The translations under genes and the position numbers were made by a program. A model generated the notes under the pieces. The model was given only the letters and a program-made list of their open reading frames with translations. It did no database searches and was not told the DNA's origin. Shown piece by piece: positions 1-64,000 of a stretch of DNA of 64,000 bases (position 1 is the stretch's first letter; every line of letters begins with the position of its first letter). Source of the DNA: Psychroflexus salis (lineage in GTDB: Bacteria > Bacteroidota > Bacteroidia > Flavobacteriales > Flavobacteriaceae); assembly GCF_014640175.1 (NCBI RefSeq), contig NZ_BMGL01000008.1, positions 124,001-188,000 of the forward strand, in the 5' to 3' direction.

Positions 1-124
1 TTTTTCAGTGCTGTAACAAAACCAAGAAACATTACTTTCTATTTCAATGTAAAGTAAAATTTTTAAAAAACTCGAGCTGTTTTGTTTTTATATAATGCAG
101 TACAATTTAATTGGTAATTCTTGT

Positions 125-802
125 TTAGTTTGAAAGCACAAAAAATTTATCTTTTATAATTAAGGAAGAAAATCCATTTAGTTCGGTAATATACTTTAGT
201 GTTTCTTTACTATAAAAAAAACAATGTGTTGGGTCGTTTTTGTACCACCATTCTTTAAAACCATCAATATTCAAGTCTTTATAGAGCAATTCAGTTTTAC
301 CATAAAACTTTCCATTGGGTACTAGTAAATTTTTAATTTTAATAAATTCTTTTGCGGGATGGCTAAAATGTTCAATTACTTCACAACAAATTATAAATTG
401 ATATTTATCTTTCAATTTATTTTTATCTGGGAAAAAATACGGATCGTACAAAGCAATATTATGGAAGCCATTATTCTTTAAGATATGAGTTATTACAGGT
501 CCTGGGCCACATCCATAATCTAAACCTTTAGCATCTTTATTTTGATCTTTTAAAATTTGCTTACTTAATGGGGAAACAAATTTTTGATAGCGAGCATCTT
601 CTACGTCGTTATTATGCATTGCATAACGTTGTTTCTCTTGTTTAAAATTTAATATTTCGTTTTTTTGTAAGTGAACAGAAACACAATTTTTGCATCGATA
701 ATAAGTCCGATTATTCATTTTGGTAGCGAAGTTCAAAAAATAGTCCGCTTTGTGTGAACAAAGCGGACAAGTAGAGGTTTGCAAATTTGCGTGTGTAAGC
801 AT
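125..802 (-). CDS. Class I SAM-dependent methyltransferase with N-terminal zinc ribbon
   Basis: A 225-aa protein. Residues about 13-40 hold two Cys pairs (CPLC and CKNC) that look like a zinc ribbon. A Rossmann methyltransferase domain follows: the glycine-rich SAM loop LDYGCGPGP at about residue 94, then CCEVIEHFSHP, the usual motif-II-like stretch of Methyltransf_23-type enzymes. The substrate cannot be told. Such zinc-ribbon methyltransferases often act on sugars or small molecules (family knowledge). The stop lies 8 nt from the next gene's C-terminal end; both genes are on the minus strand, so they may be co-transcribed from the DUF349 gene. Confidence 0.8.
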   Translation of the reverse strand: MLTHANLQTSTCPLCSHKADYFLNFATKMNNRTYYRCKNCVSVHLQKNEILNFKQEKQRYAMHNNDVEDARYQKFVSPLSKQILKDQNKDAKGLDYGCGPGPVITHILKNNGFHNIALYDPYFFPDKNKLKDKYQFIICCEVIEHFSHPAKEFIKIKNLLVPNGKFYGKTELLYKDLNIDGFKEWWYKNDPTHCFFYSKETLKYITELNGFSSLIIKDKFFVLSN

Positions 803-810
803 TTGCAGAT

Positions 811-2919
811 TTATAGTTGGTTTAATTTATCTAACTTAGTTTTCCACATACTTAACTCATCTCGATAGCGTTCTATTTTGTCTTTTACTTCTTTAACTAA
901 AGGATTAGAATCGTCTGTTGAACTGAAAAATTGAAGATTGTTTTCAAATTGATTTATATTATCTTTAGTTTCATCAATTTTTTTGCGAATAAAGAAAACT
1001 TCTCTGTTAATATCTCGCTCACTACCTTCGTCTAGATCATGTAACCTAGATTCGTATTTTAATAATTCTGCTTCTTTCTTTTCTACCCCTGTTTTTTTAA
1101 ACAGTTGGTCTAATGTTTTATTGAATTTACCTTCAATATACTTTTTGTTTCTTGGTACAGCTCCAATTTCTCCCCATTCTTCAATAAAGCCTTCTATTGT
1201 TTTTAAAGATTCATCTTTGTTGTCTGGTAATTGTGCGGATTTCACTTTATTAATTAAATCTTTTTTGGCTAAAAAGGCCTTGAATTCTTCATCTAAATCT
1301 TCATTTTTCTTACTGTGCAAGCGATTGAAGTAATGATTACAAGCATTTTTAAATTTTTTCCAAATTTTGTCGCTATCTTTTCTAGGAACATGACCGATTT
1401 CTTTCCACTGATCTTGAATTTTTTTCATTAGTGGAGTAGTGGTTTCAAAATCTTCACTATCCTTATGTTCTTCAGCAACTTCAATTAAATCTAGTTTCTT
1501 TTTTAAATTTTCAAACTGATCTTGCTTTAAATTCTTATAAAATGCATTTTTCTTCCGGTTAAAAGTTCGTGTATGCTTCTTAAAAGCATTCCAAATTTCA
1601 TCCATATCTTTTCTTGGAACTTTACCTGCTTTAAAAAAAATTTCTCTTAGCTTTTCAATATTTTTTATCTTGGTTTGGGCATCGTTATGCGAAGTAACTT
1701 CTTGGTCTGCTATTTTTCTAATTTCTTCAATTACTTCTTCTTTTACAGCTAAGTTTTTTTCCCGTTCCTTATCTAATTCTTCAAAATATGCCTGACGTTT
1801 ATCGTGAATTTGTTGTGTTGCATGACTAAACTTTTCCCATATTTCTTCTCTAAATTCTCGAGCTACGGGACCTAGTTCTTCTTTCCACATTTTATGTAGC
1901 AATTGTAACTCTCTAAAAGCTCGGTTTATATCATCTTCTTTAATAAGCTCTTCTGCACGCGAAATTAATTTCAATTTTTGGTCTAAGTTATGTTTAAAAT
2001 CCAAGTCCCTAAACTCACGGTCAAGATGTAAGAAATCATAAAATCGTTCAACATGAAAATGGTAATTTTCCCAAACTTGACGGTATTCTGATTTAGGTAT
2101 CGGGCCAGCATTTTTCCATCTTTCTTGCAAATCTTTAAAGTGCTGAAAAGTTGAATTCATACTTTCGCCAGCACCAATCATATTTTTAAGCTCTTCAATT
2201 ATTGAAAGTCTTTCTTTTAAATTTTGATTTAAATTCTTTTTTAATTGATTGTAATATTGGTCTCTTTTTTCACGATAATCGAAGTAAATAGAATTGAATT
2301 TTTTCTTAACTGGAGAAGTATACTGAAAATCAATAATATTTCCACCTTCCTCTATAAAAGCTTCTTTTTTCTCTTCAATAATCTCGTTGAATTTTTTATC
2401 GAAGGCTATTTTAATTTGCGTAACATGCTCTCTGATTGATTGAATCTTTTCGTTAGATAAAAGCTTTTCTATCTCGATAACCAATTCATCTAAAGACATG
2501 CTGTCGTAATCTTTTAATTCAATTTCATGACGTTTAGAAACATCTTCGTCTTCACTGTCTTCTGCATTGGCTTCATCGAGTTCGTCTGTAGCATTTTTAG
2601 TTGTTTGGTTAGGTTCAGGTTGAGAAGTTTCAGTACTATCAGAATCAGCAACAGCATCAGATGGAGAGTCTTGCTCATTTGCATCAGCGCTATCTATTTT
2701 GCTGCTTTTTTTTGTTGTCTCAGCTTCTAAAGTAGAACTTTCTGAGCTATCTTCACTTTTAGCTTCCGATTCTAACTTGCTTTCTTCACTTGCTTGGTCT
2801 TTATTTTCCTGATCAGTCGATTCGCGATTAAGCTCTTGCTTTTCAGTTGATTCAGATTTTTTTTCAGCTTCGTTTTGCAAGTTTTCTGCTTCCTGATTTT
2901 TGTTTACTTCTTCAGACAT
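811..2919 (-). CDS. DUF349 domain-containing protein
   Basis: About 702 aa. The first ~130 residues are low complexity and acidic (Glu/Ser/Asp/Lys rich). The rest is a series of helical repeats with recurring W(K)xxGxVPRK-type motifs (WKNAGPIPK, FFKAGKVPRK, WKEIGHVPRK, WGEIGAVPRN), the signature of tandem DUF349 repeats. The ATG at 2919 (MSEEVNKN) is preferred over an in-frame TTG three codons upstream. Function is unknown; DUF349 proteins are common in Bacteroidota and Actinobacteria and have been linked to nucleic-acid-related roles only loosely. Likely cytoplasmic. The acidic N-terminus is probably disordered. Confidence 0.85.
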   Translation of the reverse strand: MSEEVNKNQEAENLQNEAEKKSESTEKQELNRESTDQENKDQASEESKLESEAKSEDSSESSTLEAETTKKSSKIDSADANEQDSPSDAVADSDSTETSQPEPNQTTKNATDELDEANAEDSEDEDVSKRHEIELKDYDSMSLDELVIEIEKLLSNEKIQSIREHVTQIKIAFDKKFNEIIEEKKEAFIEEGGNIIDFQYTSPVKKKFNSIYFDYREKRDQYYNQLKKNLNQNLKERLSIIEELKNMIGAGESMNSTFQHFKDLQERWKNAGPIPKSEYRQVWENYHFHVERFYDFLHLDREFRDLDFKHNLDQKLKLISRAEELIKEDDINRAFRELQLLHKMWKEELGPVAREFREEIWEKFSHATQQIHDKRQAYFEELDKEREKNLAVKEEVIEEIRKIADQEVTSHNDAQTKIKNIEKLREIFFKAGKVPRKDMDEIWNAFKKHTRTFNRKKNAFYKNLKQDQFENLKKKLDLIEVAEEHKDSEDFETTTPLMKKIQDQWKEIGHVPRKDSDKIWKKFKNACNHYFNRLHSKKNEDLDEEFKAFLAKKDLINKVKSAQLPDNKDESLKTIEGFIEEWGEIGAVPRNKKYIEGKFNKTLDQLFKKTGVEKKEAELLKYESRLHDLDEGSERDINREVFFIRKKIDETKDNINQFENNLQFFSSTDDSNPLVKEVKDKIERYRDELSMWKTKLDKLNQL

Positions 2920-3141
2920 TTTTTTCAATGTTAAGGTTCTTAATAAAGTTGAAATATAATAACTTGTATACTTCTACACAACTATAAAAATGGTTTCGAT
3001 AATTATCGACCAAAGCTTATATCATTTTAATTTCTTTTCTTTGCTTCTGGCCACAATGCTTTTAGTTGCAAACAAAATTTACTAATTGAGCAGCATTAAG
3101 CTTTTTAACTAAAATTTAAAAACACTTGTAGCTTACCCAAG

Positions 3142-3149
3142 TATATTTG
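3142..3149 (+). promoter_or_regulatory. Bacteroidota -7 element upstream of bshC
   Basis: TATATTTG matches the Bacteroidota -7 consensus TAnnTTTG and sits 13 nt before the ATG, so the leader would be very short. I see no well-spaced -33 TTG, so this is a partial match. Confidence 0.5.
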
Positions 3150-3162
3150 CAAAAAACAGTAG

Positions 3163-4761
3163 ATGTCTGATTGTATTTCGTATCAACAAACCCATAGGTT
3201 TTCTAAGCTTATTGAAGATTATATAGCGAAAGATGAAAAAGTTGAACCTTTTTACAATCGATTTCCAGAATTAGCATCATTCGAAGGACAAATTACTGAA
3301 AAACATGCCCACGTAAAAGCAAAAAACAGGGCTATTTTGGCCGACGTATTGTTGCAGCAATATACTAAAATAGCTGCATCTCAAGCAAGTATCAACAATA
3401 TTAAATCTTTAGTAGATGTAGATACATTTACCGTAACAACGGGGCATCAACTAAATTTATTTACCGGTCCTATTTATTTTATTTACAAAATTGTATCGAC
3501 TATAAAGTTATGCAATCAGTTGCAACTACAATATCCAGACAAAAAGTTTGTTCCTGTGTATTGGATGGCTTCAGAAGACCACGATTTTGAAGAAATTAAA
3601 TTCTTTAATTTAAATAATAAAAAGTATTCTGCACATCAACTCAAAAAAGGAAAAGTTGGCGCGCATCCTACCGAAAATCTCGATTTGCTCTTTAAAGAAT
3701 TGGATAAAGATTTGGGCATTGGTGAGCATGCTAATTACTTACGTAAACTTTTTCAAAAAGCTTATTTATACCACGAAACATATGCCGAAGCAACCCGTTA
3801 TTTAGTAAATTTATTGTTTCAAGATTACGGCTTAGTGATTATAGATGCAGACCAAAAAGACTTAAAAAGAATATGCATTCCGCAGTTTAAAAACGAACTG
3901 CTCCACCAATCTGTTTCTAAATATACAGCCCAAAGTATAGCCCGTTTAAAAGAAGCCAATTACAAAGTACAAGTTAACCCTAGAGAAATTAACTTGTTTT
4001 ACATTAAAGATGGTTTGCGAGAACGCATACTTGTAAAAGGTGGTTTATATTATATTAATGAAACTAAACTGAAGTTTACACAAGCTGAATTGCTTAACGA
4101 GCTAGAAACTTTTCCCGAACGCTTTTCGCCCAACGTCATGATAAGGCCGCTTTATCAAGAAGCGATTTTACCTAATTTATGTTATATAGGTGGAGGTGGA
4201 GAATTAGCTTATTGGTTTCAGTTGAAACCTTATTTTGAAGCTGAAGAAATTCCTTTACCCATTTTACTATTGCGAAATTCTGCCTTAATTTATACACACA
4301 AACAAGCCCAAAAAGCAAGTAATTTAAATTTAAAATTAGACGATTTCTTTTTAAGTAGTAACGAATTAGCAACAAAAGTTACACATCAAACAAGTGAAAT
4401 TAAAATCGATTTTTTTCCACAAAAAAAATATTTAGAAAAGCAGTTTGAAGACTTGTATAATCTGGCAAAACAGACAGATGCAAGTTTTAAAGGTGCAGTT
4501 GCTGCTCAAGAACAAAAACAAATAAATGGTTTAACTTATTTAGAAAAGCGTTTGTTAAAAGCGCAAAAAAGAAAGCTAAAAGATTATTTAAAACGAGTAG
4601 AAGCACTTCAGCTTTCTTTATTTCCAGAACAAAACTTGCAAGAACGCCACATTAATTTTAGTGAAATATATTTAAAATTAGGAAAAGAATTAATCCCGCG
4701 TCTCCTTTCTGAGTTTAACCCTTTAGATTTACAATTCAATTTAATTGAAATAGACCAATAA
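3163..4761 (+). CDS. bshC: Bacillithiol biosynthesis cysteine-adding enzyme BshC
   Basis: A 532-aa protein of the usual BshC length. It carries typical BshC blocks: FTVTTGHQLNLFTGPIYFIYK (about residues 89-109), PVYWMASEDHDFEEI (about 127-141), and a C-terminal coiled-coil domain (residues ~440-500). BshC is the putative last enzyme of bacillithiol synthesis, adding cysteine to GlcN-malate; bacillithiol is the low-molecular-weight thiol of many Flavobacteriia and Firmicutes (family knowledge). The gene is divergent from the DUF349 gene and has its own -7 element. The start ATG at 3163 fits the family N-terminus. Confidence 0.93.
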   Translation: MSDCISYQQTHRFSKLIEDYIAKDEKVEPFYNRFPELASFEGQITEKHAHVKAKNRAILADVLLQQYTKIAASQASINNIKSLVDVDTFTVTTGHQLNLFTGPIYFIYKIVSTIKLCNQLQLQYPDKKFVPVYWMASEDHDFEEIKFFNLNNKKYSAHQLKKGKVGAHPTENLDLLFKELDKDLGIGEHANYLRKLFQKAYLYHETYAEATRYLVNLLFQDYGLVIIDADQKDLKRICIPQFKNELLHQSVSKYTAQSIARLKEANYKVQVNPREINLFYIKDGLRERILVKGGLYYINETKLKFTQAELLNELETFPERFSPNVMIRPLYQEAILPNLCYIGGGGELAYWFQLKPYFEAEEIPLPILLLRNSALIYTHKQAQKASNLNLKLDDFFLSSNELATKVTHQTSEIKIDFFPQKKYLEKQFEDLYNLAKQTDASFKGAVAAQEQKQINGLTYLEKRLLKAQKRKLKDYLKRVEALQLSLFPEQNLQERHINFSEIYLKLGKELIPRLLSEFNPLDLQFNLIEIDQ

Positions 4762-4789
4762 ACCAATCCATCTTGCTGTAAATATTATT

Positions 4790-4797
4790 TACTTTTG
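4790..4797 (+). promoter_or_regulatory. Bacteroidota -7 element upstream of PLP decarboxylase
   Basis: TACTTTTG matches TAnnTTTG and lies 17 nt upstream of the ATG at 4815, in the short gap after bshC. No clear -33 partner at the usual spacing. Confidence 0.45.
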
Positions 4798-4814
4798 CAG
4801 TAAAATTTAGGATT

Positions 4815-6203
4815 ATGAAGAGTATGCACGCGATTGATATCGATACGGTAGAAATGACCTTAGATATTATGAAATATGCTATTAATCGCATATCGAATAC
4901 TACGCCAGATTTAGCTTCGCCTAAACAAGAAAAAGAATTATTAGCACTGGTTGGCGATACCATTACAGACGATGGAATTGGCGGCGAAAAAGCTTTTCAG
5001 ATTTTTAGAGATGTGTTGGCTAAAGCTGCCGTACCTGTAGACCACCCAAGGCATTTGGCATTTGTGCCTGCTGCACCAACTCGGGCTGCAGTTTTATTTG
5101 ATTTAGTAACTTCGGCAGCCAGTATTCATGGTGCTTATTGGATGACAGGCGCTGGTGGAATTTTTTGCGAAAACAGAGCTATGGAATGGTTAGTTTCACT
5201 AACAGGATTACCCAAAGATGCCTTTGGTGTATTTACTTCTGGCGGAACAGCTGCAAACCTTAGTGCTATCGTTACTGCAAGAGAAGATTGGCGAACAAAA
5301 AATGAAGAAAATAATGCTTTTAAAGGTCTGCTAATTACTTCTCATGGAGCACATTCTTCTGTAAAGTCTATGGCTAAAGTAATCGATGCAGATTTAATAT
5401 TGGTAGAAGATGATGAAGAAGACAAATTAACCGCAAAAGGCCTACAAGCTACCATTAAAAATTTAAGTGAAATAGATAGGAAACGTTTATTTGCCATTGT
5501 AGCGACTGGAGGAACCACCAATGCTGGAATTATTGATGACTTACAAGGAATTGCTAAAGTTTGTAATGAGGAAAAGGTTTGGTTTCATGTAGATGCTGCC
5601 TATGGTGGTGGCGCTTTAGCTGCTCCTTCTGTAAGACATTTGTTTAAAGGAATTGAAAAAGCAGATAGCATTACGATTGATCCTCATAAATGGATGTTTT
5701 CTCCCTACGATTGTGGCGCTGTCTTATATCGAGATATGAAACTCGCTGCTAATGCACACTCACAAAAAGGCGCTTATTTAGATATTTTTAAAGATCAAGG
5801 TGCGCAAGGTTTTAATCCAGCAGATTACCAAATACAACTAACTAGAAGGTTAAGAGGTATGCCACTTTGGTTTTCGTTAGCCATGCATGGAACTAAAACG
5901 TATACAAAAGCCATTGAGCGAGGTTTAGAACTTGCACAAAATGCAGCTAAACAAATTACAGAGTTAAGTCATGTTGAATTAGTTCGTGAACCTGGATTAT
6001 CTTGCGTTTTGTACAGGCGTTTAGGTTGGCAGCCTAAAGACTATGTGGAATGGACATACCAAAATCACCAGTCTGGATTTGCTTTAGTAACTCCTACTAA
6101 ATGGACTACCAATGGAAAATCGGAAACTATTGCTCGCTTTTGCTTCATTAATCCAGATACAACCGAAGATGATATTAGCGCCATTTTAAAAACAATGTCT
6201 TGA
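4815..6203 (+). CDS. Pyridoxal-5'-phosphate-dependent decarboxylase (aromatic/glutamate decarboxylase-like, group II)
   Basis: A 462-aa group II PLP decarboxylase. Visible landmarks are the cofactor region FTSGGTAANLSA (~residue 136), the VHVDAAYGGG-like motif FHVDAAYGGGAL (~256) with the PLP-pyridine Asp, and the internal-aldimine lysine in DPHKWMFSPYDCG (about residue 292). It removes the alpha-carboxyl group of an amino acid; the substrate (aromatic L-amino acid, glutamate, 2,4-diaminobutyrate) cannot be read from the sequence. Cytosolic. Its own -7 element lies between it and bshC, so co-transcription with bshC is not required. Confidence 0.85.
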   Translation: MKSMHAIDIDTVEMTLDIMKYAINRISNTTPDLASPKQEKELLALVGDTITDDGIGGEKAFQIFRDVLAKAAVPVDHPRHLAFVPAAPTRAAVLFDLVTSAASIHGAYWMTGAGGIFCENRAMEWLVSLTGLPKDAFGVFTSGGTAANLSAIVTAREDWRTKNEENNAFKGLLITSHGAHSSVKSMAKVIDADLILVEDDEEDKLTAKGLQATIKNLSEIDRKRLFAIVATGGTTNAGIIDDLQGIAKVCNEEKVWFHVDAAYGGGALAAPSVRHLFKGIEKADSITIDPHKWMFSPYDCGAVLYRDMKLAANAHSQKGAYLDIFKDQGAQGFNPADYQIQLTRRLRGMPLWFSLAMHGTKTYTKAIERGLELAQNAAKQITELSHVELVREPGLSCVLYRRLGWQPKDYVEWTYQNHQSGFALVTPTKWTTNGKSETIARFCFINPDTTEDDISAILKTMS

Positions 6204-6293
6204 TGGTTGATTTTATACTTACCTTAATAAAAGCGAGTATAATAAATAAGATAGTTTGTATTTGATGCTGTGCTGTAAAAACGCTTCTGAGCC

Positions 6294-6938
6294 TTAAAAT
6301 ATCCCTAAAAACCGCTTAGTTTTTTTAGTTTTTTTACTAGTTTGTGTTTTTGCTGGTAAATCATCTTCAACTTCAATTTCTTCTGGAAATAAGGAAGGGT
6401 CAGGTTTTACAGTAAACCGGAGAAATGTGTTGTCCCAACCCATAAATAAATATGCCCCATTTTTAGCTGGCCTTGTACTAATAGAAAATTGTTCTACACT
6501 TGTTGCTGTTTCCTGAACTTTTAGATTAAAACGTAAAACATCAGCGCTTTCCTTATAATTATATGCACCCCAATCTTGATAATTTTGGTTAATAATAATA
6601 GTCCATTCGTCTTCATTTGGAATACTAAATAATGCATAGGTTCCTTTTTTAATAGGTTGGCCATTCACATAACAATGCTCATAAAATCGAATTTCAGTTG
6701 TTTCGTTTGCGCCAGTTCGCCAAACTTTTTCAAAAGGAACTAAATTGCCAAATATTTCGCGACCTCTCTTAAATGGTCGGCTATAAATTATTCTTACCAA
6801 AGGAGAATTATCTTCATTTCTTACCATAACGGCATCCATAGGACTTTTATCTAAGTCTGAGAAGCTTTGTGCATTAACAGATAAGCTACTACAAATAATA
6901 AAAGTAAAAAGCATAAGATTGTTCAATAGTCGGTGCAT
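6294..6938 (-). CDS. DUF2911 domain-containing secreted protein
   Basis: A 214-aa protein with an N-terminal signal peptide (hydrophobic core LMLFTFIICSSLS, cleavage likely after VNA). It is followed by the DUF2911 core: VRIIYSRPFKRGREIFGNLVPFEKVWRTGANE, KGTYALFSIPNEDEWTIIIN and DWGAYNY. DUF2911 is widespread in secreted Bacteroidota proteins and has no known activity. The last ~25 residues are Lys/Thr rich. Convergent with the decarboxylase and divergent from gyrB. Confidence 0.88.
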   Translation of the reverse strand: MHRLLNNLMLFTFIICSSLSVNAQSFSDLDKSPMDAVMVRNEDNSPLVRIIYSRPFKRGREIFGNLVPFEKVWRTGANETTEIRFYEHCYVNGQPIKKGTYALFSIPNEDEWTIIINQNYQDWGAYNYKESADVLRFNLKVQETATSVEQFSISTRPAKNGAYLFMGWDNTFLRFTVKPDPSLFPEEIEVEDDLPAKTQTSKKTKKTKRFLGIF

Positions 6939-6996
6939 ATATTATACGTTTTTTAATTTAACTCAATTAAAGCTAAAATAGTATTTCTATTTTTTA

Positions 6997-7004
6997 CAAA
7001 AATA
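6997..7004 (-). promoter_or_regulatory. Bacteroidota -7 element for the DUF2911 gene
   Basis: Read on the minus strand this is TATTTTTG, a TAnnTTTG match, about 58 nt upstream of the DUF2911 start. No -33 element identified. Confidence 0.35.
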
Positions 7005-7033
7005 TGTATTGAAGTCTGAGTAATTGTTAATAA

Positions 7034-9070
<2,037 letters not shown>

Positions 9071-9143
9071 TTGTCATGTTTCATTTAAGAAAAACTTTTA
9101 TTATTAACGATTATATTAAATTTATATTTTTAACTAAATCGAT

Positions 9144-10166
9144 ATGATAATGAAAAAGCTCACTTATGTTGTTTTATTCCTAATTTTAAGTTTTCAGCCT
9201 AGCTGGTCTCAGATAAATATTAATCGAGTTTTAGCAGCAGGCGCTGAAGATACAAAGCTTTTTGCTGAAAATTATTTAACGCCTGGTTTAGATGCAGTAG
9301 CTTATTCACTTTCAAGTGGATGGTTTACATCTGCAAAGTCTAAAAAATTAGGTCAATTTGAGTTGTCTTTCATTGGGAATGCTGCATTTGTTTCTTCTAG
9401 TCAGAAAAACTTTGAATTGAATACTGCAGATTATAACTTTTTAGAGTTCGAAAATGGATCTAGTATTCAGCGTGTGGCAACAGTTTTAGGAGAAAACGAC
9501 CCAAGTATACAAGCACTAGCGGTTTTCGAAGATGAAAATGGAAACCAACAAAGTGTTGGTTTTACACTTCCACAAGGTTTAGCAAGAACCGGATTAGATC
9601 AAGTGCCTACCGCATTTCCACAATTAAGTATTGGTTTTTTAGGTGGTTTAGAGTTTAAATTTAGATACTTGCCCGAAATTGAATCTGACGATGGTTCTTT
9701 GCAGTACTATGGAGTTGGTGTTCAAAATGAAATTTCAGATTGGATTCCTGGCTTTAAGTTATTACCCATTCATTTAGGTTTAGCTGCCAATTATAGTGTT
9801 TTTAAAGGAGATATAAAATTAGGAGACACCCCAATTGTCGATACAAACAATGGTTTTTTAGAAAGTGAATTTTCTGTTTGGTCCTTTAGTGGATTGGTTT
9901 CAACAAAATTACCCGTTATTAATTTTTATGCTGGTTTAAGTTATATTTCAGCATCTTCAGATTTTGGATTAAAGGGTGATTATGCACTAAACGAAGGTGT
10001 AAATTCTGGTGAAACCATTCGAGATCCTTTTGTTACATCATCTTCTGTAAACGGTTTTCGAGGAACTATTGGAGCTAAATTAACCTTAGCTTTTTTTAGA
10101 ATTCATGCCGACTATAGTATTCAAGAATTTAATACCGTATCAGCGGGAATCAGTTTCGGAATTTAA
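9144..10166 (+). CDS. DUF6588 family secreted/outer-membrane protein
   Basis: A 340-aa protein with a signal peptide (KKLTYVVLFLILSFQPSWSQ). After it comes the DUF6588-like block (ADYNFLEFENG and related residues, AVAYSLSSGW, then alternating-hydrophobicity beta strands and repeated FKLLPIHLGLAANYS, KLPVINFYAGLSYISASS, FFRIHADYSIQEFNTVSAGISFGI). The strand pattern and C-terminal aromatic/Ile ending suggest an outer-membrane beta-barrel (inference). Two start codons are possible, 9144 and 9150 (MKKLTYV). It sits 73 nt after gyrB. Confidence 0.75.
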   Translation: MIMKKLTYVVLFLILSFQPSWSQININRVLAAGAEDTKLFAENYLTPGLDAVAYSLSSGWFTSAKSKKLGQFELSFIGNAAFVSSSQKNFELNTADYNFLEFENGSSIQRVATVLGENDPSIQALAVFEDENGNQQSVGFTLPQGLARTGLDQVPTAFPQLSIGFLGGLEFKFRYLPEIESDDGSLQYYGVGVQNEISDWIPGFKLLPIHLGLAANYSVFKGDIKLGDTPIVDTNNGFLESEFSVWSFSGLVSTKLPVINFYAGLSYISASSDFGLKGDYALNEGVNSGETIRDPFVTSSSVNGFRGTIGAKLTLAFFRIHADYSIQEFNTVSAGISFGI

Positions 10167-10204
10167 ATAAAGTAAACAATAATTAATCTTTAAAATATAA
10201 AAAT

Positions 10205-11128
10205 ATGAAAGTAACTGTAGTAGGAGCAGGAGCAGTAGGAGCAAGTTGTGCAGAGTATATAGCAATTAAAGACTTTGCATCAGAAGTAGTCTTGGTAGAT
10301 ATAAAAGAAGGTTATGCCGAAGGTAAAGCTATGGACTTAATGCAAACGGCAACGCTTAACGGTTTCGATACAAAAATAACTGGTAGCACAAGCGATTATA
10401 CTAAAACAGCAAATTCTGATATTGCTGTTATTACAAGTGGTATTCCTAGAAAACCTGGTATGACTCGTGAAGAACTTATTGGTATAAATGCTGGTATTGT
10501 GAAGGATGTTGCTGGTAAAATTATAGAACATTCTCCAAATGTAATTTTAATTGTGGTAAGTAATCCAATGGATACGATGACTTATTTGGCACATAAAGAA
10601 TTAGGTTTGCCTAAAAATAGAATTATAGGAATGGGAGGAGCTTTAGATAGTGCCCGTTTTAAATATAGATTAAGCGAAGCTTTGGCTTGTCCAGCATCAG
10701 ATATAGAAGGTATGGTAATCGGTGGGCACAGCGATACAGGAATGGTACCTTTAACAAGTTTAGCAACTCGAAATAGTGTGCGAGTAACAGAATTTATCTC
10801 AGATGAAAGACTTCAACAAGTTTCAGAAGATACTAAAGTAGGTGGGGCAACCTTAACCAAATTATTAGGTACTTCTGCTTGGTACGCACCAGGAGCTGCA
10901 GTATCATCTTTAGTTCAATCTATTGCATGCGACCAAAAGAAAATGTTTCCATGTTCAACGTATTTAGAAGGAGAATACGGACTAAACGACTTATGTATAG
11001 GTGTTCCTGTTATTTTAGGTAAAGATGGAATAGAAAAAATAGTTGAGTTGAATTTAACAGATGCTGAAAAAAATAAACTTCAAGAAAGTGCAAAAGCAGT
11101 TAAAAAAACCAACGCTCTGTTAGAATAA
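10205..11128 (+). CDS. mdh: Malate dehydrogenase
   Basis: A 307-aa LDH-like (tetrameric) malate dehydrogenase. N-terminal NAD-binding loop VVGAGAVGASCAEYIA with Asp in VLVDIKEG as the NAD-selective residue; SGIPRKPGMTREELIGIN mobile loop with substrate-binding arginines; VVSNPMDTMTY; GMGGALDSARFKYRL; and the catalytic His in GGHSDTGMVP. It interconverts malate and oxaloacetate in the TCA cycle. It is followed by a strong terminator at 11154-11189, so it ends its transcript. Confidence 0.95.
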   Translation: MKVTVVGAGAVGASCAEYIAIKDFASEVVLVDIKEGYAEGKAMDLMQTATLNGFDTKITGSTSDYTKTANSDIAVITSGIPRKPGMTREELIGINAGIVKDVAGKIIEHSPNVILIVVSNPMDTMTYLAHKELGLPKNRIIGMGGALDSARFKYRLSEALACPASDIEGMVIGGHSDTGMVPLTSLATRNSVRVTEFISDERLQQVSEDTKVGGATLTKLLGTSAWYAPGAAVSSLVQSIACDQKKMFPCSTYLEGEYGLNDLCIGVPVILGKDGIEKIVELNLTDAEKNKLQESAKAVKKTNALLE

Positions 11129-11153
11129 AATAGCTGTAAAATTTAAAATAAAT

Positions 11154-11189
11154 GGCAGTTGAACCACAATCCGTTCAACTGCCTTTTTT
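11154..11189 (+). terminator. Rho-independent terminator after mdh
   Basis: An 11-bp perfect stem (GGCAGTTGAAC / GTTCAACTGCC) with an 8-nt loop followed by six T. It lies 25 nt after the mdh stop. Confidence 0.9.
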
Positions 11190-11304
11190 CATTTTCGTGC
11201 TTGTTAAAATATCTTTAAGGAAAGTATTGTCATTTCTTTTTTGAAAGCATATATTTGTCCGATTTTTAAGAGAATAAAACAATATTAATTAATAGTAAAA
11301 TCGA

Positions 11305-14300
11305 ATGCATAATAAAGGATTAATTAAAGTTTTTGCAATTATTTTCGGCTTGGTTTGTATTTACCAATTGTCGTTTACTTTCATTACTAGTTCAATAGAG
11401 CAAAAAGCTGAAGAATACGCTGTTCAAAAAATCAGTGAAAATGAAGAAAACTACCCAAGGCTTCGAGAAAATGCAGCTAATACTTATTTAGATTCTGTTG
11501 CTAAAGAGCCATACTTTGCAGGCATAACCTACGAAGATGCTAAAGACAAAGAATTAAACAAAGGTTTAGATTTAAAAGGTGGAATTAATGTAATTTTAGA
11601 AATATCTGTACGAGATCTTCTGGTAGGTTTAGCTTCCAACTCAGACGACGAACGTTTTAGAACTGCTTTAGATAAAGCATCCGAAATTCAAAAAACGTCT
11701 GCCAAAACCTATTTAGAAATCTTTTTTGAAGAATTTGATAAAATGGAAGGTGCTAAATTAGCATCACCAAATATTTTCGCTAATAAATCATTAAGTGAAG
11801 ACATCAATTTCGACATGACCAACGACCAAGTTCGTCCTGTAATTCGAAGAAAAATTGACGAAAGTATTACATCTGCTTTTGAAGTTTTGCGCGAGCGCAT
11901 TGATAAATTTGGTGTTACACAACCTAATATTCAGCGTTTAGGTGAATCGGGAAGAATTTTAGTAGAACTTCCTGGTGCTAAAGAAATAAATCGTGTTCAA
12001 AATTTACTGCAAACAACAGCTCAATTAGAATTTTGGGAAGTACATAAAGCTTCAGAGTTTAATCAATTTATTGTTGATGCAGACCAAGCTCTAGCACAAA
12101 GTATGATGTCTGAAAATACTGATGAAGAAGATGAAGAAGAAATATCTGAAACATCTGAAACATCTGAAACATCTAGTGATGCAGAAGATACAGACGAACA
12201 AGATTTAAATGAATTATTAGCTGCAGATGAAGATGCAGCAGATAAGGATGAAGCATTTTCAAAATCTAATCCATTAATTAGTTTAATTCAGGGTGGTGGA
12301 AATCCACAAGGACCTGTAATTGCTTATTTTGCTATAAAAGATACCGCTACCGTTAACGACTATTTAGCTAGACCAGAAGTAAAATCTAAATTAGGACAAG
12401 ATTTACGCTATGCTAAATTTGTGTGGGGCAAGCCTGCACAAGATAGTGAGGTAATTGATTTATATGCATTAAAAACAAATCGTAAAGGAGAACCCGATTT
12501 AAGTGGTTCTGTAATTATTGATGCACAACAAAGCTACGACCAAATGGGGCGTGTTGCGGTAACTATGCAAATGGACAGAAAAGGTTCGCGCGCTTGGGAA
12601 CAAATGACAACAAAAGCTGCCGAACAACGAAGCCAAATTGCAATTGTATTAGATGATATTGTTTACTCTGCTCCAGGAGTAAGCAACCCAATTAAAGGAG
12701 GTAACTCCGAAATAACAGGAGAGTTTAGTATATTAGAAGCTCAGGATTTAGCAAACGTACTTAGAGCCGGTAAACTTCCTGCAAAAGCTAATATTGTACA
12801 AAGTGAAACTGTTGGTCCATCTTTAGGACAAGAAGCGATCGATGCTGGGATTAATTCATTTATCATAGCTTTATTGTTTGTATTGATATGGATGATATTT
12901 TATTATGGTAAAGCTGGTATTTATGCTGATATTGCTCTTGCTGTAAACATCTTATTTATTTTTGGAGTACTTGCTGGACTAGGTGCAGTTTTAACCTTGC
13001 CTGGTATCGCAGGTATTGTCTTAACCATTGGTATGTCGGTTGATGCTAACGTACTTATTTTTGAGCGTATTCGAGAAGAGCTACAAAAAGGAAAAGACCA
13101 AGCTTTAGCTATAAAAGATGGATTTAGTAACGCATTGTCTTCTATCTTAGATGCAAACATTACTACTGGTTTAACGGGTATTATTTTGTTTGTTTTTGGA
13201 ACTGGTCCTGTAAAAGGATTTGCAACTACTTTACTTATTGGTATATTAACATCTTTATTTTCGGCAATTTTTATTACTAGACTATTTATTGATGGATATG
13301 CTAAAAATGGAAAATTACTTCAGTTTGCCACCGCAGCTACAAAAAATTTCTTAGCAAATATTCAACTTAACTTCTTAGGGAAAAGAAAAATTGCCTATGT
13401 TATTTCTGGTATTCTAGTAATTTTAAGTATAGTATCACTTTCAACCAAAGGCTTAAATCAAGGTGTCGATTTTGTAGGTGGTAGGACTTATATTGTTCGA
13501 TTTGACCAAGCAGTAAACTCAGTTGAACTGCAAAGCCAAGTTCAAGAAGATTTAGGAAGTGCTGAAGTGAAAACCTATGGTGCTAGTAACCAAGTAAGAG
13601 TAACTACAAACTATAAAGTAGATAATGACGACAATAGTGTAGACCAAGAAATTCAAGAGTTTTTATTTAAAGGATTCCAATCCTATTTACCACAAGGCTT
13701 TGCTTATGATGATTTTAAAGTAGGTGGTAATAATGAAGAGTTTGGTATTATGTCTTCTATGAAGGTGTTACCAACTATTGCAGAAGATATTAAACGCGCT
13801 TCTTATTATGCGGTATTTGGGTCTTTAATTGCAGTGTTTTTATATATTTTATTGCGTTTTAGAAGATGGCAATTTAGTTTAGGAGCCGTAGCTGCAGTAT
13901 CTCATGATGTTATTATTGTATTGGGTATTTTCTCTGCAACTTACAGCTTTATGCCATTTAGTATGGAAATTGACCAAGCTTTTATAGCAGCTATTCTTAC
14001 TGTAATTGGATATTCTTTAAACGATACGGTTGTTGTATTTGATAGAATTCGAGAGTTTTTTAACGAGCACCCTAAGTGGCATTTAAGTAAAATTGTTAAT
14101 TATGGTGTAAGTGGAACTCTAAGCAGGACCTTGAATACATCTTTAACTACTTTAATTGTATTACTAGCTATTTTTATTTTTGGTGGAGATAGTATACGTG
14201 GATTTATGTTTGCACTTATTGTTGGTGTTGTAGTTGGTACTTATTCTTCTGTGTTTATTGCAACACCAGTAATGTACGACACAGCCGCTAAAAAGGGAAT

Positions 14301-14364
14301 CGACTTGAGTGATAAAAATAAAAAAGAATTAGATGAAGAAGAAACTGAAGCTACAATTTCCTAA
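11305..14364 (+). CDS. secDF: Fused protein-export membrane protein SecDF
   Basis: A 1019-aa SecD-SecF fusion, the normal Bacteroidota arrangement. The N-terminal TM is followed by the D1 motif GLDLKGGINVILEI and the periplasmic P1 domain. SecD TM helices carry GMSVDANVLIFERIREEL (~residue 573). The SecF half has GVDFVGGRTYIVRFD (~721) and SLNDTVVVFDRIREF (~908). It uses proton motive force to help Sec-translocated proteins leave SecYEG. Residues ~270-320 are an acidic insertion rich in Glu/Thr/Ser/Asp, encoded partly by three 9-bp repeats (12144-12170). A terminator follows. Confidence 0.95.
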   Translation: MHNKGLIKVFAIIFGLVCIYQLSFTFITSSIEQKAEEYAVQKISENEENYPRLRENAANTYLDSVAKEPYFAGITYEDAKDKELNKGLDLKGGINVILEISVRDLLVGLASNSDDERFRTALDKASEIQKTSAKTYLEIFFEEFDKMEGAKLASPNIFANKSLSEDINFDMTNDQVRPVIRRKIDESITSAFEVLRERIDKFGVTQPNIQRLGESGRILVELPGAKEINRVQNLLQTTAQLEFWEVHKASEFNQFIVDADQALAQSMMSENTDEEDEEEISETSETSETSSDAEDTDEQDLNELLAADEDAADKDEAFSKSNPLISLIQGGGNPQGPVIAYFAIKDTATVNDYLARPEVKSKLGQDLRYAKFVWGKPAQDSEVIDLYALKTNRKGEPDLSGSVIIDAQQSYDQMGRVAVTMQMDRKGSRAWEQMTTKAAEQRSQIAIVLDDIVYSAPGVSNPIKGGNSEITGEFSILEAQDLANVLRAGKLPAKANIVQSETVGPSLGQEAIDAGINSFIIALLFVLIWMIFYYGKAGIYADIALAVNILFIFGVLAGLGAVLTLPGIAGIVLTIGMSVDANVLIFERIREELQKGKDQALAIKDGFSNALSSILDANITTGLTGIILFVFGTGPVKGFATTLLIGILTSLFSAIFITRLFIDGYAKNGKLLQFATAATKNFLANIQLNFLGKRKIAYVISGILVILSIVSLSTKGLNQGVDFVGGRTYIVRFDQAVNSVELQSQVQEDLGSAEVKTYGASNQVRVTTNYKVDNDDNSVDQEIQEFLFKGFQSYLPQGFAYDDFKVGGNNEEFGIMSSMKVLPTIAEDIKRASYYAVFGSLIAVFLYILLRFRRWQFSLGAVAAVSHDVIIVLGIFSATYSFMPFSMEIDQAFIAAILTVIGYSLNDTVVVFDRIREFFNEHPKWHLSKIVNYGVSGTLSRTLNTSLTTLIVLLAIFIFGGDSIRGFMFALIVGVVVGTYSSVFIATPVMYDTAAKKGIDLSDKNKKELDEEETEATIS

Positions 14365-14386
14365 ATTGTAACTTAGTTATATATGT

Positions 14387-14420
14387 AAAAAAGCCGCTTT
14401 AATTTTAGAGCGGCTTTTTT
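14387..14420 (+). terminator. Rho-independent terminator after secDF
   Basis: Stem AAGCCGCT / AGCGGCTT flanked by A-run and six T, 23 nt after the secDF stop. The symmetric A/T flanks would let it work in both directions. Confidence 0.88.
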
Positions 14421-15069
14421 ATTTGCTCAAATTATACAAGATGTTATCTTACATAGTATGTTTTTTTGATGTTTCCTGTGCTTAAAAGATTTTAAAAATG
14501 CCGGGCAGCATTATTACATTAAACATTTAAGTATTGAAAAGCTACATTTTATAATTACAAAAGTAGGATTTGTGTACAATTAAATAAATGAATTTGTTTT
14601 AGCTTTTTGGTAGTTGAATTTCTGTATTTTGTCTTAATAGATAAGTGATTAAAAGACATTAAATTTAATCTAGACTAAAGGCTTTTTATTTTGAAGCCAT
14701 AGCGTCTTTTGCTACTCAAATATTTCAAGTATTTTATTTGTTGGTTAGGTTTAATATGGCAATGGATATTATTTGCTTGATAATAAGAAGTAAATAAGAA
14801 AGTCTTGCTTCTTAATTCTTAAAACCTAGATAACTTTTATTTTTAGTTGAATATTGATGCTCTGATAATACTGACGTTTTTTAGCCCTGATTGTAGTGGT
14901 TACCCCGTATTGCAAGTGAACAAAATTTTTTTAAGTTGGCAGAGCGACTTTAGAAGCTCCTGCCAGCTTTTTAAAAATTAGAAAAATGCAAACGGAGTAA
15001 AAGTGAAAAGCAGGAACAGCTCCTTATAACTAAACTTAATTTTATTGGTTGTTTTGCTAAACGGATTTG
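14421..15069. other. 650-bp intergenic region with a strong hairpin (possible small RNA)
   Basis: I find no plausible protein gene here. The one notable structure is a stem-loop at about 14933-14972: AAGTTGGCAG..AGC pairs with GCT.CTGCCAGCTT and is followed by five T, so it could be a plus-strand terminator although no annotated gene lies upstream within 500 bp. The ~60 nt before it (about 14880-14935, starting TAGCCCTGATTG) are relatively GC-rich for the region, which is compatible with a small structured RNA ending at this hairpin. That RNA is inference from structure only. Confidence 0.35.
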
Positions 15070-15077
15070 TATTTTTG
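15070..15077 (+). promoter_or_regulatory. Bacteroidota -7 element upstream of the 122-aa membrane protein gene
   Basis: TATTTTTG matches TAnnTTTG, 13 nt before the ATG at 15091. It falls inside the longer open frame that starts at 15067 and so argues for the downstream ATG. Confidence 0.45.
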
Positions 15078-15090
15078 TGTTTTTAGATAT

Positions 15091-15459
15091 ATGCAACAAA
15101 TAATTTGGATTATAGCAAGCTTTAGTGGTGCAATGGGTACATATTTTTTGCATCGCATGGGTTTAAATGTAGTTGTAAGTTCATGTATAATTGGTTTGGT
15201 GGGCTTTGGCTTTAGCTTACTTTTTAAAATGCCTAGCTTGGCTTACGTAATTTTTGCTGGAAGTTTTGTGGGTATGACAAGTCCTAAAGTTGGCAATTAT
15301 TATTTTATAGCTTTGGCTAGTGTAATTTGTGGCTTTATCTATGGCAAGACATTGAATTGGTTTACTGGATTTGGTGGAAAATTAGGAGCAACTGCTTTTG
15401 TAAGTACTTGCATTACATTTATAGGCATGAAATTAGTAAAAAAAATAAGTGGAAGATAA
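15091..15459 (+). CDS. Small integral membrane protein, unknown function
   Basis: A 122-aa protein beginning MQQIIWIIASFSG, with about four hydrophobic segments (residues ~1-17, 26-45, 50-68, 75-112) and several GxxG/GFGG turns. I do not recognise a family with certainty. The ATG at 15091 is chosen over an in-frame TTG at 15067 because a -7 element occupies the intervening sequence. The last codons overlap the pcm start by 11 nt, which suggests translational coupling with pcm. Confidence 0.65.
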   Translation: MQQIIWIIASFSGAMGTYFLHRMGLNVVVSSCIIGLVGFGFSLLFKMPSLAYVIFAGSFVGMTSPKVGNYYFIALASVICGFIYGKTLNWFTGFGGKLGATAFVSTCITFIGMKLVKKISGR

Positions 15460-16090
15460 TTTTAGACATCAGGGGAAACGTAGGAATTTAATTGCATTGT
15501 TAAGAGAGAAAGGAATAACAGATGAAGCAGTTTTAAAAGCCATATTTGAAGTTCCGCGGCATTTGTTTTTAGATTCTAGTTTTGAAGACCATGCATACCA
15601 AGATAAGGCTTTTCCTATTGCAGCAGGTCAAACAATTTCGCAACCTTTTACTGTGGCATTTCAAACTCAATTATTAGCGGTTAAAAAAGGAGAACTTGTG
15701 CTAGAAATTGGCACTGGTAGCGGTTACCAAACGGCTGTTTTATGCCAAATGGGTGCTAAGGTATTTACAATTGAACGACAGCATGAATTATATAAGAAAA
15801 CAAGTTTATTTTTAGAAAAATTAGGAATTAAGCCTAAATATGCATCTTTTGGTGATGGTTATCTGGGTTTAAAAGATTATGCACCATACGATAAAATTTT
15901 AGTTACTGCTGGAGCTCCTTATATACCAAAATCTTTAATGGCACAGTTAAAAGTAGGAGGAAAGTTGGTAATTCCCGTTGGAGAAGATCCACAAATAATG
16001 ACTGTCTTAGTAAGAACATCTGCTAAAAGCTTTGATAAAGAAACCTTTGGTGAGTTTCGATTTGTACCTTTATTAGAAAATAAAAATTAA
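15449..16090 (+). CDS. pcm: Protein-L-isoaspartate O-methyltransferase
   Basis: A 213-aa PCMT. Characteristic blocks are VPRHLFLDSSFEDHAYQD, PIAAGQTISQPFTVAFQTQLL (the family's substrate/SAM region), SAM loop VLEIGTGSGYQTAVL (about residue 82), and the C-terminal DKILVTAGAPYIPKSLMAQLKVGGKLVIPVG. It methylates isoaspartyl residues of damaged proteins to start their repair, using SAM. The start is a GTG at 15449 overlapping the preceding gene; the family N-terminus matches this start, as no ATG is suitably placed. Confidence 0.93.
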   Translation: MEDNFRHQGKRRNLIALLREKGITDEAVLKAIFEVPRHLFLDSSFEDHAYQDKAFPIAAGQTISQPFTVAFQTQLLAVKKGELVLEIGTGSGYQTAVLCQMGAKVFTIERQHELYKKTSLFLEKLGIKPKYASFGDGYLGLKDYAPYDKILVTAGAPYIPKSLMAQLKVGGKLVIPVGEDPQIMTVLVRTSAKSFDKETFGEFRFVPLLENKN

Positions 16091-16093
16091 GAT

Positions 16094-17386
16094 ATGAGAA
16101 AATTGATATTCTACATTACAGTTTTGCTATCTAACGTTGGTTTTACACAAGATTATGAATCTTATTTTTTAGGAAACCCAACCAATATAGATACTGAAAC
16201 TAATTTTGGAATTTGTTTAATGGGTGGAGCTCAAGAAAATGACCAAGCTATGCAATGGTTTTTAAACAAGGCCAATGGTGGCGATGTAGTGGTTTTAAGA
16301 ACTTCGGGTAGTGATGGATATAATGATTATTTTTTAAACCAATTAAATGCTAGTATTAATTCGGTTGAAACCCTAGTTATTAATAACGAAGGTGGAGCAA
16401 CAGATGCTTATGTATTAGATAAAGTTTCAAACGCTGAAGCAATATGGTTTGCGGGTGGCGATCAGTCTACTTATGTAGATTATTTTAAAGACAATGCTTT
16501 AAATGATTTGTTGAATGCTCATGTGAATATAAAACAAGCGCCTATTGGTGGCACAAGTGCTGGGATGGCAATTATGGGTGAATTTTACTTCGATGCTATT
16601 AATGGTTCTGTAACATCATCTGAAGCACTAGCCAATCCATTTAACAATTCTGTTTCTATTGGTCAAGGTAGTTTTTTAGAAATTCCATTTTTAGAACAAA
16701 GCATTACAGATACGCATTATGATAATCCAGATCGTAAAGGGAGACACATTGCATTTTTATCTCGTATAGTAGATGAAACAGGAGAACGCGCATTTGGAAT
16801 TGCTGCAGAAGAATTTGTTGGTATTTGTATAGACGAAAATGGGCAAGCTAGTGTTTATGGTGAATATCCTAGTTTTGATGATTATGCTTATTTTTTACAG
16901 GTAAATTGTTTAGATAGTTATGAATCCGAAATTTTAAACAATGAAGTTCCACTTACTTGGAATTTAAATAACGAAGCGATTAAAGTTTATGAGGTTGCTG
17001 GAACAGAAACGGGTAACCATAGCTTTAATTTGAACGATTGGGAAACCGGTAACGGTGGAACTTGGCAAAATTGGTGGATAGATAATGGAAATTTATTTAC
17101 TCTTGCTGCTGAAGCAATAGACTGTGAGAATTTAAATTCTACTTCTTTTAAAGAATTTAAGCATACAATTTACCCCAATCCAGTAAAAACAACATTATAT
17201 GTAGAAACTTCCAATTTTGAAGATATCAGTTCAATACAAGTTTTTGATATCAATGGGAATACAGTGATAAATAAATTTCTAATAAATGCAAATTCTATCG
17301 ATGTATCTACATTAAAACCAGCTGTTTATTTTGTAAAAATCAAAACAACTTCCAGTAATTATTTTCAAAAAATAATAAAGCAATAA
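16094..17386 (+). CDS. Secreted cyanophycinase-like S51 peptidase with T9SS type A sorting domain
   Basis: A 430-aa protein. It has a signal peptide (KLIFYITVLLSNVGFTQ), then a peptidase S51/cyanophycinase fold: GICLMGGAQEND, AIWFAGGDQSTY and the nucleophile elbow GGTSAGMAIMGE (Ser about residue 154). The last ~70 residues are a type IX secretion C-terminal domain (TIYPNPVKTTLYVE, IQVFDINGN, VYFVKIKTTSSNYFQKIIKQ). It is probably secreted or surface-attached and hydrolyses an Asp-linked peptide; the real substrate is unknown. It starts 3 nt after pcm. Confidence 0.88.
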   Translation: MRKLIFYITVLLSNVGFTQDYESYFLGNPTNIDTETNFGICLMGGAQENDQAMQWFLNKANGGDVVVLRTSGSDGYNDYFLNQLNASINSVETLVINNEGGATDAYVLDKVSNAEAIWFAGGDQSTYVDYFKDNALNDLLNAHVNIKQAPIGGTSAGMAIMGEFYFDAINGSVTSSEALANPFNNSVSIGQGSFLEIPFLEQSITDTHYDNPDRKGRHIAFLSRIVDETGERAFGIAAEEFVGICIDENGQASVYGEYPSFDDYAYFLQVNCLDSYESEILNNEVPLTWNLNNEAIKVYEVAGTETGNHSFNLNDWETGNGGTWQNWWIDNGNLFTLAAEAIDCENLNSTSFKEFKHTIYPNPVKTTLYVETSNFEDISSIQVFDINGNTVINKFLINANSIDVSTLKPAVYFVKIKTTSSNYFQKIIKQ

Positions 17387-17445
17387 GTTTTGATTTTAAA
17401 TTTATTTTGAGTGTCAAGAATAGTTTTAAAAAATCAGATAGAGAA

Positions 17446-17476
17446 TTTGCTAAACTTTGAAATTAAACTATATTTG
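17446..17476 (+). promoter_or_regulatory. Promoter of tRNA-Arg
   Basis: A complete Bacteroidota promoter: -33 TTTG at 17446-17449, 19-nt spacer, -7 TATATTTG at 17469-17476, 12 nt before the mature tRNA 5' end. Best promoter match in the window. Confidence 0.75.
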
Positions 17477-17488
17477 CACTCCCAAATT

Positions 17489-17562
17489 GGCCTCGTGGCG
17501 CAACTGAATAGCGCATCTGATTACGGCTCAGAAGGTTGCAGGTTTGAATCCTGCCGAGGTCA
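17489..17562 (+). tRNA. tRNA-Arg (anticodon ACG)
   Basis: A 74-nt cloverleaf: acceptor GGCCTCG/CGAGGTC (with one G-U), D stem GCGC/GCGC, anticodon stem TCTGA/TCAGA with loop TTACGGC giving anticodon ACG, T stem GCAGG/CCTGC with loop TTTGAAT. Discriminator A; CCA not encoded. ACG (read as ICG) decodes CGU/CGC/CGA arginine codons. Its 3' end is the integration target of the downstream island. Confidence 0.95.
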
Positions 17563-17563
17563 C
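17551..17563 (+). repeat. attL: 3' end of tRNA-Arg
   Basis: CTGCCGAGGTCAC recurs as a perfect 13-bp direct repeat at 39146-39158. The left copy is part of the intact tRNA (T arm, acceptor strand, discriminator). This is the usual configuration for tRNA-targeting integrases; the crossover keeps the tRNA functional. Confidence 0.85.
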
Positions 17564-17570
17564 TAACATA

Positions 17571-17611
17571 AATCCCGAACCATTGATTTTCAAAGGTTTC
17601 GGGATTTTTTG
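17571..17611 (+). terminator. Rho-independent terminator after tRNA-Arg
   Basis: AATCCCGAAACC-type stem (17571-17581 with 17595-17606, one offset A) followed by six T. It lies just inside attL, so it was delivered by the island and terminates the tRNA transcript. Confidence 0.8.
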
Positions 17612-17618
17612 TATCTTT

Positions 17619-17650
17619 GTTTGTCCATTTGTTTGACCACATATTTTAGC
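17619..17650. repeat. Left-end island arm repeats
   Basis: Two overlapping repeats. GTTTGTCCATTTGTTTG (17619-17635) recurs in direct orientation at 39020-39036. TTTGACCACATATTTTAGC (17632-17650) recurs as a perfect 19-bp inverted copy at 38990-39008. Both lie inside the att sites at the two ends of the island, where arm-type integrase or excisionase sites are expected. The 19-bp motif abuts the start codon of the first island gene and lies 40 nt upstream of the integrase gene, so it could instead be an operator shared by both genes. Confidence 0.6.
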
Positions 17651-17651
17651 A

Positions 17652-18593
17652 ATGTTAATATATCATATTAATTCGAATTTCGACTTATTTAGATTTAAAG
17701 ATTTTGATAACCACGATTTATCATCACCAAGTGATATTCAAAAGCATCTTTTAAAATTTTCATTTTTTAATATCAACATTCGTGATTTAAAAGGTGATGT
17801 TTTAAAAATGCAACCTAACGAAAGTCAATTTGAAGACTTATTTTATGAATTATCTGATAGGCAGCCGTATGATTTTTTTAATATGCTAATTTCAATTTAT
17901 CCTTCTGTAATTTTTGCAACAAAAACGTCTAAAGTAGATGCTTGGTCTATTTTAAAAAATAATTTTAAAAACCTTGGGAATGAAGACAGACGACTTTTAA
18001 AGGCTATACTTAATTATCGACTTGACATATATAAAATTGAATCTGAATTAAATGCAATAAACGAATTACCTTACGCAAAAATTGATAAGGCTAAGGTATA
18101 CCAGTCTCTCTTCACTTCATTATACAAATATTTATTTGTCTTATTTGCAAAATCTATTGATTTTCCTATAGCTCCTAAAGACCAAATTGAAAATGTAAAA
18201 ACTTATCATTTTGATTATGCTGCATTAAATAAAAATGTTAAAAAATATACTAACGCATTGAAAAATTCAAAAGACGATTTAAAAAGACATGCAGCACGTA
18301 TATATATCAACAATGTTTCTAATAGTGCAAAACTTGATTCAAGAGATGCACTACAAGATTTTTTATCAGACATTAAAACTTACACTAAAATCCCGCCTGC
18401 TCGAAAAAAAATTTTCGATGCATTTCGTCTATCTTTAGAAATAGACACAAATAGTACACATTATAGATGTCCAAAAATTTTAAAACCAACTATAGAAAAT
18501 GTGATTGTACCACTTTTCCATATTTTTCATGATGAATTTTACCAAGACAGAGATAATCTGATTGCTTACTGCATGAATCTTTGCAAACCATAA
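17652..18593 (+). CDS. Island-encoded hypothetical protein
   Basis: A 313-aa protein I do not recognise. It is largely helical, Lys/Asn rich, with no signal peptide or TM segment and no clear catalytic motif. It is the first gene inside attL. Its start ATG directly follows the 19-bp repeat shared with the upstream region of the integrase gene, so both ends of the island may respond to the same DNA-binding protein (inference). Confidence 0.6.
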   Translation: MLIYHINSNFDLFRFKDFDNHDLSSPSDIQKHLLKFSFFNINIRDLKGDVLKMQPNESQFEDLFYELSDRQPYDFFNMLISIYPSVIFATKTSKVDAWSILKNNFKNLGNEDRRLLKAILNYRLDIYKIESELNAINELPYAKIDKAKVYQSLFTSLYKYLFVLFAKSIDFPIAPKDQIENVKTYHFDYAALNKNVKKYTNALKNSKDDLKRHAARIYINNVSNSAKLDSRDALQDFLSDIKTYTKIPPARKKIFDAFRLSLEIDTNSTHYRCPKILKPTIENVIVPLFHIFHDEFYQDRDNLIAYCMNLCKP

Positions 18594-18725
18594 CTCTATA
18601 CAAAATATTTTTGACATAAGTCAAAAAACATCTCTTTTTTTTCAAATAGAAATTTAAAACCTTAACACTTTTCTTATTTGAGGTATTTCGATTCCAGACT
18701 TTAATTTTACCCAAAATTAGAAGTT

Positions 18726-18911
18726 ATGGAATACGAATATTTAAGTAGAAAATCAGCTGCTGATTTCTGTAAAGTAAGCATACGTACTATAGACCGTTGG
18801 ATTGTTGATGGAAGAATCGATTCTTTTAAACCTGATGGATGTAGTAGAGTGCTAATTATTAAGGATAGCCTTAGTAGAGAAAACTTATCATCTCCTAAGC
18901 CAAAATATTAA
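18726..18911 (+). CDS. Excisionase-like helix-turn-helix protein
   Basis: A 61-aa MerR/HTH_17-type winged helix protein: YLSRKSAADFCKVSIRTIDRWIVDGRI has the standard layout (helix-turn-helix, then wing starting at GRIDSFKP), the fold of recombination directionality factors and small regulators. In an integrative element with a tyrosine integrase, its most likely job is control of excision or of the following genes. The next gene starts 4 nt later. Confidence 0.75.
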   Translation: MEYEYLSRKSAADFCKVSIRTIDRWIVDGRIDSFKPDGCSRVLIIKDSLSRENLSSPKPKY

Positions 18912-18915
18912 TAAA

Positions 18916-19500
18916 ATGAGCAATATAAAATTTGTGTTTAGAAAACACTTTTGGAACAGGTCAAATAAAATTAACATGTCGCCCAAAATTTCAGGAGTAC
19001 GTAAAGAAGCTCATAGAGATGTTTTTCAAAATAAAATAACAAAGGAATTGTTTGAAATAGGCGATGTAGAAAAACTAAGGTATAAAAGGAATAATATGTT
19101 GAAAATCTTTTTTGAGACGTATTCAGATACTTCAAGATATAGCTTAATAGAATTTGGTTTGCCTTATATAGTTTCAGTTGAAATGAGTCCAATAATGAGC
19201 AAATTGAGAAAAAGGTGTAAAGCTAAAAATATTAAACTTTTAGGATATGTTTGGATGTATGACGTAGGTGAAGAAAACTTTGGTTCTCACTTCCACTTAG
19301 TAATAGCGGTTAAAAAAATAAATAAAAGGAAGTACCCAAAGTGTTTTAAAATGTCTTTTAAAAAAAAGAAGATGCATGGTGATTTTGTTAGAAATAGTGA
19401 AGCATTAAAAAACTATTTAATTGGTAAAGAAATATTTGAAAGGGGTTACAAGAAAAAAGTTTATGGGAAATCAATTAAATTCAAAGAGTTAAAAAAATAA
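18916..19500 (+). CDS. Putative HUH-like replication/mobilisation protein, copy 1
   Basis: A 194-aa protein. Residues 108-132 read LLGYVWMYDVGEENFGSHFH and on to LVIAV; the strand-HFH-strand arrangement (His125, His127) resembles the HUH metal site of rolling-circle initiators and relaxases. Tyr167 in KNYLIGKE is a candidate catalytic tyrosine (YxxxK). The match is by motif layout only, so it may be another nuclease-like or unrelated family. The next gene is a close paralogue in tandem, differing mainly in the first ~50 residues. Confidence 0.6.
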   Translation: MSNIKFVFRKHFWNRSNKINMSPKISGVRKEAHRDVFQNKITKELFEIGDVEKLRYKRNNMLKIFFETYSDTSRYSLIEFGLPYIVSVEMSPIMSKLRKRCKAKNIKLLGYVWMYDVGEENFGSHFHLVIAVKKINKRKYPKCFKMSFKKKKMHGDFVRNSEALKNYLIGKEIFERGYKKKVYGKSIKFKELKK

Positions 19501-19512
19501 ATTATAAAAAAA

Positions 19513-20055
19513 TTGAAAATGTCCAATAAAAATAATAAGTCTTACAAAACTTCAAGTGAACAAAATCAAGGTCAAAATGATGTTTCTCAAAATAGAATAG
19601 AAATGGAGTTGTCTGAAATAAGCGATTCAGAAAAACTGAAGAACAAAAGGAATAAATTATTGAAATTATTTTTCCATACGTATTCGGACACTTCAAAATA
19701 TAGCTTAATAGAATTTGGTTTGCCTTATTTAGTATCATTAGAGATGAGCCCAATATTAAGCAAATTGAGAAAAAGGTGTAAAACTGAAAACATCAAACTT
19801 TTAGGATACGTATGGGTTTATGATGTAGATGAAGAAAACTTTGGTTCTCATTTTCATTTAGTAATCGCAGTTGAAAAAATAAATGAAGGAGAATTTCCAA
19901 AATGTTTAAGAACTTCTTTTAAGAACAAGAATGTACTTGGTGATTTTATAAGAAACAATCAAGCATTTAAAAACTATTTGATTGATAAAGAAATATTTGA
20001 AAGGGGTTACAAGAAAAAAGTTTTTGGGAAATCAATTAAATTTAAAGAGTTATGA
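19513..20055 (+). CDS. Putative HUH-like replication/mobilisation protein, copy 2
   Basis: A 180-aa tandem paralogue of the preceding gene, roughly three-quarters identical from EKL.NKRN onward, with the same GSHFHLVIAV (His113, His115) and KNYLIDKEIFERGYKKK (Tyr155) blocks. The N-terminal 40 residues are unrelated to copy 1. It overlaps the next gene by 4 nt (ATGA), indicating one transcript with the small genes downstream. Either start (M1 or M3) is possible. Confidence 0.6.
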   Translation: MKMSNKNNKSYKTSSEQNQGQNDVSQNRIEMELSEISDSEKLKNKRNKLLKLFFHTYSDTSKYSLIEFGLPYLVSLEMSPILSKLRKRCKTENIKLLGYVWVYDVDEENFGSHFHLVIAVEKINEGEFPKCLRTSFKNKNVLGDFIRNNQAFKNYLIDKEIFERGYKKKVFGKSIKFKEL

Positions 20056-20408
20056 AAAGCAAATTAAAGAAATGCTTTTACAGCGGTGAGCCTTTTTTAC
20101 CAAAGCGTTCAACTCAAAAGTTTGCTTCTGTAAAAAACAGAAATGATTATCACAACGAGAGAAACAGGAAATTCAAAATGCCTGTTACAAAAGTTAATAA
20201 GATACTTTTCGAAAACTTCAAAATCATTGATATGGTATTAGGAGATGAGCAAGAAAAGCAAGTAGATATTCAGTTTTTAAAGGGAATAAACTTTCAATTT
20301 CAATACTTTACGCATACCGCATCAAAAGCTGAAAAACGGTTTTACTGTATATATAATTTTGGTCTTATGAAAGTAGATGAAAAATCTGTAAAACTTTTTA
20401 AGTTATGA
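20052..20408 (+). CDS. Small island protein, unknown
   Basis: A 118-aa basic protein (many Lys/Arg in the first half) with no TM segment, overlapped by 4 nt on both sides with neighbouring genes (ATGA junctions). Not recognised. The position directly after the HxH proteins and before two single-TM proteins is what one sees in compact replicons such as filamentous-phage-like or plasmid-like modules (inference). Confidence 0.55.
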   Translation: MKSKLKKCFYSGEPFLPKRSTQKFASVKNRNDYHNERNRKFKMPVTKVNKILFENFKIIDMVLGDEQEKQVDIQFLKGINFQFQYFTHTASKAEKRFYCIYNFGLMKVDEKSVKLFKL

Positions 20409-20590
20409 TTACTATTGACATAAGTGAAGATTATTTATTTCCTGAAAACCTTGGTACTACTGAAACAAGTACAAACAGTTATACCAAGCTTAACTACATG
20501 CCAGAATTAATGATTGGCTTATTAGTTTGTACGTTAATTTACTTATCCTATAAATACTATGATTATGAAAAAGAGAACACCATACATTAA
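20405..20590 (+). CDS. Small single-pass membrane protein
   Basis: 61 aa, with one TM helix (residues ~34-52, ELMIGLLVCTLIYLSYKYY) and an acidic N-terminal half. ATGA overlap with the gene before and a 32-nt overlap with the gene after. Function unknown. Confidence 0.55.
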   Translation: MITIDISEDYLFPENLGTTETSTNSYTKLNYMPELMIGLLVCTLIYLSYKYYDYEKENTIH

Positions 20591-20759
20591 AAACACCAAG
20601 CAACAGCTTATTGAAGATACGCTAAACAGCACTCCAATTAAAATTATAAAATATACGGTGGTTGGTGTTGCTGGAATTTATACACTCGGTTTTATTTTTA
20701 AAGTGCTAACATTTTTAAACACAAACCTGAAAAGTTTCAAGAACACCTTAAAACAATAA
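20559..20759 (+). CDS. Small single-pass membrane protein
   Basis: 66 aa with a basic N-terminus and one TM helix (about residues 29-50, IIKYTVVGVAGIYTLGFIFKVL). Starts inside the previous small gene. The initiator could be M1 (20559) or M3 (20565). Function unknown; last gene of the compact module. Confidence 0.5.
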   Translation: MIMKKRTPYIKNTKQQLIEDTLNSTPIKIIKYTVVGVAGIYTLGFIFKVLTFLNTNLKSFKNTLKQ

Positions 20760-20881
20760 TTTTAGAGTACACTTAAAATTGTGAGCCTGAAAATTTGACA
20801 AGATTAAGAGAAATTCCAATTCTAAGCTTAATTACTCATAATAATAGGATAAAGCAGCAACAAGCCTAAAAATAGGAGAAT

Positions 20882-21493
20882 ATGAAAATTTTATATGTAA
20901 GAATAAGTACAGTTGAACAAAATTCCGAAAGACAATCTGTTGACTCTGAAAATTATGATTTATTAATTGAAGATAAATGTTCAGGAGCTATTCCTTTTTT
21001 TGAACGTGTTGGTGGAAAAAGAATAAAAGACTTAGTTGAAAAAAATAATTCTCTTAGTCTTACAGTTCATCAAATTGATAGGTTAGGAAGAAACCTAATT
21101 GATATTTTAAACACTATAGCTTACTTTAATGATAAAAAGGTAAATATCAATTTTATCAAACAAGGATTACAAACGCTTAATGAAGATGGAAGTATTAACG
21201 ATATTTCTAAAATGGTAATTTCTATTTTAGGAGTAGTTGCTGAAATGGAAAGAAAACTTATACGAGAACGACAACTTGAAGGAATAGCCATTGCTAAAGC
21301 AAAAGGCGTTTATAAAGGAAGATTGAAAGGTAGTAAAGAAAATCTACTACAATTTCTGAATAAACCCAAAAACAAAAAAGCTTTAGATTTAATTAAAAAA
21401 GGCTATAAGAATGTTGAAGTTGCAAAAATTGTAGGCATTCATCCTAATACAGTTACTAAAATCAAAAAGCTTACAAGAGATTTGGAAGTGTAA
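20882..21493 (+). CDS. Serine recombinase (resolvase/invertase family)
   Basis: A 203-aa protein. The N-terminal catalytic domain has YVRISTVEQNSERQ with nucleophile Ser9, HQIDRLGRN with the conserved arginine, and the long E-helix region EMERKLIRERQLEGIAIAKAKGVYKGR. A C-terminal helix-turn-helix (ALDLIKKGYKNVEVAKIVGIHPNTVTKIKK) binds DNA. The length and domain order match small resolvases/invertases such as Tn3 resolvase or Pin. It probably resolves or inverts a segment of the island. No inverted site was located by eye. Confidence 0.9.
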   Translation: MKILYVRISTVEQNSERQSVDSENYDLLIEDKCSGAIPFFERVGGKRIKDLVEKNNSLSLTVHQIDRLGRNLIDILNTIAYFNDKKVNINFIKQGLQTLNEDGSINDISKMVISILGVVAEMERKLIRERQLEGIAIAKAKGVYKGRLKGSKENLLQFLNKPKNKKALDLIKKGYKNVEVAKIVGIHPNTVTKIKKLTRDLEV

Positions 21494-21524
21494 TTTGTTT
21501 TACTTCAATTGAAATTGCCAGTCA

Positions 21525-21899
21525 TTACAAATATTCAAGTATCCATTCATCACTTCTTTTTGCCAATCCTTTTTTTATTAAAAGATGAGCTACTTGCTTA
21601 TTGTAGGCTTTCATTTTTTTTACAGCTACTTTTTTTTGGGAAATGATGTCTAATTCATAAATGTAACTGACTTGAAAGTTATCAAGCTTAGCTATTTCTC
21701 CCTTACTGTTTATCCTTAAATGTTCAGGCGAGAATTGGTACTCATCGAAGATGAGAAAGTCAATAGTTTGATTATTATTACTGTCTTTAGATAGAATGTA
21801 GTTTACCTTAATTTTTCCTTTTAAGCTTCCTTTATTGCTTAATCTTTCAGGTATTTTTAAGTTTAGATGTTTTTCAAAAGCTGCCTTCAGTTTCTCCAT
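21525..21899 (-). CDS. Hypothetical protein coupled to UDG-like gene
   Basis: A 124-aa protein, not recognised, with alternating beta strands (KGKIKVNYILS, QTIDFLIFDEYQFSPEHLRI) and a basic C-terminal half. Its ATG follows the TAG of the upstream UDG-like reading frame with no gap (TAGATG), indicating translational coupling. Convergent with the serine recombinase gene. Confidence 0.6.
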   Translation of the reverse strand: MEKLKAAFEKHLNLKIPERLSNKGSLKGKIKVNYILSKDSNNNQTIDFLIFDEYQFSPEHLRINSKGEIAKLDNFQVSYIYELDIISQKKVAVKKMKAYNKQVAHLLIKKGLAKRSDEWILEYL

Positions 21900-22460
21900 C
21901 TATACTTTTATTGAATTATAATTCTCTCTGCCAATAAGTTTCAATAAATCTTTACTGTTTAATTTGGAATCTATTTCGTATTTATTCCATTGAGACTTGA
22001 AGTTTCCATAGGAGGTATGATAAAGAACAAAAATATTTTCATTTTTTCTACAAAGGATTATTATACTTAGTCAAAATGGATGAAAGATTTTGCCCTTGTC
22101 AAGTTTAGACTTTCCTAATATGAAAATTGGGATATCTAAATTATTCGAAAAATTTGCTATTTCGTGAGCTGTATGAATTAAGATGTTATTAAAGTTTTTT
22201 TCTCCTATATCTTTCTTCACCTGTATAAGCCCATCTGTGCCTTTGGTGCTTAGAAATGTTTTGTTGAATATGATACATTCTTCATCGAAGTTACTGACCA
22301 GATTATTTTCTAAAAAATGTTTTCTCAATGTTGTACCAGATGAGCCTATAAAGTATTTTCCTTCCTTGTACTCATCATTGCCTGGATTATTTCCTACAAT
22401 AATATATTTTAGCTTGTTAAAGTCTTTTAGATTGTTGTCAAAAGAGATTTTAAGATTCAT
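21900..22460 (-). pseudogene. Uracil-DNA glycosylase-fold protein interrupted by an in-frame TGA
   Basis: Residues 1-129 carry UDG-superfamily features: IIVGNNPGNDEYKEGKYFIG (motif 1 region) and TLRKHF, CIIFNKT and IPIFILGKS. A TGA at 22071-22073 follows KIFHPF. The same frame then stays open for 56 more codons with a plausible C-terminus (NENIFVLYHTSYGNFKSQW, the place of motif 2) to the TAG at 21900-21902. So one 186-codon gene carries a single nonsense codon. This may be true decay, a sequencing error or read-through. Substrate unknown. Confidence 0.6.
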
Positions 22461-22503
22461 GTTTTCACAAATTTCACGTTTTCAAAAAAGTGCGTTTCTT
22501 TAG

Positions 22504-22826
22504 ATGATATTCTTTCCTAAAAATTGATTTTTACCAATTACACATCCCTAAAATTATGAATTTAAATCAGTTATTTATAAATAATCAATAAAATTATTCC
22601 TATTGCAAGTGGGTTTTTTGTAGTAATGGATTTGAAACATCTATAAAATAAGGTGCTTATATAAATACCTTAATCTAAAATTCAGCCTATTATTCTATTA
22701 CAATACAAAGTAAATACTATATTTATGGATTGAAATTATCCATTTTATTGTGATGCTTCTAACTAAGTGCATACTAAAAAAACAAAAGCTTTTTACAATA
22801 AAACAAGACACAAAACCAAATCGTAA
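22504..22826. other. Intergenic region upstream of the restriction-modification operon
   Basis: About 320 bp, very AT-rich, divergent between the UDG-like gene and hsdM, so it must contain the hsdM promoter. I see no clear TAnnTTTG with a spaced -33 element and no other structure. Confidence 0.4.
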
Positions 22827-24944
22827 ATGAGCCAAAACATATTACAGTACGAATCTAAAATCTGGTCTACTGCCGACCTACTCATTGGAGCAGGAATAAA
22901 ACAATCAGACTTTCCGAAATACATGATGCCTTACTTTGCATTAATCATGCTTGAAAGTAGATTAGTAAGGCATTACAAAATTCTTTTAGAAGATTTTGGA
23001 GTGAAAAGTATAGATGAAATTGACCGTAAAGAAGATTTTCTGGAAGAGTTTAAAGATTATAATATTGGGTATAACGATTTTGTGATTAAGCAACAAAAGA
23101 CGTTGGCAGATATTTGTAGAAACGACACTTCTTTCAATAATGATTTTGATGCCTACTTAAAGGCATTTGATACAGAAACAAAAGAATTATTAGGGGTAGA
23201 CAGAGGAAATACCGAAGAAAAATACTTAGATATTTCAGGCGTTAGCGGACAATTAAACAAAAAACATATTCTGTTTGATACTGTGAAAAAATGGAGTGAA
23301 ATCGATTTATCTCCGTATAACAATTCAGACATTACTACGCTTGAAGAACACATCAAACGAAAGTGGGCAGATATTTCTGCTGAAACCGCAGGGGAGCAAT
23401 ATACACCAGATGATATTATCGATTTAATTTCTGAATTAATTATCTCTAAAGTCAAAGACAATAATGACTTTTTAACTTTATACGACCCTACATGTGGTGG
23501 TGGTAACTTATTATTTGGAGTAGAAGACCGCATCAAAGAAAAATACAACAGACCTACAGGAACTTATGGCATAGATTGGAGTGATAGTCTATATGCCTTG
23601 GCTAAAATTGAAAGCAGGTTTAGAAACGATTCTGTAATACGGTATGGTAATACATTGGTGGAAATGTTTTTTTATGATAAACTCTTTGATGTTATTGTTG
23701 CCAATCCCCCTTATGGTGTAGATTGGAAAGGATATAGAAAGGATATTGAAAACGACCAAACAGATACATTTCACGCCCTACCTTCCATTTCTGATGGGCA
23801 ATTTTTGTTTACACAGCATATTTTAGCCCAATTGGATAGTAAGGGCTTAGCTGTTGTAGTACACAATGGTTCTACTTTATTTAGTGGTGATGCTGGAAGT
23901 GGTGAGAGCAACATTCGTAAATATTTTTTTGATAACGATTGGGTGGAAGCCATTATACAAATGCCTACCGATGAGTTTTTTAATACAGGTATTTATACGT
24001 ATTTATGGGTTTTCAATAAGAATAAATCCCAAGAACGTAAGGATAAGGTAATATTGATAAACGGTAGTGAGTTTTATAAACCCTTGAAAAAAAGCAAAGG
24101 AAAAAAGCGTAAAGAAATGGTCTTAGAAAACCGCGAAACCATTGTGAATGCTTTAGCCGATTTTAAAGATACCGACTATGCGAAAGTCTTTGACAAGTGG
24201 CATTTTTACTTCAATAAACAAGCTATAATGCTGACTAATGTAGATGAAAACGGCAAAACCTTAGAAGACCAATTGCCCGTAAGAGAAAATAAAGAAGGTG
24301 AAGGAATCAGAGCTAAATCTATAAAACTGAAACCCATTAAGATTTCCCAAAAAATGGAAGTTTTACAAACTGAAATTAATACTGAAAATTCGATTGAAAT
24401 TGATGAATTTGAAATCACAACATTTGATGATAGCACTTACGATACACTAAAAGAATATTATGAATCTTCTATAAAGCCAACGGTAAATGAACTGGATTAC
24501 AAGGAAGGTCAACTAATAGTTAGCACTAAAAAAGCAACATATTATTTTGATACAGAAAAAGAAACTTTAATTGAAGAAACCAGTGATGGTAAAGAAGAAT
24601 TAGGCAACGGAAAAATAAGCATCAAAGCATCGTACAAGAAAAAGACCAAAACCAGAGATGCACGAATTGAAATTACAACCGAGCTTGAACCTGATTACGA
24701 AAAAGATTACGAGATTATACCTTACAGTCCAGATGAAAAAGAAAACCAACAAAACATAGCTGACTTCATGGCAAAATACATTACCAAACCTTTTCGGTAT
24801 TTGGATAATGTAGTGGGTGTAGAAATCAACTTCAACAAGGTGTTTTATCAACCTGAACAATTGCGTTCGTTAGAAGAGATTACTACAGATTTACAAAAAT
24901 TGGAAAATGAATTAGCAAAGTTGGATAATCAATTAGGCTTATAA
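22827..24944 (+). CDS. hsdM: Type I restriction-modification system, methylase subunit
   Basis: A 705-aa N6-adenine methylase. Motif I YDPTCGGGNLLFG (about residue 220) binds SAM and motif IV NPPYG (about 293) is catalytic. Before these, the TAGEQYTPDDIIDLISELI block is typical of HsdM. Residues ~480-640 form a Lys/Glu-rich insertion not found in classical ~520-aa HsdM. With HsdS it methylates a specific sequence. The stop overlaps the hsdS start (TAATG), so both are translated together. Confidence 0.92.
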   Translation: MSQNILQYESKIWSTADLLIGAGIKQSDFPKYMMPYFALIMLESRLVRHYKILLEDFGVKSIDEIDRKEDFLEEFKDYNIGYNDFVIKQQKTLADICRNDTSFNNDFDAYLKAFDTETKELLGVDRGNTEEKYLDISGVSGQLNKKHILFDTVKKWSEIDLSPYNNSDITTLEEHIKRKWADISAETAGEQYTPDDIIDLISELIISKVKDNNDFLTLYDPTCGGGNLLFGVEDRIKEKYNRPTGTYGIDWSDSLYALAKIESRFRNDSVIRYGNTLVEMFFYDKLFDVIVANPPYGVDWKGYRKDIENDQTDTFHALPSISDGQFLFTQHILAQLDSKGLAVVVHNGSTLFSGDAGSGESNIRKYFFDNDWVEAIIQMPTDEFFNTGIYTYLWVFNKNKSQERKDKVILINGSEFYKPLKKSKGKKRKEMVLENRETIVNALADFKDTDYAKVFDKWHFYFNKQAIMLTNVDENGKTLEDQLPVRENKEGEGIRAKSIKLKPIKISQKMEVLQTEINTENSIEIDEFEITTFDDSTYDTLKEYYESSIKPTVNELDYKEGQLIVSTKKATYYFDTEKETLIEETSDGKEELGNGKISIKASYKKKTKTRDARIEITTELEPDYEKDYEIIPYSPDEKENQQNIADFMAKYITKPFRYLDNVVGVEINFNKVFYQPEQLRSLEEITTDLQKLENELAKLDNQLGL

Positions 24945-26284
24945 TGGAAAAGTATAAAGAGTATAAAGATTCTGATATTATATGGTTCAATCAAATCCCT
25001 AAGCATTGGGAAACCTTTAGATTTATTGATAATGTTTATTTGAAGCATGGATATCAATTTAGAGATTATGATTTTACTAATGAAGGAATTCGAATAATCA
25101 AGATTTCTCAACTTAACCCAAAAGGTTATTTAGAATTGGAAAAAAGTAGTTTTATTGATGCTAAAAGGCTTGACTCGTTTAAGTCAATAGTTATTCAAAA
25201 AGGTGACATTTTAATGGCTTTAACTGGAGGTACAATTGGTAAAATTGTTAGAGTTGATGAAATTAATGAACCATTACTGCAAAATTATCGTGTTGGAAAC
25301 TTCTTTCCTGATAAAAATAAATTAGATAAAGATTTTTTATATTTCTTACTTTCAAGCAAATTAACCAAAGAACAAATAGACTATTTACTTAACAGAAATG
25401 GTCAACCAAATATAGGTAAAGAGAGTTTTAAAAGTATGTTTTTCACTTTACCACCAATAAAAGAACAAACCCAAATCGCCAATTATTTAGATGCCAAAAC
25501 CAAAGTAATTGACCAAAAAATAAAGCTTTTACAACAAAAAATAATTCATTATAAAGCCTATCGCAAAAGCTTAATAAATGAAACCGTGACCAAAGGTTTG
25601 GATAAAAGCGTAAAACTAAAAGACAGTGGTGTCGAATGGATTGGTGAAATCCCAGCGCATTGGGAGGTGAAGAGGTTGAAATCTTTAGGTGAAATATCAA
25701 CAAGTAGTGTAAATAAAAAAATCGAGGAAGACCAAAAAATGATTTCGTTAGTAAACTATACTGATGTTTTTAAAAACCTGAATAAAGAAATTTGGAATAA
25801 TTTCAACTTCATGAGAGTAACAGCTAAAGCAAATCAAATTTTTCAAAAGAATTTAAAAAAAGGTGATGTTTTATTTACTCCAAGTTCAGAAACTGCTGAA
25901 GATATAGGTGTTTCTTCTGTGGTAATGGAAGACTTAAAAAACACACTATACAGTTATCATTTATTGAGACTAAGGTTTAGTCAAGAGATTTATGATAAAT
26001 TCAAAAAATACATGTTTAATAATGATTTTGTACAGTATTATTTTTCAAAATCAGCAAAAGGTACTACCCGTAAAATTTTAGGATTGAATGACTTCAACAA
26101 CTTACAAATTATTTTACCTAATTCAGTTAAAGAACAACAACAAATCGCAGACTTTTTAGATACCAAGACCTCAACGATAGACAAAATTGTAAAGAATATA
26201 GAAACCCAAATTAGCACTTTAAAAGAATTGCGTAAAACCTTAATTAACGAAGTGGTAACGGGTAAGGTAAAAGTGGTAAAGTAG
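24944..26284 (+). CDS. hsdS: Type I restriction-modification system, specificity subunit
   Basis: A 446-aa HsdS with the usual two-fold layout: target recognition domain 1 (starting at IWFNQIPKHWETFRF), central conserved helix (PPIKEQTQIANYLDAKTKVIDQ...), TRD2 (starting at VEWIGEIPAHWEVKRL) and the C-terminal conserved helix (KEQQQIADFLDTKTSTIDK). Each TRD reads one half of a bipartite DNA site. The IPxHWE openings of the two halves are characteristic. It overlaps hsdM by 1 nt. Confidence 0.93.
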   Translation: MEKYKEYKDSDIIWFNQIPKHWETFRFIDNVYLKHGYQFRDYDFTNEGIRIIKISQLNPKGYLELEKSSFIDAKRLDSFKSIVIQKGDILMALTGGTIGKIVRVDEINEPLLQNYRVGNFFPDKNKLDKDFLYFLLSSKLTKEQIDYLLNRNGQPNIGKESFKSMFFTLPPIKEQTQIANYLDAKTKVIDQKIKLLQQKIIHYKAYRKSLINETVTKGLDKSVKLKDSGVEWIGEIPAHWEVKRLKSLGEISTSSVNKKIEEDQKMISLVNYTDVFKNLNKEIWNNFNFMRVTAKANQIFQKNLKKGDVLFTPSSETAEDIGVSSVVMEDLKNTLYSYHLLRLRFSQEIYDKFKKYMFNNDFVQYYFSKSAKGTTRKILGLNDFNNLQIILPNSVKEQQQIADFLDTKTSTIDKIVKNIETQISTLKELRKTLINEVVTGKVKVVK

Positions 26285-26311
26285 ATAGAAAAATAATTTA
26301 AATCAAAATCA

Positions 26312-26755
26312 ATGATTGATAATACATCACCATTTTCAAAGATTTTAGACAGTTATCAAGATGAATGCTTTCATCTCTATGCTGTTGTTAAAAGCTTATG
26401 TGATTATCCTGATATTTTTCATTTCGATTACACTGATGAAGATGCACTACTTTATGCAACAAGCTTTGTGTTGCTATGTGAAAGGTATATTTTTACTGTA
26501 ACCAAAAATGAAGGTAATTACATAGATGATTTTGAAAGCTTACATTCAGAATTAAATTTTGAAACACCAATAGATGAATTAGAAAGCAAACTTATAGAAT
26601 GCCGAGAGTCAATGATTACAGCATTGAAAGCAATTTTTAAAACTAAAGAAAACATACTTAGCTTGTTTGCATCTATTTTTAGAATGCAAGAACATGAAGA
26701 GCCATTTATTGTTGATTATTTTCGAGTTGAAGACTTTTACCATAACTACTTTTAA
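26312..26755 (+). CDS. Hypothetical protein inside the type I RM operon
   Basis: A 147-aa acidic, helical protein, not recognised. It is placed between hsdS (27 nt upstream) and hsdR (9 nt downstream) on the same strand, so it is co-transcribed with the RM genes and may modify restriction activity. No TM segment or known motif. Confidence 0.6.
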   Translation: MIDNTSPFSKILDSYQDECFHLYAVVKSLCDYPDIFHFDYTDEDALLYATSFVLLCERYIFTVTKNEGNYIDDFESLHSELNFETPIDELESKLIECRESMITALKAIFKTKENILSLFASIFRMQEHEEPFIVDYFRVEDFYHNYF

Positions 26756-26764
26756 TTTTAAATT

Positions 26765-29700
26765 ATGGACGAACTATCGCTGCAAGACAAGTACTTGATG
26801 AACTTTTTTACCAATCGTTCAGATGGATTACAATACAAAGAAGTAAAAGCCAATACCGTTTCAAAACTACACTTTGTAGTAGAAGATTTAAAAACATTCA
26901 TTAGTGAAACATCTTTAAACAAAACAGCCTACCGAAAGCTGCTAAAGAAATTCAATAATGACGAGAAAAAGCTATTACAGGAATTTCAGGAGTTTTTAAA
27001 CAAGCGTATTGGGGAGTCTATGAATATGGCGTTGTTCTTAAATAGGTATAAATCAATAACATTTGAAGGTGTAAAAATCAACTTGTTTTATCCAAGTGGT
27101 AGTGTAACCCACGGAGATAAATTATTCGATGAAAATATTTTTTCAGTAGTACAAGAGTTGCCTTATATCTATAATTATCAAGGTAAAAAAAGGTTCAGTT
27201 TCCGTCCAGACATTACCTTTTTTGTCAACGGAATCTATTTGGGATATTCAGAATTAAAATCAAACTACAACAGCCAATCTGCTCATAAAGATGGTAAGAT
27301 TAAAATTGCTAAAGACTATCAAAAAGCGGTTAGTAATTATTTAGAGATTGCAGGCGATAACGATGTGAATAAAAGCATCCGCAGAGACTTTTTAAAAATC
27401 TTTGAAAAGGCAATTCACATCACTACTACCGATGTTCAAGAAACCTTTATCATTCGGAATCTATCCAACCATTTCGACACCATAAAAGCAAGAGTAGAAG
27501 ACAATACCTTCGATTTTGATAACTATAAAAATCAAGTAGCTTACGATTTAAAAGCCTATCCTATACTAAACATAGAAGCCAACAAGCAAGAACGTTTTGA
27601 AGAAGTATTTAAAGCCTTGTACGGTAAAAAAATGATAGAGCGAGAAATACTCTATTACAATTTTATCGAGCGTGAAATGGTAAAATCTAAAAGTGGTAAG
27701 ACAAAAGAATATAAGCATAATGATGGTCGCTTAATTGCACCCAGACCTAAACAAAAATTTGGAGCTGATAAAATACTCGGTAAAATAGATGAGTTTTTAG
27801 TACATGAAGATGAACCTGACTATTTCATCAATAAATTACGTCAAGAACTTACAGAAAAGGGAATAGGGAAAGATAGGATAGAAGAACTCATTGCTAAAAG
27901 ACAAAAGTACCAAAACAACAAAAATGTGTATTCGCTGCTCTTACAATATGCAGCAGGTTTTGGAAAGAGTAATATTATAGGTTGGACTGCCTTAATGCTG
28001 AAAGACTACCTTAAGGATGGTGAATTTGTCTTTGATAAAATTATGTTGGTAGTAGACCGTATTCAGTTACGAGACCAGTTGGACACTAAGATGTACAATA
28101 TGAACATTGCGAACAGCATGTTTATTGAAGCCAACAATCGCAAATCGTTTGAAGAAGCTTTAAAAACAGACAAACGGATTGTAGTAGTTAACCTTCAAAA
28201 ATTTGGTAGTATAGGGAATATGTTGGATGAAGAAACTATACAAAAATTAGCATCCATACGAGTTGCCTTTCTAATTGATGAAATCCACCGTTCCAATAGC
28301 GGAGTTCAAAATGAAGAAATGGTTTCCTTGTTTGATGAGCTTCAAACCAGTTTTGATAAGAATAAAGAATACCAAAAAAGACAAACTAAGAAAAATTTGA
28401 TTATTGGTTTTACGGCAACGCCAAGCGATGTTACTTTGGCACGTTTTGGTGAGTTTAATAAGTATGCAGAGTCGGAGAAAATCTGGATTCCGTTTGATAG
28501 TTATACGATGAAAGAAGCTATTAAAGATGGATATATTTTAAACCCAATAAAAGGTATTGTTCCTGTATCAGCTAAAATGTATTTTGAAAAGCCAGATGAT
28601 GCCACTGAAGGTTTTGAAGGAGATACAGGCTATCACCAAAAAGCATTACCAGATAACCCAGAAGAAGGTTATGACGATGATGGTAAAAAGTACAGAATAA
28701 GCAAAAAAAACATCTACGAAAACGAAGAGCGCATCGAAGCGATTTCAAAGTTTGTAGCAAAGCGATTAGTTACTGCGGTCTATCATAACATAAGAGGTAA
28801 GGCAAAAGCAATGTTGGCAGCATCTTCTATAAATGCAGCGATAAAGTACCGAAAATACATTCAACTTTATTTTAATGATTTAGTGGCAGAGAAAAAGTAT
28901 GAACGTTTTAAAGATGCGCCTATTTACATTGTTTATAGTTCTGATGGTCAAAAATATGAGAGTTCAAGTGCTTTAAATGGTGGTTTATCAGAAGCAAAGG
29001 TTTTACAGAATTTTGCTATCAAAAAAAATGGTTTAATTATCGTTGTAGACAAGTTGCAAACAGGCTTCGATGAGCCAAAACTACATACGCTGTTTTTAGA
29101 TAAAGAAATTAGAGGTATCAATGCTATACAGACCATTTCAAGAGTGAATCGAACTGCTGAAAACAAAAAGGACTGTAAAATCATAGACCTATCCTATAAA
29201 AATGTAAATGTTAACAATATCAAAAAAGCTTTTGAACATTACAGCAATGTGGTTGTTAGCGATTTTGACCCATTAGGTCAAGAACAAGTTTTGCAGGATA
29301 TTTACAAAAACCTAATGCAAGAACCGATTTTCAAACATCATTTTAAGGAGTTTGTTGCCTACCAAAACGGTGATAAAAATGATATTAAGCCGATACAAGA
29401 TTTTGAAAATACAGTTACTCAATTTGTCCGTAAACAAGCCGAAGAAGCAAAGACTTTAAAAATTAAAATCAATACCTATTTTAAGATTCTAAACCTAATT
29501 GAATTTGTTATTGAAATAGATAAAAAGTACAGTGATAAGCATTTTATAGAATTTTGGAGAAGGTATAGTGATATCTACAACTCTTTAGCAAAAACAACAG
29601 AACTCATTGACGAAGTTGATATTTATTTTGACAACAGATTAGGTATTGTTGCTCCACCTGAAGAAGAAGAAAATAAACCCAAAGGAGATGGAGCTGTTAA

Positions 29701-30040
29701 AGAACCTAAGCCTGAATATGGCAAGCAGTATAAGTTTGACATTTTAGAAGTTATAGAAAAGCGAAACGAGGAAGAAGAAGAAATTGAAGCTTTAATTATA
29801 GATTTCGAGAAAAAGATTGATGGCTTTTTTGCCTATGTAAACAAAGAAGGCGTTCGGTTAATCGCTAAAATGAAAAGCACTAAAACTGTTTTTGATGAGG
29901 ATGAAATTTACCAAGATTTTGAAATCATTTATAAGAAATACATCAGACGAAACCGAAAAGATTTAGGTCAATTTTTTATCAAAGAAACCGAAGACATCGT
30001 AAATCAACTTTGTGATGATTTTGAGAAGACGTTGAGGTAG
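26765..30040 (+). CDS. hsdR: Type I restriction-modification system, restriction/translocase subunit
   Basis: A 1091-aa HsdR. The N-terminal PD-(D/E)XK nuclease site is RPDITFFVNGIYLGYSELK (Asp about residue 148; Glu-x-Lys about 160-162). The SF2 translocase has Walker A YAAGFGKSN (about 395-403, a variant of the usual GSGKS), DEIH (about 504), GFTATP, and the motif VI-like QTISRVNR. A charged linker (EEEENKPKGDG) precedes a helical C-terminal domain that should bind HsdM. It translocates and cuts unmethylated DNA with ATP. Confidence 0.93.
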   Translation: MDELSLQDKYLMNFFTNRSDGLQYKEVKANTVSKLHFVVEDLKTFISETSLNKTAYRKLLKKFNNDEKKLLQEFQEFLNKRIGESMNMALFLNRYKSITFEGVKINLFYPSGSVTHGDKLFDENIFSVVQELPYIYNYQGKKRFSFRPDITFFVNGIYLGYSELKSNYNSQSAHKDGKIKIAKDYQKAVSNYLEIAGDNDVNKSIRRDFLKIFEKAIHITTTDVQETFIIRNLSNHFDTIKARVEDNTFDFDNYKNQVAYDLKAYPILNIEANKQERFEEVFKALYGKKMIEREILYYNFIEREMVKSKSGKTKEYKHNDGRLIAPRPKQKFGADKILGKIDEFLVHEDEPDYFINKLRQELTEKGIGKDRIEELIAKRQKYQNNKNVYSLLLQYAAGFGKSNIIGWTALMLKDYLKDGEFVFDKIMLVVDRIQLRDQLDTKMYNMNIANSMFIEANNRKSFEEALKTDKRIVVVNLQKFGSIGNMLDEETIQKLASIRVAFLIDEIHRSNSGVQNEEMVSLFDELQTSFDKNKEYQKRQTKKNLIIGFTATPSDVTLARFGEFNKYAESEKIWIPFDSYTMKEAIKDGYILNPIKGIVPVSAKMYFEKPDDATEGFEGDTGYHQKALPDNPEEGYDDDGKKYRISKKNIYENEERIEAISKFVAKRLVTAVYHNIRGKAKAMLAASSINAAIKYRKYIQLYFNDLVAEKKYERFKDAPIYIVYSSDGQKYESSSALNGGLSEAKVLQNFAIKKNGLIIVVDKLQTGFDEPKLHTLFLDKEIRGINAIQTISRVNRTAENKKDCKIIDLSYKNVNVNNIKKAFEHYSNVVVSDFDPLGQEQVLQDIYKNLMQEPIFKHHFKEFVAYQNGDKNDIKPIQDFENTVTQFVRKQAEEAKTLKIKINTYFKILNLIEFVIEIDKKYSDKHFIEFWRRYSDIYNSLAKTTELIDEVDIYFDNRLGIVAPPEEEENKPKGDGAVKEPKPEYGKQYKFDILEVIEKRNEEEEEIEALIIDFEKKIDGFFAYVNKEGVRLIAKMKSTKTVFDEDEIYQDFEIIYKKYIRRNRKDLGQFFIKETEDIVNQLCDDFEKTLR

Positions 30041-30280
30041 TTTAAAGATTAGGAATTTAGTTCTTTTTAGAGCTAATTAAACTATAACACAATTAACTTT
30101 TTTCTGATTAATCGAACTCAGGTTAAAAAGGTTTTGTCTAAGGGTGACAGCATGTAAATTATCAATCTTTTTTCGGTTAAGAACGAGCTAAATTAAAAAA
30201 TTGGCTGATTTACAAATAAGACATAACATCGAATAAGCAACTAATGAGCTATGAGTCATATACAGTGTTAGCTGCAGTTT

Positions 30281-31246
30281 TTATTTTTTAGAAAGTTTTT
30301 TTGTCAAGTGTTCTCCATTCTCGTCAACAAGGAAAGTGGTCAGAGTTCCGTCAGATACATAAACACTTTGTCCAATATCAATTCCGCAACTATTTAGCAA
30401 ATAGTCGAAAATTGAGGCAAATTCCTTGTCGTCCCACTCTCTTGACCTTAAAAGTCCCATTGTATTTACTGTCAGGTGGTTTTGGTCCATATTGTAGGCG
30501 GAGAAATACTTAGGCACATTTTCTTTGAGAATCGCACTGTAGAAAATGTGGCTATTAATCTCTAAGTATTGGGGAAAGTTGATTTTATATTCTTTCAGCT
30601 TTTTAAAACCATTCATGAAGTCTTCAATCAGATTATTTTCTTCAAAAACAATCGTGATGGCAACTTTGCCAAATTTCATGGACACACATAGAGCATTGAT
30701 ATTGTTGTGATAGAAAAATTCTTCGTCATCGCACTGGAAAACAAAAATGCTCCAAGGTTTTGGTTCATTAAAAGTCGTAGGTATTCGTATTGATTGTAAA
30801 AATAAGTGGAGTGAAGAATAGCCTTCTAATTCCATAGGGGTCAATATCTTGCCAAGGTCAGGTTGTTTTCTGTCGACCAACAATGAAAGCTCTTTGTATC
30901 TGGTTGCATATAAGATTTTAGCAGTCCATTGAAAGATTGTTAGTTCATCTTGAAAACTTAGATTTTCAAAAGACCTTTCTAACAACTTGCGGAACTTCTC
31001 TTCCATTAAAGACAAGTCTTCGTTATTGCATTTAGGGCAACAAGGGACTGTCAAGTGTCTATATGGGATTGGAGAAAAATTTGTGAGAATTAATTTTTGA
31101 TCCCAAAGGTCATATTTGTGTTGCAACCATTTAGGGAAAATATGTTCGGCAGTTTTAGCATCACTCTTTTTGCCGCATAAAAAACAATTTCCACCATCGA
31201 AATTCTCCTGTCTTAAAGGTCGGTAAAAGTCTGGTTCTTCTGTCAT
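30281..31246 (-). CDS. HNH-endonuclease-like protein (cassette gene)
   Basis: A 321-aa protein. Its N-terminus has CFLCGKK (Cys21, Cys24), EHIFPKWL (His35) and CCPKCNNE (Cys70, Cys73, Asn74), the layout of a zinc-bound HNH nuclease domain. The remaining ~240 residues are unknown. It is the last of four same-strand single-gene units separated by attC-like repeats. The cassette starts with GTTAGTCAG (minus strand) and ends near CAGCTAAC. It is probably a defence or nuclease gene (inference). Confidence 0.7.
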   Translation of the reverse strand: MTEEPDFYRPLRQENFDGGNCFLCGKKSDAKTAEHIFPKWLQHKYDLWDQKLILTNFSPIPYRHLTVPCCPKCNNEDLSLMEEKFRKLLERSFENLSFQDELTIFQWTAKILYATRYKELSLLVDRKQPDLGKILTPMELEGYSSLHLFLQSIRIPTTFNEPKPWSIFVFQCDDEEFFYHNNINALCVSMKFGKVAITIVFEENNLIEDFMNGFKKLKEYKINFPQYLEINSHIFYSAILKENVPKYFSAYNMDQNHLTVNTMGLLRSREWDDKEFASIFDYLLNSCGIDIGQSVYVSDGTLTTFLVDENGEHLTKKLSKK

Positions 31247-31397
31247 TTTAAATTCTGACTAACGTCTCGCGTATAACGAAAGTGGAGAGCTAAAATGCGC
31301 AAGTTTTTCGGTTAAACTTAAAGTTTTTAAAAATACCAAAATTTTCGGTTCAATCACAAATCTCGCCATTTTTGTTATGCGCTGTTGCCCACAGTTA
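31247..31397 (-). repeat. attC-like recombination site between cassettes
   Basis: The 151-bp gap between the DUF262 and HNH genes is a long imperfect palindrome: 31267-31289 (TCGCGTATAACGAAAGTGG and beyond) pairs with 31362-31382 (CTCGCCATTTTTGTTATGC..). The outer ends carry AAC/GTT cores. The GTTGCCCACA at 31384-31393 is complementary to the sequence flanking the other end of the DUF262 cassette (33547-33556). This is the arrangement of integron attC sites, though the core does not fit GTTRRRY. Confidence 0.55.
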
Positions 31398-33512
31398 TTA
31401 TTTCCAATGTAGCTTTTCGTACTCGCTTTGTTCTTCTCTGTTTTTCGGAATAGATGAGTTTCCATTTCTGACGTAAAAACTGTCCTTTCCCTCAAAATTC
31501 GCAAACACAGGTTTTCCACTTTTTAGGATTTTAACTTTGCAAATAGTCTTTTCGTCAATTATTGGAAATGTTATTTTCAGATGCTTTTCAAAGTTTGAAC
31601 CTAAATGTTTTTTAATGATGTTCCTTAAATGCAATTCAAATCCGTCAACGTCTTTTTTTGAAAAGGTTTCAATATCTTTTTCAAGCCCTAAAGCATTTCC
31701 ATTATCATCAACTCCGATTATTAAAATTCCGCCTTCGCTGTTTAAAAATGCAGAAACGGTTTTGGCAATAACATACTCTAAATTTTTATTTACAATATTT
31801 TGTCTTAAATCATAACGCAAAGTTGATTTCATTTCCAACTTTTCATTTTCTCCGATTAAGATTAATTCTTTCAATTCGGTATCTTCAATTTTTTCTGCGT
31901 TTGTAAATTCTATTCTGTTTTTTAAAGCATTATAAATAGAAGTAGCTCTCTTTTCTAAAAACACAGAATAATCATCGCTATGAATTCCAAAATCGTCAAT
32001 ATTATCAATTAAGTGAGATTTTATAGATTTATGTAATTCCGCATTCTCGTCCAAGAAATCTTGAATATATATTGATGGTGCTTTTGCTCGTATTTTGCGC
32101 TTGTTTAAATCTGCGCCAACCAACGTGATATTCACAATACTATTTTCGTTCCCAATTCCTTGTTTTCTTAAATACGATTTTGGGAAAAAGTGATGGTAGT
32201 TTTTACTATTCGCCATTTTTAACCAAGAATTGTCAAGGATAACTTTTCCGTTGTCTTGAAAGTCTTTTGGCTCTGAATAAGCTAACAAACAAAGAACTGC
32301 TTTACAATAACTATTACCTGCACTAAAATTTGTGTCTATTAAATCTCTTGGCGAACTTAAAAAGACTTTTAATTCATCGTAGTTTGGTCGTTCTCCATTT
32401 AGAATTTTGTCAATTCTTTTAATGTCTTGAGCAAGTTTAGATTCTGTTGAACTTGAATATCTATACGATAACGAAATTCTCCAAAAAAACTCTTCTAAAT
32501 ATTTAATCTGTTCGCCTTTTGGCTTTTCTTTTTGGTAGTAAAAAAAGTAACTGAAAGGAACTAAAAGTGCATCGTAAGGCAATAAAGTTGAAACAGGAAT
32601 TCTATAAACTGAACGGAAGTAATCAATACTTTCTTTAAGCGATGAAATTACATCGTCCCAAATATCTATAATACTTTGCTTGTCTAACTGTAAAACGACT
32701 TTTCTTTTACACTCCTTGTTTTTGCTTAATATTAAACCTAAAACATTTAAAATTACTGTACTTGATATTGTTTCGTATTTACTGACTTCAAGCTGTTTTA
32801 GTAATTTTTGAAATCGGTCTTGCATATCGAATTTCTGTTCCTCGTCATAAGTTTTTGCAGACATTATCTCAAATAGAGTTAAGGTTTGTCCGCCTGTATT
32901 TATTCGAGTAAAAACTTCTATTGCAGAGTCAATATCTTCTTTACGAAGTACGACTGTCGAGAAATCATAAGAAGTAAAAGTTTCTTTGTATTCTTGAATT
33001 TTATCAATATCCTCGTTTGAATAATTTTCTCTTAAATCACTATATTTTGAATTGAGTAAATCTTTTAGAGAGATATTTTTAGTTTCAGGTTGTTCCGATA
33101 AAATTATTTGTTCATCGTTATTGTCAATATCGCCTTCTAAATCAACGAATATTGAACCATAATTCGTAATCTTTTTTTCTCCTTCTTTTTGAATTGAGGC
33201 ACCTAAAAATGCAGCGTACAAAGAGGTAATTCGTTGTTGTCCGTCCAAAACGTACTGAACCTTTATGTCGTCTGGAACAGGTGGCAAAACGAGATTTCCA
33301 ATGTTTTTAATATCGTTTAATCTCTCGTTTGTTTCCCACAAAATAAAAGTTCCAATCGGATAGCCTTTTAAAATACTGTCCAAAAGTTTTGCAGTTTTGT
33401 CAATACTCCAAACAAAATCCCGTTGAAATTTCGGGATTTTAATTTGTCCTTTTTGAATTTCGGATATCAAGTCCGTATATTTTTTTGAGTCTGGTTTTGG
33501 CTGTTTATTCAT
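31398..33512 (-). CDS. DUF262 / HNH-like / AlbA_2 fusion protein (cassette gene)
   Basis: A 704-aa fusion. Residues ~1-250 are a DUF262 (GmrS/ParB-like) domain with IPKFQRDFVW (26-35) and DGQQR (90-94), the GTP/NTPase motif of GmrSD-type restriction enzymes. A HHFFPKS motif near residue 440 is DUF1524/HNH-like. Residues ~545-700 form an AlbA_2 (Schlafen-type) domain (EKLEMKSTLRYD, LNSEGGILIIGVDDNG). The combination suggests a nuclease-type defence protein with an added nucleic-acid-binding module. Target unknown. Confidence 0.8.
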   Translation of the reverse strand: MNKQPKPDSKKYTDLISEIQKGQIKIPKFQRDFVWSIDKTAKLLDSILKGYPIGTFILWETNERLNDIKNIGNLVLPPVPDDIKVQYVLDGQQRITSLYAAFLGASIQKEGEKKITNYGSIFVDLEGDIDNNDEQIILSEQPETKNISLKDLLNSKYSDLRENYSNEDIDKIQEYKETFTSYDFSTVVLRKEDIDSAIEVFTRINTGGQTLTLFEIMSAKTYDEEQKFDMQDRFQKLLKQLEVSKYETISSTVILNVLGLILSKNKECKRKVVLQLDKQSIIDIWDDVISSLKESIDYFRSVYRIPVSTLLPYDALLVPFSYFFYYQKEKPKGEQIKYLEEFFWRISLSYRYSSSTESKLAQDIKRIDKILNGERPNYDELKVFLSSPRDLIDTNFSAGNSYCKAVLCLLAYSEPKDFQDNGKVILDNSWLKMANSKNYHHFFPKSYLRKQGIGNENSIVNITLVGADLNKRKIRAKAPSIYIQDFLDENAELHKSIKSHLIDNIDDFGIHSDDYSVFLEKRATSIYNALKNRIEFTNAEKIEDTELKELILIGENEKLEMKSTLRYDLRQNIVNKNLEYVIAKTVSAFLNSEGGILIIGVDDNGNALGLEKDIETFSKKDVDGFELHLRNIIKKHLGSNFEKHLKITFPIIDEKTICKVKILKSGKPVFANFEGKDSFYVRNGNSSIPKNREEQSEYEKLHWK

Positions 33513-33694
33513 TCAGTTTAATTCTATTACTGGTGTTCGTTTTAATTGTGGGCAACGTTTTGCAGCTACCCGAAGGTGGCGATTTCGAAGCGATTCACTT
33601 TCAACCAAGCACAAACCTTGATAGAAACACAAAGCTTGGTTTAACCACTGAACCGCCACTTTTGGGTAGGTGCTGTTATAGGGCGTTTTTCTTG
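33513..33694 (-). repeat. attC-like recombination site between cassettes
   Basis: The clearest of the series. GCAGCTACCCGAAGGTGGCG (33562-33581) pairs with CGCCACTTTTGGGTAGGTGC (33654-33673) with 17 of 20 matches. Inside these arms AACCAAGC (33603-33610) pairs perfectly with GCTTGGTT (33634-33641). Outside are the core triplets AAC (33554-33556) and GTT (33675-33677). The two-arm structure (R/L boxes with a central spacer) is that of an integron attC site. Confidence 0.6.
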
Positions 33695-34342
33695 TCATTC
33701 CTTTGTCGTCAGGTTAATTTCTATTTGTCCACCAAGTCCACAAGCCAACATATAAGCAAAATATTTTCCGTCCTTCAAGTTTGTCAAGTCAAAAGTTGGT
33801 GGGCAATCAGAATATGATATTTCGCTTTTCTGTATTGCTTCGTTCTCTTTCGGAATTCCTGTTTGTTTTGACAGTGTAACGGTAGTCGCTGTCCCACCGC
33901 ACGGCATAAATAAATACCAATTTTCGTCATTTGAACTACGAATAAAAGTCAACGGTTTGCATTCTCCTTTACCCGTCTCACAACCTTCCCAATAGTCAAA
34001 GTCCACAAATGATAGTTTTACTTTCTCAATCCCCTTTTTTGCGTCATAGTCAGGAAATATATAATAGTCAGTCGTCTTCGTGTCGCCTGTGTAGGTTGTC
34101 AAGTTAAGTAATGCCGTGTCAGGTGCATTTTGAAATTCATTGTAAAAGTAATAACCGACTTTAATGGTGTCATTGGTCAAAGTTCCTTTAACAACTTTAA
34201 TTACTTTATACTCGGCTATATAAATTTTGCTTCCTTGTCCTGGTGAAATTTGTTTCGCAATGACTTTTATTGTGTCATTGTTTGCTTGTCCATAGGTCAA
34301 GAAAGTGAAAAGTGTCAATATGATTGTCAGCGTAAATTTCAT
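33695..34342 (-). CDS. Secreted hypothetical protein (cassette gene)
   Basis: About 215 aa from the ATG at 34342 (MKFTLTIILTLFTFLTYGQ, a typical signal peptide ending in GQ). An in-frame upstream start would add 26 residues, run into the cassette boundary and spoil the signal peptide. The mature part has Cys residues (CETGKGECKP, DCPPTF, LACGLGG) and no motif I recognise. Cassette boundaries GTTATAGGGC/GCCCTATAAC flank it on both sides. Confidence 0.7.
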   Translation of the reverse strand: MKFTLTIILTLFTFLTYGQANNDTIKVIAKQISPGQGSKIYIAEYKVIKVVKGTLTNDTIKVGYYFYNEFQNAPDTALLNLTTYTGDTKTTDYYIFPDYDAKKGIEKVKLSFVDFDYWEGCETGKGECKPLTFIRSSNDENWYLFMPCGGTATTVTLSKQTGIPKENEAIQKSEISYSDCPPTFDLTNLKDGKYFAYMLACGLGGQIEINLTTKE

Positions 34343-34682
34343 TCGTTTCAGTCGTCTTTTAAAATGCCCTATAACTATTAATATCACAAACAAATATATC
34401 ATTATCCTTATTAAAAACACATAATATCAAGTGTTTTTACTCAATATTGAAATGTAAATCAGCACTTTAAAAAATAACGTAAAACCTTAATTGATGAATA
34501 GGTTACAAATAAGGAAAAAGTGGTAGAGTAATTACAATATAAATTGTCTTATTGTAAAAAAGTGTAATTATTTACATTAGTGAGCTCCTTATTGTAAAAA
34601 ACATTATTTATTTACACTTTACTAAAATCTTATTTCAGCATAAATCTTGCTATTTTTTTATGTGCTGTTGTGCGGTCGTTAT
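34343..34682 (-). repeat. Degenerate cassette junction with half attC-like site
   Basis: A 340-bp gap. The right end (34637-34682) matches the outer arm of the other sites: GCTGTTGTGCGG preceded by ATGT. The left end has GCCCTATAAC (34366-34375). The internal partner arm is not recognisable. The middle contains two near-copies of TTATTGTAAAAAA (about 34551 and 34592) separated by inverted GTGTAATTATTTACA-type sequence; I see no gene. Confidence 0.4.
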
Positions 34683-35252
34683 TTATTTTTTCAATTTTAA
34701 TGGTCTATGTAATGAAGTGAATTTCTTTCTGTCTCTCGAACGAGAATTGAATATAATTTCGTCCAAGGTCAAACTTGCTTCATACTCCGATTTCAATATC
34801 TCAATTAAAGTGTTCCACTCGCTTTTATCTCCTTTAAACGATTTCCATGACATCATAAAGTCAAAGTGTTGTCCATGACGAAAAAGCCTACCTGGCAATG
34901 GATAATCCTTTCGGTTTCCAATTAAAATCCCGTATCGCAGGTAAGGGTGAACGTTTTTATGTGTTTGAGCTTTTTGACTGTATGTTATTGCATCATGGGT
35001 TGTTACACTATTAATTTTTGCTTCAACTATTATTCTCGGTTTCCATCTTGTTTCATCTATTTGTTCAAAAATCAGAATATCAGTTTCGTAACCAATGAAG
35101 TTCTGTTGCTCAGGCTCATTGTCGTTATAAGTCAAAATTTCACTTGCATAAGGTAGTCTAAATCCGTCCGTAACTCGCAAGTTTGAGTTAAACGGTTTCA
35201 AAGATTTTTCAATCTCTTCAATTATAGATTTCACCCATTCACGTTCATTCAT
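34683..35252 (-). CDS. PD-(D/E)XK nuclease-like protein (cassette gene)
   Basis: A 189-aa protein with a restriction-endonuclease-like core: GYETDILIFE (Asp), then RIIVEAKINSV (Glu-x-Lys) and a following helix ITYSQKAQTHKNVHPYLRYGILIG typical of the fold. No partner methylase is adjacent, so it is a stand-alone putative nuclease. Flanked by GTTGTGCGG / CCGCACAAC (34667-34675 and 35268-35276), which marks it as one cassette. Confidence 0.65.
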   Translation of the reverse strand: MNEREWVKSIIEEIEKSLKPFNSNLRVTDGFRLPYASEILTYNDNEPEQQNFIGYETDILIFEQIDETRWKPRIIVEAKINSVTTHDAITYSQKAQTHKNVHPYLRYGILIGNRKDYPLPGRLFRHGQHFDFMMSWKSFKGDKSEWNTLIEILKSEYEASLTLDEIIFNSRSRDRKKFTSLHRPLKLKK

Positions 35253-35263
35253 AGTCTCGTTTT

Positions 35264-35290
35264 AATGCCGCACAACTAACGAATATAATA
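35264..35290 (-). repeat. 5' boundary of the first cassette
   Basis: ATGCCGCACAACTAACG carries the CCGCACAAC that is complementary to GTTGTGCGG at 34667-34675. It marks the upstream boundary of the PD-(D/E)XK cassette. No opposing arm is visible toward 35399. Confidence 0.45.
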
Positions 35291-35399
35291 ATAAACAACC
35301 ATTTCATTTTGTATATCGAATGTTTTTATGTGTTATTCATTAATATCTTTGATTTTTCTGCCTGAACTTAATAACTTTCACTTCTAAACAATAGAAAAA

Positions 35400-36134
35400 A
35401 TGTGCTTTCATACTTCACAAATACAGTCAGTCAAAAAAATTGAAAATCAGTACGATGTTAAATTAAGTGATGAAAGTCAACGAGACTTGTTTAATCAGCC
35501 ACGTTTTCACATCAATGGTTTTACACATGCTCAATTACTAATTATTCCACAGGAAAAGCCAAGTGTATTGGCTGCTGCCACTTGGGGAATTGCACCTGAA
35601 AATAAAACGTTAAGTGATTTAAAGGATTATTACAAAGAAGCTGTAAAATTTGGTGGTGGTTTAAATGCAAGAGCGGAGAAAGCATTTTCTCATTTTCTGT
35701 ACAAAAAATCCATATTCAGTAAACGCTGCATTATTCCAGTATCTGCATTTTTTGAACCGCACGAGCACCAAAAAAAGAAATACCCTTTTGTATTTAAACC
35801 CACTGAAGAGCCTTGTTTGTCGCTTGCAGGATTATATACCAGAATAGAAAATGCTGTCACTTTTACCATCTTAACTCAGGAAGCATCGCCTTTATTTGCT
35901 AAAATCCACAATAAAAAATGTAGACAACCTATAATTCTAAATAAGGAATTAGAGAAAATGTGGCTAAATAATGAATTGCAGCAAGAAGAAATTCAAAGTA
36001 TTTTGAACTTTCATTTTGATGAAAATAAATTAGACTTCCATCCAATTAGTAAAGACTTGTTTCAGCCAAAAGTGAATTCAGATGTAGAAAGTATTTTAAA
36101 TAAAGTAAGTTATGAAGAGTTGGAGCAGGAGTAA
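35400..36134 (+). CDS. SRAP domain protein (HMCES/YedK-like abasic-site protein)
   Basis: A 244-aa SRAP protein. Cys2 directly after the initiator Met is the catalytic residue that forms a thiazolidine link with abasic sites. Other family residues are WGIAP (62-66), LNARAEKAF (Asn89, Arg91), PVSAFFEP (Glu119) and AKIHNKKCRQPIIL (His170). Family members shield abasic sites in single-stranded DNA. It is common in mobile elements; here it may protect replicating or transferred island DNA (inference). Confidence 0.9.
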   Translation: MCFHTSQIQSVKKIENQYDVKLSDESQRDLFNQPRFHINGFTHAQLLIIPQEKPSVLAAATWGIAPENKTLSDLKDYYKEAVKFGGGLNARAEKAFSHFLYKKSIFSKRCIIPVSAFFEPHEHQKKKYPFVFKPTEEPCLSLAGLYTRIENAVTFTILTQEASPLFAKIHNKKCRQPIILNKELEKMWLNNELQQEEIQSILNFHFDENKLDFHPISKDLFQPKVNSDVESILNKVSYEELEQE

Positions 36135-36225
36135 GGTTTTAAAGATGCCTTAAATGCTTTTAATGACTGAATCATCAATTCCTTTATAATTCAAGATTAC
36201 TCTTTTAAATCGCCTTAAAATCAAT

Positions 36226-36999
36226 TTAATAAAACAGTTTATGTATGATGGTTTTAAGAATTGGTTTTTCAATGCGTTGACTGATATGACTTCGTTGTTC
36301 GATTAATTTATTTTTTAATGAGTCAAAGTGATTCAATTTTCCGTATTCAATATATTTTATTAGTTCGTTTTGATAAGCATTATTGAGATGTGTTGACTCT
36401 AAAATTAGTTCTTCAATAGAGTTATAAAAACCAATGTTGATATTATGCTTAAGGCAAGCAAAAGAAGCTATTATTTCATACTTGCGATATAATTCCATTA
36501 TTTCGTTTGGTTCATTTAATTTTAAGGCATAAGATACGAACATGATTAAAAGTCTTTTTTTAGGATTGATTTCATCCTTTTTAGACTTGATATAAGTCCT
36601 GTCTAATTCACTAATTTTATAATCAGCAAAAAACATATCTGAGATTAATTCACAATAAACAGAAAAGCTTTTTTTAGTTATTTCTTCATTGAAATTAATC
36701 TCAGTAATTGAAGTAAGTAAAGTTTGTTTTCCAAGCTTTTCATTAATGTTATAATCAATAAATTCATTTGATAAAATAATGTGCGAAATCAATTCAATTT
36801 TGTTTTCTGAAACTAAACTTAATAATGGAGTATCAGAATTGGTTAATAAGTTTAAATCAATCTTCTTATTGAGATAATTAATTTCGTTTTCATTAAAATT
36901 ATACCGTTCTGTAAAGTCTTTATTATTGCTTTTATTTTTTACATAATTCTCAAAATCTTCAATGTAATTATCTATTATATTTTTTTGCCAGTTCTTCAT
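36226..36999 (-). CDS. Hypothetical helical protein
   Basis: A 257-aa Asn/Lys/Ile-rich, predicted all-helical protein with no motif I recognise. The middle (NPKKRLLIMFVSYALKLNE) is hydrophobic but not a convincing TM helix. Its base composition is even more AT-rich than neighbours, as is the gap that follows. Convergent with the SRAP gene. Confidence 0.55.
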   Translation of the reverse strand: MKNWQKNIIDNYIEDFENYVKNKSNNKDFTERYNFNENEINYLNKKIDLNLLTNSDTPLLSLVSENKIELISHIILSNEFIDYNINEKLGKQTLLTSITEINFNEEITKKSFSVYCELISDMFFADYKISELDRTYIKSKKDEINPKKRLLIMFVSYALKLNEPNEIMELYRKYEIIASFACLKHNINIGFYNSIEELILESTHLNNAYQNELIKYIEYGKLNHFDSLKNKLIEQRSHISQRIEKPILKTIIHKLFY

Positions 37000-37672
37000 A
37001 TCGTAAAATTAAATAACTGATAACTGAACACATATTAATTAACTTAAAAGTGTAATTAACATTATAATGGGTTTAAACGAAATGAAATTTATCACTTGTT
37101 GATTAGTATAAGCACTTAAATTAATCAACAATTAATTAATTAATTATAATTCAAAACCTGATTATAATAATGGTCTTCAATTAAAATCAATTAAGTTGAA
37201 CTATTAAGTTCAATCAATTATTTAAAAGTTTTAATGAATTAATTATATTGCTAATCTTTAATCAATGAATAAAGTTCCATGCTTTAAATTGATTTAATAA
37301 TTCATTATTTAATGAGTAGTAATTTTCATTTTTAATGAATTAAATAATTTCAATGCTTTAATAGAAATTATTTGATTGAAATTGATTTATTGTAAGCTAA
37401 AAAAGTCTGCTTAAATAATCATTTGATAAGCTCAATTAATAATCTTTAATTAATAAGTTTTATCTTTTTTAATTTCAATAGATATTAATTACTCCAATAA
37501 TTTAATTAATAAAAATCCAATTATTCTTTCCTTGTAATGGATGTTAATAATAAAACCTATTTGTAATGTACCTAATTAATCAAAATTAATTCTGCTTCAT
37601 TAATTTGAAGCTTGTTTTTCTATTTATTACCAAAATGAGTTCAAGTCTTTTTGATTATTATAAGCGTTTAAA
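37000..37672. other. 670-bp extremely AT-rich non-coding region with repeated TTAATTAAT words
   Basis: No gene. The stretch is dominated by TTAAT/ATTAA words, and a 29-bp imperfect direct repeat brackets it: 37100-37128 and 37652-37680 (TGATTA.TATAAGC..TTAA), 25 of 29 identical. It lies between the integrase gene and the next island gene. Possible roles are an element replication origin, a nucleoid-protein (xenogeneic silencing) nucleation site or a degenerate sequence; nothing shown here decides. Confidence 0.5.
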
Positions 37673-38950
37673 TTAATTAAAGAAACTATGCTCTGCTATT
37701 TGTCGTGCTTTAAATTTTGCAGAAGCTTTAATGTAATTGTAAAAAACTTTTTCTGTTTTGTGACCAGATATTGCCATTATTTTATGTGGCGCTACACCTG
37801 CATTATAAGCATTGGTACAAAAGCTTCTTCTTGCAGTATGTGATGAAATAAATTTATATTTAGGTTCAGTTATTTTTTTAACCGACCCACCTATTGTTTT
37901 AATTAAAGTATATTCATCATTAATTTTTGCTTTTTTCGAGATTGATTTAATGTATTTTGAAATAACCGATGGGTCAATTTTTGGGGGAAATTCTCCATTT
38001 CTTCTTTTAATAATACGTTTTATTTTTTCATTTATAGGAATATATACTTCATTACCTGTTTTTTGTTGTTTCATGTGTATATAATCTCTTTTTCCTTCAG
38101 ATATTAATTTTGGCTCTTTAAGGAAAAGAAATAGGTCTTGAACACGCATTCCAGTATAGCAAGCTATTAAAAATGCATCTCTAACATTTCTTTCAATTTC
38201 AAGATTCAACTTCAAATTAAATATTTTGTCTAATTCTTCTACTGTTAGGTAAGGGTGATTAACTTCTTCACTAAATTTTGAAAAATATCTTTTTTGAAAT
38301 TCTCTATTTTCATGTACATCATTATCGTAAGCTGAGCCAATAATGGTTTTTAATTTTTGAATCATTGAACCTATATAATTTCGTGAATAATGTTTTTGAT
38401 TACCGAATTTTATAAAATCATTGTAGAACTCTTCATTCATATCTTCAAAAACAAAATCTTTTATTTTTCTTGAACGCAGATAACGATTAAAGTAACTTCT
38501 CATATTTTTATATGATTTCAGAGTCCCTTTACCTAATGGTTTTTTTGTAGTCGGGGAGTTGTTAATCGTATAATATTTTAAATACCAGTCCATGTAGTCT
38601 AATACTTTTTTTGGTAATTGATTTTCAGACTCTTCTTCATCTTCTAAGCCTAATATTTTTTTAATTTCATGTTTACAGTTTTTTTGAGATAATTTTTTTT
38701 GTCCAATTAAATCGACCACCTTAGATTCAATATCTAATTCAATGTCGTTAAGTTTTTTATTAATTTCGGTGTCATTTATAATACTACTTGGCTTTTTAAT
38801 CCTTTGTTTTTTATCATCCCAAAATTTTTCATGCCCCTTACTGATGTTTATTTGAGTTGAGAATCTTACTCTAATGGAAGCTCCATGTCTAAAATCTAAC
38901 AAAATAGTGTTTGTTTTAGACCCTTTTCTTAGTTTAAATTTAGTCTTCAT
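37673..38950 (-). CDS. Tyrosine recombinase (phage-type integrase)
   Basis: A 425-aa integrase. An N-terminal arm-binding region is followed by a SAM-like core-binding domain (SRNYIGSMIQKLKTIIGSAYD) and the catalytic domain: ACYTGMRVQDL (first Arg, about residue 268), the lysine hairpin around QQKTGNEVYIPI, HTARRSF (HxxR, about 371-374), and GHKTEKVFYNYIK (His and nucleophile Tyr). It sits about 200 bp from the attR copy of the tRNA end, with the same transcriptional orientation as integrases that read away from attR. It integrates and, with an excisionase, excises the island. Confidence 0.93.
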   Translation of the reverse strand: MKTKFKLRKGSKTNTILLDFRHGASIRVRFSTQINISKGHEKFWDDKKQRIKKPSSIINDTEINKKLNDIELDIESKVVDLIGQKKLSQKNCKHEIKKILGLEDEEESENQLPKKVLDYMDWYLKYYTINNSPTTKKPLGKGTLKSYKNMRSYFNRYLRSRKIKDFVFEDMNEEFYNDFIKFGNQKHYSRNYIGSMIQKLKTIIGSAYDNDVHENREFQKRYFSKFSEEVNHPYLTVEELDKIFNLKLNLEIERNVRDAFLIACYTGMRVQDLFLFLKEPKLISEGKRDYIHMKQQKTGNEVYIPINEKIKRIIKRRNGEFPPKIDPSVISKYIKSISKKAKINDEYTLIKTIGGSVKKITEPKYKFISSHTARRSFCTNAYNAGVAPHKIMAISGHKTEKVFYNYIKASAKFKARQIAEHSFFN

Positions 38951-38989
38951 TTTTAATAGTTTTTAATTAATATTTTACCTTGTTTTAAA

Positions 38990-39036
38990 GCTAAAATATG
39001 TGGTCAAAAACATGAAAACGTTTGTCCATTTGTTTG
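38990..39036. repeat. Right-end island arm repeats
   Basis: GCTAAAATATGTGGTCAAA (38990-39008) is the exact reverse complement of 17632-17650. GTTTGTCCATTTGTTTG (39020-39036) is the direct copy of 17619-17635, followed by a further partial copy TGTCCATTT. They lie between the integrase start and attR. See the left-end entry for interpretation. Confidence 0.6.
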
Positions 39037-39134
39037 TCCATTTATGTCTATTAATGTCATCAAACGGAAAAAAATTATTTTCAAAATAAGCTGTTAGAGC
39101 GCAGATTTGTGCATTTTTAGCTTAAAAGCTAACA

Positions 39135-39359
39135 CTACTTCCCATCTGCCGAGGTCACCAAAGCGGAGAACTTGTCAAAATCGACAGGTTCTCCTTTTTT
39201 ATACTCCTTCATAGCCTTTGTTATCATTGAGATTACAGAAAATAACAAATTCACTCTTGGGGTTCGAACTTTGTCATTTGACTTGTCGTAACCCATTCCT
39301 TCTGGAAACATCAAATATTGTAACTGTATTTTTTTTACCAAACTCGCAGAATTCCACAT
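39135..39359 (-). pseudogene. 3' remnant of a serine recombinase from an older element
   Basis: 74 residues resembling the C-terminus of large Flavobacteriia serine recombinases (SLVKKIQLQYLMFPEGMGYD, DKVRTPRVNLLFSVI). The catalytic and most DNA-binding domains are missing and the frame upstream is not recombinase-like. The last codons, LVTSADGK, are encoded by the antisense of the tRNA 3' end (GTGACCTCGGCAG). With the intact tRNA the tail would read VTSAGFKPAT, so this gene once abutted the tRNA directly. Confidence 0.6.
39146..39158 (+). repeat. attR: copy of tRNA-Arg 3' end
   Basis: CTGCCGAGGTCAC, identical to tRNA positions 17551-17563. The bases before it (CCCAT) do not continue the tRNA, so this is the displaced copy and the island spans about 17.56-39.15 kb (21.6 kb). 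Confidence 0.85.
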
Positions 39360-39532
39360 ATCACTCAGCTTTGAGCTGTATTTATAAATTTATTTTCTGT
39401 AGATATAATAAGTTATTGTGTGATAAATGAAAATTGAAAATGGATCAATTTTTTTGTTGCTGTTAAATTTATAAACATTAACAACTTTATCTTTATATAA
39501 ATCGTATTTAACTAGGTGTGACCCTAAGTTAT

Positions 39533-39844
39533 TTATATTAATAAACCAATTTTTAGACCTTTATCTATAGCTGCTGAAAAGGTTGTGCTTGCATCTCTAA
39601 TTTGATGATATGTTTTAAGTTTTGAATTATATATTACATAATCTATAAAACCTTCAATAGAAACAGTAATTCTGTAAAAGGTTTTAATTTCGCTGTCAAA
39701 ATCATCTATACTATGAACTTCATTAAAGATAACCGTTACATTTTTAAAAACTTGTTTTTCATAAACTGTTGCGTAATTTAAATTATCTTTCTGGCAAAAT
39801 AAAATAAAAGCAATTAGAAAAATTAAATAGGCTATTAATTTCAT
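39533..39844 (-). CDS. Hypothetical exported protein
   Basis: A 103-aa protein with an N-terminal hydrophobic segment (MKLIAYLIFLIAFILFC) that could be a signal peptide or a weak lipobox ending at Cys17. The mature part is a short beta-rich domain (VTVIFNEVHSIDDFDSEIKT). Not recognised. First intact gene of the right-hand accessory region. Confidence 0.55.
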   Translation of the reverse strand: MKLIAYLIFLIAFILFCQKDNLNYATVYEKQVFKNVTVIFNEVHSIDDFDSEIKTFYRITVSIEGFIDYVIYNSKLKTYHQIRDASTTFSAAIDKGLKIGLLI

Positions 39845-40004
39845 ACATGAAATTTTAATATGAATACCATATAATAGAATGTCGATTAAAAAGGCAAATC
39901 TTACTTACTCCAATCAATATTTTCTTTTTGAGACTCTTGATTTCTGCTAATTATGCCAAGTAAAGTATCCAAGGTTTTTCTCAAATTAGCTCATAATTTC
40001 TGGC

Positions 40005-40541
40005 TCATATTTGATGGGTACAATTAATAAAAACATCACAAATAGGGATGGCTTTAGCGTTCATTCGAGCAAGATGAGCTTCCACTGTTGTAAATATATC
40101 AAAACCTTGATTCAAATTGCCTGAAATTTTACTTGCTTTTATTTGAAAAATATTTTCCCGAAGGATATTCTCTAAAGTATCGATAGGGGTTTTTTCTAAA
40201 TCATATAACTGATTGCGGATGGAATCATAATATAAACCATCAAAAAATTGAATATGTACAAGAGTATTAAACTCTTCGTCAGATTGTTCAATAGCCAATG
40301 AAATGGGTGGCTCAAGATGCTATTCCGAAGCTGATTCATCTTGAAAAAACAGTGATGTTTTGGACTGTACTTTTTCATATAAAAACCTGTTCATTTCTTC
40401 AATTGCCATCTCTGACAATAATAAATCGGATAGATGTGTGGTTGTACCCTCCCGAATAAGCCGTTGAGCGGCTAGTACGATGGCATCATCAAAATGAGAT
40501 AAAAACCGATTGATAGAATCCGCTGTAGGATTGTATATCAA
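40005..40541 (-). pseudogene. Hypothetical gene interrupted by an in-frame TAG
   Basis: The frame reads NPTADSINRFLSHFDDAIVL... to DESASE, hits TAG (40320-40322), and continues in the same frame HLEPPISLAIEQSDEEFN... to the C-terminus CDVFINCTHQI. At the 5' end the only good ATG (MVAKK..., at about 40569) is one A short of being in frame, in a run of eight A. So the gene carries a nonsense codon and probably a homopolymer frameshift. Function unknown. Confidence 0.55.
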
Positions 40542-40695
40542 AGCACTATAAGATTTTTTTTCGCGACCATATTGTAAAACGAATCAGTTGTATTTTATAT
40601 TTAAGCTTTTGAAATTAAAATACAAACTGAATTAATAAAACAAGTTAAATTCAAGCTTTTAAAATTGGGTAAAAAAAATCTTTAACCCATGGTGA

Positions 40696-41196
40696 CTAAC
40701 ATGTACTTTGATTTAAAATCTCCCTATCAATCTCCCAAATATTATCAATTCCTAGTGAAATAATACGATCCATCACATGATCTTGTGTTCTATTTTTTAA
40801 AAGGAAAAAGTTAAATAAATGTGTGAATTCGCTTTCTTTGGTAATATTTGGATTTGGATCAAGATTACCAAAATAAGCTTGTCTAAAATCTTCATTGTTA
40901 TCTAAACGACCTGAAATTAAATCGACAGTTACATCTTCATAAAAATCTATTGCTCCAATAAGCTCTAACTCATAAATGTAACTAAGTGATTTAGATTCTT
41001 CAAAGAATAAATACATATATTCATAACCACCCTCTTCACGATACTGATTTTCAACTACAATCATTTTATCGTCATTTCTTTCTGCATCTAATACTTGAAT
41101 AGAAATCAATTTAAATTGCTCAAAAACTTTTTTACTTATATTATTTAAACGAATATAAAAGCAAGAGTTATATAAAAAGGGGTTGTCAAAGTTCAT
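40696..41196 (-). CDS. Hypothetical protein at the end of the TerY-P-like operon
   Basis: A 166-aa soluble, acidic protein, not recognised; regular alternation of strands and helices (FEQFKLISIQVLDAER, EYMYLFFEESKSLSYIYELELIG). It follows the zinc/TM gene by 26 nt on the same strand and is the last intact gene of the operon-like run. Confidence 0.55.
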   Translation of the reverse strand: MNFDNPFLYNSCFYIRLNNISKKVFEQFKLISIQVLDAERNDDKMIVVENQYREEGGYEYMYLFFEESKSLSYIYELELIGAIDFYEDVTVDLISGRLDNNEDFRQAYFGNLDPNPNITKESEFTHLFNFFLLKNRTQDHVMDRIISLGIDNIWEIDREILNQSTC

Positions 41197-41222
41197 GGAT
41201 TAAAAATTAAGCTTGATAGCTA

Positions 41223-41972
41223 TTAAATGTATTGAAATATTTTATAAGTGAAAAACAAAACAGGTATTTGTTCGTAAAATTTTTCTTTAATATATAAAGG
41301 GATCAAAACCAATAGAAGAAAAGGTTCTTTAATTAAGTTAACTTCTAAACCTTCATCTAAAATACGATCGTCGCTAAAATAACCAACCAATAATTCTTTA
41401 ATTTTAACACGCAAAAAATTATAATATAATATGTAAAAAATAAATACACAAATGATTTCATATAGAACACTTGTAAGGATGGCACAAATCAAAAACACAC
41501 CTATTAAAAAAAGTAAAGCAGATGCTAAATGAGAAATAATACTTTTATACCATAAAGATTTATTCTTTTCCTTTTTTATTTCATTTATATATTGAATTTC
41601 AGCTCTCTTTTTTCTTTCATAACGTGCCTTTTCATCTTTTGTAAATCCATTTGAATCAACCCAGGTATAATCATCTGATTTTTTGTGCTTTATTGCACAC
41701 TCATCACTACAATATTCATATCTTCTGTAATTACCTGCTTTTCGCAAATGCCAATTAACACCATCACTCGGATAATACTTATCACTACAGTAATAGCATT
41801 TTTTTCTTTCATCATAAGTATTGTAGTTTGTTTCATTTTCAAAACGAGATGCATGGCCTCTACAACAAAACAAAAATCTTTCGCGATAACCTTTTACATT
41901 ATAATCAGAATAAATCCAAGTACTATCGTCGTTAGAGTACCTTTTTTTTCCGCACCATTCACATTTATCCAC
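41223..41972 (-). CDS. Zinc-ribbon membrane protein
   Basis: A 249-aa protein. Three or four Cys/His clusters come first: CEWCGKK (4-7), FCCRGHASRFE, CYYCSDKYYPSDG and YCSDECAIKH, a treble-clef/TRASH-like arrangement (CxxC and CSxEC). A charged linker then leads to two hydrophobic segments (about residues 150-200). It is likely a membrane-anchored metal-binding or protein-binding protein. 10 nt downstream of the DUF1566-domain gene, so co-transcribed. Confidence 0.65.
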   Translation of the reverse strand: MDKCEWCGKKRYSNDDSTWIYSDYNVKGYRERFLFCCRGHASRFENETNYNTYDERKKCYYCSDKYYPSDGVNWHLRKAGNYRRYEYCSDECAIKHKKSDDYTWVDSNGFTKDEKARYERKKRAEIQYINEIKKEKNKSLWYKSIISHLASALLFLIGVFLICAILTSVLYEIICVFIFYILYYNFLRVKIKELLVGYFSDDRILDEGLEVNLIKEPFLLLVLIPLYIKEKFYEQIPVLFFTYKIFQYI

Positions 41973-41982
41973 ATTAAATATT

Positions 41983-43059
41983 TTAATTACTAATTAATAT
42001 AATAGTACCTCTTCTTTTATCAAAGGCATTGGCATACTTTTTCCATTCTGATATCTCACCTGTTTGAAAATCTAATACATTCACAAAAAACTTTTTGGGC
42101 TCTGTTGAGGACCAAACAGGAAGCTCTGGAGAAAGATTTAAGGACTCTCGATGCTTGTATAATTGCCCTAATTCAATAATAGAAGGTAAACGCCAATTTG
42201 ATTTATTGTGCAATTTAAATTTATTGAAACTTCCTAAGAAAGATTCGGGATATGTGTGCTCCCCTAATGCACCATAAACAATAGACAATCCCCACTCATT
42301 AGTCGTATTTATATGTACAGCTAATTCTCTATCAATAATAGATGAATATTTAAGGTCACATATAGCCAATAAAGGAAGCAATTGCTGCAGTTGCTGTTGG
42401 TTGTTGCATTTCTCATGAGTACCTTTTTCAACATTAAAAATACTAATTGTATTCGTGTTGGAATCCCTACACCAAAGGAGTTTATATGATTGTAAACGCA
42501 GTTCTTCAGCTTCGCTTTTCAACTCATCTGAAGTGGGATATCTCCAGCTATCCGTTTTTTTAAATTTATACTGATTTAAAAAACCAATGGCCGCTCCGTT
42601 TGAATCACAAAGCATCTTTAAATCCGATGATGTAATTTTGTTGTTTATGGATAATGAATTGGTAACTTTACTATTTACTAAATTATTGGTTATCTGAGCT
42701 CTACCATGTTCTTTGATTTCAGAATCAAAACTATTCTCTATGGTTAAAAACTGCCTGATTTCAATATTTAGACCCTCACAAAAAGCATCAAAAACTTCAT
42801 AAGCCCTATCATCAAAACCATTATTCTCTTTAAACTGGGTTCTTAAATTAAGTACTTCAAATTCATTATTTTGATTTTTAAACTTGTTTAATTTAGTCAT
42901 GAGTTGTGAATCAACAGCATGCATCAAAATAGTGTGATAAGAAGGGTGTAAATCAGGTTGCAAGTCTTTTACAATTGCTAAAACACTTGATTTAAGCAGT
43001 ATATCTTGATCAAAACGACTTAAAAGTTCTTTTAAAATATTGTTGAATTTATTTTGCAT
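41983..43059 (-). CDS. DUF1566 (Lcl C-terminal) domain protein with N-terminal helical module
   Basis: A 358-aa protein. Residues ~1-105 are a helical module shared with the N-terminus of the adjacent gene (NLRTQFKENNGFDDRAYEVFD). The C-terminal two-thirds carry two DUF1566/Lcl-like units: SWRYPTSDELKSEAEEL with LWCRDSN, and NWRLPSIIELGQLYKHR with VWSSTEPKKFF. Lcl-type domains have a C-type-lectin-like fold and often mediate binding. Overlaps the upstream gene by 11 nt. Confidence 0.7.
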   Translation of the reverse strand: MQNKFNNILKELLSRFDQDILLKSSVLAIVKDLQPDLHPSYHTILMHAVDSQLMTKLNKFKNQNNEFEVLNLRTQFKENNGFDDRAYEVFDAFCEGLNIEIRQFLTIENSFDSEIKEHGRAQITNNLVNSKVTNSLSINNKITSSDLKMLCDSNGAAIGFLNQYKFKKTDSWRYPTSDELKSEAEELRLQSYKLLWCRDSNTNTISIFNVEKGTHEKCNNQQQLQQLLPLLAICDLKYSSIIDRELAVHINTTNEWGLSIVYGALGEHTYPESFLGSFNKFKLHNKSNWRLPSIIELGQLYKHRESLNLSPELPVWSSTEPKKFFVNVLDFQTGEISEWKKYANAFDKRRGTIILISN

Positions 43060-44269
43060 CTTGTATTTCTTGAATTTTAATTCTCAACTTTTCTCTTTTG
43101 AGTTGCCAATATTCATTGTAGTTATAATGTTCTATTTCCTCATCAGATTTATAAGGACTCCTTTCAGTTGAAGGATGAACAAGATCAGGTATTAAAATTT
43201 TAGCACTATCAATCAAGCCGTCTTGTAAATAATTGTTGATTTTTTCATATTTTTTCTCAAGCTGAATTGATAACACCTGTGCTTCATCTTCTCTCTCATC
43301 CCTTTCTTCACTTCGATTTAAAGCCCAAAAAACAAGCACGCCTATAGAGATTAATACTAGAGCCCATACTAAGGGAGAATCTCCTTTACTATCCTTTCTT
43401 ACCAGCCAATTGAAAAAGGTTCTAAATGATTGATTTCTTTTTTGTTTCCTAAGTTCTCGAGCTTTAATTTTTTCTAACTCTAACTTTTTTTGCTCCTCTT
43501 GTTCTTTCGCCTCTTGTTCCTTCTTTTTTAGCTCAAGTTCTATTTGCTTAATCTCAAGTTCTTTGTCTTTTTGACTTACAAGTCCTTGATCTTTTTGAAC
43601 AGCTAATACTCTTCTTTGCTCTCTTTCCCTATCAAAGTCGATATCATTTGATTTTTGATATTCTCTCTTTATTATAGATTCCTCTACCCAATCGTATTTT
43701 AGAAGAATTTCTTTATTCTTGGGTTGTATAGCATCAGAATAAGGTAGTGGCTTAAGATTAAAATCCTTGATACATTTAACTAATGATTCAAAAATTTCAT
43801 TTTCTTTTAAACCAAATGATTTACCTTTATTAAAAATGTTAATCATTTCATTTTTTTCTAAGCGCTTATCAGCTATAGCAAGTTCTATTAACTCACTTAT
43901 ATGAATGCCGTTAGCTACTTTTGTTGCCTTGTATTCAAGTGGATTTAAATCTTGTTTTAAGCCTAAACCGAACAAATAAACATCAAAGACCAAAGCCGCC
44001 ATTTTTGGTTCTAAGCCTGTATTGTCAACAAAATCTTGCTTTAAATTGGATACTAATATAGCTTGATTAGAATCATCTTCATCCCTAAGTTTTTTTAATT
44101 TTTCTGGTAAAGTTAGCTCGTCCGCTTTTTTCAATACACTTATAATTCTTTTGTCAATGTTGTTTGCTATATCGTTAAGTACGGCATAAAGGCCCTTTTT
44201 TTCAAAATAACTACTACTGTACTTTGATTTTAGACTTTTAATTTGATCGATAAAGTAATTTATTTCCAT
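43049..44269 (-). CDS. Single-pass membrane protein with coiled coil and shared helical module
   Basis: A 406-aa protein. Residues ~1-110 form a helical module resembling that of the DUF1566 protein (LVSNLKQDFVDNTGLEPKMAALVFD). A second helical region follows (residues 120-190), then a long charged coiled coil (residues ~205-275, Lys/Glu/Gln), one TM helix (PLVWALVLISIGVLVFWAL, about 300-318) and a helical tail. It probably anchors the complex at the membrane (inference). One nt separates it from the DA1-like gene. Confidence 0.7.
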   Translation of the reverse strand: MEINYFIDQIKSLKSKYSSSYFEKKGLYAVLNDIANNIDKRIISVLKKADELTLPEKLKKLRDEDDSNQAILVSNLKQDFVDNTGLEPKMAALVFDVYLFGLGLKQDLNPLEYKATKVANGIHISELIELAIADKRLEKNEMINIFNKGKSFGLKENEIFESLVKCIKDFNLKPLPYSDAIQPKNKEILLKYDWVEESIIKREYQKSNDIDFDREREQRRVLAVQKDQGLVSQKDKELEIKQIELELKKKEQEAKEQEEQKKLELEKIKARELRKQKRNQSFRTFFNWLVRKDSKGDSPLVWALVLISIGVLVFWALNRSEERDEREDEAQVLSIQLEKKYEKINNYLQDGLIDSAKILIPDLVHPSTERSPYKSDEEIEHYNYNEYWQLKREKLRIKIQEIQDAK

Positions 44270-44270
44270 A

Positions 44271-44999
44271 TTATGCGTATTGTTTCATTAAATTTATAGT
44301 TTTTTTCCATCCAGAATTCAAGTATATCGTTTTAACTTTTCGATAGCCTTCTCCATAAACTGGGTCAGGACTTTTTTCCATTTGCTCCAACAAAATAGTA
44401 GAAAATTTGGTGTTTATTTTTTGATACATCGCCATTGCGCCTAGATTACAGAATCCTTCACAAATATCTTTTGGTGGATTAATGTTATGTTGATACTGCC
44501 ATACATGCATGTACTCATGAGCTAGAATACCGGCAAAAAAGGTTTTGGGTAAATTGTCAAGAACAAAAATCTTAAATTGCTTATTACCTCCTGTAGCGAA
44601 ATATTGCGCTAACCCGAAGGTGTCACCCATAGCTTTATTATTCTGCAAATGAATCAGTTTCTGCTTAGAAACGATCTCTATAGGTATTTTTGGTAAATTG
44701 GTAATTCCTACACTTTGCAACACCGATTGAACACGCTGATCTACCCAATTGATAGCTGTATCATTTGCAACAACTGATGGTATGCACACCTCACAAATGA
44801 ACCTTCCATCCTGTAGTTTTTTATGATTTTTATTCAATATTCTTCCACAGCTAAAACAATTTCCATCGATACAACTGAGATGAGCGGTTTGTTCCCAAGA
44901 ATCATAGCCATATTGTCCTAACAATACAACGTCACACACCACACATTTTTTGAATTGTAGTGCATCTGAAACTTGAGCGATGACGTTTTTGAATGACAA
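44271..44999 (-). CDS. LIM domain + DA1-like zinc metallopeptidase
   Basis: A 242-aa protein with two parts. Cys19, Cys22, His40, Cys43, Cys48, Cys51, Cys69 and Cys72 form a complete single LIM domain. The C-terminal part has AHEYMHVW (HExxH, 161-165) and ICEGFCNLGAMAMY (Glu181, third zinc ligand), then DPVYGEGYRKV, matching the DA1-type peptidase domain of plants and bacteria. Plant DA1 is a ubiquitin-activated peptidase (family knowledge). Here it may cleave a partner of the kinase/phosphatase system (inference). 14 nt after the PP2C gene. Confidence 0.8.
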   Translation of the reverse strand: MSFKNVIAQVSDALQFKKCVVCDVVLLGQYGYDSWEQTAHLSCIDGNCFSCGRILNKNHKKLQDGRFICEVCIPSVVANDTAINWVDQRVQSVLQSVGITNLPKIPIEIVSKQKLIHLQNNKAMGDTFGLAQYFATGGNKQFKIFVLDNLPKTFFAGILAHEYMHVWQYQHNINPPKDICEGFCNLGAMAMYQKINTKFSTILLEQMEKSPDPVYGEGYRKVKTIYLNSGWKKTINLMKQYA

Positions 45000-45013
45000 A
45001 ATGAATAATCAAA

Positions 45014-46384
45014 TTAGTTTCCGAAAAATTTATTCAGTAAAGACTCTAAAAAGGATTTTGTCTTTTGATGTTCACTTTCAACTTTTTGAATATTTTGGAT
45101 TTTATTTTGCTTCACTCTTTCAATATTACTTAACTCTCCCTCTAGCTTTTGTTTTTGTGCCTCTATCTCATCTCTTTGTTTTTTGAGATTTACTTGCTTA
45201 TCTTCCTCTGCGAGGATTTTTTCTTTAAATGCTAAAACAGCTGACTGAGATTGATCAAAACTTGATTTGAGTTCATTTAATTGCTCTTCTATAGCTACTA
45301 TTTTATTCAATTTTGAAGCTAGATTAGATTCGTACTCTTTCAATTCTTGTTGTTCTTGCGCCAATTTCTCCTCTGCTTCTTTTAGTTTTTGCTCTGCAGC
45401 TATTTTTTCTTTATTTATTATTTTCTTCAATCCCGCTTCTGGATCTGATAAATTTATCCATCCTGCAAAGGATAAGTCATCCTTTTGCTTGGAGTCCTTT
45501 AAGCTCCAAGCAGGTAAAGCCTCTTTAATCATTTCATAACCTTTTTCATATCCGTTATTAAAAAAGGTTTTAGTAATTAATTCATAATCTTTTGTAATCT
45601 CAGGTATTGTATAAAAATCTAAATCTCCATAACGTCCCTCCATACCGTCTGAACCTATAAATAAAGCGATTAACTTTTTAGTGCCATAAGCAAATCTAAA
45701 ATTATCAAAAGCATTTGATTGACACATAGATGTAGTTGTGCTTCCTTCACATTGTGGATCTTTAGGAATTGGAGCAAAATCATTCATTTCCTCATCGAAA
45801 GCAATACACATTCCATCTCCTAACTGAAATGCAAACCAAAAGTCTTTAGTTTTTAAAAATGCCAATATCGTACAACCATAAGCAATTTCAATTGCTTCAT
45901 TATTGAGAAAATTTAATCTTCTTTTCTCTGAAACACCTTTTTCAATTAAAAAGTCTTCAGATGGCATATTTTCTTGCCAATGTTGGTAAATACCCTCTTG
46001 CCATTTTGATATAATTGACTTGAATAAATGATTAAGTACATCTTCATTTTTAGTTTTATTCGGACTTCTTTTATCTTCAAAAACTGAATCTTTTTTTTGA
46101 TTTAATTCAGTAATTGTTTCCCTAGTTATAAACTCTTCTTGAAATAATGTGTTATCTTGAGCTTCTGCAAAAGTCTTCAGCAACTCCATTGTTCCATTCA
46201 CTAAAATAGTAGAGCCTACATCACTTCTAAAATAATCTTTACTTCCGTGACCATCACTTACAACTCCAATGTAAATTTCGTTTTCACGATCTTCGTAGCT
46301 AATAACAGCATCCTGACATGGTATTCCTTTTTTGACATGGCTTTGACCAATGGTTACTGCGTGAAATGTTCTGATATTTTCCAT
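45014..46384 (-). CDS. PP2C-family protein phosphatase with C-terminal coiled coil (TerY-P triad)
   Basis: A 456-aa protein. The PP2C-like domain has PCQDAV (~22-27), VVSDGHGS (41-48, metal-binding Asp), AFQLGDGMCIAF and FIGSDGMEGRYG. Residues ~305-456 form a long coiled coil. PP2C enzymes reverse Ser/Thr phosphorylation; with the kinase and TerY-like vWA protein encoded upstream this fits the TerY-P triad described for Ter-linked stress systems. The coiled coil could pair with the coiled-coil membrane protein two genes downstream (inference). Confidence 0.82.
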   Translation of the reverse strand: MENIRTFHAVTIGQSHVKKGIPCQDAVISYEDRENEIYIGVVSDGHGSKDYFRSDVGSTILVNGTMELLKTFAEAQDNTLFQEEFITRETITELNQKKDSVFEDKRSPNKTKNEDVLNHLFKSIISKWQEGIYQHWQENMPSEDFLIEKGVSEKRRLNFLNNEAIEIAYGCTILAFLKTKDFWFAFQLGDGMCIAFDEEMNDFAPIPKDPQCEGSTTTSMCQSNAFDNFRFAYGTKKLIALFIGSDGMEGRYGDLDFYTIPEITKDYELITKTFFNNGYEKGYEMIKEALPAWSLKDSKQKDDLSFAGWINLSDPEAGLKKIINKEKIAAEQKLKEAEEKLAQEQQELKEYESNLASKLNKIVAIEEQLNELKSSFDQSQSAVLAFKEKILAEEDKQVNLKKQRDEIEAQKQKLEGELSNIERVKQNKIQNIQKVESEHQKTKSFLESLLNKFFGN

Positions 46385-46407
46385 ATTATTTATTCTAATT
46401 TGTTATA

Positions 46408-47508
46408 CTAAACCCAACCATCATCATTAAAATCGGGGATATTACTGTTTTTTGACAACGTTTCATCATTACCAAATTTTGGAAGGTTATTTTTTTTCGG
46501 AACGCTCTTCATTTCTATTTCCATCTCATTTACCTGAAAAATTAACCCTTCCATCTCTTTCAATTTTATTAGTATTTTTAATGGATCTATTGATTTAACT
46601 TTAGCCCTAGCACACCAAAGTATTTTTGTTTCATGGATAATAGAATATAAAATAGAATCGGATATATTTTCAATGTTCTCTTTAAAATCAAAATCATCAC
46701 CACCGCCAGCCCAAACGGCAAAGCCAATCAAATCTTTCTCAATATTTCCTTGAAAAGCAAAACATTCAATATTACAATCATTAAGATTCCATCCAATTCG
46801 GTTGAAACAATAGTTTGACAGTAAAATTATTTTCCAATTCAATTCTAAATTATTCCACCACTCTCTTTCTGAATTAGAAACAGATACTGCAGCACCTACA
46901 AGTTCATCTATTTGACAATAAATATTTTTAAAAACATTGATGTCGGATAGACTCATTATTGCTTCAGGCGAAATGGTGAGGATTTCAAATAGTTGATGTT
47001 GGTTATCCAGACTATCTCCTAACGAAATTGCAAATTTAAAAGCAAGTCTGTACAACTTATTTCCTTTGAGTTGTTTTTTTACATGACTTACATTTGAAAG
47101 CTCTATGCTATCTCCGTTTAAAAGGAATACAATCGAGGGGGGACCGGCATGTCTCATGTCTTGAGAAAAGAGTTCGTGACTTAAGTTCGAAATCAGTTCT
47201 TGAAGAGCGTTTTCAAGGTTACAATCGCTACTTTCAGGAGAAAAATCCTTGTAAATAAAATCACTGACTGGCACCAAACTCTCATACATCCATTCTGATT
47301 TATCCGAAATTTTTAGAACATTGACATAGATTGATGTTTCACCAGCATAATTTTCTTTGAACGAATCCCTCACCATATCTAGAATCTCTGTAATCTTTGT
47401 TTTAACAATGAGTAGCTTTTCCTCATTAACAGCATTTGAGGCGTCCACCAAAAAGCGTATTTGGTATATTTTTCTTTTCCACTCAACTCTTTCTATTAAT
47501 TCATTCAT
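46408..47508 (-). CDS. von Willebrand factor A-like protein with degenerate MIDAS
   Basis: About 366 aa from the ATG at 47508. This start gives MNELIERVEW, parallel to MNELLERAES of the TerY-like protein, whereas a longer frame starts inside the repeat gene. The vWA strand is IRFLVDASNAV: Asp22 and Ser24 remain but the second Ser of DxSxS is Ala26, so metal binding is doubtful. The C-terminal ~150 residues are unknown, ending in an acidic tail (PDFNDDGWV). Next to PP2C (23 nt). Confidence 0.7.
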   Translation of the reverse strand: MNELIERVEWKRKIYQIRFLVDASNAVNEEKLLIVKTKITEILDMVRDSFKENYAGETSIYVNVLKISDKSEWMYESLVPVSDFIYKDFSPESSDCNLENALQELISNLSHELFSQDMRHAGPPSIVFLLNGDSIELSNVSHVKKQLKGNKLYRLAFKFAISLGDSLDNQHQLFEILTISPEAIMSLSDINVFKNIYCQIDELVGAAVSVSNSEREWWNNLELNWKIILLSNYCFNRIGWNLNDCNIECFAFQGNIEKDLIGFAVWAGGGDDFDFKENIENISDSILYSIIHETKILWCARAKVKSIDPLKILIKLKEMEGLIFQVNEMEIEMKSVPKKNNLPKFGNDETLSKNSNIPDFNDDGWV

Positions 47509-47518
47509 AATACAAATT

Positions 47519-47950
47519 TCAAATTCTTGCCAACAAACAAACCAACACAGAAACTTTACCCATACATCCCCCTTCTGCAATCAGCAGGCGTTCGTTTTTA
47601 CTACCGCCAGAAGTGGACGACCACAAGGTATCTCCATCAATGATATAGAGCCGCTTATCTTTGCTACCTCTACTGGTTGATGACCATATCGTATTACCAT
47701 CAAAAATGTAAAGCCGCTTATCTTTAGACCCGCCACTGGTAGATGACCATATGGTAGTTCCATCAATAATAAATAAGCGCTTATCCTTTGATCCACCTCT
47801 TGTGGATGACCAAATTGTTGTGCCGTCTATGATAAAAAGTCTGTCAGATTTAGACCCACCGCTTGTAGATGTCCAAAACGTATCTCCTTCCAAGATATAA
47901 AGTCGCTGGTTTTTAGAACCTCCGCTTGTTGATGACCATATTGTACACAT
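47519..47950 (-). CDS. Six-fold 21-residue repeat protein
   Basis: A 143-aa protein built of six tandem 21-residue units with the pattern TIWSSTSGGSKxxRLyIiDG, then a short hydrophobic tail (MGKVSVLVCLLARI). Trp, the SSTSGGSK turn and the RL.I.DG strand are kept in each unit, which predicts a repeated beta-hairpin or small propeller/solenoid. I do not know a family. It lies between the two vWA genes, 10 nt before the second, on the same transcript. Confidence 0.7.
   Translation of the reverse strand: MCTIWSSTSGGSKNQRLYILEGDTFWTSTSGGSKSDRLFIIDGTTIWSSTRGGSKDKRLFIIDGTTIWSSTSGGSKDKRLYIFDGNTIWSSTSRGSKDKRLYIIDGDTLWSSTSGGSKNERLLIAEGGCMGKVSVLVCLLARI
47560..47944 (-). repeat. Tandem 63-bp coding repeats (six copies)
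   Basis: Six 63-bp units encode the 21-aa repeats. Units differ at many third positions (for example three different codons for the conserved Arg) while the protein is conserved, so the array is old and under protein-level selection rather than a recent expansion. Confidence 0.75.
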
Positions 47951-48116
47951 AAGCTTTTTCTTTAGTTATTCTTTTCTGTTTCTACTAAAAAGTATTCTCT
48001 ATTCTTTGACTGATATATGCAATAAAATTCCACTAAAAAGTAAAACTACTTTATAACCAAATATTTTTGAAGCAAAATATGCCATAAAAGTTTTACGCTT
48101 TTATGGTTCAAATCAA

Positions 48117-48908
48117 TTATGTAAATGCGCTAAAATCTAAATCTCCAAAGCTATCATTACTTGCGGTAACTGCTCCATCTACATTTGCGTCAACAGCACT
48201 ATTTACAGCCTTATATGTATCCTTCATGCCCTGCTCATCAATTTGAGCATCGGTCATACTTGCAGAAGAAGTTGGAGCTTGACTATTACTTGTAATTTGA
48301 GAAGCTGTTACAGAAACTACTTCAATCATTTTACTTAATGTCGCCACATCTTTAGCTAGCATAATTCCTTCTACATGCCCTAAGAAACTATATAAAGCCT
48401 CAAGATTTTCTTTACTAACAGCATCATGACCAATGGCAATAGCAAATTTCTGAGATAATTTAAACCATTGATTTTGCTTTAATTTATCCACATGATGACT
48501 CCACTCATCTGTTGGCTCTCCATCTGAAAGCAAAATAATAACAGGTTGATTATAGCCTTCAGGATCACTTAATAAAGCGTTTCTGGATAATTGTTCGTTC
48601 AAAGATTTACAAGCAGCACCAAATGCGGTCAATCCTCTATCCGTAACTATATCCACCCAATTAAACAAATGTGGCTCAACTAATGCAGGTGTAATCCAAT
48701 TCGGAGTATGGTCAAATTCCATTACACCAATTTTAATTATAGCTCCATCGTTTTCATTAGTAATCTTTTTTAACTCTGGCAAAATATCAGCCATACTTTT
48801 GTTTACAGAGGCAATTTTTGCTCCAGACATACTGCCTGATTTATCAATAATAAAAATCAGGGGCATTACCTTGTTTGCAGATTCAGCTCTTTCTAATAAC
48901 TCATTCAT
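48117..48908 (-). CDS. TerY-like von Willebrand factor A domain protein (TerY-P triad)
   Basis: A 263-aa vWA protein with an intact MIDAS: FIIDKSGSMSG (Asp22, Ser24, Ser26), GLTAFGAAC (Thr) and LLSDGEPTDEW (Asp). Residues ~60-200 match the TerY pattern (VIILLSDGEPTD, KFAIAIGHDA). A Ser/Thr/Ala-rich C-terminal tail ends LDFSAFT. TerY proteins associate with PP2C and kinase partners in tellurite/stress-type systems (family knowledge). It starts 21 nt after the kinase. Confidence 0.85.
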   Translation of the reverse strand: MNELLERAESANKVMPLIFIIDKSGSMSGAKIASVNKSMADILPELKKITNENDGAIIKIGVMEFDHTPNWITPALVEPHLFNWVDIVTDRGLTAFGAACKSLNEQLSRNALLSDPEGYNQPVIILLSDGEPTDEWSHHVDKLKQNQWFKLSQKFAIAIGHDAVSKENLEALYSFLGHVEGIMLAKDVATLSKMIEVVSVTASQITSNSQAPTSSASMTDAQIDEQGMKDTYKAVNSAVDANVDGAVTASNDSFGDLDFSAFT

Positions 48909-48929
48909 CGTTTTTGTTTTTATTTGTTA

Positions 48930-50174
48930 TTAAATTATTTCGGTTTGCTCATTATTCGGCAAGTTTATTTTCAATCCTTTATTCACTGGCATCATACCAT
49001 TTGGCTCTACAGAAACTTGATTACCTGTTGGAGTAATAACCCGCCAAGGTACGGATGAAAGATTCTTAATTATCCAAACATTTGGTTCATCCGATTTAAA
49101 CATTACTTGTCCTACAGGTTGGTTATTCGTTCCTAAATAAATTGTCTTTTTCGGGCTTAAAAAAATCATTCCTTCGGATGTTTTTAAAGCGACCTTAGGA
49201 AACTCTCCATCCTTTAACCAACTTTCTTTTCCTTTTTCATCCATTATTAAACTGTTTCTCAAAGCAACAACCGTTTTCTGCCATTCTCTGAGATTAGGGC
49301 GTTTATTAAAATCAGAAGGGTTTTTAATACTATCCTGACTAAACGCCTTTACAAAAGCATTTTTTAATAATGATGGATACAAGGGCCACAGCTTAATAGA
49401 GTTTTTATGGACATTTGGCACTGGTCTATTTAAATCTATGTTGGGATCGAATATAAAAATTGGTTCTTTACCATAAATTTTTCTTGCAAAAGACGGTGAC
49501 ATTAATGGCACAGATAAATGTCTCTTACCTTCGAGTGGATGATCTGTAAAGAATAATCTAAATAAAATAATAGCGAGAGAAAAACAATCGCTATAAACAT
49601 CTGGTTTCCTTGCATCAATAACAACTTCAGGTGCCATATATCTCGGCTTTCCTTTAATTCCAAGATTGTAACCTGGAGGTGTTACGTTATCGTTATCACA
49701 AATAAGCACATGACCGTTTTCTGGATTAACAAAAAAGTTGCCTTCATTCAAATCTTGATAACTCAATCCTGCTTGATGAAGAGCTTGGAAACCGGCACAA
49801 ATATCTACAGCACAATTTAACATAGCAGAGATTGTCTTAAACTTAACTTTATTTTTTAAAAATGCCCCAAATTCATAATATCCATCTGGTCTTAAATCCA
49901 TTACATAGCCGAAACTGTCGTGCTGTTTTTCTGTGATCATCAGTGGCCATAAAAAAGCTTTTGATCCATTTGGCGCTTGATTCTGTACATTTGTTTTGAG
50001 ATTATTATAAAAGGTATCTGGATAGTGTTGAATATACCATTTAAGCGCATACTGCTGACCGTTAAATTCGCAGAGATATACGATACCCTGTCCTCCGCGT
50101 CCGAGTTCTTTTTGAACCTTTACTTGCCCGCCATTGGTGAGCTTAATCATTGTTCCTTGTTTTAGTTCTGACAT
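48930..50174 (-). CDS. Serine/threonine protein kinase (TerY-P triad)
   Basis: A 414-aa kinase. N-lobe: LGRGGQGIVYL (24-34), ALKW with Lys45. C-lobe: catalytic loop YQDLNEGNF (Asp141, Asn146) in place of HRD, metal-binding CDNDN (Asp160) in place of DFG, and YMAPEVV (180-186). The C-terminal ~100 residues are beta-rich and unknown (EGMIFLSPKKTIYLG...). The HRD and DFG changes are typical of kinases in this phosphorylation module as I remember them; catalysis is likely retained as Lys, Asp and Asn are present. Confidence 0.85.
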   Translation of the reverse strand: MSELKQGTMIKLTNGGQVKVQKELGRGGQGIVYLCEFNGQQYALKWYIQHYPDTFYNNLKTNVQNQAPNGSKAFLWPLMITEKQHDSFGYVMDLRPDGYYEFGAFLKNKVKFKTISAMLNCAVDICAGFQALHQAGLSYQDLNEGNFFVNPENGHVLICDNDNVTPPGYNLGIKGKPRYMAPEVVIDARKPDVYSDCFSLAIILFRLFFTDHPLEGKRHLSVPLMSPSFARKIYGKEPIFIFDPNIDLNRPVPNVHKNSIKLWPLYPSLLKNAFVKAFSQDSIKNPSDFNKRPNLREWQKTVVALRNSLIMDEKGKESWLKDGEFPKVALKTSEGMIFLSPKKTIYLGTNNQPVGQVMFKSDEPNVWIIKNLSSVPWRVITPTGNQVSVEPNGMMPVNKGLKINLPNNEQTEII

Positions 50175-50191
50175 AATTATTGTTTTAATTT

Positions 50192-50437
50192 TTATTCTAT
50201 AATCCAGCTACCACCATTTAATTTCTTTTGCTGTTTTTTAATCAACAAAAACGTTTCTGCGTCCTCCTCTCGAACAGAAATTACTCCCTTAGACAACTCT
50301 GGATAACGAAGATTTTTATCTGTAATTTTAAATTCAGCTTCCGGAAAATCATTTAGAAATCCCCCTTCACTAATCTGCTTCCAAATACCTGGTGTTGTAA
50401 CACCTGCTTCAACTAGTTTTTTCATTGAATCATTCAT
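50192..50437 (-). CDS. Small hypothetical protein
   Basis: 81 aa, soluble, with no known motif (MNDSMKKLVEAGVTTPGIWKQI...). Starts inside the end of the preceding TM gene (8-nt overlap) and ends 17 nt before the kinase, so it belongs to the same transcript. Start could be M1 or M4. Confidence 0.55.
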   Translation of the reverse strand: MNDSMKKLVEAGVTTPGIWKQISEGGFLNDFPEAEFKITDKNLRYPELSKGVISVREEDAETFLLIKKQQKKLNGGSWIIE

Positions 50438-50723
50438 TTAATTTAAAAATTAGGGTGAAAATCATTATACCACCCCATACAATTCCAGATGCAACTCCGT
50501 TACTCCATAAGAGTTTTCTTTTCCATATAGTAAATGGTGGATATTTGAATTTATCAAGATAAGATACCGCATAATTATCGCTATATTTTAAAAGAATTAA
50601 ACTCAATGGATACCCCACTCCAAAATAAATGATGCCAAATAAAACGGACTCTATGCCTATAGCAAGGATAACACCTGCTATTCCCCAAAGAAAAATATTG
50701 ATAACATAAATCAGCCAAATCAT
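50430..50723 (-). CDS. Small membrane protein with about three TM segments
   Basis: 97 aa; hydrophobic stretches at residues ~2-22, 25-45 and 72-92 (IWLIYVINIFLWGIAGVILA, GIIYFGVGYPLSLILL, NGVASGIVWGGIMIFTLIF). Not recognised. ATGA overlap with the upstream lipoprotein gene shows tight coupling. Confidence 0.6.
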   Translation of the reverse strand: MIWLIYVINIFLWGIAGVILAIGIESVLFGIIYFGVGYPLSLILLKYSDNYAVSYLDKFKYPPFTIWKRKLLWSNGVASGIVWGGIMIFTLIFKLNE

Positions 50724-50977
50724 TTAGATTCTATTTTTAGTGTATCATTTTTAGTAGCATTGGTATTTCCTCCTAATTTATCTCCCACAGAATATTTATT
50801 GCATTTATCCTCAAAGGTTTCTTTTCTGCCATATCCTTCATAAGTGTACATGCAGATAGTTGGAATTAAGGAATATTCTTTTTTGAGTATGACTGGTTCT
50901 CCTTGGTGATAATTAGCATTATTTTCTTTATTTGATTGGCAGCTAATTAAAATTAAAACATAAAACAATCCACCCAT
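50720..50977 (-). CDS. Small lipoprotein
   Basis: 85 aa from the ATG at 50977: MGGLFYVLILISCQSNKEN has a signal peptide with lipobox LISC, so the mature N-terminus would be Cys13. An earlier in-frame start would overlap the zinc-ribbon gene and bury the lipobox. The mature part contains CMYTYEGYGRKETFEDKC; function unknown. ATGA overlap with the next gene. Confidence 0.65.
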   Translation of the reverse strand: MGGLFYVLILISCQSNKENNANYHQGEPVILKKEYSLIPTICMYTYEGYGRKETFEDKCNKYSVGDKLGGNTNATKNDTLKIESK

Positions 50978-51020
50978 AATATATATAATGAATTTAAAAA
51001 CTATATATAAAAGGAATTTA

Positions 51021-51260
51021 TTAGTCAAATCCACCATCAGTCCAATTTTTTGAACAGTCATTACAATAGTATTTAATATTTATCCATTTCTTGTAAAAAA
51101 ACACAATTGCTGCTCCTATTCCTATAGTTATCAAAATGCTGGAGATCTCTCCCGATTGAAAACCATAGTATATAACAGCTAGAGCTATTAAATAACCTAT
51201 CCAAACGCTTTGGCTGGTTTTTGAACTTACATTTTCGGAGTTACAACGGATACATCTCAT
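51021..51260 (-). CDS. Zinc-ribbon protein with two TM segments
   Basis: 79 aa: CIRCNSE at the N-terminus and CNDCSKNW at the C-terminus bracket two TM helices (VWIGYLIALAVIYYG and ISSILITIGIGAAIVFF). The two Cys pairs probably meet to form one zinc ribbon on the cytoplasmic face. Start overlaps the previous gene's stop by 4 nt (ATGA). Confidence 0.65.
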   Translation of the reverse strand: MRCIRCNSENVSSKTSQSVWIGYLIALAVIYYGFQSGEISSILITIGIGAAIVFFYKKWINIKYYCNDCSKNWTDGGFD

Positions 51261-52360
51261 GATTTAGTTCTCTCTTCTTTTTTAAACAATGCCCTCGGGT
51301 TTCTATTTTGCGGTAAAGACTCATATGCTTTGGGCAAATAAACTTGGGTGACTTGCTCATATTCGGGCCATATTTTGGTGTTTTCTGCTTCTGTCGGATC
51401 CATTAGAATGTATTTAGGTAAACAATTTTGCATGGCTTGGTGTAAAAAAGAATTTTCATCACTAAACAAAGCATAATTGGTACTACCTCCATGATCTTGC
51501 AATACCAACACATCAGGGGCTAATTCGTTTTCGCACAAAATTTTTGCAGTTTGAACGCCTTCTGTACCCAGATACGTTAGGGTGCAATCCAAATTTTTTG
51601 ATTGGAATTCAAATTTTTTACCCCAAGCCTCTGCGGGTTCATGCCCCATCATTTCATCTCTATTTACATTAGTAGGCCAAAAGTCTTCCCAACAATCTTG
51701 ATTAAAATCTTGTGGTGCAAGAACACTTGTGTTGATGTTGTTTTCAAGTCTATCAATAACTTCGCTCAATTCTTCAATAGACATATAATCAGTGAAAAAT
51801 AATTCAACACCTTTAATGTGTCTCCCAAACAATTGAAGCGGACTAAAATCCATGCCTGCGCCAGGGTAATACACCCGTTTTATTTCTGAGTTGTATTTTT
51901 GAAGGTAATACTCTAGTGTCGGTAAATCATTGTCTGCAGTTATTTGATCCAAGACTGGCTTAGTATTCAAAGGTAAAAGCTTTTTTTCGAGGTAACTAAA
52001 ATCATTATCTTCAGCAATATATTGTAAAGCCGTTGCTAATTCGTCTGAATCTATTTTAGATTGAAGCCGAAGTGAATCGTGAAAATTTTGTATTAGAACA
52101 ATACCTTTATCGTTGTACTCCAATGCATAAAAAACTTTGCTCTTTGACTCAACTTCTAGTTCCAATAACAAATCAAAAAATATATTGAAATCAGCAGGAT
52201 TAAAATCAGCAAACTTATCAAAATCAACAGTATTGAAAACGAAATCACTTTGATTAGAAGTAGTTTTAAATTGAACAGCTATAATAGACAAATCATTAAT
52301 AAAACTGTTGTCAGTTAATCTAAGATGCACATATGATTTGGTTGCTATTTTCATGTTCAT
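51257..52360 (-). CDS. Protein with C-terminal Rossmann-like domain (paralogous to the 59-63 kb genes)
   Basis: A 367-aa protein. The N-terminal ~155 residues are unknown. The rest begins VYYPGAGMDFSPLQLF, then VELFFTDYMS, and DVLVLQDHGGSTNYALFSDENS. The order (beta strand-Gly loop, acidic second strand, GG..YALFSD) mirrors the 59376 and 60323 genes and a SAM-methyltransferase-like fold. No catalytic motif is evident. First gene of the operon that runs to the TerY-P triad. Start may be M1 or M3. Confidence 0.65.
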   Translation of the reverse strand: MNMKIATKSYVHLRLTDNSFINDLSIIAVQFKTTSNQSDFVFNTVDFDKFADFNPADFNIFFDLLLELEVESKSKVFYALEYNDKGIVLIQNFHDSLRLQSKIDSDELATALQYIAEDNDFSYLEKKLLPLNTKPVLDQITADNDLPTLEYYLQKYNSEIKRVYYPGAGMDFSPLQLFGRHIKGVELFFTDYMSIEELSEVIDRLENNINTSVLAPQDFNQDCWEDFWPTNVNRDEMMGHEPAEAWGKKFEFQSKNLDCTLTYLGTEGVQTAKILCENELAPDVLVLQDHGGSTNYALFSDENSFLHQAMQNCLPKYILMDPTEAENTKIWPEYEQVTQVYLPKAYESLPQNRNPRALFKKEERTKS

Positions 52361-52727
52361 ACAAGAGCTTTAAGTCTACTTTACAATTGTATAACGACTA
52401 GCTCCAATCGACTTCCCTGAAAAATTTAATTAATTTTATTTATTGTAGTATTGAATACAAGTAAATTATCTAATAAGTCTGAATCAATACAGCAATAATC
52501 GCCTTATTAAATTCTCCTTGTATGCTTATCATACAATTGGAATAGCCGGTGGAATTTCTTTAACAAAAAGGTAAAAGAATTAAAATAGCATTTCATTTTT
52601 GGGCTACAAAATTAAGTCGTGAACACTAGTAATATTAATATTTCTTCACTTAAAATATTAATGTTAAGGCTTTATGATTAAGCTTTTTATAAGTTTAACG
52701 TCCAAGACCTTCTTTCTTCCCGAAAAG

Positions 52728-53294
52728 TCATAATTCCGACTGCAATACAGTCCAGTCTAAAATGAAATCCATCTGCTCATCAGTTTCAGGTTAGCGTCTA
52801 TGGGCAATTGAAGTAGAGCGTTTTAGGTATTCTATGGTTTGAATTATATTTTCTGTAGTTGCCATTTGTTGTTCAAGCAAAAAACATCCAATTACAGTAC
52901 CTGTCTTTCCAACTCCTCCCCAACAGTGAACATATACTTTTTTACCCACCACTTAAATATCGTTGAAAATCTGTGCAATGATTTCTTTCATTCTTTCCTT
53001 CGTTGTTTCAGATAAATCTTTGATAGGAAAATAATATACAGTTACTTTTCGCTCCATGCTTTTCGCATAATCCCTTAGATCAGAAGTATAGTCCACTAAA
53101 AGTTTCCCTGAAAATGTCTTTTCATTAGGCTCCATTAAATTAATAATAGTATCAAAACCCATATTTATTAGATTTTGAACTTTTTGTTTTCTAACCGACC
53201 TTTTAGAAGAGGAAGGAATTTCTCCAGCCAATAATTTCCCCGGAATCACCCAGTGAGTTCTTTCAAAAGGTAAAATTATCTTTTCTTTATTCAT
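52728..53294 (-). pseudogene. Dual-specificity phosphatase family protein, inactivated
   Basis: One reading frame with two internal stops (TAA at 52953-52955 and 52791-52793) from MNKEKI (53294) to TGA (52728-52730). Intact parts: THWVIPGKLLAGEIP, FDTIINLMEP, YFPIKDLSE; after the first stop KKVYVHCWGGVGKTGTVIG, the phosphatase P-loop with the catalytic Arg changed to Lys; and PETDEQMDFILDW after the second stop. Catalytic loss is therefore threefold. Clearly a decayed gene. Confidence 0.8.
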
Positions 53295-53412
53295 TGATTT
53301 GTTTTCTAATTTCTGATATTGCTTTTAACCTCAGCTCAATATTTTTCTTTTCCATAGGGTAAATAGATGTTCTCAGCTTGTTAGGTAAACTTTTATATTA
53401 CTCCAACCTGTG

Positions 53413-53784
53413 TCAATTTTTAACTTCAATCAAGGTCTCTAAATCTACTTCGGGCAAAGTGTTTTCAGAAAGCCAATCAAATATGCCAACAGACAATTCC
53501 AAACAAACAACTTTTGAGATAGGAATAGGTTTGAACCAGCGATTAAACTCTTGAAAAACCAAATCGTATATATCTTCTTTTGTCATCTTTTGATGAAGTT
53601 GAATGATAATGGTAGCCACCTCAGGATCGTATTCATCCGGCTGGGCTTCAAGATGATAAAAATCCATTGGATTTCGATTATTTATAAAAGCACGCAAGGC
53701 ATAAAATAATTCTCCATATACTTTTCTTACCTTGTAAATGTCGATTGTTTTTGACAAACATTTTCCTTTTTCTGTTGGTGCCAT
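53413..53784 (-). CDS. Hypothetical protein
   Basis: A 123-aa helical acidic protein. Resembles Bacteroidota hypothetical proteins with FYHLEAQPDEYDPEVATIIIQL and MTKEDIYDLVFQEFNRWF, but I know no function. It follows the DnaB-like gene by 12 nt on the same strand, within a region of decaying genes, so it may itself be a remnant. Confidence 0.5.
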   Translation of the reverse strand: MAPTEKGKCLSKTIDIYKVRKVYGELFYALRAFINNRNPMDFYHLEAQPDEYDPEVATIIIQLHQKMTKEDIYDLVFQEFNRWFKPIPISKVVCLELSVGIFDWLSENTLPEVDLETLIEVKN

Positions 53785-53796
53785 AAAGGTTTAAAA

Positions 53797-54384
53797 TTAT
53801 GACAATTTAATCAATTCAATGGTTTTTAGTTGTTCAGCGTTGTATTTGATTTTTCTGTTTATGTTAAACACGCCAATAATGCCATCCGTGTATTTCAATA
53901 ACTGCATATTGTCTTGAAACATATAATTTACATCAGCTAAGTTTGGTTTACTATCTTGTCTGGTTTCACTGGTTCTATCCAATTGTAAAATCAACACAAT
54001 ACAGGTGTTGTTTTTTTGCGCCATTTTTTTAAAATAATCCAAATCAAACTTATTCTCTGACGGCAATAACTGTAAATAATTAACAACCACTAAGGCATAG
54101 TCTTTTTGAGATAACAATTTACTGAATTCGGTGTCTACCAAATAACTCGAATCATCAAACACATCTATAAAACCAAGGTCATACTGCTTATTCAAGCTGT
54201 CTTTAGATAAATCTAAATTAAAAAACAAGGTGGGTATATCAGCGGAACAAGCGGAGGCAATGCTTAGCATCAAAGGCATTTTACCCATCCTAGGTCTACC
54301 GGCAAGAACATAAAGTTGTCCCGGTGCAAAATGGCCAAATTTCTCATCCATTTCTGAATTACCGGATGTTATTTGTGTCTTCAT
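53797..54384 (-). CDS. DnaB-helicase C-domain-like protein with degraded Walker motifs
   Basis: A 195-aa protein aligning in outline to the RecA core of DnaB: GQLYVLAGRPRMGKMP (Walker A, where the final Thr/Ser of GKT is Met) and ALVVVNYLQLLPSE (Walker B, Asp replaced by Asn). It lacks the DnaB N-terminal domain. Nucleotide hydrolysis is unlikely, so this is either a structural derivative or a gene on the way to decay. Confidence 0.6.
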   Translation of the reverse strand: MKTQITSGNSEMDEKFGHFAPGQLYVLAGRPRMGKMPLMLSIASACSADIPTLFFNLDLSKDSLNKQYDLGFIDVFDDSSYLVDTEFSKLLSQKDYALVVVNYLQLLPSENKFDLDYFKKMAQKNNTCIVLILQLDRTSETRQDSKPNLADVNYMFQDNMQLLKYTDGIIGVFNINRKIKYNAEQLKTIELIKLS

Positions 54385-54431
54385 TTTTATTTAAATTATA
54401 TAGTTAATGAAGTATAGGTTTTATTTTTTCA

Positions 54432-54915
54432 TCATTTTTCCTTTTCCCGAACACAGCGAACAAACAACCCCACTCCTTTATCCTAATACATTTTTACTGC
54501 TTCATTACAAGATGCGTCTATCCATCCTAGTATGGCCTTATTAGAATCAAAATGGGTGCTGCTCCACCACAAGTTGTAAAGAGTTGCTTTCTTCTTGAAA
54601 AAATTTATCTTCAAAACTTATGCCGATGGACTGCTGAGAAAACAGAAAACGCGTTAAATCTTTATGACTGGGTATGGGCCAACCTTTTGGTGCTAAACCA
54701 CGAAGGTCATTGAACACATACTAATTGTATCACTTTCCTAATTGAGCATTGGACATATCATTGTTGAAATAAAACAAAGCAGGCATATCATATTCAGCAG
54801 CTATTTGATTCGCTCCGAGTGATTGAGCATCAAGAACAACATCACCATTGTGGAAATTTTCTATATTGCGGTTGCTTTTTTTCCATTCATGGTTAAATAC
54901 TTTTAAAGACTACAT
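54432..54915 (-). pseudogene. FISUMP-domain protein, multiply disrupted
   Basis: Starting at ATG-TAG (54915), one frame reads NRNIENFHNGDVVLDAQSLG, PALFYFNNDMSNAQLGK, stop, YN, stop, YVFNDLRGLAPKGWPIPSH. A frame change follows, then LWWSSTHFDSNKAILGWIDA, a stop and GVGLFVRCVREKEK to TGA (54432-54434). These are the hallmarks of the Fibrobacter succinogenes major paralogous domain (GKxYNWYAVND..GLAPEGWHIPTD...WWSST...FxVRCV). Four nonsense codons and at least one frameshift. Confidence 0.75.
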
Positions 54916-55013
54916 TTTAAAAATTTAATTTTACTTAGTATTCAAATAAGAAACAATTATTAATTTTTATAAAATAATTATATAAAGTATAAATTTCCAA
55001 AAATCCGAAAATA

Positions 55014-55047
55014 TAAAAAAAGACCAGTTCCATGAAACTGGTCTTTT
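55014..55047 (-). terminator. Rho-independent terminator of the 49-aa gene
   Basis: AAGACCAGTT / AACTGGTCTT stem (10 bp, 5-6 nt loop) with a U-run on the minus strand, starting 4 nt after the stop of the small zinc protein gene. Confidence 0.85.
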
Positions 55048-55050
55048 AAA

Positions 55051-55200
55051 TCATTCACCGGCATCATCTTTACATTTTCTTGAGCAAAACTCCAAGGAGT
55101 TATAAAGTCCTTTACGTACCTGCACCCAACCGTGAGGAATGTCTCCTCTGTTATGTATTTTTTCGTAAGTACCACAATAGTCACATATTATTTTTCCCAT
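55051..55200 (-). CDS. Small zinc-finger protein (49 aa)
   Basis: MGKIICDYCGTYEKIHNRG at the N-terminus and LEFCSRKCKDD near the end give two CxxC/CSxxC pairs around a GDIPHGWVQV core, a treble-clef/zinc-beta-ribbon pattern. The minus-strand frame ends at TGA and is followed at once by a strong terminator, which supports it as a real gene. A longer open frame in another phase over the same bases is not supported. Confidence 0.65.
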   Translation of the reverse strand: MGKIICDYCGTYEKIHNRGDIPHGWVQVRKGLYNSLEFCSRKCKDDAGE

Positions 55201-55298
55201 TTTAAAAATTTTAATTAATACCTACTCTTTAAGCTTTTCGGCTTCCGCTTTATATCATTATGACGACTAACTTTTCTTATCTTCCCAAAAAAAAACAC

Positions 55299-55768
55299 TT
55301 AACTATTGATTTTAAGTGTTTTATATTTATTTTTTTTCAATTCCAAAACATCAAACCCATCACCAACTATCTTAACTACATAAAGCTCATCAAAACCTTC
55401 GCTAAATATAGGTGGCTCAAGTTTATTGTATGTCGCTTTGATACCTACCTCCCGAATATTTTCCTTGCCTATTCGCTTACTATTTCGATGGATCGCATCA
55501 TTAATATTGGTCTTGAAATAATACCCAATAACTTTGTACTTATGCGCTTTAGCGGTTGTAATGTATTTGACCTTTCTTCTTTTGTTGGGTTTGTATTATC
55601 TACAACAAATCGCTGCTGTACGGAAAAACATGCATTTATAAACACCTGCTCCTTGTTTCTTGTATTAAGCTGATCTAGCGATATGCGCATGTGCGTCTTT
55701 AAGAAATGCTCTTTGTAAAAAGTTGTTTTGCCTGAAGCTTGTATGCCACAAAAAATAATAATATCCAT
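55299..55768 (-). pseudogene. P-loop (polynucleotide kinase-like) protein with frameshift
   Basis: The first ~65 residues are intact: MDIIIFCGIQASGKTTFY with Walker A GIQASGKT, and RFVVDNTNPTKEER, typical of the AAA_33/PNK-like kinases. A shift of frame near 55575 gives the expected continuation KVKYITTAKAHKYKVIGYYF, RIGKENIREVGIKATYNKLE, FDELYVVK, to TAA at 55299. A single-nucleotide indel explains it, so loss may be recent. Confidence 0.7.
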
Positions 55769-56058
55769 TTGTTATTCAACTTAATTAAATGTCTTTTTTA
55801 CGACCTTATCTATAATCATAACGAATAAGACCTTCTATCTTCCTGAAAAACTCCATCGTTTTCACTCCAACACAGTAAAAAGATGTGTTTCATGCCAACC
55901 ACTACGAATAGAAGTAATCGTTGACAAATTATCATTAAATCTTTGTGTAATATTAGTTTAAAGTCGTCAACAAGATGCTACAAAATATTCGGCTGCGAGT
56001 ATTTAGGTTTTCATCACATCCAATTAGGTATATAATGCGTAATTTTGTATTTTACATT

Positions 56059-56366
56059 ATGTACCCACTATCCAAAGAAGCATTAGAATTTTCCACCCCT
56101 TTGTCTGCAGATACACATGGGATAGCTGGTGTATGGATGTGGTTCATTTCACAAAAACCTAAAACAGCCAATCCCTTAATCAAGAAGCTTTAATCATTCA
56201 CCTTGAGTCTTTAGTGATAAAGAAACGTGATGAAAAAATGTTTAGCCTTGAAGAAGTGACCACGTGTAAACAAGTGCTTCAACCGAACAAAACCAACATC
56301 AAACGCTACAATCTTGGAGAGTTGGGCGTTCAGGAATTGATTAGAGAATTTAAAAAATATGTTTAA
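56059..56366 (+). pseudogene. Plus-strand gene remnant with frameshift
   Basis: MYPLSKEALEFSTPLSADTH..WMWFISQKPKTAN is followed, after a shift near 56170, by QEALIIHLESLVIKKRDEKMF, EEVTTCKQVLQ, NIKRYNLGELGVQELIREF to TAA. The two parts join into a plausible ~100-aa helical protein. It is not recognised, and is the only plus-strand coding remnant in the right-hand region before 63.9 kb. Confidence 0.45.
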
Positions 56367-56403
56367 TGTTTTGGGGTGGGGTTTATTAATGTGCTTCTTT
56401 ATG

Positions 56404-56880
56404 TTACATTTCGGCTTCTTTTAAAAGTGACTCAAACAACAGTGTTCGCTCACGTAAAACTTCAACTTTATAGTGAGCGCAAATAGGAATATACATGGTT
56501 CCCTTATTTTGACTGAACAACTCATCTGAAAAGTTGTTTTGTGCTTCAAAATATTCCTTCCATCGTTGTTGCGAGTCGTCAAATAAATGACGGATGTGTA
56601 CGGGAAGTACTTCATGCAAAACTTCTGAGATACTGTCCATACGATGTTCCCAGCGATCATAAGCATCAATATTACACTGTGTCATTCCCATTGTAGTGAA
56701 ATTGCTTGTGTCTTGCAAGCAAGCTTCTAAAAAATCATCAATTGGATGTGCTTCTTCAGATGTCTTAAACGTCGAACCGACTTCTGATTCTCCAAACTGT
56801 ATAGGTTCCTTACAAGATGTCATGACAAAAAAAGCAATGATCGTAATTATTCTAAAACGTATTATTTTCTGCATATCCAT
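56404..56880 (-). CDS. Lipoprotein with LprI/DUF1311-like domain
   Basis: About 158 aa from the ATG at 56880 (MDMQKIIRFRII); two residues shorter is possible. The signal peptide ends in a lipobox-like MTSC. The mature protein resembles the LprI lysozyme-inhibitor family: FLEACLQDTSNFTTMGMTQCNIDAYDRWEHRMD, then DDSQQRWKEYFEAQ and the ending LRERTLLFESLL. Members protect against lysozyme or are of unknown role (family knowledge). Likely outer-membrane anchored. Confidence 0.65.
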   Translation of the reverse strand: MDMQKIIRFRIITIIAFFVMTSCKEPIQFGESEVGSTFKTSEEAHPIDDFLEACLQDTSNFTTMGMTQCNIDAYDRWEHRMDSISEVLHEVLPVHIRHLFDDSQQRWKEYFEAQNNFSDELFSQNKGTMYIPICAHYKVEVLRERTLLFESLLKEAEM

Positions 56881-56992
56881 TTTTAAAAGGTAAATTATTG
56901 ACACTATTAGGCTCATTATATATTTCATGCTTTAAGGGGCATACTAACTGTTTTGATCCCTATAAAAAAGAGACTCACTAATGATTGGTTAA

Positions 56993-57259
56993 TTATTTCT
57001 TTTCAGTAGAATCCATTCCTATAAACTCATTCAATAGCTTTAAGTCGGGCTTCATTGATGAAGGAAAGCTTGAATATTTAAACTTTCTCTTTTTTGAATC
57101 TACAATTTCTCTGTCGCTATGCACAAAATCCTGTAATTCTTGTTCATTAAGTATGTCGACTAATAAATTGTATTGATCAATGATATCATAGCGATTAGAG
57201 TTGTATTTTATAGCTCTTAGTATTGGTCCTTCTGAGTTTAATAATTCCATGTTTTGCAT
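56993..57259 (-). CDS. Hypothetical small protein
   Basis: 88 aa, soluble, charged C-terminus, not recognised. It lies 73 nt downstream of the 661-aa gene on the same strand. Start at M1 or M4. Confidence 0.5.
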   Translation of the reverse strand: MQNMELLNSEGPILRAIKYNSNRYDIIDQYNLLVDILNEQELQDFVHSDREIVDSKKRKFKYSSFPSSMKPDLKLLNEFIGMDSTEKK

Positions 57260-57332
57260 TGTAAATTGAATTTAATTATTGTTTGTGTTAATTAATTATA
57301 TTTTAAAATTGATTATTTGCTACATATTTATC

Positions 57333-59318
57333 CTAAAAAGGTAAATCATCGTCGTCGTCAGAGTCAATAACTCTTGGTTGAGGCACATCAAAACGCCCCT
57401 CTTGATTTAATTCTACATCTAATAAATTTGCAATAGTGTGTTTTTCTAAATTTCGGGTTAAGACATTTGCTTGTTGATAATTTTTCCCTGTTAAGAAATT
57501 TTTGAATTTTTCAGCATACTCAGCTAAATCAGATTTGGAAGATAATGGGTTTTTCTCAACAAAATCTTCACAATGTTTCTTAAAAAGTGAAACCCTAATA
57601 TTCATTTTAAAATAAAGCTTATGTTCATAAGTATAATTTCCTTTTTTCTGTAGTAACTCTACTAGAAAATGAGAAATGATAGGTCGATCTTCATTTAACT
57701 CATCGATCAATTCATTTTGAAAATCATCATTTTGATAGTTTTTGACAAACCCTGTGGTAACTTTTTTGTTATGTCTAAGATAGAATATATTTAGATTAGG
57801 TTGTTTAAAACGAATTACGCTATTAGATTTCAGCAAAGATTTATAAAGTTCTTTAGCTGCTGTATTAGAATCAGCAATATCTAAACCGTTGTTTAATAAT
57901 TTATTTAAGGTGGAAATAACTTCATTTTGAATACTTTCTCCAGTAGGTTGATTGGGCATGGTCAAATAAATAGAGTAGTGGGAGTTATTGTCTTCAAACA
58001 CTAGTTTCAAAAGTTCAAATTCATTTAGATTATTCCCATCATTATTTTCTAATAATGCTTGTTGAAAGCCTTGTTCAGTCAATTCCCAAATGCCTTTTTT
58101 ATATGGATTTTCAATAGATACCGGCTGCTTGTCAATAGCGTTTGTTTCTTCATCGTAACTCCAGCGTATCCACGATAGGTTTTTAGAATATTGCATATAG
58201 CCAATATTTCCAGCTATATGAAAATCATAATATCCGCTAGTATCTAAAACATTGCCGGACTTGTGAACAACATGATAAGCTTGTTGACCAAAAGGTGCTA
58301 AAAACAAAAATTGGTCATTAGGATCTACCTGAAAATCATTGGTATATATCATTTGCAACAGATAATTTCCTTTACTATCCTTTAGATTGACTAATTGTAA
58401 GTTATCGATATAAAGAGAATCACTCAACATATCACTCAATGCACTCATCGGTTTATTTAGAAGGTTTAACCCCATTAACTCAAACTCTTGACCATCAAAA
58501 GTAAGTAGATTTATGAATTGCCTAAAAAAACGATCATCATTCACCAATTCATATACGGGTTGCTCTTGGTCAAACAAATTGTAGTCAACATTCTCATCTG
58601 GAAGAAAGGATTCCATTTCAAATTGAGTAAAAATATATTGGATGGATTGATCATTCCTTATCACATGGGGTATGGCATCAATAGCTACAAGATTACGTTG
58701 CGCCAATTGCACAAAAAAATCTACCATAACTTTAGGGAAACGTTTAAAAACATTGTGTTCAAACCAGCAATAAATATCTTTAGTTTCAAAATTTAAATCA
58801 CCTGCATGAACCCCATTTTTTTCTGCGGCAGCATGCAATAATCCTTGAATATTACTTTTCGAAATATTCAAAACTTCTAAAGTCCTTGACCAAGATAGAT
58901 AATAGCTTTTAGGGCGTCTTTGGAAAGGATTAACTTCAGAGACTAATTGAATATACTGAGAATAAAATTCAAAGAAAGTCAAATCACAAGCAAACAAATC
59001 TTCCAATTCTTGATTCAGTTCAAATTCTTGATCACTAGGCGTGTCAATCTGAACTTCTAAACAATCAAAGCAAAGTTCTTTTAAGTAATCTGGGATTTCG
59101 TTAAACGAAGAATATTTTAGTGATGCACCTTTTTCTATCAAGCAAGGGTAAATGGAGTACAATGTGCTAATTTTTTCTTTATTACGTATTCCCCAATATT
59201 GAAGAAATGTTAGCAGATTCATTGGTATCGTTTTTGGGAAACCCTGGATGGTATCCCATAAAAGGAAATAACGATTATTGGTTTGCTTATCTTTAAATGT
59301 GTAAATAGGATTTGCCAT
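57333..59318 (-). CDS. Large unknown protein with SSB-like acidic C-terminal tip
   Basis: A 661-aa protein with no domain I recognise. It is helical and Asn/Gln/Phe rich; the middle (residues ~270-390) looks beta-rich, and no TM segment is visible. The last residues, DSDDDDDLPF, copy the acidic tip that ends single-strand DNA-binding proteins (DDDIPF type), the docking site for DNA-repair enzymes in SSB. No OB-fold is visible here, so the match is limited to the tail. First gene downstream of the paralogue pair at 59.4-61.5 kb. Confidence 0.6.
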   Translation of the reverse strand: MANPIYTFKDKQTNNRYFLLWDTIQGFPKTIPMNLLTFLQYWGIRNKEKISTLYSIYPCLIEKGASLKYSSFNEIPDYLKELCFDCLEVQIDTPSDQEFELNQELEDLFACDLTFFEFYSQYIQLVSEVNPFQRRPKSYYLSWSRTLEVLNISKSNIQGLLHAAAEKNGVHAGDLNFETKDIYCWFEHNVFKRFPKVMVDFFVQLAQRNLVAIDAIPHVIRNDQSIQYIFTQFEMESFLPDENVDYNLFDQEQPVYELVNDDRFFRQFINLLTFDGQEFELMGLNLLNKPMSALSDMLSDSLYIDNLQLVNLKDSKGNYLLQMIYTNDFQVDPNDQFLFLAPFGQQAYHVVHKSGNVLDTSGYYDFHIAGNIGYMQYSKNLSWIRWSYDEETNAIDKQPVSIENPYKKGIWELTEQGFQQALLENNDGNNLNEFELLKLVFEDNNSHYSIYLTMPNQPTGESIQNEVISTLNKLLNNGLDIADSNTAAKELYKSLLKSNSVIRFKQPNLNIFYLRHNKKVTTGFVKNYQNDDFQNELIDELNEDRPIISHFLVELLQKKGNYTYEHKLYFKMNIRVSLFKKHCEDFVEKNPLSSKSDLAEYAEKFKNFLTGKNYQQANVLTRNLEKHTIANLLDVELNQEGRFDVPQPRVIDSDDDDDLPF

Positions 59319-59375
59319 TATTTTATTTTTTTAAATTTTAATTTTTAGCAATTTGATTTTTATGTTTTTTTTGTG

Positions 59376-60320
59376 TTAGCATCTTTTTTTTAGTGTTGTA
59401 AATAAATTTTGAAATTTATCAGTAAAATAATGAGCTGATAATATGTATAATTGTTCAAAATCATTGATGTTTAAATGATAAAAACTTATACTTTCTAAAG
59501 AATTAGGTAAGTTACCCTGCAATCCCTTTATAACTTCTTGATAATTACCTTGCAACCATGGGCAAAGCCCCAAATTTTTGATGCTATTTTGCTCACAATA
59601 CTCTAAAATAGCATCAAACGTCATATCCTTAAGATTAAAAACTTTAGGTTTAGAAAGAAAGAAATCACTAACTGACTGACTATTGTAGGCAGCTTCGCCA
59701 ACTAGTGTTGTTTGTTTAATATTGATTCCAATGGTATCCAGTGATTCTTCGTCAACCCATATACTTCCCTGCACAAGTTTCATTTGAACGTTTTGGTTTG
59801 CTATATAAAAACGAGCTGAACAGCTAATTCGTTTCATTTTAAAAACATGACCATAGTTTCCAGAATTGTATTCTTGACTTTCTGTAAAGGTTTTAGGGTC
59901 TATAAACCCCGAATCTCCTTCTTTTAATTCTTTAACTTTTTCAAATCCCCAGTCTAAACGAGCATATTGATCTCTTATATCTATAGGATAATGAGAAAAA
60001 TCACAAATCAATATAAATTCATCTCTTAAAATTGGACTCAAATAACCCATCACCACGTCAGATAGGATTGCGTAACCACCGCCACCTTCATTTAAGCCTT
60101 CATTTAATGAGACCAAATAATCTATTTTGATGTTTCGTGATTTTAACTCAGCAACAGATACTAATATATCCTTATTTATCCATTCCGCATTCGTAGGGAT
60201 GTTTTCATAAGATTGAGTCCATTTCATATCGTCTTTTTCAACGAAAAATAGTTTATCAATCGACAGGTTAGAGTATACATCAAGGTAGGGTCCTGAAGCC
60301 AAGTATAATAGCGTTTTCAT
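59376..60320 (-). CDS. Rossmann-like protein of a local paralogous family (copy A)
   Basis: A 314-aa protein. TLLYLASGPYLDVYS (strand and Gly loop), LFFVEKDDMKW (acidic strand 2), IDYLVSLNEGLNEGGGGYAILSD and FILICDFSHYPIDIRDQYARLDW follow the order of a SAM-dependent methyltransferase fold, but a catalytic motif is not evident. The C-terminal 150 residues contain NQNVQMKLVQGSIWVDEESLD and SLESISFYHLNINDF. Two nt after copy B, so co-transcribed. Confidence 0.6.
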   Translation of the reverse strand: MKTLLYLASGPYLDVYSNLSIDKLFFVEKDDMKWTQSYENIPTNAEWINKDILVSVAELKSRNIKIDYLVSLNEGLNEGGGGYAILSDVVMGYLSPILRDEFILICDFSHYPIDIRDQYARLDWGFEKVKELKEGDSGFIDPKTFTESQEYNSGNYGHVFKMKRISCSARFYIANQNVQMKLVQGSIWVDEESLDTIGINIKQTTLVGEAAYNSQSVSDFFLSKPKVFNLKDMTFDAILEYCEQNSIKNLGLCPWLQGNYQEVIKGLQGNLPNSLESISFYHLNINDFEQLYILSAHYFTDKFQNLFTTLKKRC

Positions 60321-60322
60321 AA

Positions 60323-61477
60323 TTAATTATTTAATTTCATTACCGTTTGAAGTAAACCTTGAATAAATTGATTATTTGTTCTTGATTTAACTCGAAGCTC
60401 ATTAGAATCAATTTTTATTTCCGAAAAACGAAAGTCTTCATCAGCCTTCAAAGCTTGTGTAATCTCAGCACAAAGTTTTTGCATTAAAGAACTGTAGCCC
60501 ATTTTGATAACCGAAAGGTATTGATTGTTATAAGCATCACTTTGAATGATATCTGTGAAAAAATTAGGGTATGCGGCTATAATTTGGTCTGCATAACTCT
60601 TATAAATCCCTGCAAAATCATTTTTATTTAGATGGTAAAATCGCACTTCCTTTACCTGTGTGCATTGATGGTTTTCTAACAAATTAAAAACATCTTCATA
60701 ATCACCTGCACCCCAAGTAGTCAAGCCTAAAACTTCAGCTCTAATTGATTCCGCATCTTGTAATATTTCTTCAACAGATTTATTGTTTAGGTTATGCACA
60801 TTGGTTTTTGCACTAAAAAATTCTGAAGAAGTTTGGAAATTTCTATTTTCTCTACTTGGTAAACGAACTCCATCATTTGAAAGCTTTATGCCTATATAGT
60901 CTAAATCATCGGCATCACTCCAAATACTTCCATGTATAAGCTTTACTTTAATTTGATTATTTTTTATTTGAAATACTGTTTGTAAATTTACTTTACGTAT
61001 TTTAAAAACTTGACCAAAAGCCCCATTTTCAGAAGCATAAGTAGTAAAAATACGTGGATTGATGTAATTTTTATCACCCGGGAATAGTTCGCAAGTCTTT
61101 TCTATAGCCCAGTCTAATCTAGATATTGATTTGTAAATCGTTGTTTTATAAGGATTTAAATCGGTAATTAAGGTAAACTGATCTTTTAGCAAAGGGTAGA
61201 GATAGCCCATCAAAAAATCAGAAAACAGGGGATACACTCCACCACCATCAAACAAACCTTCATTTATCACCACTAAACAATCAATTCGCACGTTATCCCT
61301 TTTTAGCCGATCAATTGACAATAGCGCATCTTTACCAATAAACCGAATATGGGTCGGTTCATCAGGATAATTTTTTCTTAGCCCTGCATTGTAATCTATA
61401 AAGTACATTGCTTCAAAAGGCATTGAATAATATTTTTTTTTAATTGCGCCAGATGCTAAGTAAACTAAAGTTTTCAT
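60323..61477 (-). CDS. Rossmann-like protein of a local paralogous family (copy B)
   Basis: 384 aa, the longest copy. It shares with copy A TLVYLASGAI, MYFIDYNAG, IDCLVVINEGLFDGGGVYPLFSD and the YHLNKNDFAGIY block, and has an extra C-terminal helical part (residues ~310-384). Overall similarity to A is moderate, so this is an older duplication than that of the 62806 copy. Function unknown; methyltransferase-like fold inferred. Confidence 0.6.
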   Translation of the reverse strand: MKTLVYLASGAIKKKYYSMPFEAMYFIDYNAGLRKNYPDEPTHIRFIGKDALLSIDRLKRDNVRIDCLVVINEGLFDGGGVYPLFSDFLMGYLYPLLKDQFTLITDLNPYKTTIYKSISRLDWAIEKTCELFPGDKNYINPRIFTTYASENGAFGQVFKIRKVNLQTVFQIKNNQIKVKLIHGSIWSDADDLDYIGIKLSNDGVRLPSRENRNFQTSSEFFSAKTNVHNLNNKSVEEILQDAESIRAEVLGLTTWGAGDYEDVFNLLENHQCTQVKEVRFYHLNKNDFAGIYKSYADQIIAAYPNFFTDIIQSDAYNNQYLSVIKMGYSSLMQKLCAEITQALKADEDFRFSEIKIDSNELRVKSRTNNQFIQGLLQTVMKLNN

Positions 61478-61542
61478 GAATTTTGATTAAGTTTTATTTT
61501 AAAAAAATATTATCGATTATTATCCTGATTATTCTAAGTGAG

Positions 61543-62766
61543 CTATTCTTTTATCAATCTAATTGATAAACCAAGACCATTGTAATAGTCATCTACTTTA
61601 TGAGTTTTAAATTTAATCTTTCCAAGTTCTAATTCAAATTCTACGATATACCCATCTGATGTCCAAAACATAGCATAACTCCCTTTACCGCTAAAGTATT
61701 TGTATGTGTACAGTGATTCTCCTTCCCAAAAAGTAACAAATGAGGCTCTTCTTATGCCATTTGGTTTTATATTTAAACCTGTACTTTTTACATTTCTATA
61801 ATCTAAAAAATAAAACTGTTTCCAATAACTTACATCTAATAGCGACAAAAGACCTTGTCGGTCTTGATTTGTCGCATGTTTGATAAGGTTATTAAAATCA
61901 GATAATGAAGCAATTCTATATTCTTTAGGCAATTGTTTGCTTATCGTTTTACACGCAAAATAGTTATACAGCATATATCCATTTTCCGAATCGTTTTTAT
62001 AGTAACAATATGCTGGTTTTTGTAAACGTGTTTCTTCTCCCCATTTTTTTGGATTTTCTATTTTAGGTATTTGAGCTATTTTAAAACTTAAGTGATTAAA
62101 ATCTTCTGAAGCCCAAATTTTCCTTTTAATTTCAATGTAGTTTTCATTGATTGATTCATTTTTATTTTTAACAAGCCTTACAAAACCAGAAATGAAATTA
62201 CTATTTGCCCAAGCTTCAATTTTTTTGTAATTGGGAGTGTTCCCAACACAAAATGTTCCTACGGTTAAATTGTCTTTTTCCAAATAAGCCCAACTTGTGA
62301 ATGTACCATAATCATGAGGTACCGCTTGAAAACCCAATTTACCATTACCGCTGTGATTACCGCCTTTCCATTTACCCCTTTTTTTAAGGTCTTTAAGAGA
62401 TTTTATATTATTCTTTTGCCTGTTTTGATTATAATCCCAAGTTGAATCCCATAGGTGGGTCTCATCATCTTCAAACAAGTAGCCACATATTCTTACAAGG
62501 TCTTTCCATTCATCCAAGGTTGGCAACCTGAAATCATCTTCAACTATTTCATTTATATTTTTAATTGCAAATTCATTATAACAGTATCCTAAATGTGAAT
62601 TATTGGAATCGAAATTATACCAATGGTAACATGGGATTTTTAAATTGTTGTATTTTTCAAGCTTCATTTTATTGATAGCAAAATCAATTTCAAGCCCATC
62701 CTTGAAGGTTTTCTGGGCTAAATTTTTTGTTTGCCAAAATAAGTTGTTTACTATTATTGTATCCAT
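61543..62766 (-). CDS. Double FISUMP-domain protein
   Basis: A 407-aa protein with two FISUMP-like repeats: NNLFWQTKNLAQKTFKDG, YHWYNFD..HLGYCYNEFAI and DFRLPTLDEWKDLV; then KIWASEDFNHLSF, AYCYYKNDSENGYMLYNYFA and EYRIASLSDFNNLI. FISUMP domains have a C-type-lectin-like fold and are repeated in Bacteroidota and Fibrobacter surface proteins. No signal peptide is visible, so it looks intracellular, as the broken copy at 54.4-54.9 kb probably was. Confidence 0.7.
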   Translation of the reverse strand: MDTIIVNNLFWQTKNLAQKTFKDGLEIDFAINKMKLEKYNNLKIPCYHWYNFDSNNSHLGYCYNEFAIKNINEIVEDDFRLPTLDEWKDLVRICGYLFEDDETHLWDSTWDYNQNRQKNNIKSLKDLKKRGKWKGGNHSGNGKLGFQAVPHDYGTFTSWAYLEKDNLTVGTFCVGNTPNYKKIEAWANSNFISGFVRLVKNKNESINENYIEIKRKIWASEDFNHLSFKIAQIPKIENPKKWGEETRLQKPAYCYYKNDSENGYMLYNYFACKTISKQLPKEYRIASLSDFNNLIKHATNQDRQGLLSLLDVSYWKQFYFLDYRNVKSTGLNIKPNGIRRASFVTFWEGESLYTYKYFSGKGSYAMFWTSDGYIVEFELELGKIKFKTHKVDDYYNGLGLSIRLIKE

Positions 62767-62805
62767 AATTTAATGCGTTTTAATATATATAAAGATTAAT
62801 AGCGT

Positions 62806-63237
62806 TCATTCTATAATTTGACAACTCACATTACTTTCTAATTCCTTGACCTTTTCAAATCCCCAGTTTAAATTCGCATAATAATCTCTCACATCTAATG
62901 GATAATGAGAAAAATCACAAATCAATATAATTTCATCTCTTAAAATTGGACTCAAATAACCCATCATCTCGTCAGATAGGATTGCATAACCACTGCCACC
63001 TTCTTTTAATCCTTCATTTAATGAGACCAAATAATCTATTTTGATTTCTCGTTCCTTTAAATCATCAATCGTTTTAAGTACATCCAAACAAATCCATTCT
63101 GTATTTATTGGAATTTTTTGATAAGAGCTTTTATATAGACAGTCATTTTTTTCTATGAAATAGAGTTTGTCAAATGCTAATTGATTATAGTTTTTAAGAT
63201 AAGGGCCAGCTGCTAAATAACAAAATGTCTTATTCAT
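62806..63237 (-). CDS. Truncated copy (C) of the Rossmann-like family
   Basis: 143 aa matching the first half of copy A nearly residue for residue (NKTFCYLAAGPYLKNY, KIDYLVSLNEGLKEGGSGYAILSD, GYLSPILRDEIILICDFSHYPLDVRD), then ending early at LESNVSCQIIE. DNA over about 62900-63050 is strikingly close to copy A (about 60000-60150). It is a partial duplicate: possibly a non-functional remnant, possibly a donor for recombination. Confidence 0.55.
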   Translation of the reverse strand: MNKTFCYLAAGPYLKNYNQLAFDKLYFIEKNDCLYKSSYQKIPINTEWICLDVLKTIDDLKEREIKIDYLVSLNEGLKEGGSGYAILSDEMMGYLSPILRDEIILICDFSHYPLDVRDYYANLNWGFEKVKELESNVSCQIIE

Positions 63238-63242
63238 AAATA

Positions 63243-63710
63243 CTAAACTTTTAGCTCAGGAAAAACTTTTCCTAAATCTTGTTCAATAGGTTGTGGAACA
63301 AATGCTATTAAAGTAAAATAAATTGCTTTTGGAATCACAGAAAAGAGGATAAAGGTAATTTTATCAATGGCTGGATCTATAAAGTAAAAAGCTATTGCTA
63401 AATAAATTAAAATATCAGAAATCTCTCTAAAAATCACTGTGAAACGTTGGAATTTTTTTATGGTAAAAACATTTTTTTTAATAGGGGGTAACTCAGGGAA
63501 TATAATAGATAAATCGTAAGGATTTCTGATAGGAGCAAAACAAGTTAAAGTTGAGACAAATACCAACCCAATAGTGATAAATAAAAAAGTAATGATAAGA
63601 AAGGGGCTTAAAGCTAAGCTAATATAGCCAACACCTTCTAATTTAGCATACATTAATATTATAAATAGTGATGTATGTAATGCCCGGTTTATGTTATAAA
63701 ATATTTTCAT
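63243..63710 (-). CDS. Hypothetical membrane protein
   Basis: A 155-aa protein with four hydrophobic segments (about residues 8-35, 38-62, 95-112, 115-140). The repeated-looking motifs NPYDLSIIFPELPPI and EQDLGKVFPELKV face the same side. Not recognised. 5 nt before copy C, same strand, so it heads this transcript. Confidence 0.55.
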   Translation of the reverse strand: MKIFYNINRALHTSLFIILMYAKLEGVGYISLALSPFLIITFLFITIGLVFVSTLTCFAPIRNPYDLSIIFPELPPIKKNVFTIKKFQRFTVIFREISDILIYLAIAFYFIDPAIDKITFILFSVIPKAIYFTLIAFVPQPIEQDLGKVFPELKV

Positions 63711-63887
63711 TATTATATAATTTTAGTAGAAATTGATTAACCAATCTTCTATAATAAAACGACTAGAAATGATAATCTTCCTTATTAAAACTAACTTACC
63801 ATATTTAAATCTACTATTTTTTAAAAAAAGTATCTTGCGCAAGTTTTTTTAAGACAAAAGTTCATCTATTAAAATAAATTAAGAAAA

Positions 63888-64000
63888 ATGAAAAAGCTAT
63901 ACCTATTAATTATCTTCATTACCTGGTTTGCCCATGGGCAAAAAGAACATAAAAGCATAAATAATTTGCTGTACGACAAAGAGTTAAATTTAGAAAAAAC
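63888..64000 (+). CDS. Secreted protein, 5' end only (runs out of the window)
   Basis: From ATG 63888: MKKLYLLIIFITWFAHGQKE, a clear signal peptide ending in HGQ, followed by HKSINNLLYDKELNLEK. The frame is open to the last base. Divergent from the membrane protein gene. Too short to name. Confidence 0.6.
   Translation, partial: MKKLYLLIIFITWFAHGQKEHKSINNLLYDKELNLEK

Follow-up and report, generated by a model that had tools for sequence, protein, structure and literature searches.

A TerY-P-type kinase/vWA/PP2C locus of Psychroflexus salis and its candidate helical adaptor module

Introduction

The TerY-P triad, which groups a TerY-like vWA protein, a PP2C phosphatase and a kinase and is linked to Ter systems, has already been published as a cassette for anti-phage defence and signalling (PMC7699616, PMC11090510, PMC10889362), and the available parts of this literature report that such triads protect against T7-like/Autographiviridae phages (PMC7699616, PMC10889362). 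We found in those parts no account of how the triads sense or what they target. Related themes have been described. In the available text on the GAP1-N2 systems (Kaur et al. 2020, PMC7159879), a matching kinase, with a zinc ribbon and a beta-rich domain, accompanies a PP2C and a vWA protein, and this theme probably has the same core as the triad studied here. It is presented there for actinobacteria and together with GTPase systems, whereas our scan of the window ORFs revealed no GTPase partner, and the same text does not mention the helical module described below. The TerY-P form associated with CoCoNuT, as far as the excerpted account goes (PMC11090510), has a second vWA protein with an incomplete MIDAS, as has our locus, and FtsK-like, Hsp70 and LRR partners occur in some loci of each; CoCoNuT differ in their McrBC-type core, of which there is none among the window ORFs scanned. 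Finally, in the EADs of ternary conflict systems a single small domain is likewise fused to numerous sensors and effectors within a given type of locus. The core of these systems is MoxR/VMAP/STAND rather than a phospho-switch, and a Pfam scan of the locus ORFs found no MoxR-type ATPase beside the vWA gene, the arrangement of the MoxR-vWA-VMAP system.

The locus analyzed here lies in a stretch of 64,000 nucleotides of Psychroflexus salis (hereafter, the window). A preliminary description had read it as a TerY-P-type operon with unusual accessory genes and as a possibly undescribed system.

The kinase/vWA/PP2C triad

The window kinase, vWA protein and PP2C are a TerY-P-type triad of adjacent same-strand genes. 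As first described, all three are on the minus strand in the ORF list, and each has a Pfam match: the Ser/Thr kinase (48930..50174; Pkinase 1.7e-16, residues 19-218), the TerY-like vWA protein (vWA1; 48117..48908; VWA_2 1e-7) and the PP2C phosphatase (45014..46384; PP2C_2 5.9e-27), whose C-terminal extension looks coiled-coil-like by eye. The three adjacent families are those of the published triads, with MIDAS and kinase motifs intact. A small ORF (50192..50437, minus strand) directly upstream of the kinase is of uncertain membership. Two further genes, a repeat protein and a second vWA protein, had been named in the preliminary description; both exist as ORFs on the minus strand, but their family matches stay below the Pfam cut-offs. 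The former (47519..47950), beta-flower-like with repeats of about 21 residues and a 63-bp tandem array in its gene, scores 7.3e-4 against Bflower_3 (19.9 bits for a cut-off of 34). The latter (vWA2; 46408..47511) scores 0.0011 against VWA, and probably starts at the ATG at 47511 rather than at the TTG at 47580, which overlaps the repeat gene.

We compared the window locus with 82 related loci joined by a common kinase, 83 in total. The order kinase, vWA, PP2C, within four genes, is found in 72 of them; on the Klebsiella Ter plasmid, in contrast, the order is vWA, PP2C, kinase. The vWA cluster is present in 77 loci and the PP2C cluster in 75, with the DGHG motif in all 75 members of the latter, and the motifs YQDLN.GNF and ICDNDN are invariant or nearly so across the 83 aligned kinases. 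Since the kinase is common to 82 other loci and the triad order is kept in 72 of the 83, the genes are grouped beyond chance. It is true that the beta-flower protein and the outer genes have no counterpart in the clustering, as one would expect of a chance collection of unrelated island genes, but this conserved order, together with the succession PP2C-DA1-module in the window and in two other loci (L061 and L067), makes such a collection next to impossible.

In PADLOC the window kinase matches mad6 (7e-17) and PD-T4-6 kinases, which probably reflects general kinase similarity. No TerY-named model was returned for the window proteins nor for the classical Klebsiella proteins, so this search is no test of TerY-P here.

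An FHA-fold domain in the kinase and an acidic-aromatic tail in the vWA proteins

The last 99 residues of the kinase (48933..49229, minus strand) have an FHA fold in the predicted model (pLDDT 89.5), FHA domains being its best-matching folds. Foldseek matched the model to the FHA domain of APLF (E 9.3e-4, prob 1.00), and VIA-align gave a Z of 9.8 over 86 residues (rmsd 2.7), with FHA-containing proteins in the rows listed, some of which we take to be such from general knowledge. Pfam gave no FHA match at E<=0.1, and we could not make out the phosphopeptide residues by eye. For the tested TerY-P systems, an OB-fold fused to the kinase is reported instead in the accessible description (PMC11090510). 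A zinc ribbon with two CxxC motifs, a feature of the CoCoNuT/Ter form of TerY-P, precedes the FHA-fold domain in 55 of the 83 kinases and is missing from that of the window.

The vWA1 protein has the DxSxS start of the MIDAS, keeping DKSGS and LLSDGE, and D.SGSM is present in 76 of the 77 members of the vWA cluster (vWA1 counted in, vWA2 left out). The vWA2 protein clusters with TerY-like vWA proteins though it lacks DxSxS. Both end in an acidic-aromatic tail: that of vWA2 (..FNDDGWV) is acidic with a tryptophan, and that of vWA1 (..SFGDLDFSAFT) has a phenylalanine in place of the tryptophan usual in this branch. The acidic-Trp tail is found in 68 of 77 vWA proteins versus 23 of 771 other ORFs, and two of three classical vWA proteins end instead with an LPPPPPE stretch.

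A helical module carried by unrelated proteins

Two minus-strand proteins of the locus, encoded at 43049..44269 and 41983..43059, have in common a helical module of about 100 residues (copy 1 at 43943..44269, copy 2 at 42748..43059, the second assigned by profile match). A profile built without window rows recovered both among the 67 window ORFs (3e-11 for the former protein and 1.6e-12 for the latter) and matched nothing in 1340 shuffles; in the genome-wide search the profile scores were 1.8e-18 and 6.1e-19. The first protein also matches the module protein of L005 by BLASTP (1e-16 over 169 residues). The preliminary description had only hinted at this module, and its co-occurrence with the triad was borne out: 81 ORFs in 57 of the 83 loci carry it (79 ORFs in 55 loci without two weak ones), at the N-terminus in 76 and at the C-terminus in 5. 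Of the 71 loci in which PP2C has a following gene, 52 carry the module no more than three genes further on. The 26 loci that lack it (28 without the two weak hits) include some ending at contig ends. At E<=0.01, the module was not detected in the classical loci L154, L155 and L156.

The AlphaFold2 model of copy 1 has seven helices (pLDDT 92.9, pTM 0.86). Its fold has no convincing PDB match, and we do not claim a new one: no Foldseek match reached E<=0.001 (the best was 1.7), and comparison with 28 chains by VIA gave a Z of 5.7 at most, below chance level for helical bundles. At the sequence level, the high scorers in the PDB were solely engineered helical-repeat proteins (4rzp 4.2e-18, 4rv1 3.1e-10, 4hxt 1.5e-6), which matched over a stretch of 43-44 residues; we rejected them as relatives, taking these matches as probably compositional. 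When 61 modules were scanned with Pfam at E<=1, none of the best 25 of 63 families, ranked by members, matched more than two of them, and an EAD model can match one at most. The literature found on the triad, conflict adaptors, DA1 and His-Xaa-Ser does not mention the module in its available parts; the module has no established name, and an earlier mention is possible.

Partner and accessory genes

The module proteins are otherwise unrelated. Among 78 of the 81, the partner domains represent 17 Pfam families at 1e-5; the partners include LRR, WG, FGE/Lcl/Fib_succ, Sel1, MORN, FtsK, Clp_N and coiled-coil/TM regions. In the window, copy 1 is followed by a TerB-like stretch, a coiled coil and a TM segment, the last two by eye. 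The TerB resemblance, also by eye, covers residues ~110-195 and is tentative: near the L005 module, 13 bases away, Pfam TerB remains sub-threshold (21.8 bits for a cut-off of 24.4), and the model does not report the window stretch. Copy 2 is joined to an Lcl_C domain (Pfam 1.5e-8), which we take to be DUF1566-like and presumably of C-type-lectin-like fold.

The preliminary description was right about this domain and about a LIM-DA1 zinc metallopeptidase (44271..44999, minus strand; DA1-like 1.1e-11). The latter recurs in 5 of 83 loci, and HEYMH, EGFCN and the set of three CxxC are kept in all five, the window included. It shares with plant DA1 the LIM-type CxxC pairs and the MA-clan HExxH peptidase site, and differs, as far as the partial account of the plant protein allows comparison (PMC5322733), in being bacterial, in having 242 residues with no ubiquitin-binding part matched, and in its linkage to a kinase/phosphatase switch. 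Further along the minus strand are a protein with a Cys-rich N-terminus and a TM segment (41223..41972), 10 bp downstream of the preceding gene, and one without assigned function (40696..41196). No Pfam family reached its cut-off in the outer genes; the zinc-ribbon/TM and lipoprotein calls were read from sequence.

The accessory genes vary greatly between loci and are not conserved as one set, contrary to what had first been suggested. Besides the scarcity of DA1, BLAST clustering of the genes within ten positions of the kinase found no partner in the other 82 loci for the beta-flower protein, the Cys-rich TM gene or the outer small genes; the same clustering failed to pick up the module proteins of the window, for which the profile was needed, and distant counterparts of the accessories are thus possible. 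The comparison of neighborhoods proposed from the start therefore had a mixed outcome: it tells against most accessories as parts of a conserved system, but not against the module. A cluster represented by TerD occurs in 13 of 83 loci.

Proposed mechanism

On balance, we favor by a little the view that this is a TerY-P variant in which a phospho-switch recruits interchangeable sensors and effectors via a dedicated adaptor, with a likely role in protecting against phage or some related stress. The module would be a docking tag joining sensors and outputs to the triad. In Methylomonas, which supports this view, five modules are 91-98% identical, each on an unrelated partner, and synonymous codon differences exceed other differences in 10 of 10 pairs. 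Against it speak the loci and carrier genomes without a module, a TPR unit shared by four loci, the module hits away from a triad, the tryptophan missing from the tail of vWA1, the lack of a Pfam FHA match and the scarcity of DA1. None of the 81 module ORFs belongs to the kinase, vWA or PP2C clusters, so recruitment is probably heterotypic, between the module and a part of the triad, for which the vWA tail would be the first candidate ligand. A trigger may be perceived by a partner that binds ligands, here the Lcl_C or the beta-flower protein, with a coiled-coil/TM partner providing membrane placement. Sensing would shift the kinase/PP2C balance and the complex would then release an output, for which the LIM-DA1 protease is the most likely candidate here; its gene lies between those of PP2C and a coiled-coil module protein in three loci, the window included.

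In an alternative of the EAD or death-domain type, the modules themselves would polymerise on activation and the triad would only license this polymerisation. The eight module hits in genome G680, the five module ORFs within each of L003 and L008, and the precedent of EADs (PMC7159879, partial text) speak for such homotypic assembly. We nevertheless consider it unlikely, given that in published descriptions of EADs a core component bears a copy, while no module was found on the core, and that, L003 and L080 apart, modules of one locus share 15-34% identity.

More tentatively, and with slightly less than even confidence, the docking of partners could define a whole branch across Bacteroidota and Bacillota, in which an FHA-kinase/PP2C/vWA switch has its sensors and effectors (LRR, WG, lectin-like, FtsK, membrane, protease) docked heterotypically by an undescribed helical adaptor on the vWA acidic-aromatic tail, a phosphorylation-gated counterpart of death-domain/EAD immunity. 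What appears to be new, relative to the available literature, is the adaptor architecture; because the anti-phage and signalling roles of the triad have been published, the word undescribed, once applied to the whole system, holds for that architecture alone. With a dedicated adaptor marking partner genes, any module protein would become a candidate sensor or effector, and association points to FtsK-like ATPases, LRR proteins, HSP70-linked sets, LIM-DA1 proteases and the His-Xaa-Ser radical-SAM system. If true, this would be a further way, besides death-like domains and EADs, in which a bacterial conflict system takes up exchangeable components, and the vWA tail offers a direct test of how they are recruited.

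Distribution of the module and of the kinase

The window genome has two module hits at E<=0.01, both at the locus. At 1e-20, the kinase is found in this genome alone among 299 genomes of its family and 395 of its phylum. The module shows the same restriction, the other 394 genomes of the phylum lacking both. In 27 kinase-bearing genomes, 21 have the module, with 40 hits of which 39 are near triad genes, and 6 lack it at 1e-6. Among 201 genomes of another family, the module is in 9, the kinase in 11 and both in 8 (Fisher 2.6e-11, not corrected for kinship). The link is looser in this sample than in the 27 genomes: 8 of 16 module hits are on contigs without the triad in the stretch read, and in one genome (G798) modules are present and the kinase was not found. 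Overall, the module occurs in Bacteroidota, Bacillota and a gammaproteobacterium; a single-sequence search of plasmids returned Methylomonas only.

These data bear on the simpler idea of an ordinary TerY-P triad with hitch-hiking neighbors, the module being a common bacterial helical domain that is nearby by chance. Off-locus modules and the great variation of the accessories fit it, but the module's confinement to the locus in the window genome, the joint absence of module and kinase from the other sampled genomes of the phylum, the position of 39 of 40 hits near triad genes in the carrier genomes and the occurrence in Bacteroidota, Bacillota and a gammaproteobacterium make it very improbable.

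Genomic context and relation to Ter systems

A Pfam scan of the 20 ORFs of 40.7-62.8 kb found no TerA, TerB, TerC, TerD or TerZ, in agreement with the preliminary description, which had noted the lack of TerA, TerC, TerD and TerZ. Yet the kinase branch has some overlap with Ter. A TerY_C-type protein is present in 32 of 83 loci (31 clustered, all matching the TerY_C protein of L002, plus L002 itself), and other clusters, named by their tested representative, are a P-type cation ATPase (9 loci), a transglutaminase-like protein (10) and the His-Xaa-Ser radical-SAM set (12). Along with TerD, these clusters would suit a Ter-like, non-immune role in sensing metal, tellurite or envelope stress, in which vWA, TerD and the cation ATPase handle metals and the module proteins, several of whose partners have TM parts, remodel the membrane or surface.

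We regard this role as rather improbable for the window. The locus ORFs scanned include no Ter gene and no identified metal pump, and the locus sits in a defence-like island, with a type I restriction system, a GmrSD-Schlafen gene and a tyrosine integrase nearby (37673..38950, minus strand, at the left edge; Phage_integrase 6e-12). The kinase was not found in the sister genomes G174 and G640, and TerY-P triads alone protect against phage in the published accounts available. An anti-phage role of the adaptor-bearing variant is likely by analogy with the tested TerY-P systems. A duplicate of the tRNA-Arg attachment site was not found nearby, and one copy with a single mismatch lies on another contig. 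Among viral contigs, the single kinase sequence matched none and the kinase alignment matched five. As for redundancy in the locus collection, L110 and L035 are one and the same locus, to which L104, from a different contig, is identical over 3303 bases.

Conservation of the triad

The triad itself is already known; sections of Kaur et al. describe a matching kinase, PP2C and vWA set in actinobacteria (PMC7159879). At 1e-20, the kinase (48930-50174) matched no genome other than its own in either the 299-genome family sample or the 395-genome phylum sample. Two plasmid relatives, from Prevotella (47% identity) and Methylomonas (34%), cover more than 80% of it. A three-kinase alignment of these with the window kinase retrieved at least 547 relatives among at least 590 candidate stretches of species genomes, and the best 80 were kept; by record title, these 80 are from Bacteroidota, Bacillota and one Synergistaceae MAG. 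Together with the two plasmids and the window they form the 83 loci compared here. A vWA protein occurs in 77 of the 83 and PP2C in 75, with the order kinase-vWA-PP2C in 72. The kinase motifs are nearly invariant, and DGHG is kept in all 75 members of the PP2C cluster. The kinase was also present on five putative viral IMG/VR contigs (L157-L161), two of which (L157 and L159) have the full triad and two module genes.

The last 99 residues of the kinase are predicted by structure modelling to adopt an FHA-domain fold. A zinc ribbon with two CxxC motifs is found in 55/83 kinases, the window kinase being without it. A C-terminal tail, defined as a Trp within the last six residues and at least two acidic residues within the last twelve, is present in 68 of the 77 complete vWA-cluster ORFs; the same holds for 23 of the 771 complete ORFs from outside the cluster that have 150 residues or more. 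The second vWA protein of the window (vWA2, 46408-47511) has this tail (FNDDGWV); the first (vWA1, 48117-48908; SFGDLDFSAFT) lacks it. On the Klebsiella Ter plasmid the genes run vWA-PP2C-kinase, two of the three vWA proteins have LPPPPPE near their ends, and no module is seen at E<=0.01. Nor does a module show in the loci of Nostoc and Granulicella.

A helical module on varied partners

A helical unit of about 100 residues is common to two window, four Prevotella and five Methylomonas proteins that are otherwise unrelated. A profile seeded with the window and Prevotella copies, then iterated, matched 81 ORFs in 57/83 loci, including two weak matches (L065 and L066) without which there are 79 ORFs in 55 loci. 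The module is N-terminal in 76 ORFs and C-terminal in 5; none of the 81 belongs to the kinase, vWA or PP2C clusters. Because the profile was trained on the compared loci, the window was retested with a profile lacking the window's rows: the module proteins 41983-43059 and 43049-44269 scored 1.6e-12 and 3e-11, respectively, with no match in any other of the 67 window ORFs nor in 1340 shuffled sequences. Over 61 copies, one column, the Asp of L-x-D, is invariant. The AlphaFold2 model has seven helices (pLDDT 92.9, pTM 0.86). No Pfam family at E<=1 covers more than 2 of these copies, and no convincing PDB relative was found.

The partner domains were scanned with Pfam (1e-5) in 78 of the 81 proteins, leaving out a 2302-residue protein and the two weak ones. 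They include LRR_5 (15), WG repeats (6), FGE-sulfatase (4), FtsK parts (up to 3), Sel1 (2), MORN (2) and, once each, Fib_succ_major, Lcl_C, Clp_N, zf-C4_ClpX and others. Methylomonas carries five modules, 91-98% identical to one another, on unrelated partners, with synonymous exceeding other codon differences in 10/10 pairs. Such a pattern would be expected were all five to bind a single target; recent duplication is an alternative source of it. In four Bacteroidales loci (L014, L022, L023, L026), the triad partner genes share by eye an N-terminal TPR-like unit, as if replacing the helical module; L014 has one module protein as well.

Link between module and triad

Both module matches of the window genome (E<=0.01) are within the triad locus, and among the 395 phylum genomes the module, like the kinase, was found in this genome only. 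We chose 27 carrier genomes, covering 27 of the 80 relative loci, and obtained 40 module matches (1e-6) in 21 of them and none in 6. Of these matches, 36 are on the same contig as the kinase, within about 16 kb. Three more adjoin further triad genes within their own genomes, those of L109 and L113 each next to a kinase, and that of L104 in a second, identical version of the L035 locus, which sits on a different contig and may be a duplicate created in assembly. The last is a 120-residue frame (G680:C93) not placed beside triad genes.

The physical link is looser in another family, sampled as 201 genomes picked via one carrier. The module occurs there in 9 genomes (1e-5), the kinase in 11 (1e-20) and both in 8 (Fisher 2.6e-11, uncorrected for kinship). 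Seven of the 16 module matches are at most 10 kb from a triad, and 8 are on stretches without one. Another, in G763, is at a contig end and could adjoin a triad ending at the end of another contig. One genome, G798, has three module matches and no kinase match. Three of the 8 triad-free matches come from a module-FGE gene that has a UvrD-like helicase as its neighbour. This satellite pair was seen in L136, L138 and L141, also in L002 and L012, and it occurs on triad-free stretches too.

Accessory genes

DA1 is found in 5/83 loci, all keeping HExxH, EG[FL]CN and three CxxC motifs; in L061, L067 and the window (44271-44999) its immediate neighbours are PP2C on one side and, on the other, a module protein that has a coiled-coil-like stretch. 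Accessory clusters, named after a tested representative, include TerD (13 of the 83 loci), transglutaminase-like (10), cation ATPase (9) and HSP70 (7); TerY_C is found in 32/83. The repeat gene and the outer genes of the window had no partner in BLAST clustering.

A His-Xaa-Ser set is present in 12/83 loci. Its radical-SAM genes are downstream of the triad and a module gene in L006, L008, L011, L018-L021 (for example, L020:7356-10858), L027, L030, L035, L036 and L075. Representatives of HxsB, HxsC and HxsD are above the NCBIfam cut-off, HxsA below. A literature search on His-Xaa-Ser radical-SAM genes together with a kinase listed no paper.

A possible mechanism

The loci combine a conserved triad retaining its active-site motifs, a vWA tail and a module on varied partners, with a predicted FHA fold on the kinase. 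We found no mention of the module, its link to this branch of the triad, the FHA fold or the vWA tail in the portions of the literature searched, a scope outside which Anantharaman 2012 falls. The same sections of Kaur et al. (PMC7159879) describe other systems that use EADs as their adaptors. Here, partner proteins would dock via the module. Docking is likely heterotypic, since no core protein carries the module, and the vWA tail would be the first candidate target. Ligand-binding partners may sense, kinase and PP2C would act as the gate, and the probable output in this locus is proteolysis by DA1 close to the membrane. A modification-gated protease is plausible because plant DA1, in the parts of the source consulted, is a latent zinc peptidase switched on by ubiquitylation (PMC5322733). 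By analogy, we infer a possible anti-phage role from the island setting and from published work, in which the parts consulted report tests of TerY-P systems against phage (PMC7699616, PMC10889362).

Genomic surroundings

The window (G000:C8:124001-188000; G+C content about 32%) belongs to a 2.87 Mb genome in 38 contigs. From 50174 to 40696, one strand encodes the kinase, vWA1, the repeat protein (47519-47950), vWA2, PP2C (45014-46384), LIM-DA1, the module/coiled-coil/TM and module/Lcl_C proteins, a Cys-rich TM protein and, last, a small protein of unknown function; Pfam backs the named domains, with vWA2 and the repeat protein below the cut-off. Left of this series lie a type I restriction system (22.8-30.0 kb), beside it a GmrSD_N domain fused to Schlafen AlbA_2 (31398-33512; PADLOC PDC-M55C, 1.4e-62), and a tyrosine integrase (37.7-39.0 kb).

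Compared with the same-genus genomes G174 and G640, the 50-64 kb DNA has a single match, an 84-base stretch in one genome. Matches to 34-41 kb are limited to the surroundings of the 35.4-kb gene and an integrase-like stretch of G640 (65% identity). The kinase searches of the family and phylum samples found it in neither genome. As both mostly lack matching DNA in these intervals and lack the kinase, the region fits a genomic island in sequence comparison; its ends were looked for and not found.

Adjoining the integrase, 36000-37700 is very A+T-rich with many imperfect short repeats. A 195-residue ORF (53797-54384) matches DnaB_C (1.6e-19), is shorter than this 255-position domain and is possibly a remnant. 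A 661-residue protein (57333-59318; no Pfam match at 0.1) ends in DSDDDDDLPF, a sequence like the C-terminal tails of SSB proteins in bacteria. Finally, three look-alike ORFs (59376-60320, 60323-61477 and 62806-63237), of which those scanned have no Pfam match, surround a Fib_succ_major protein within 59376-63237, and two of them begin with MKTL[LV]YLASG.
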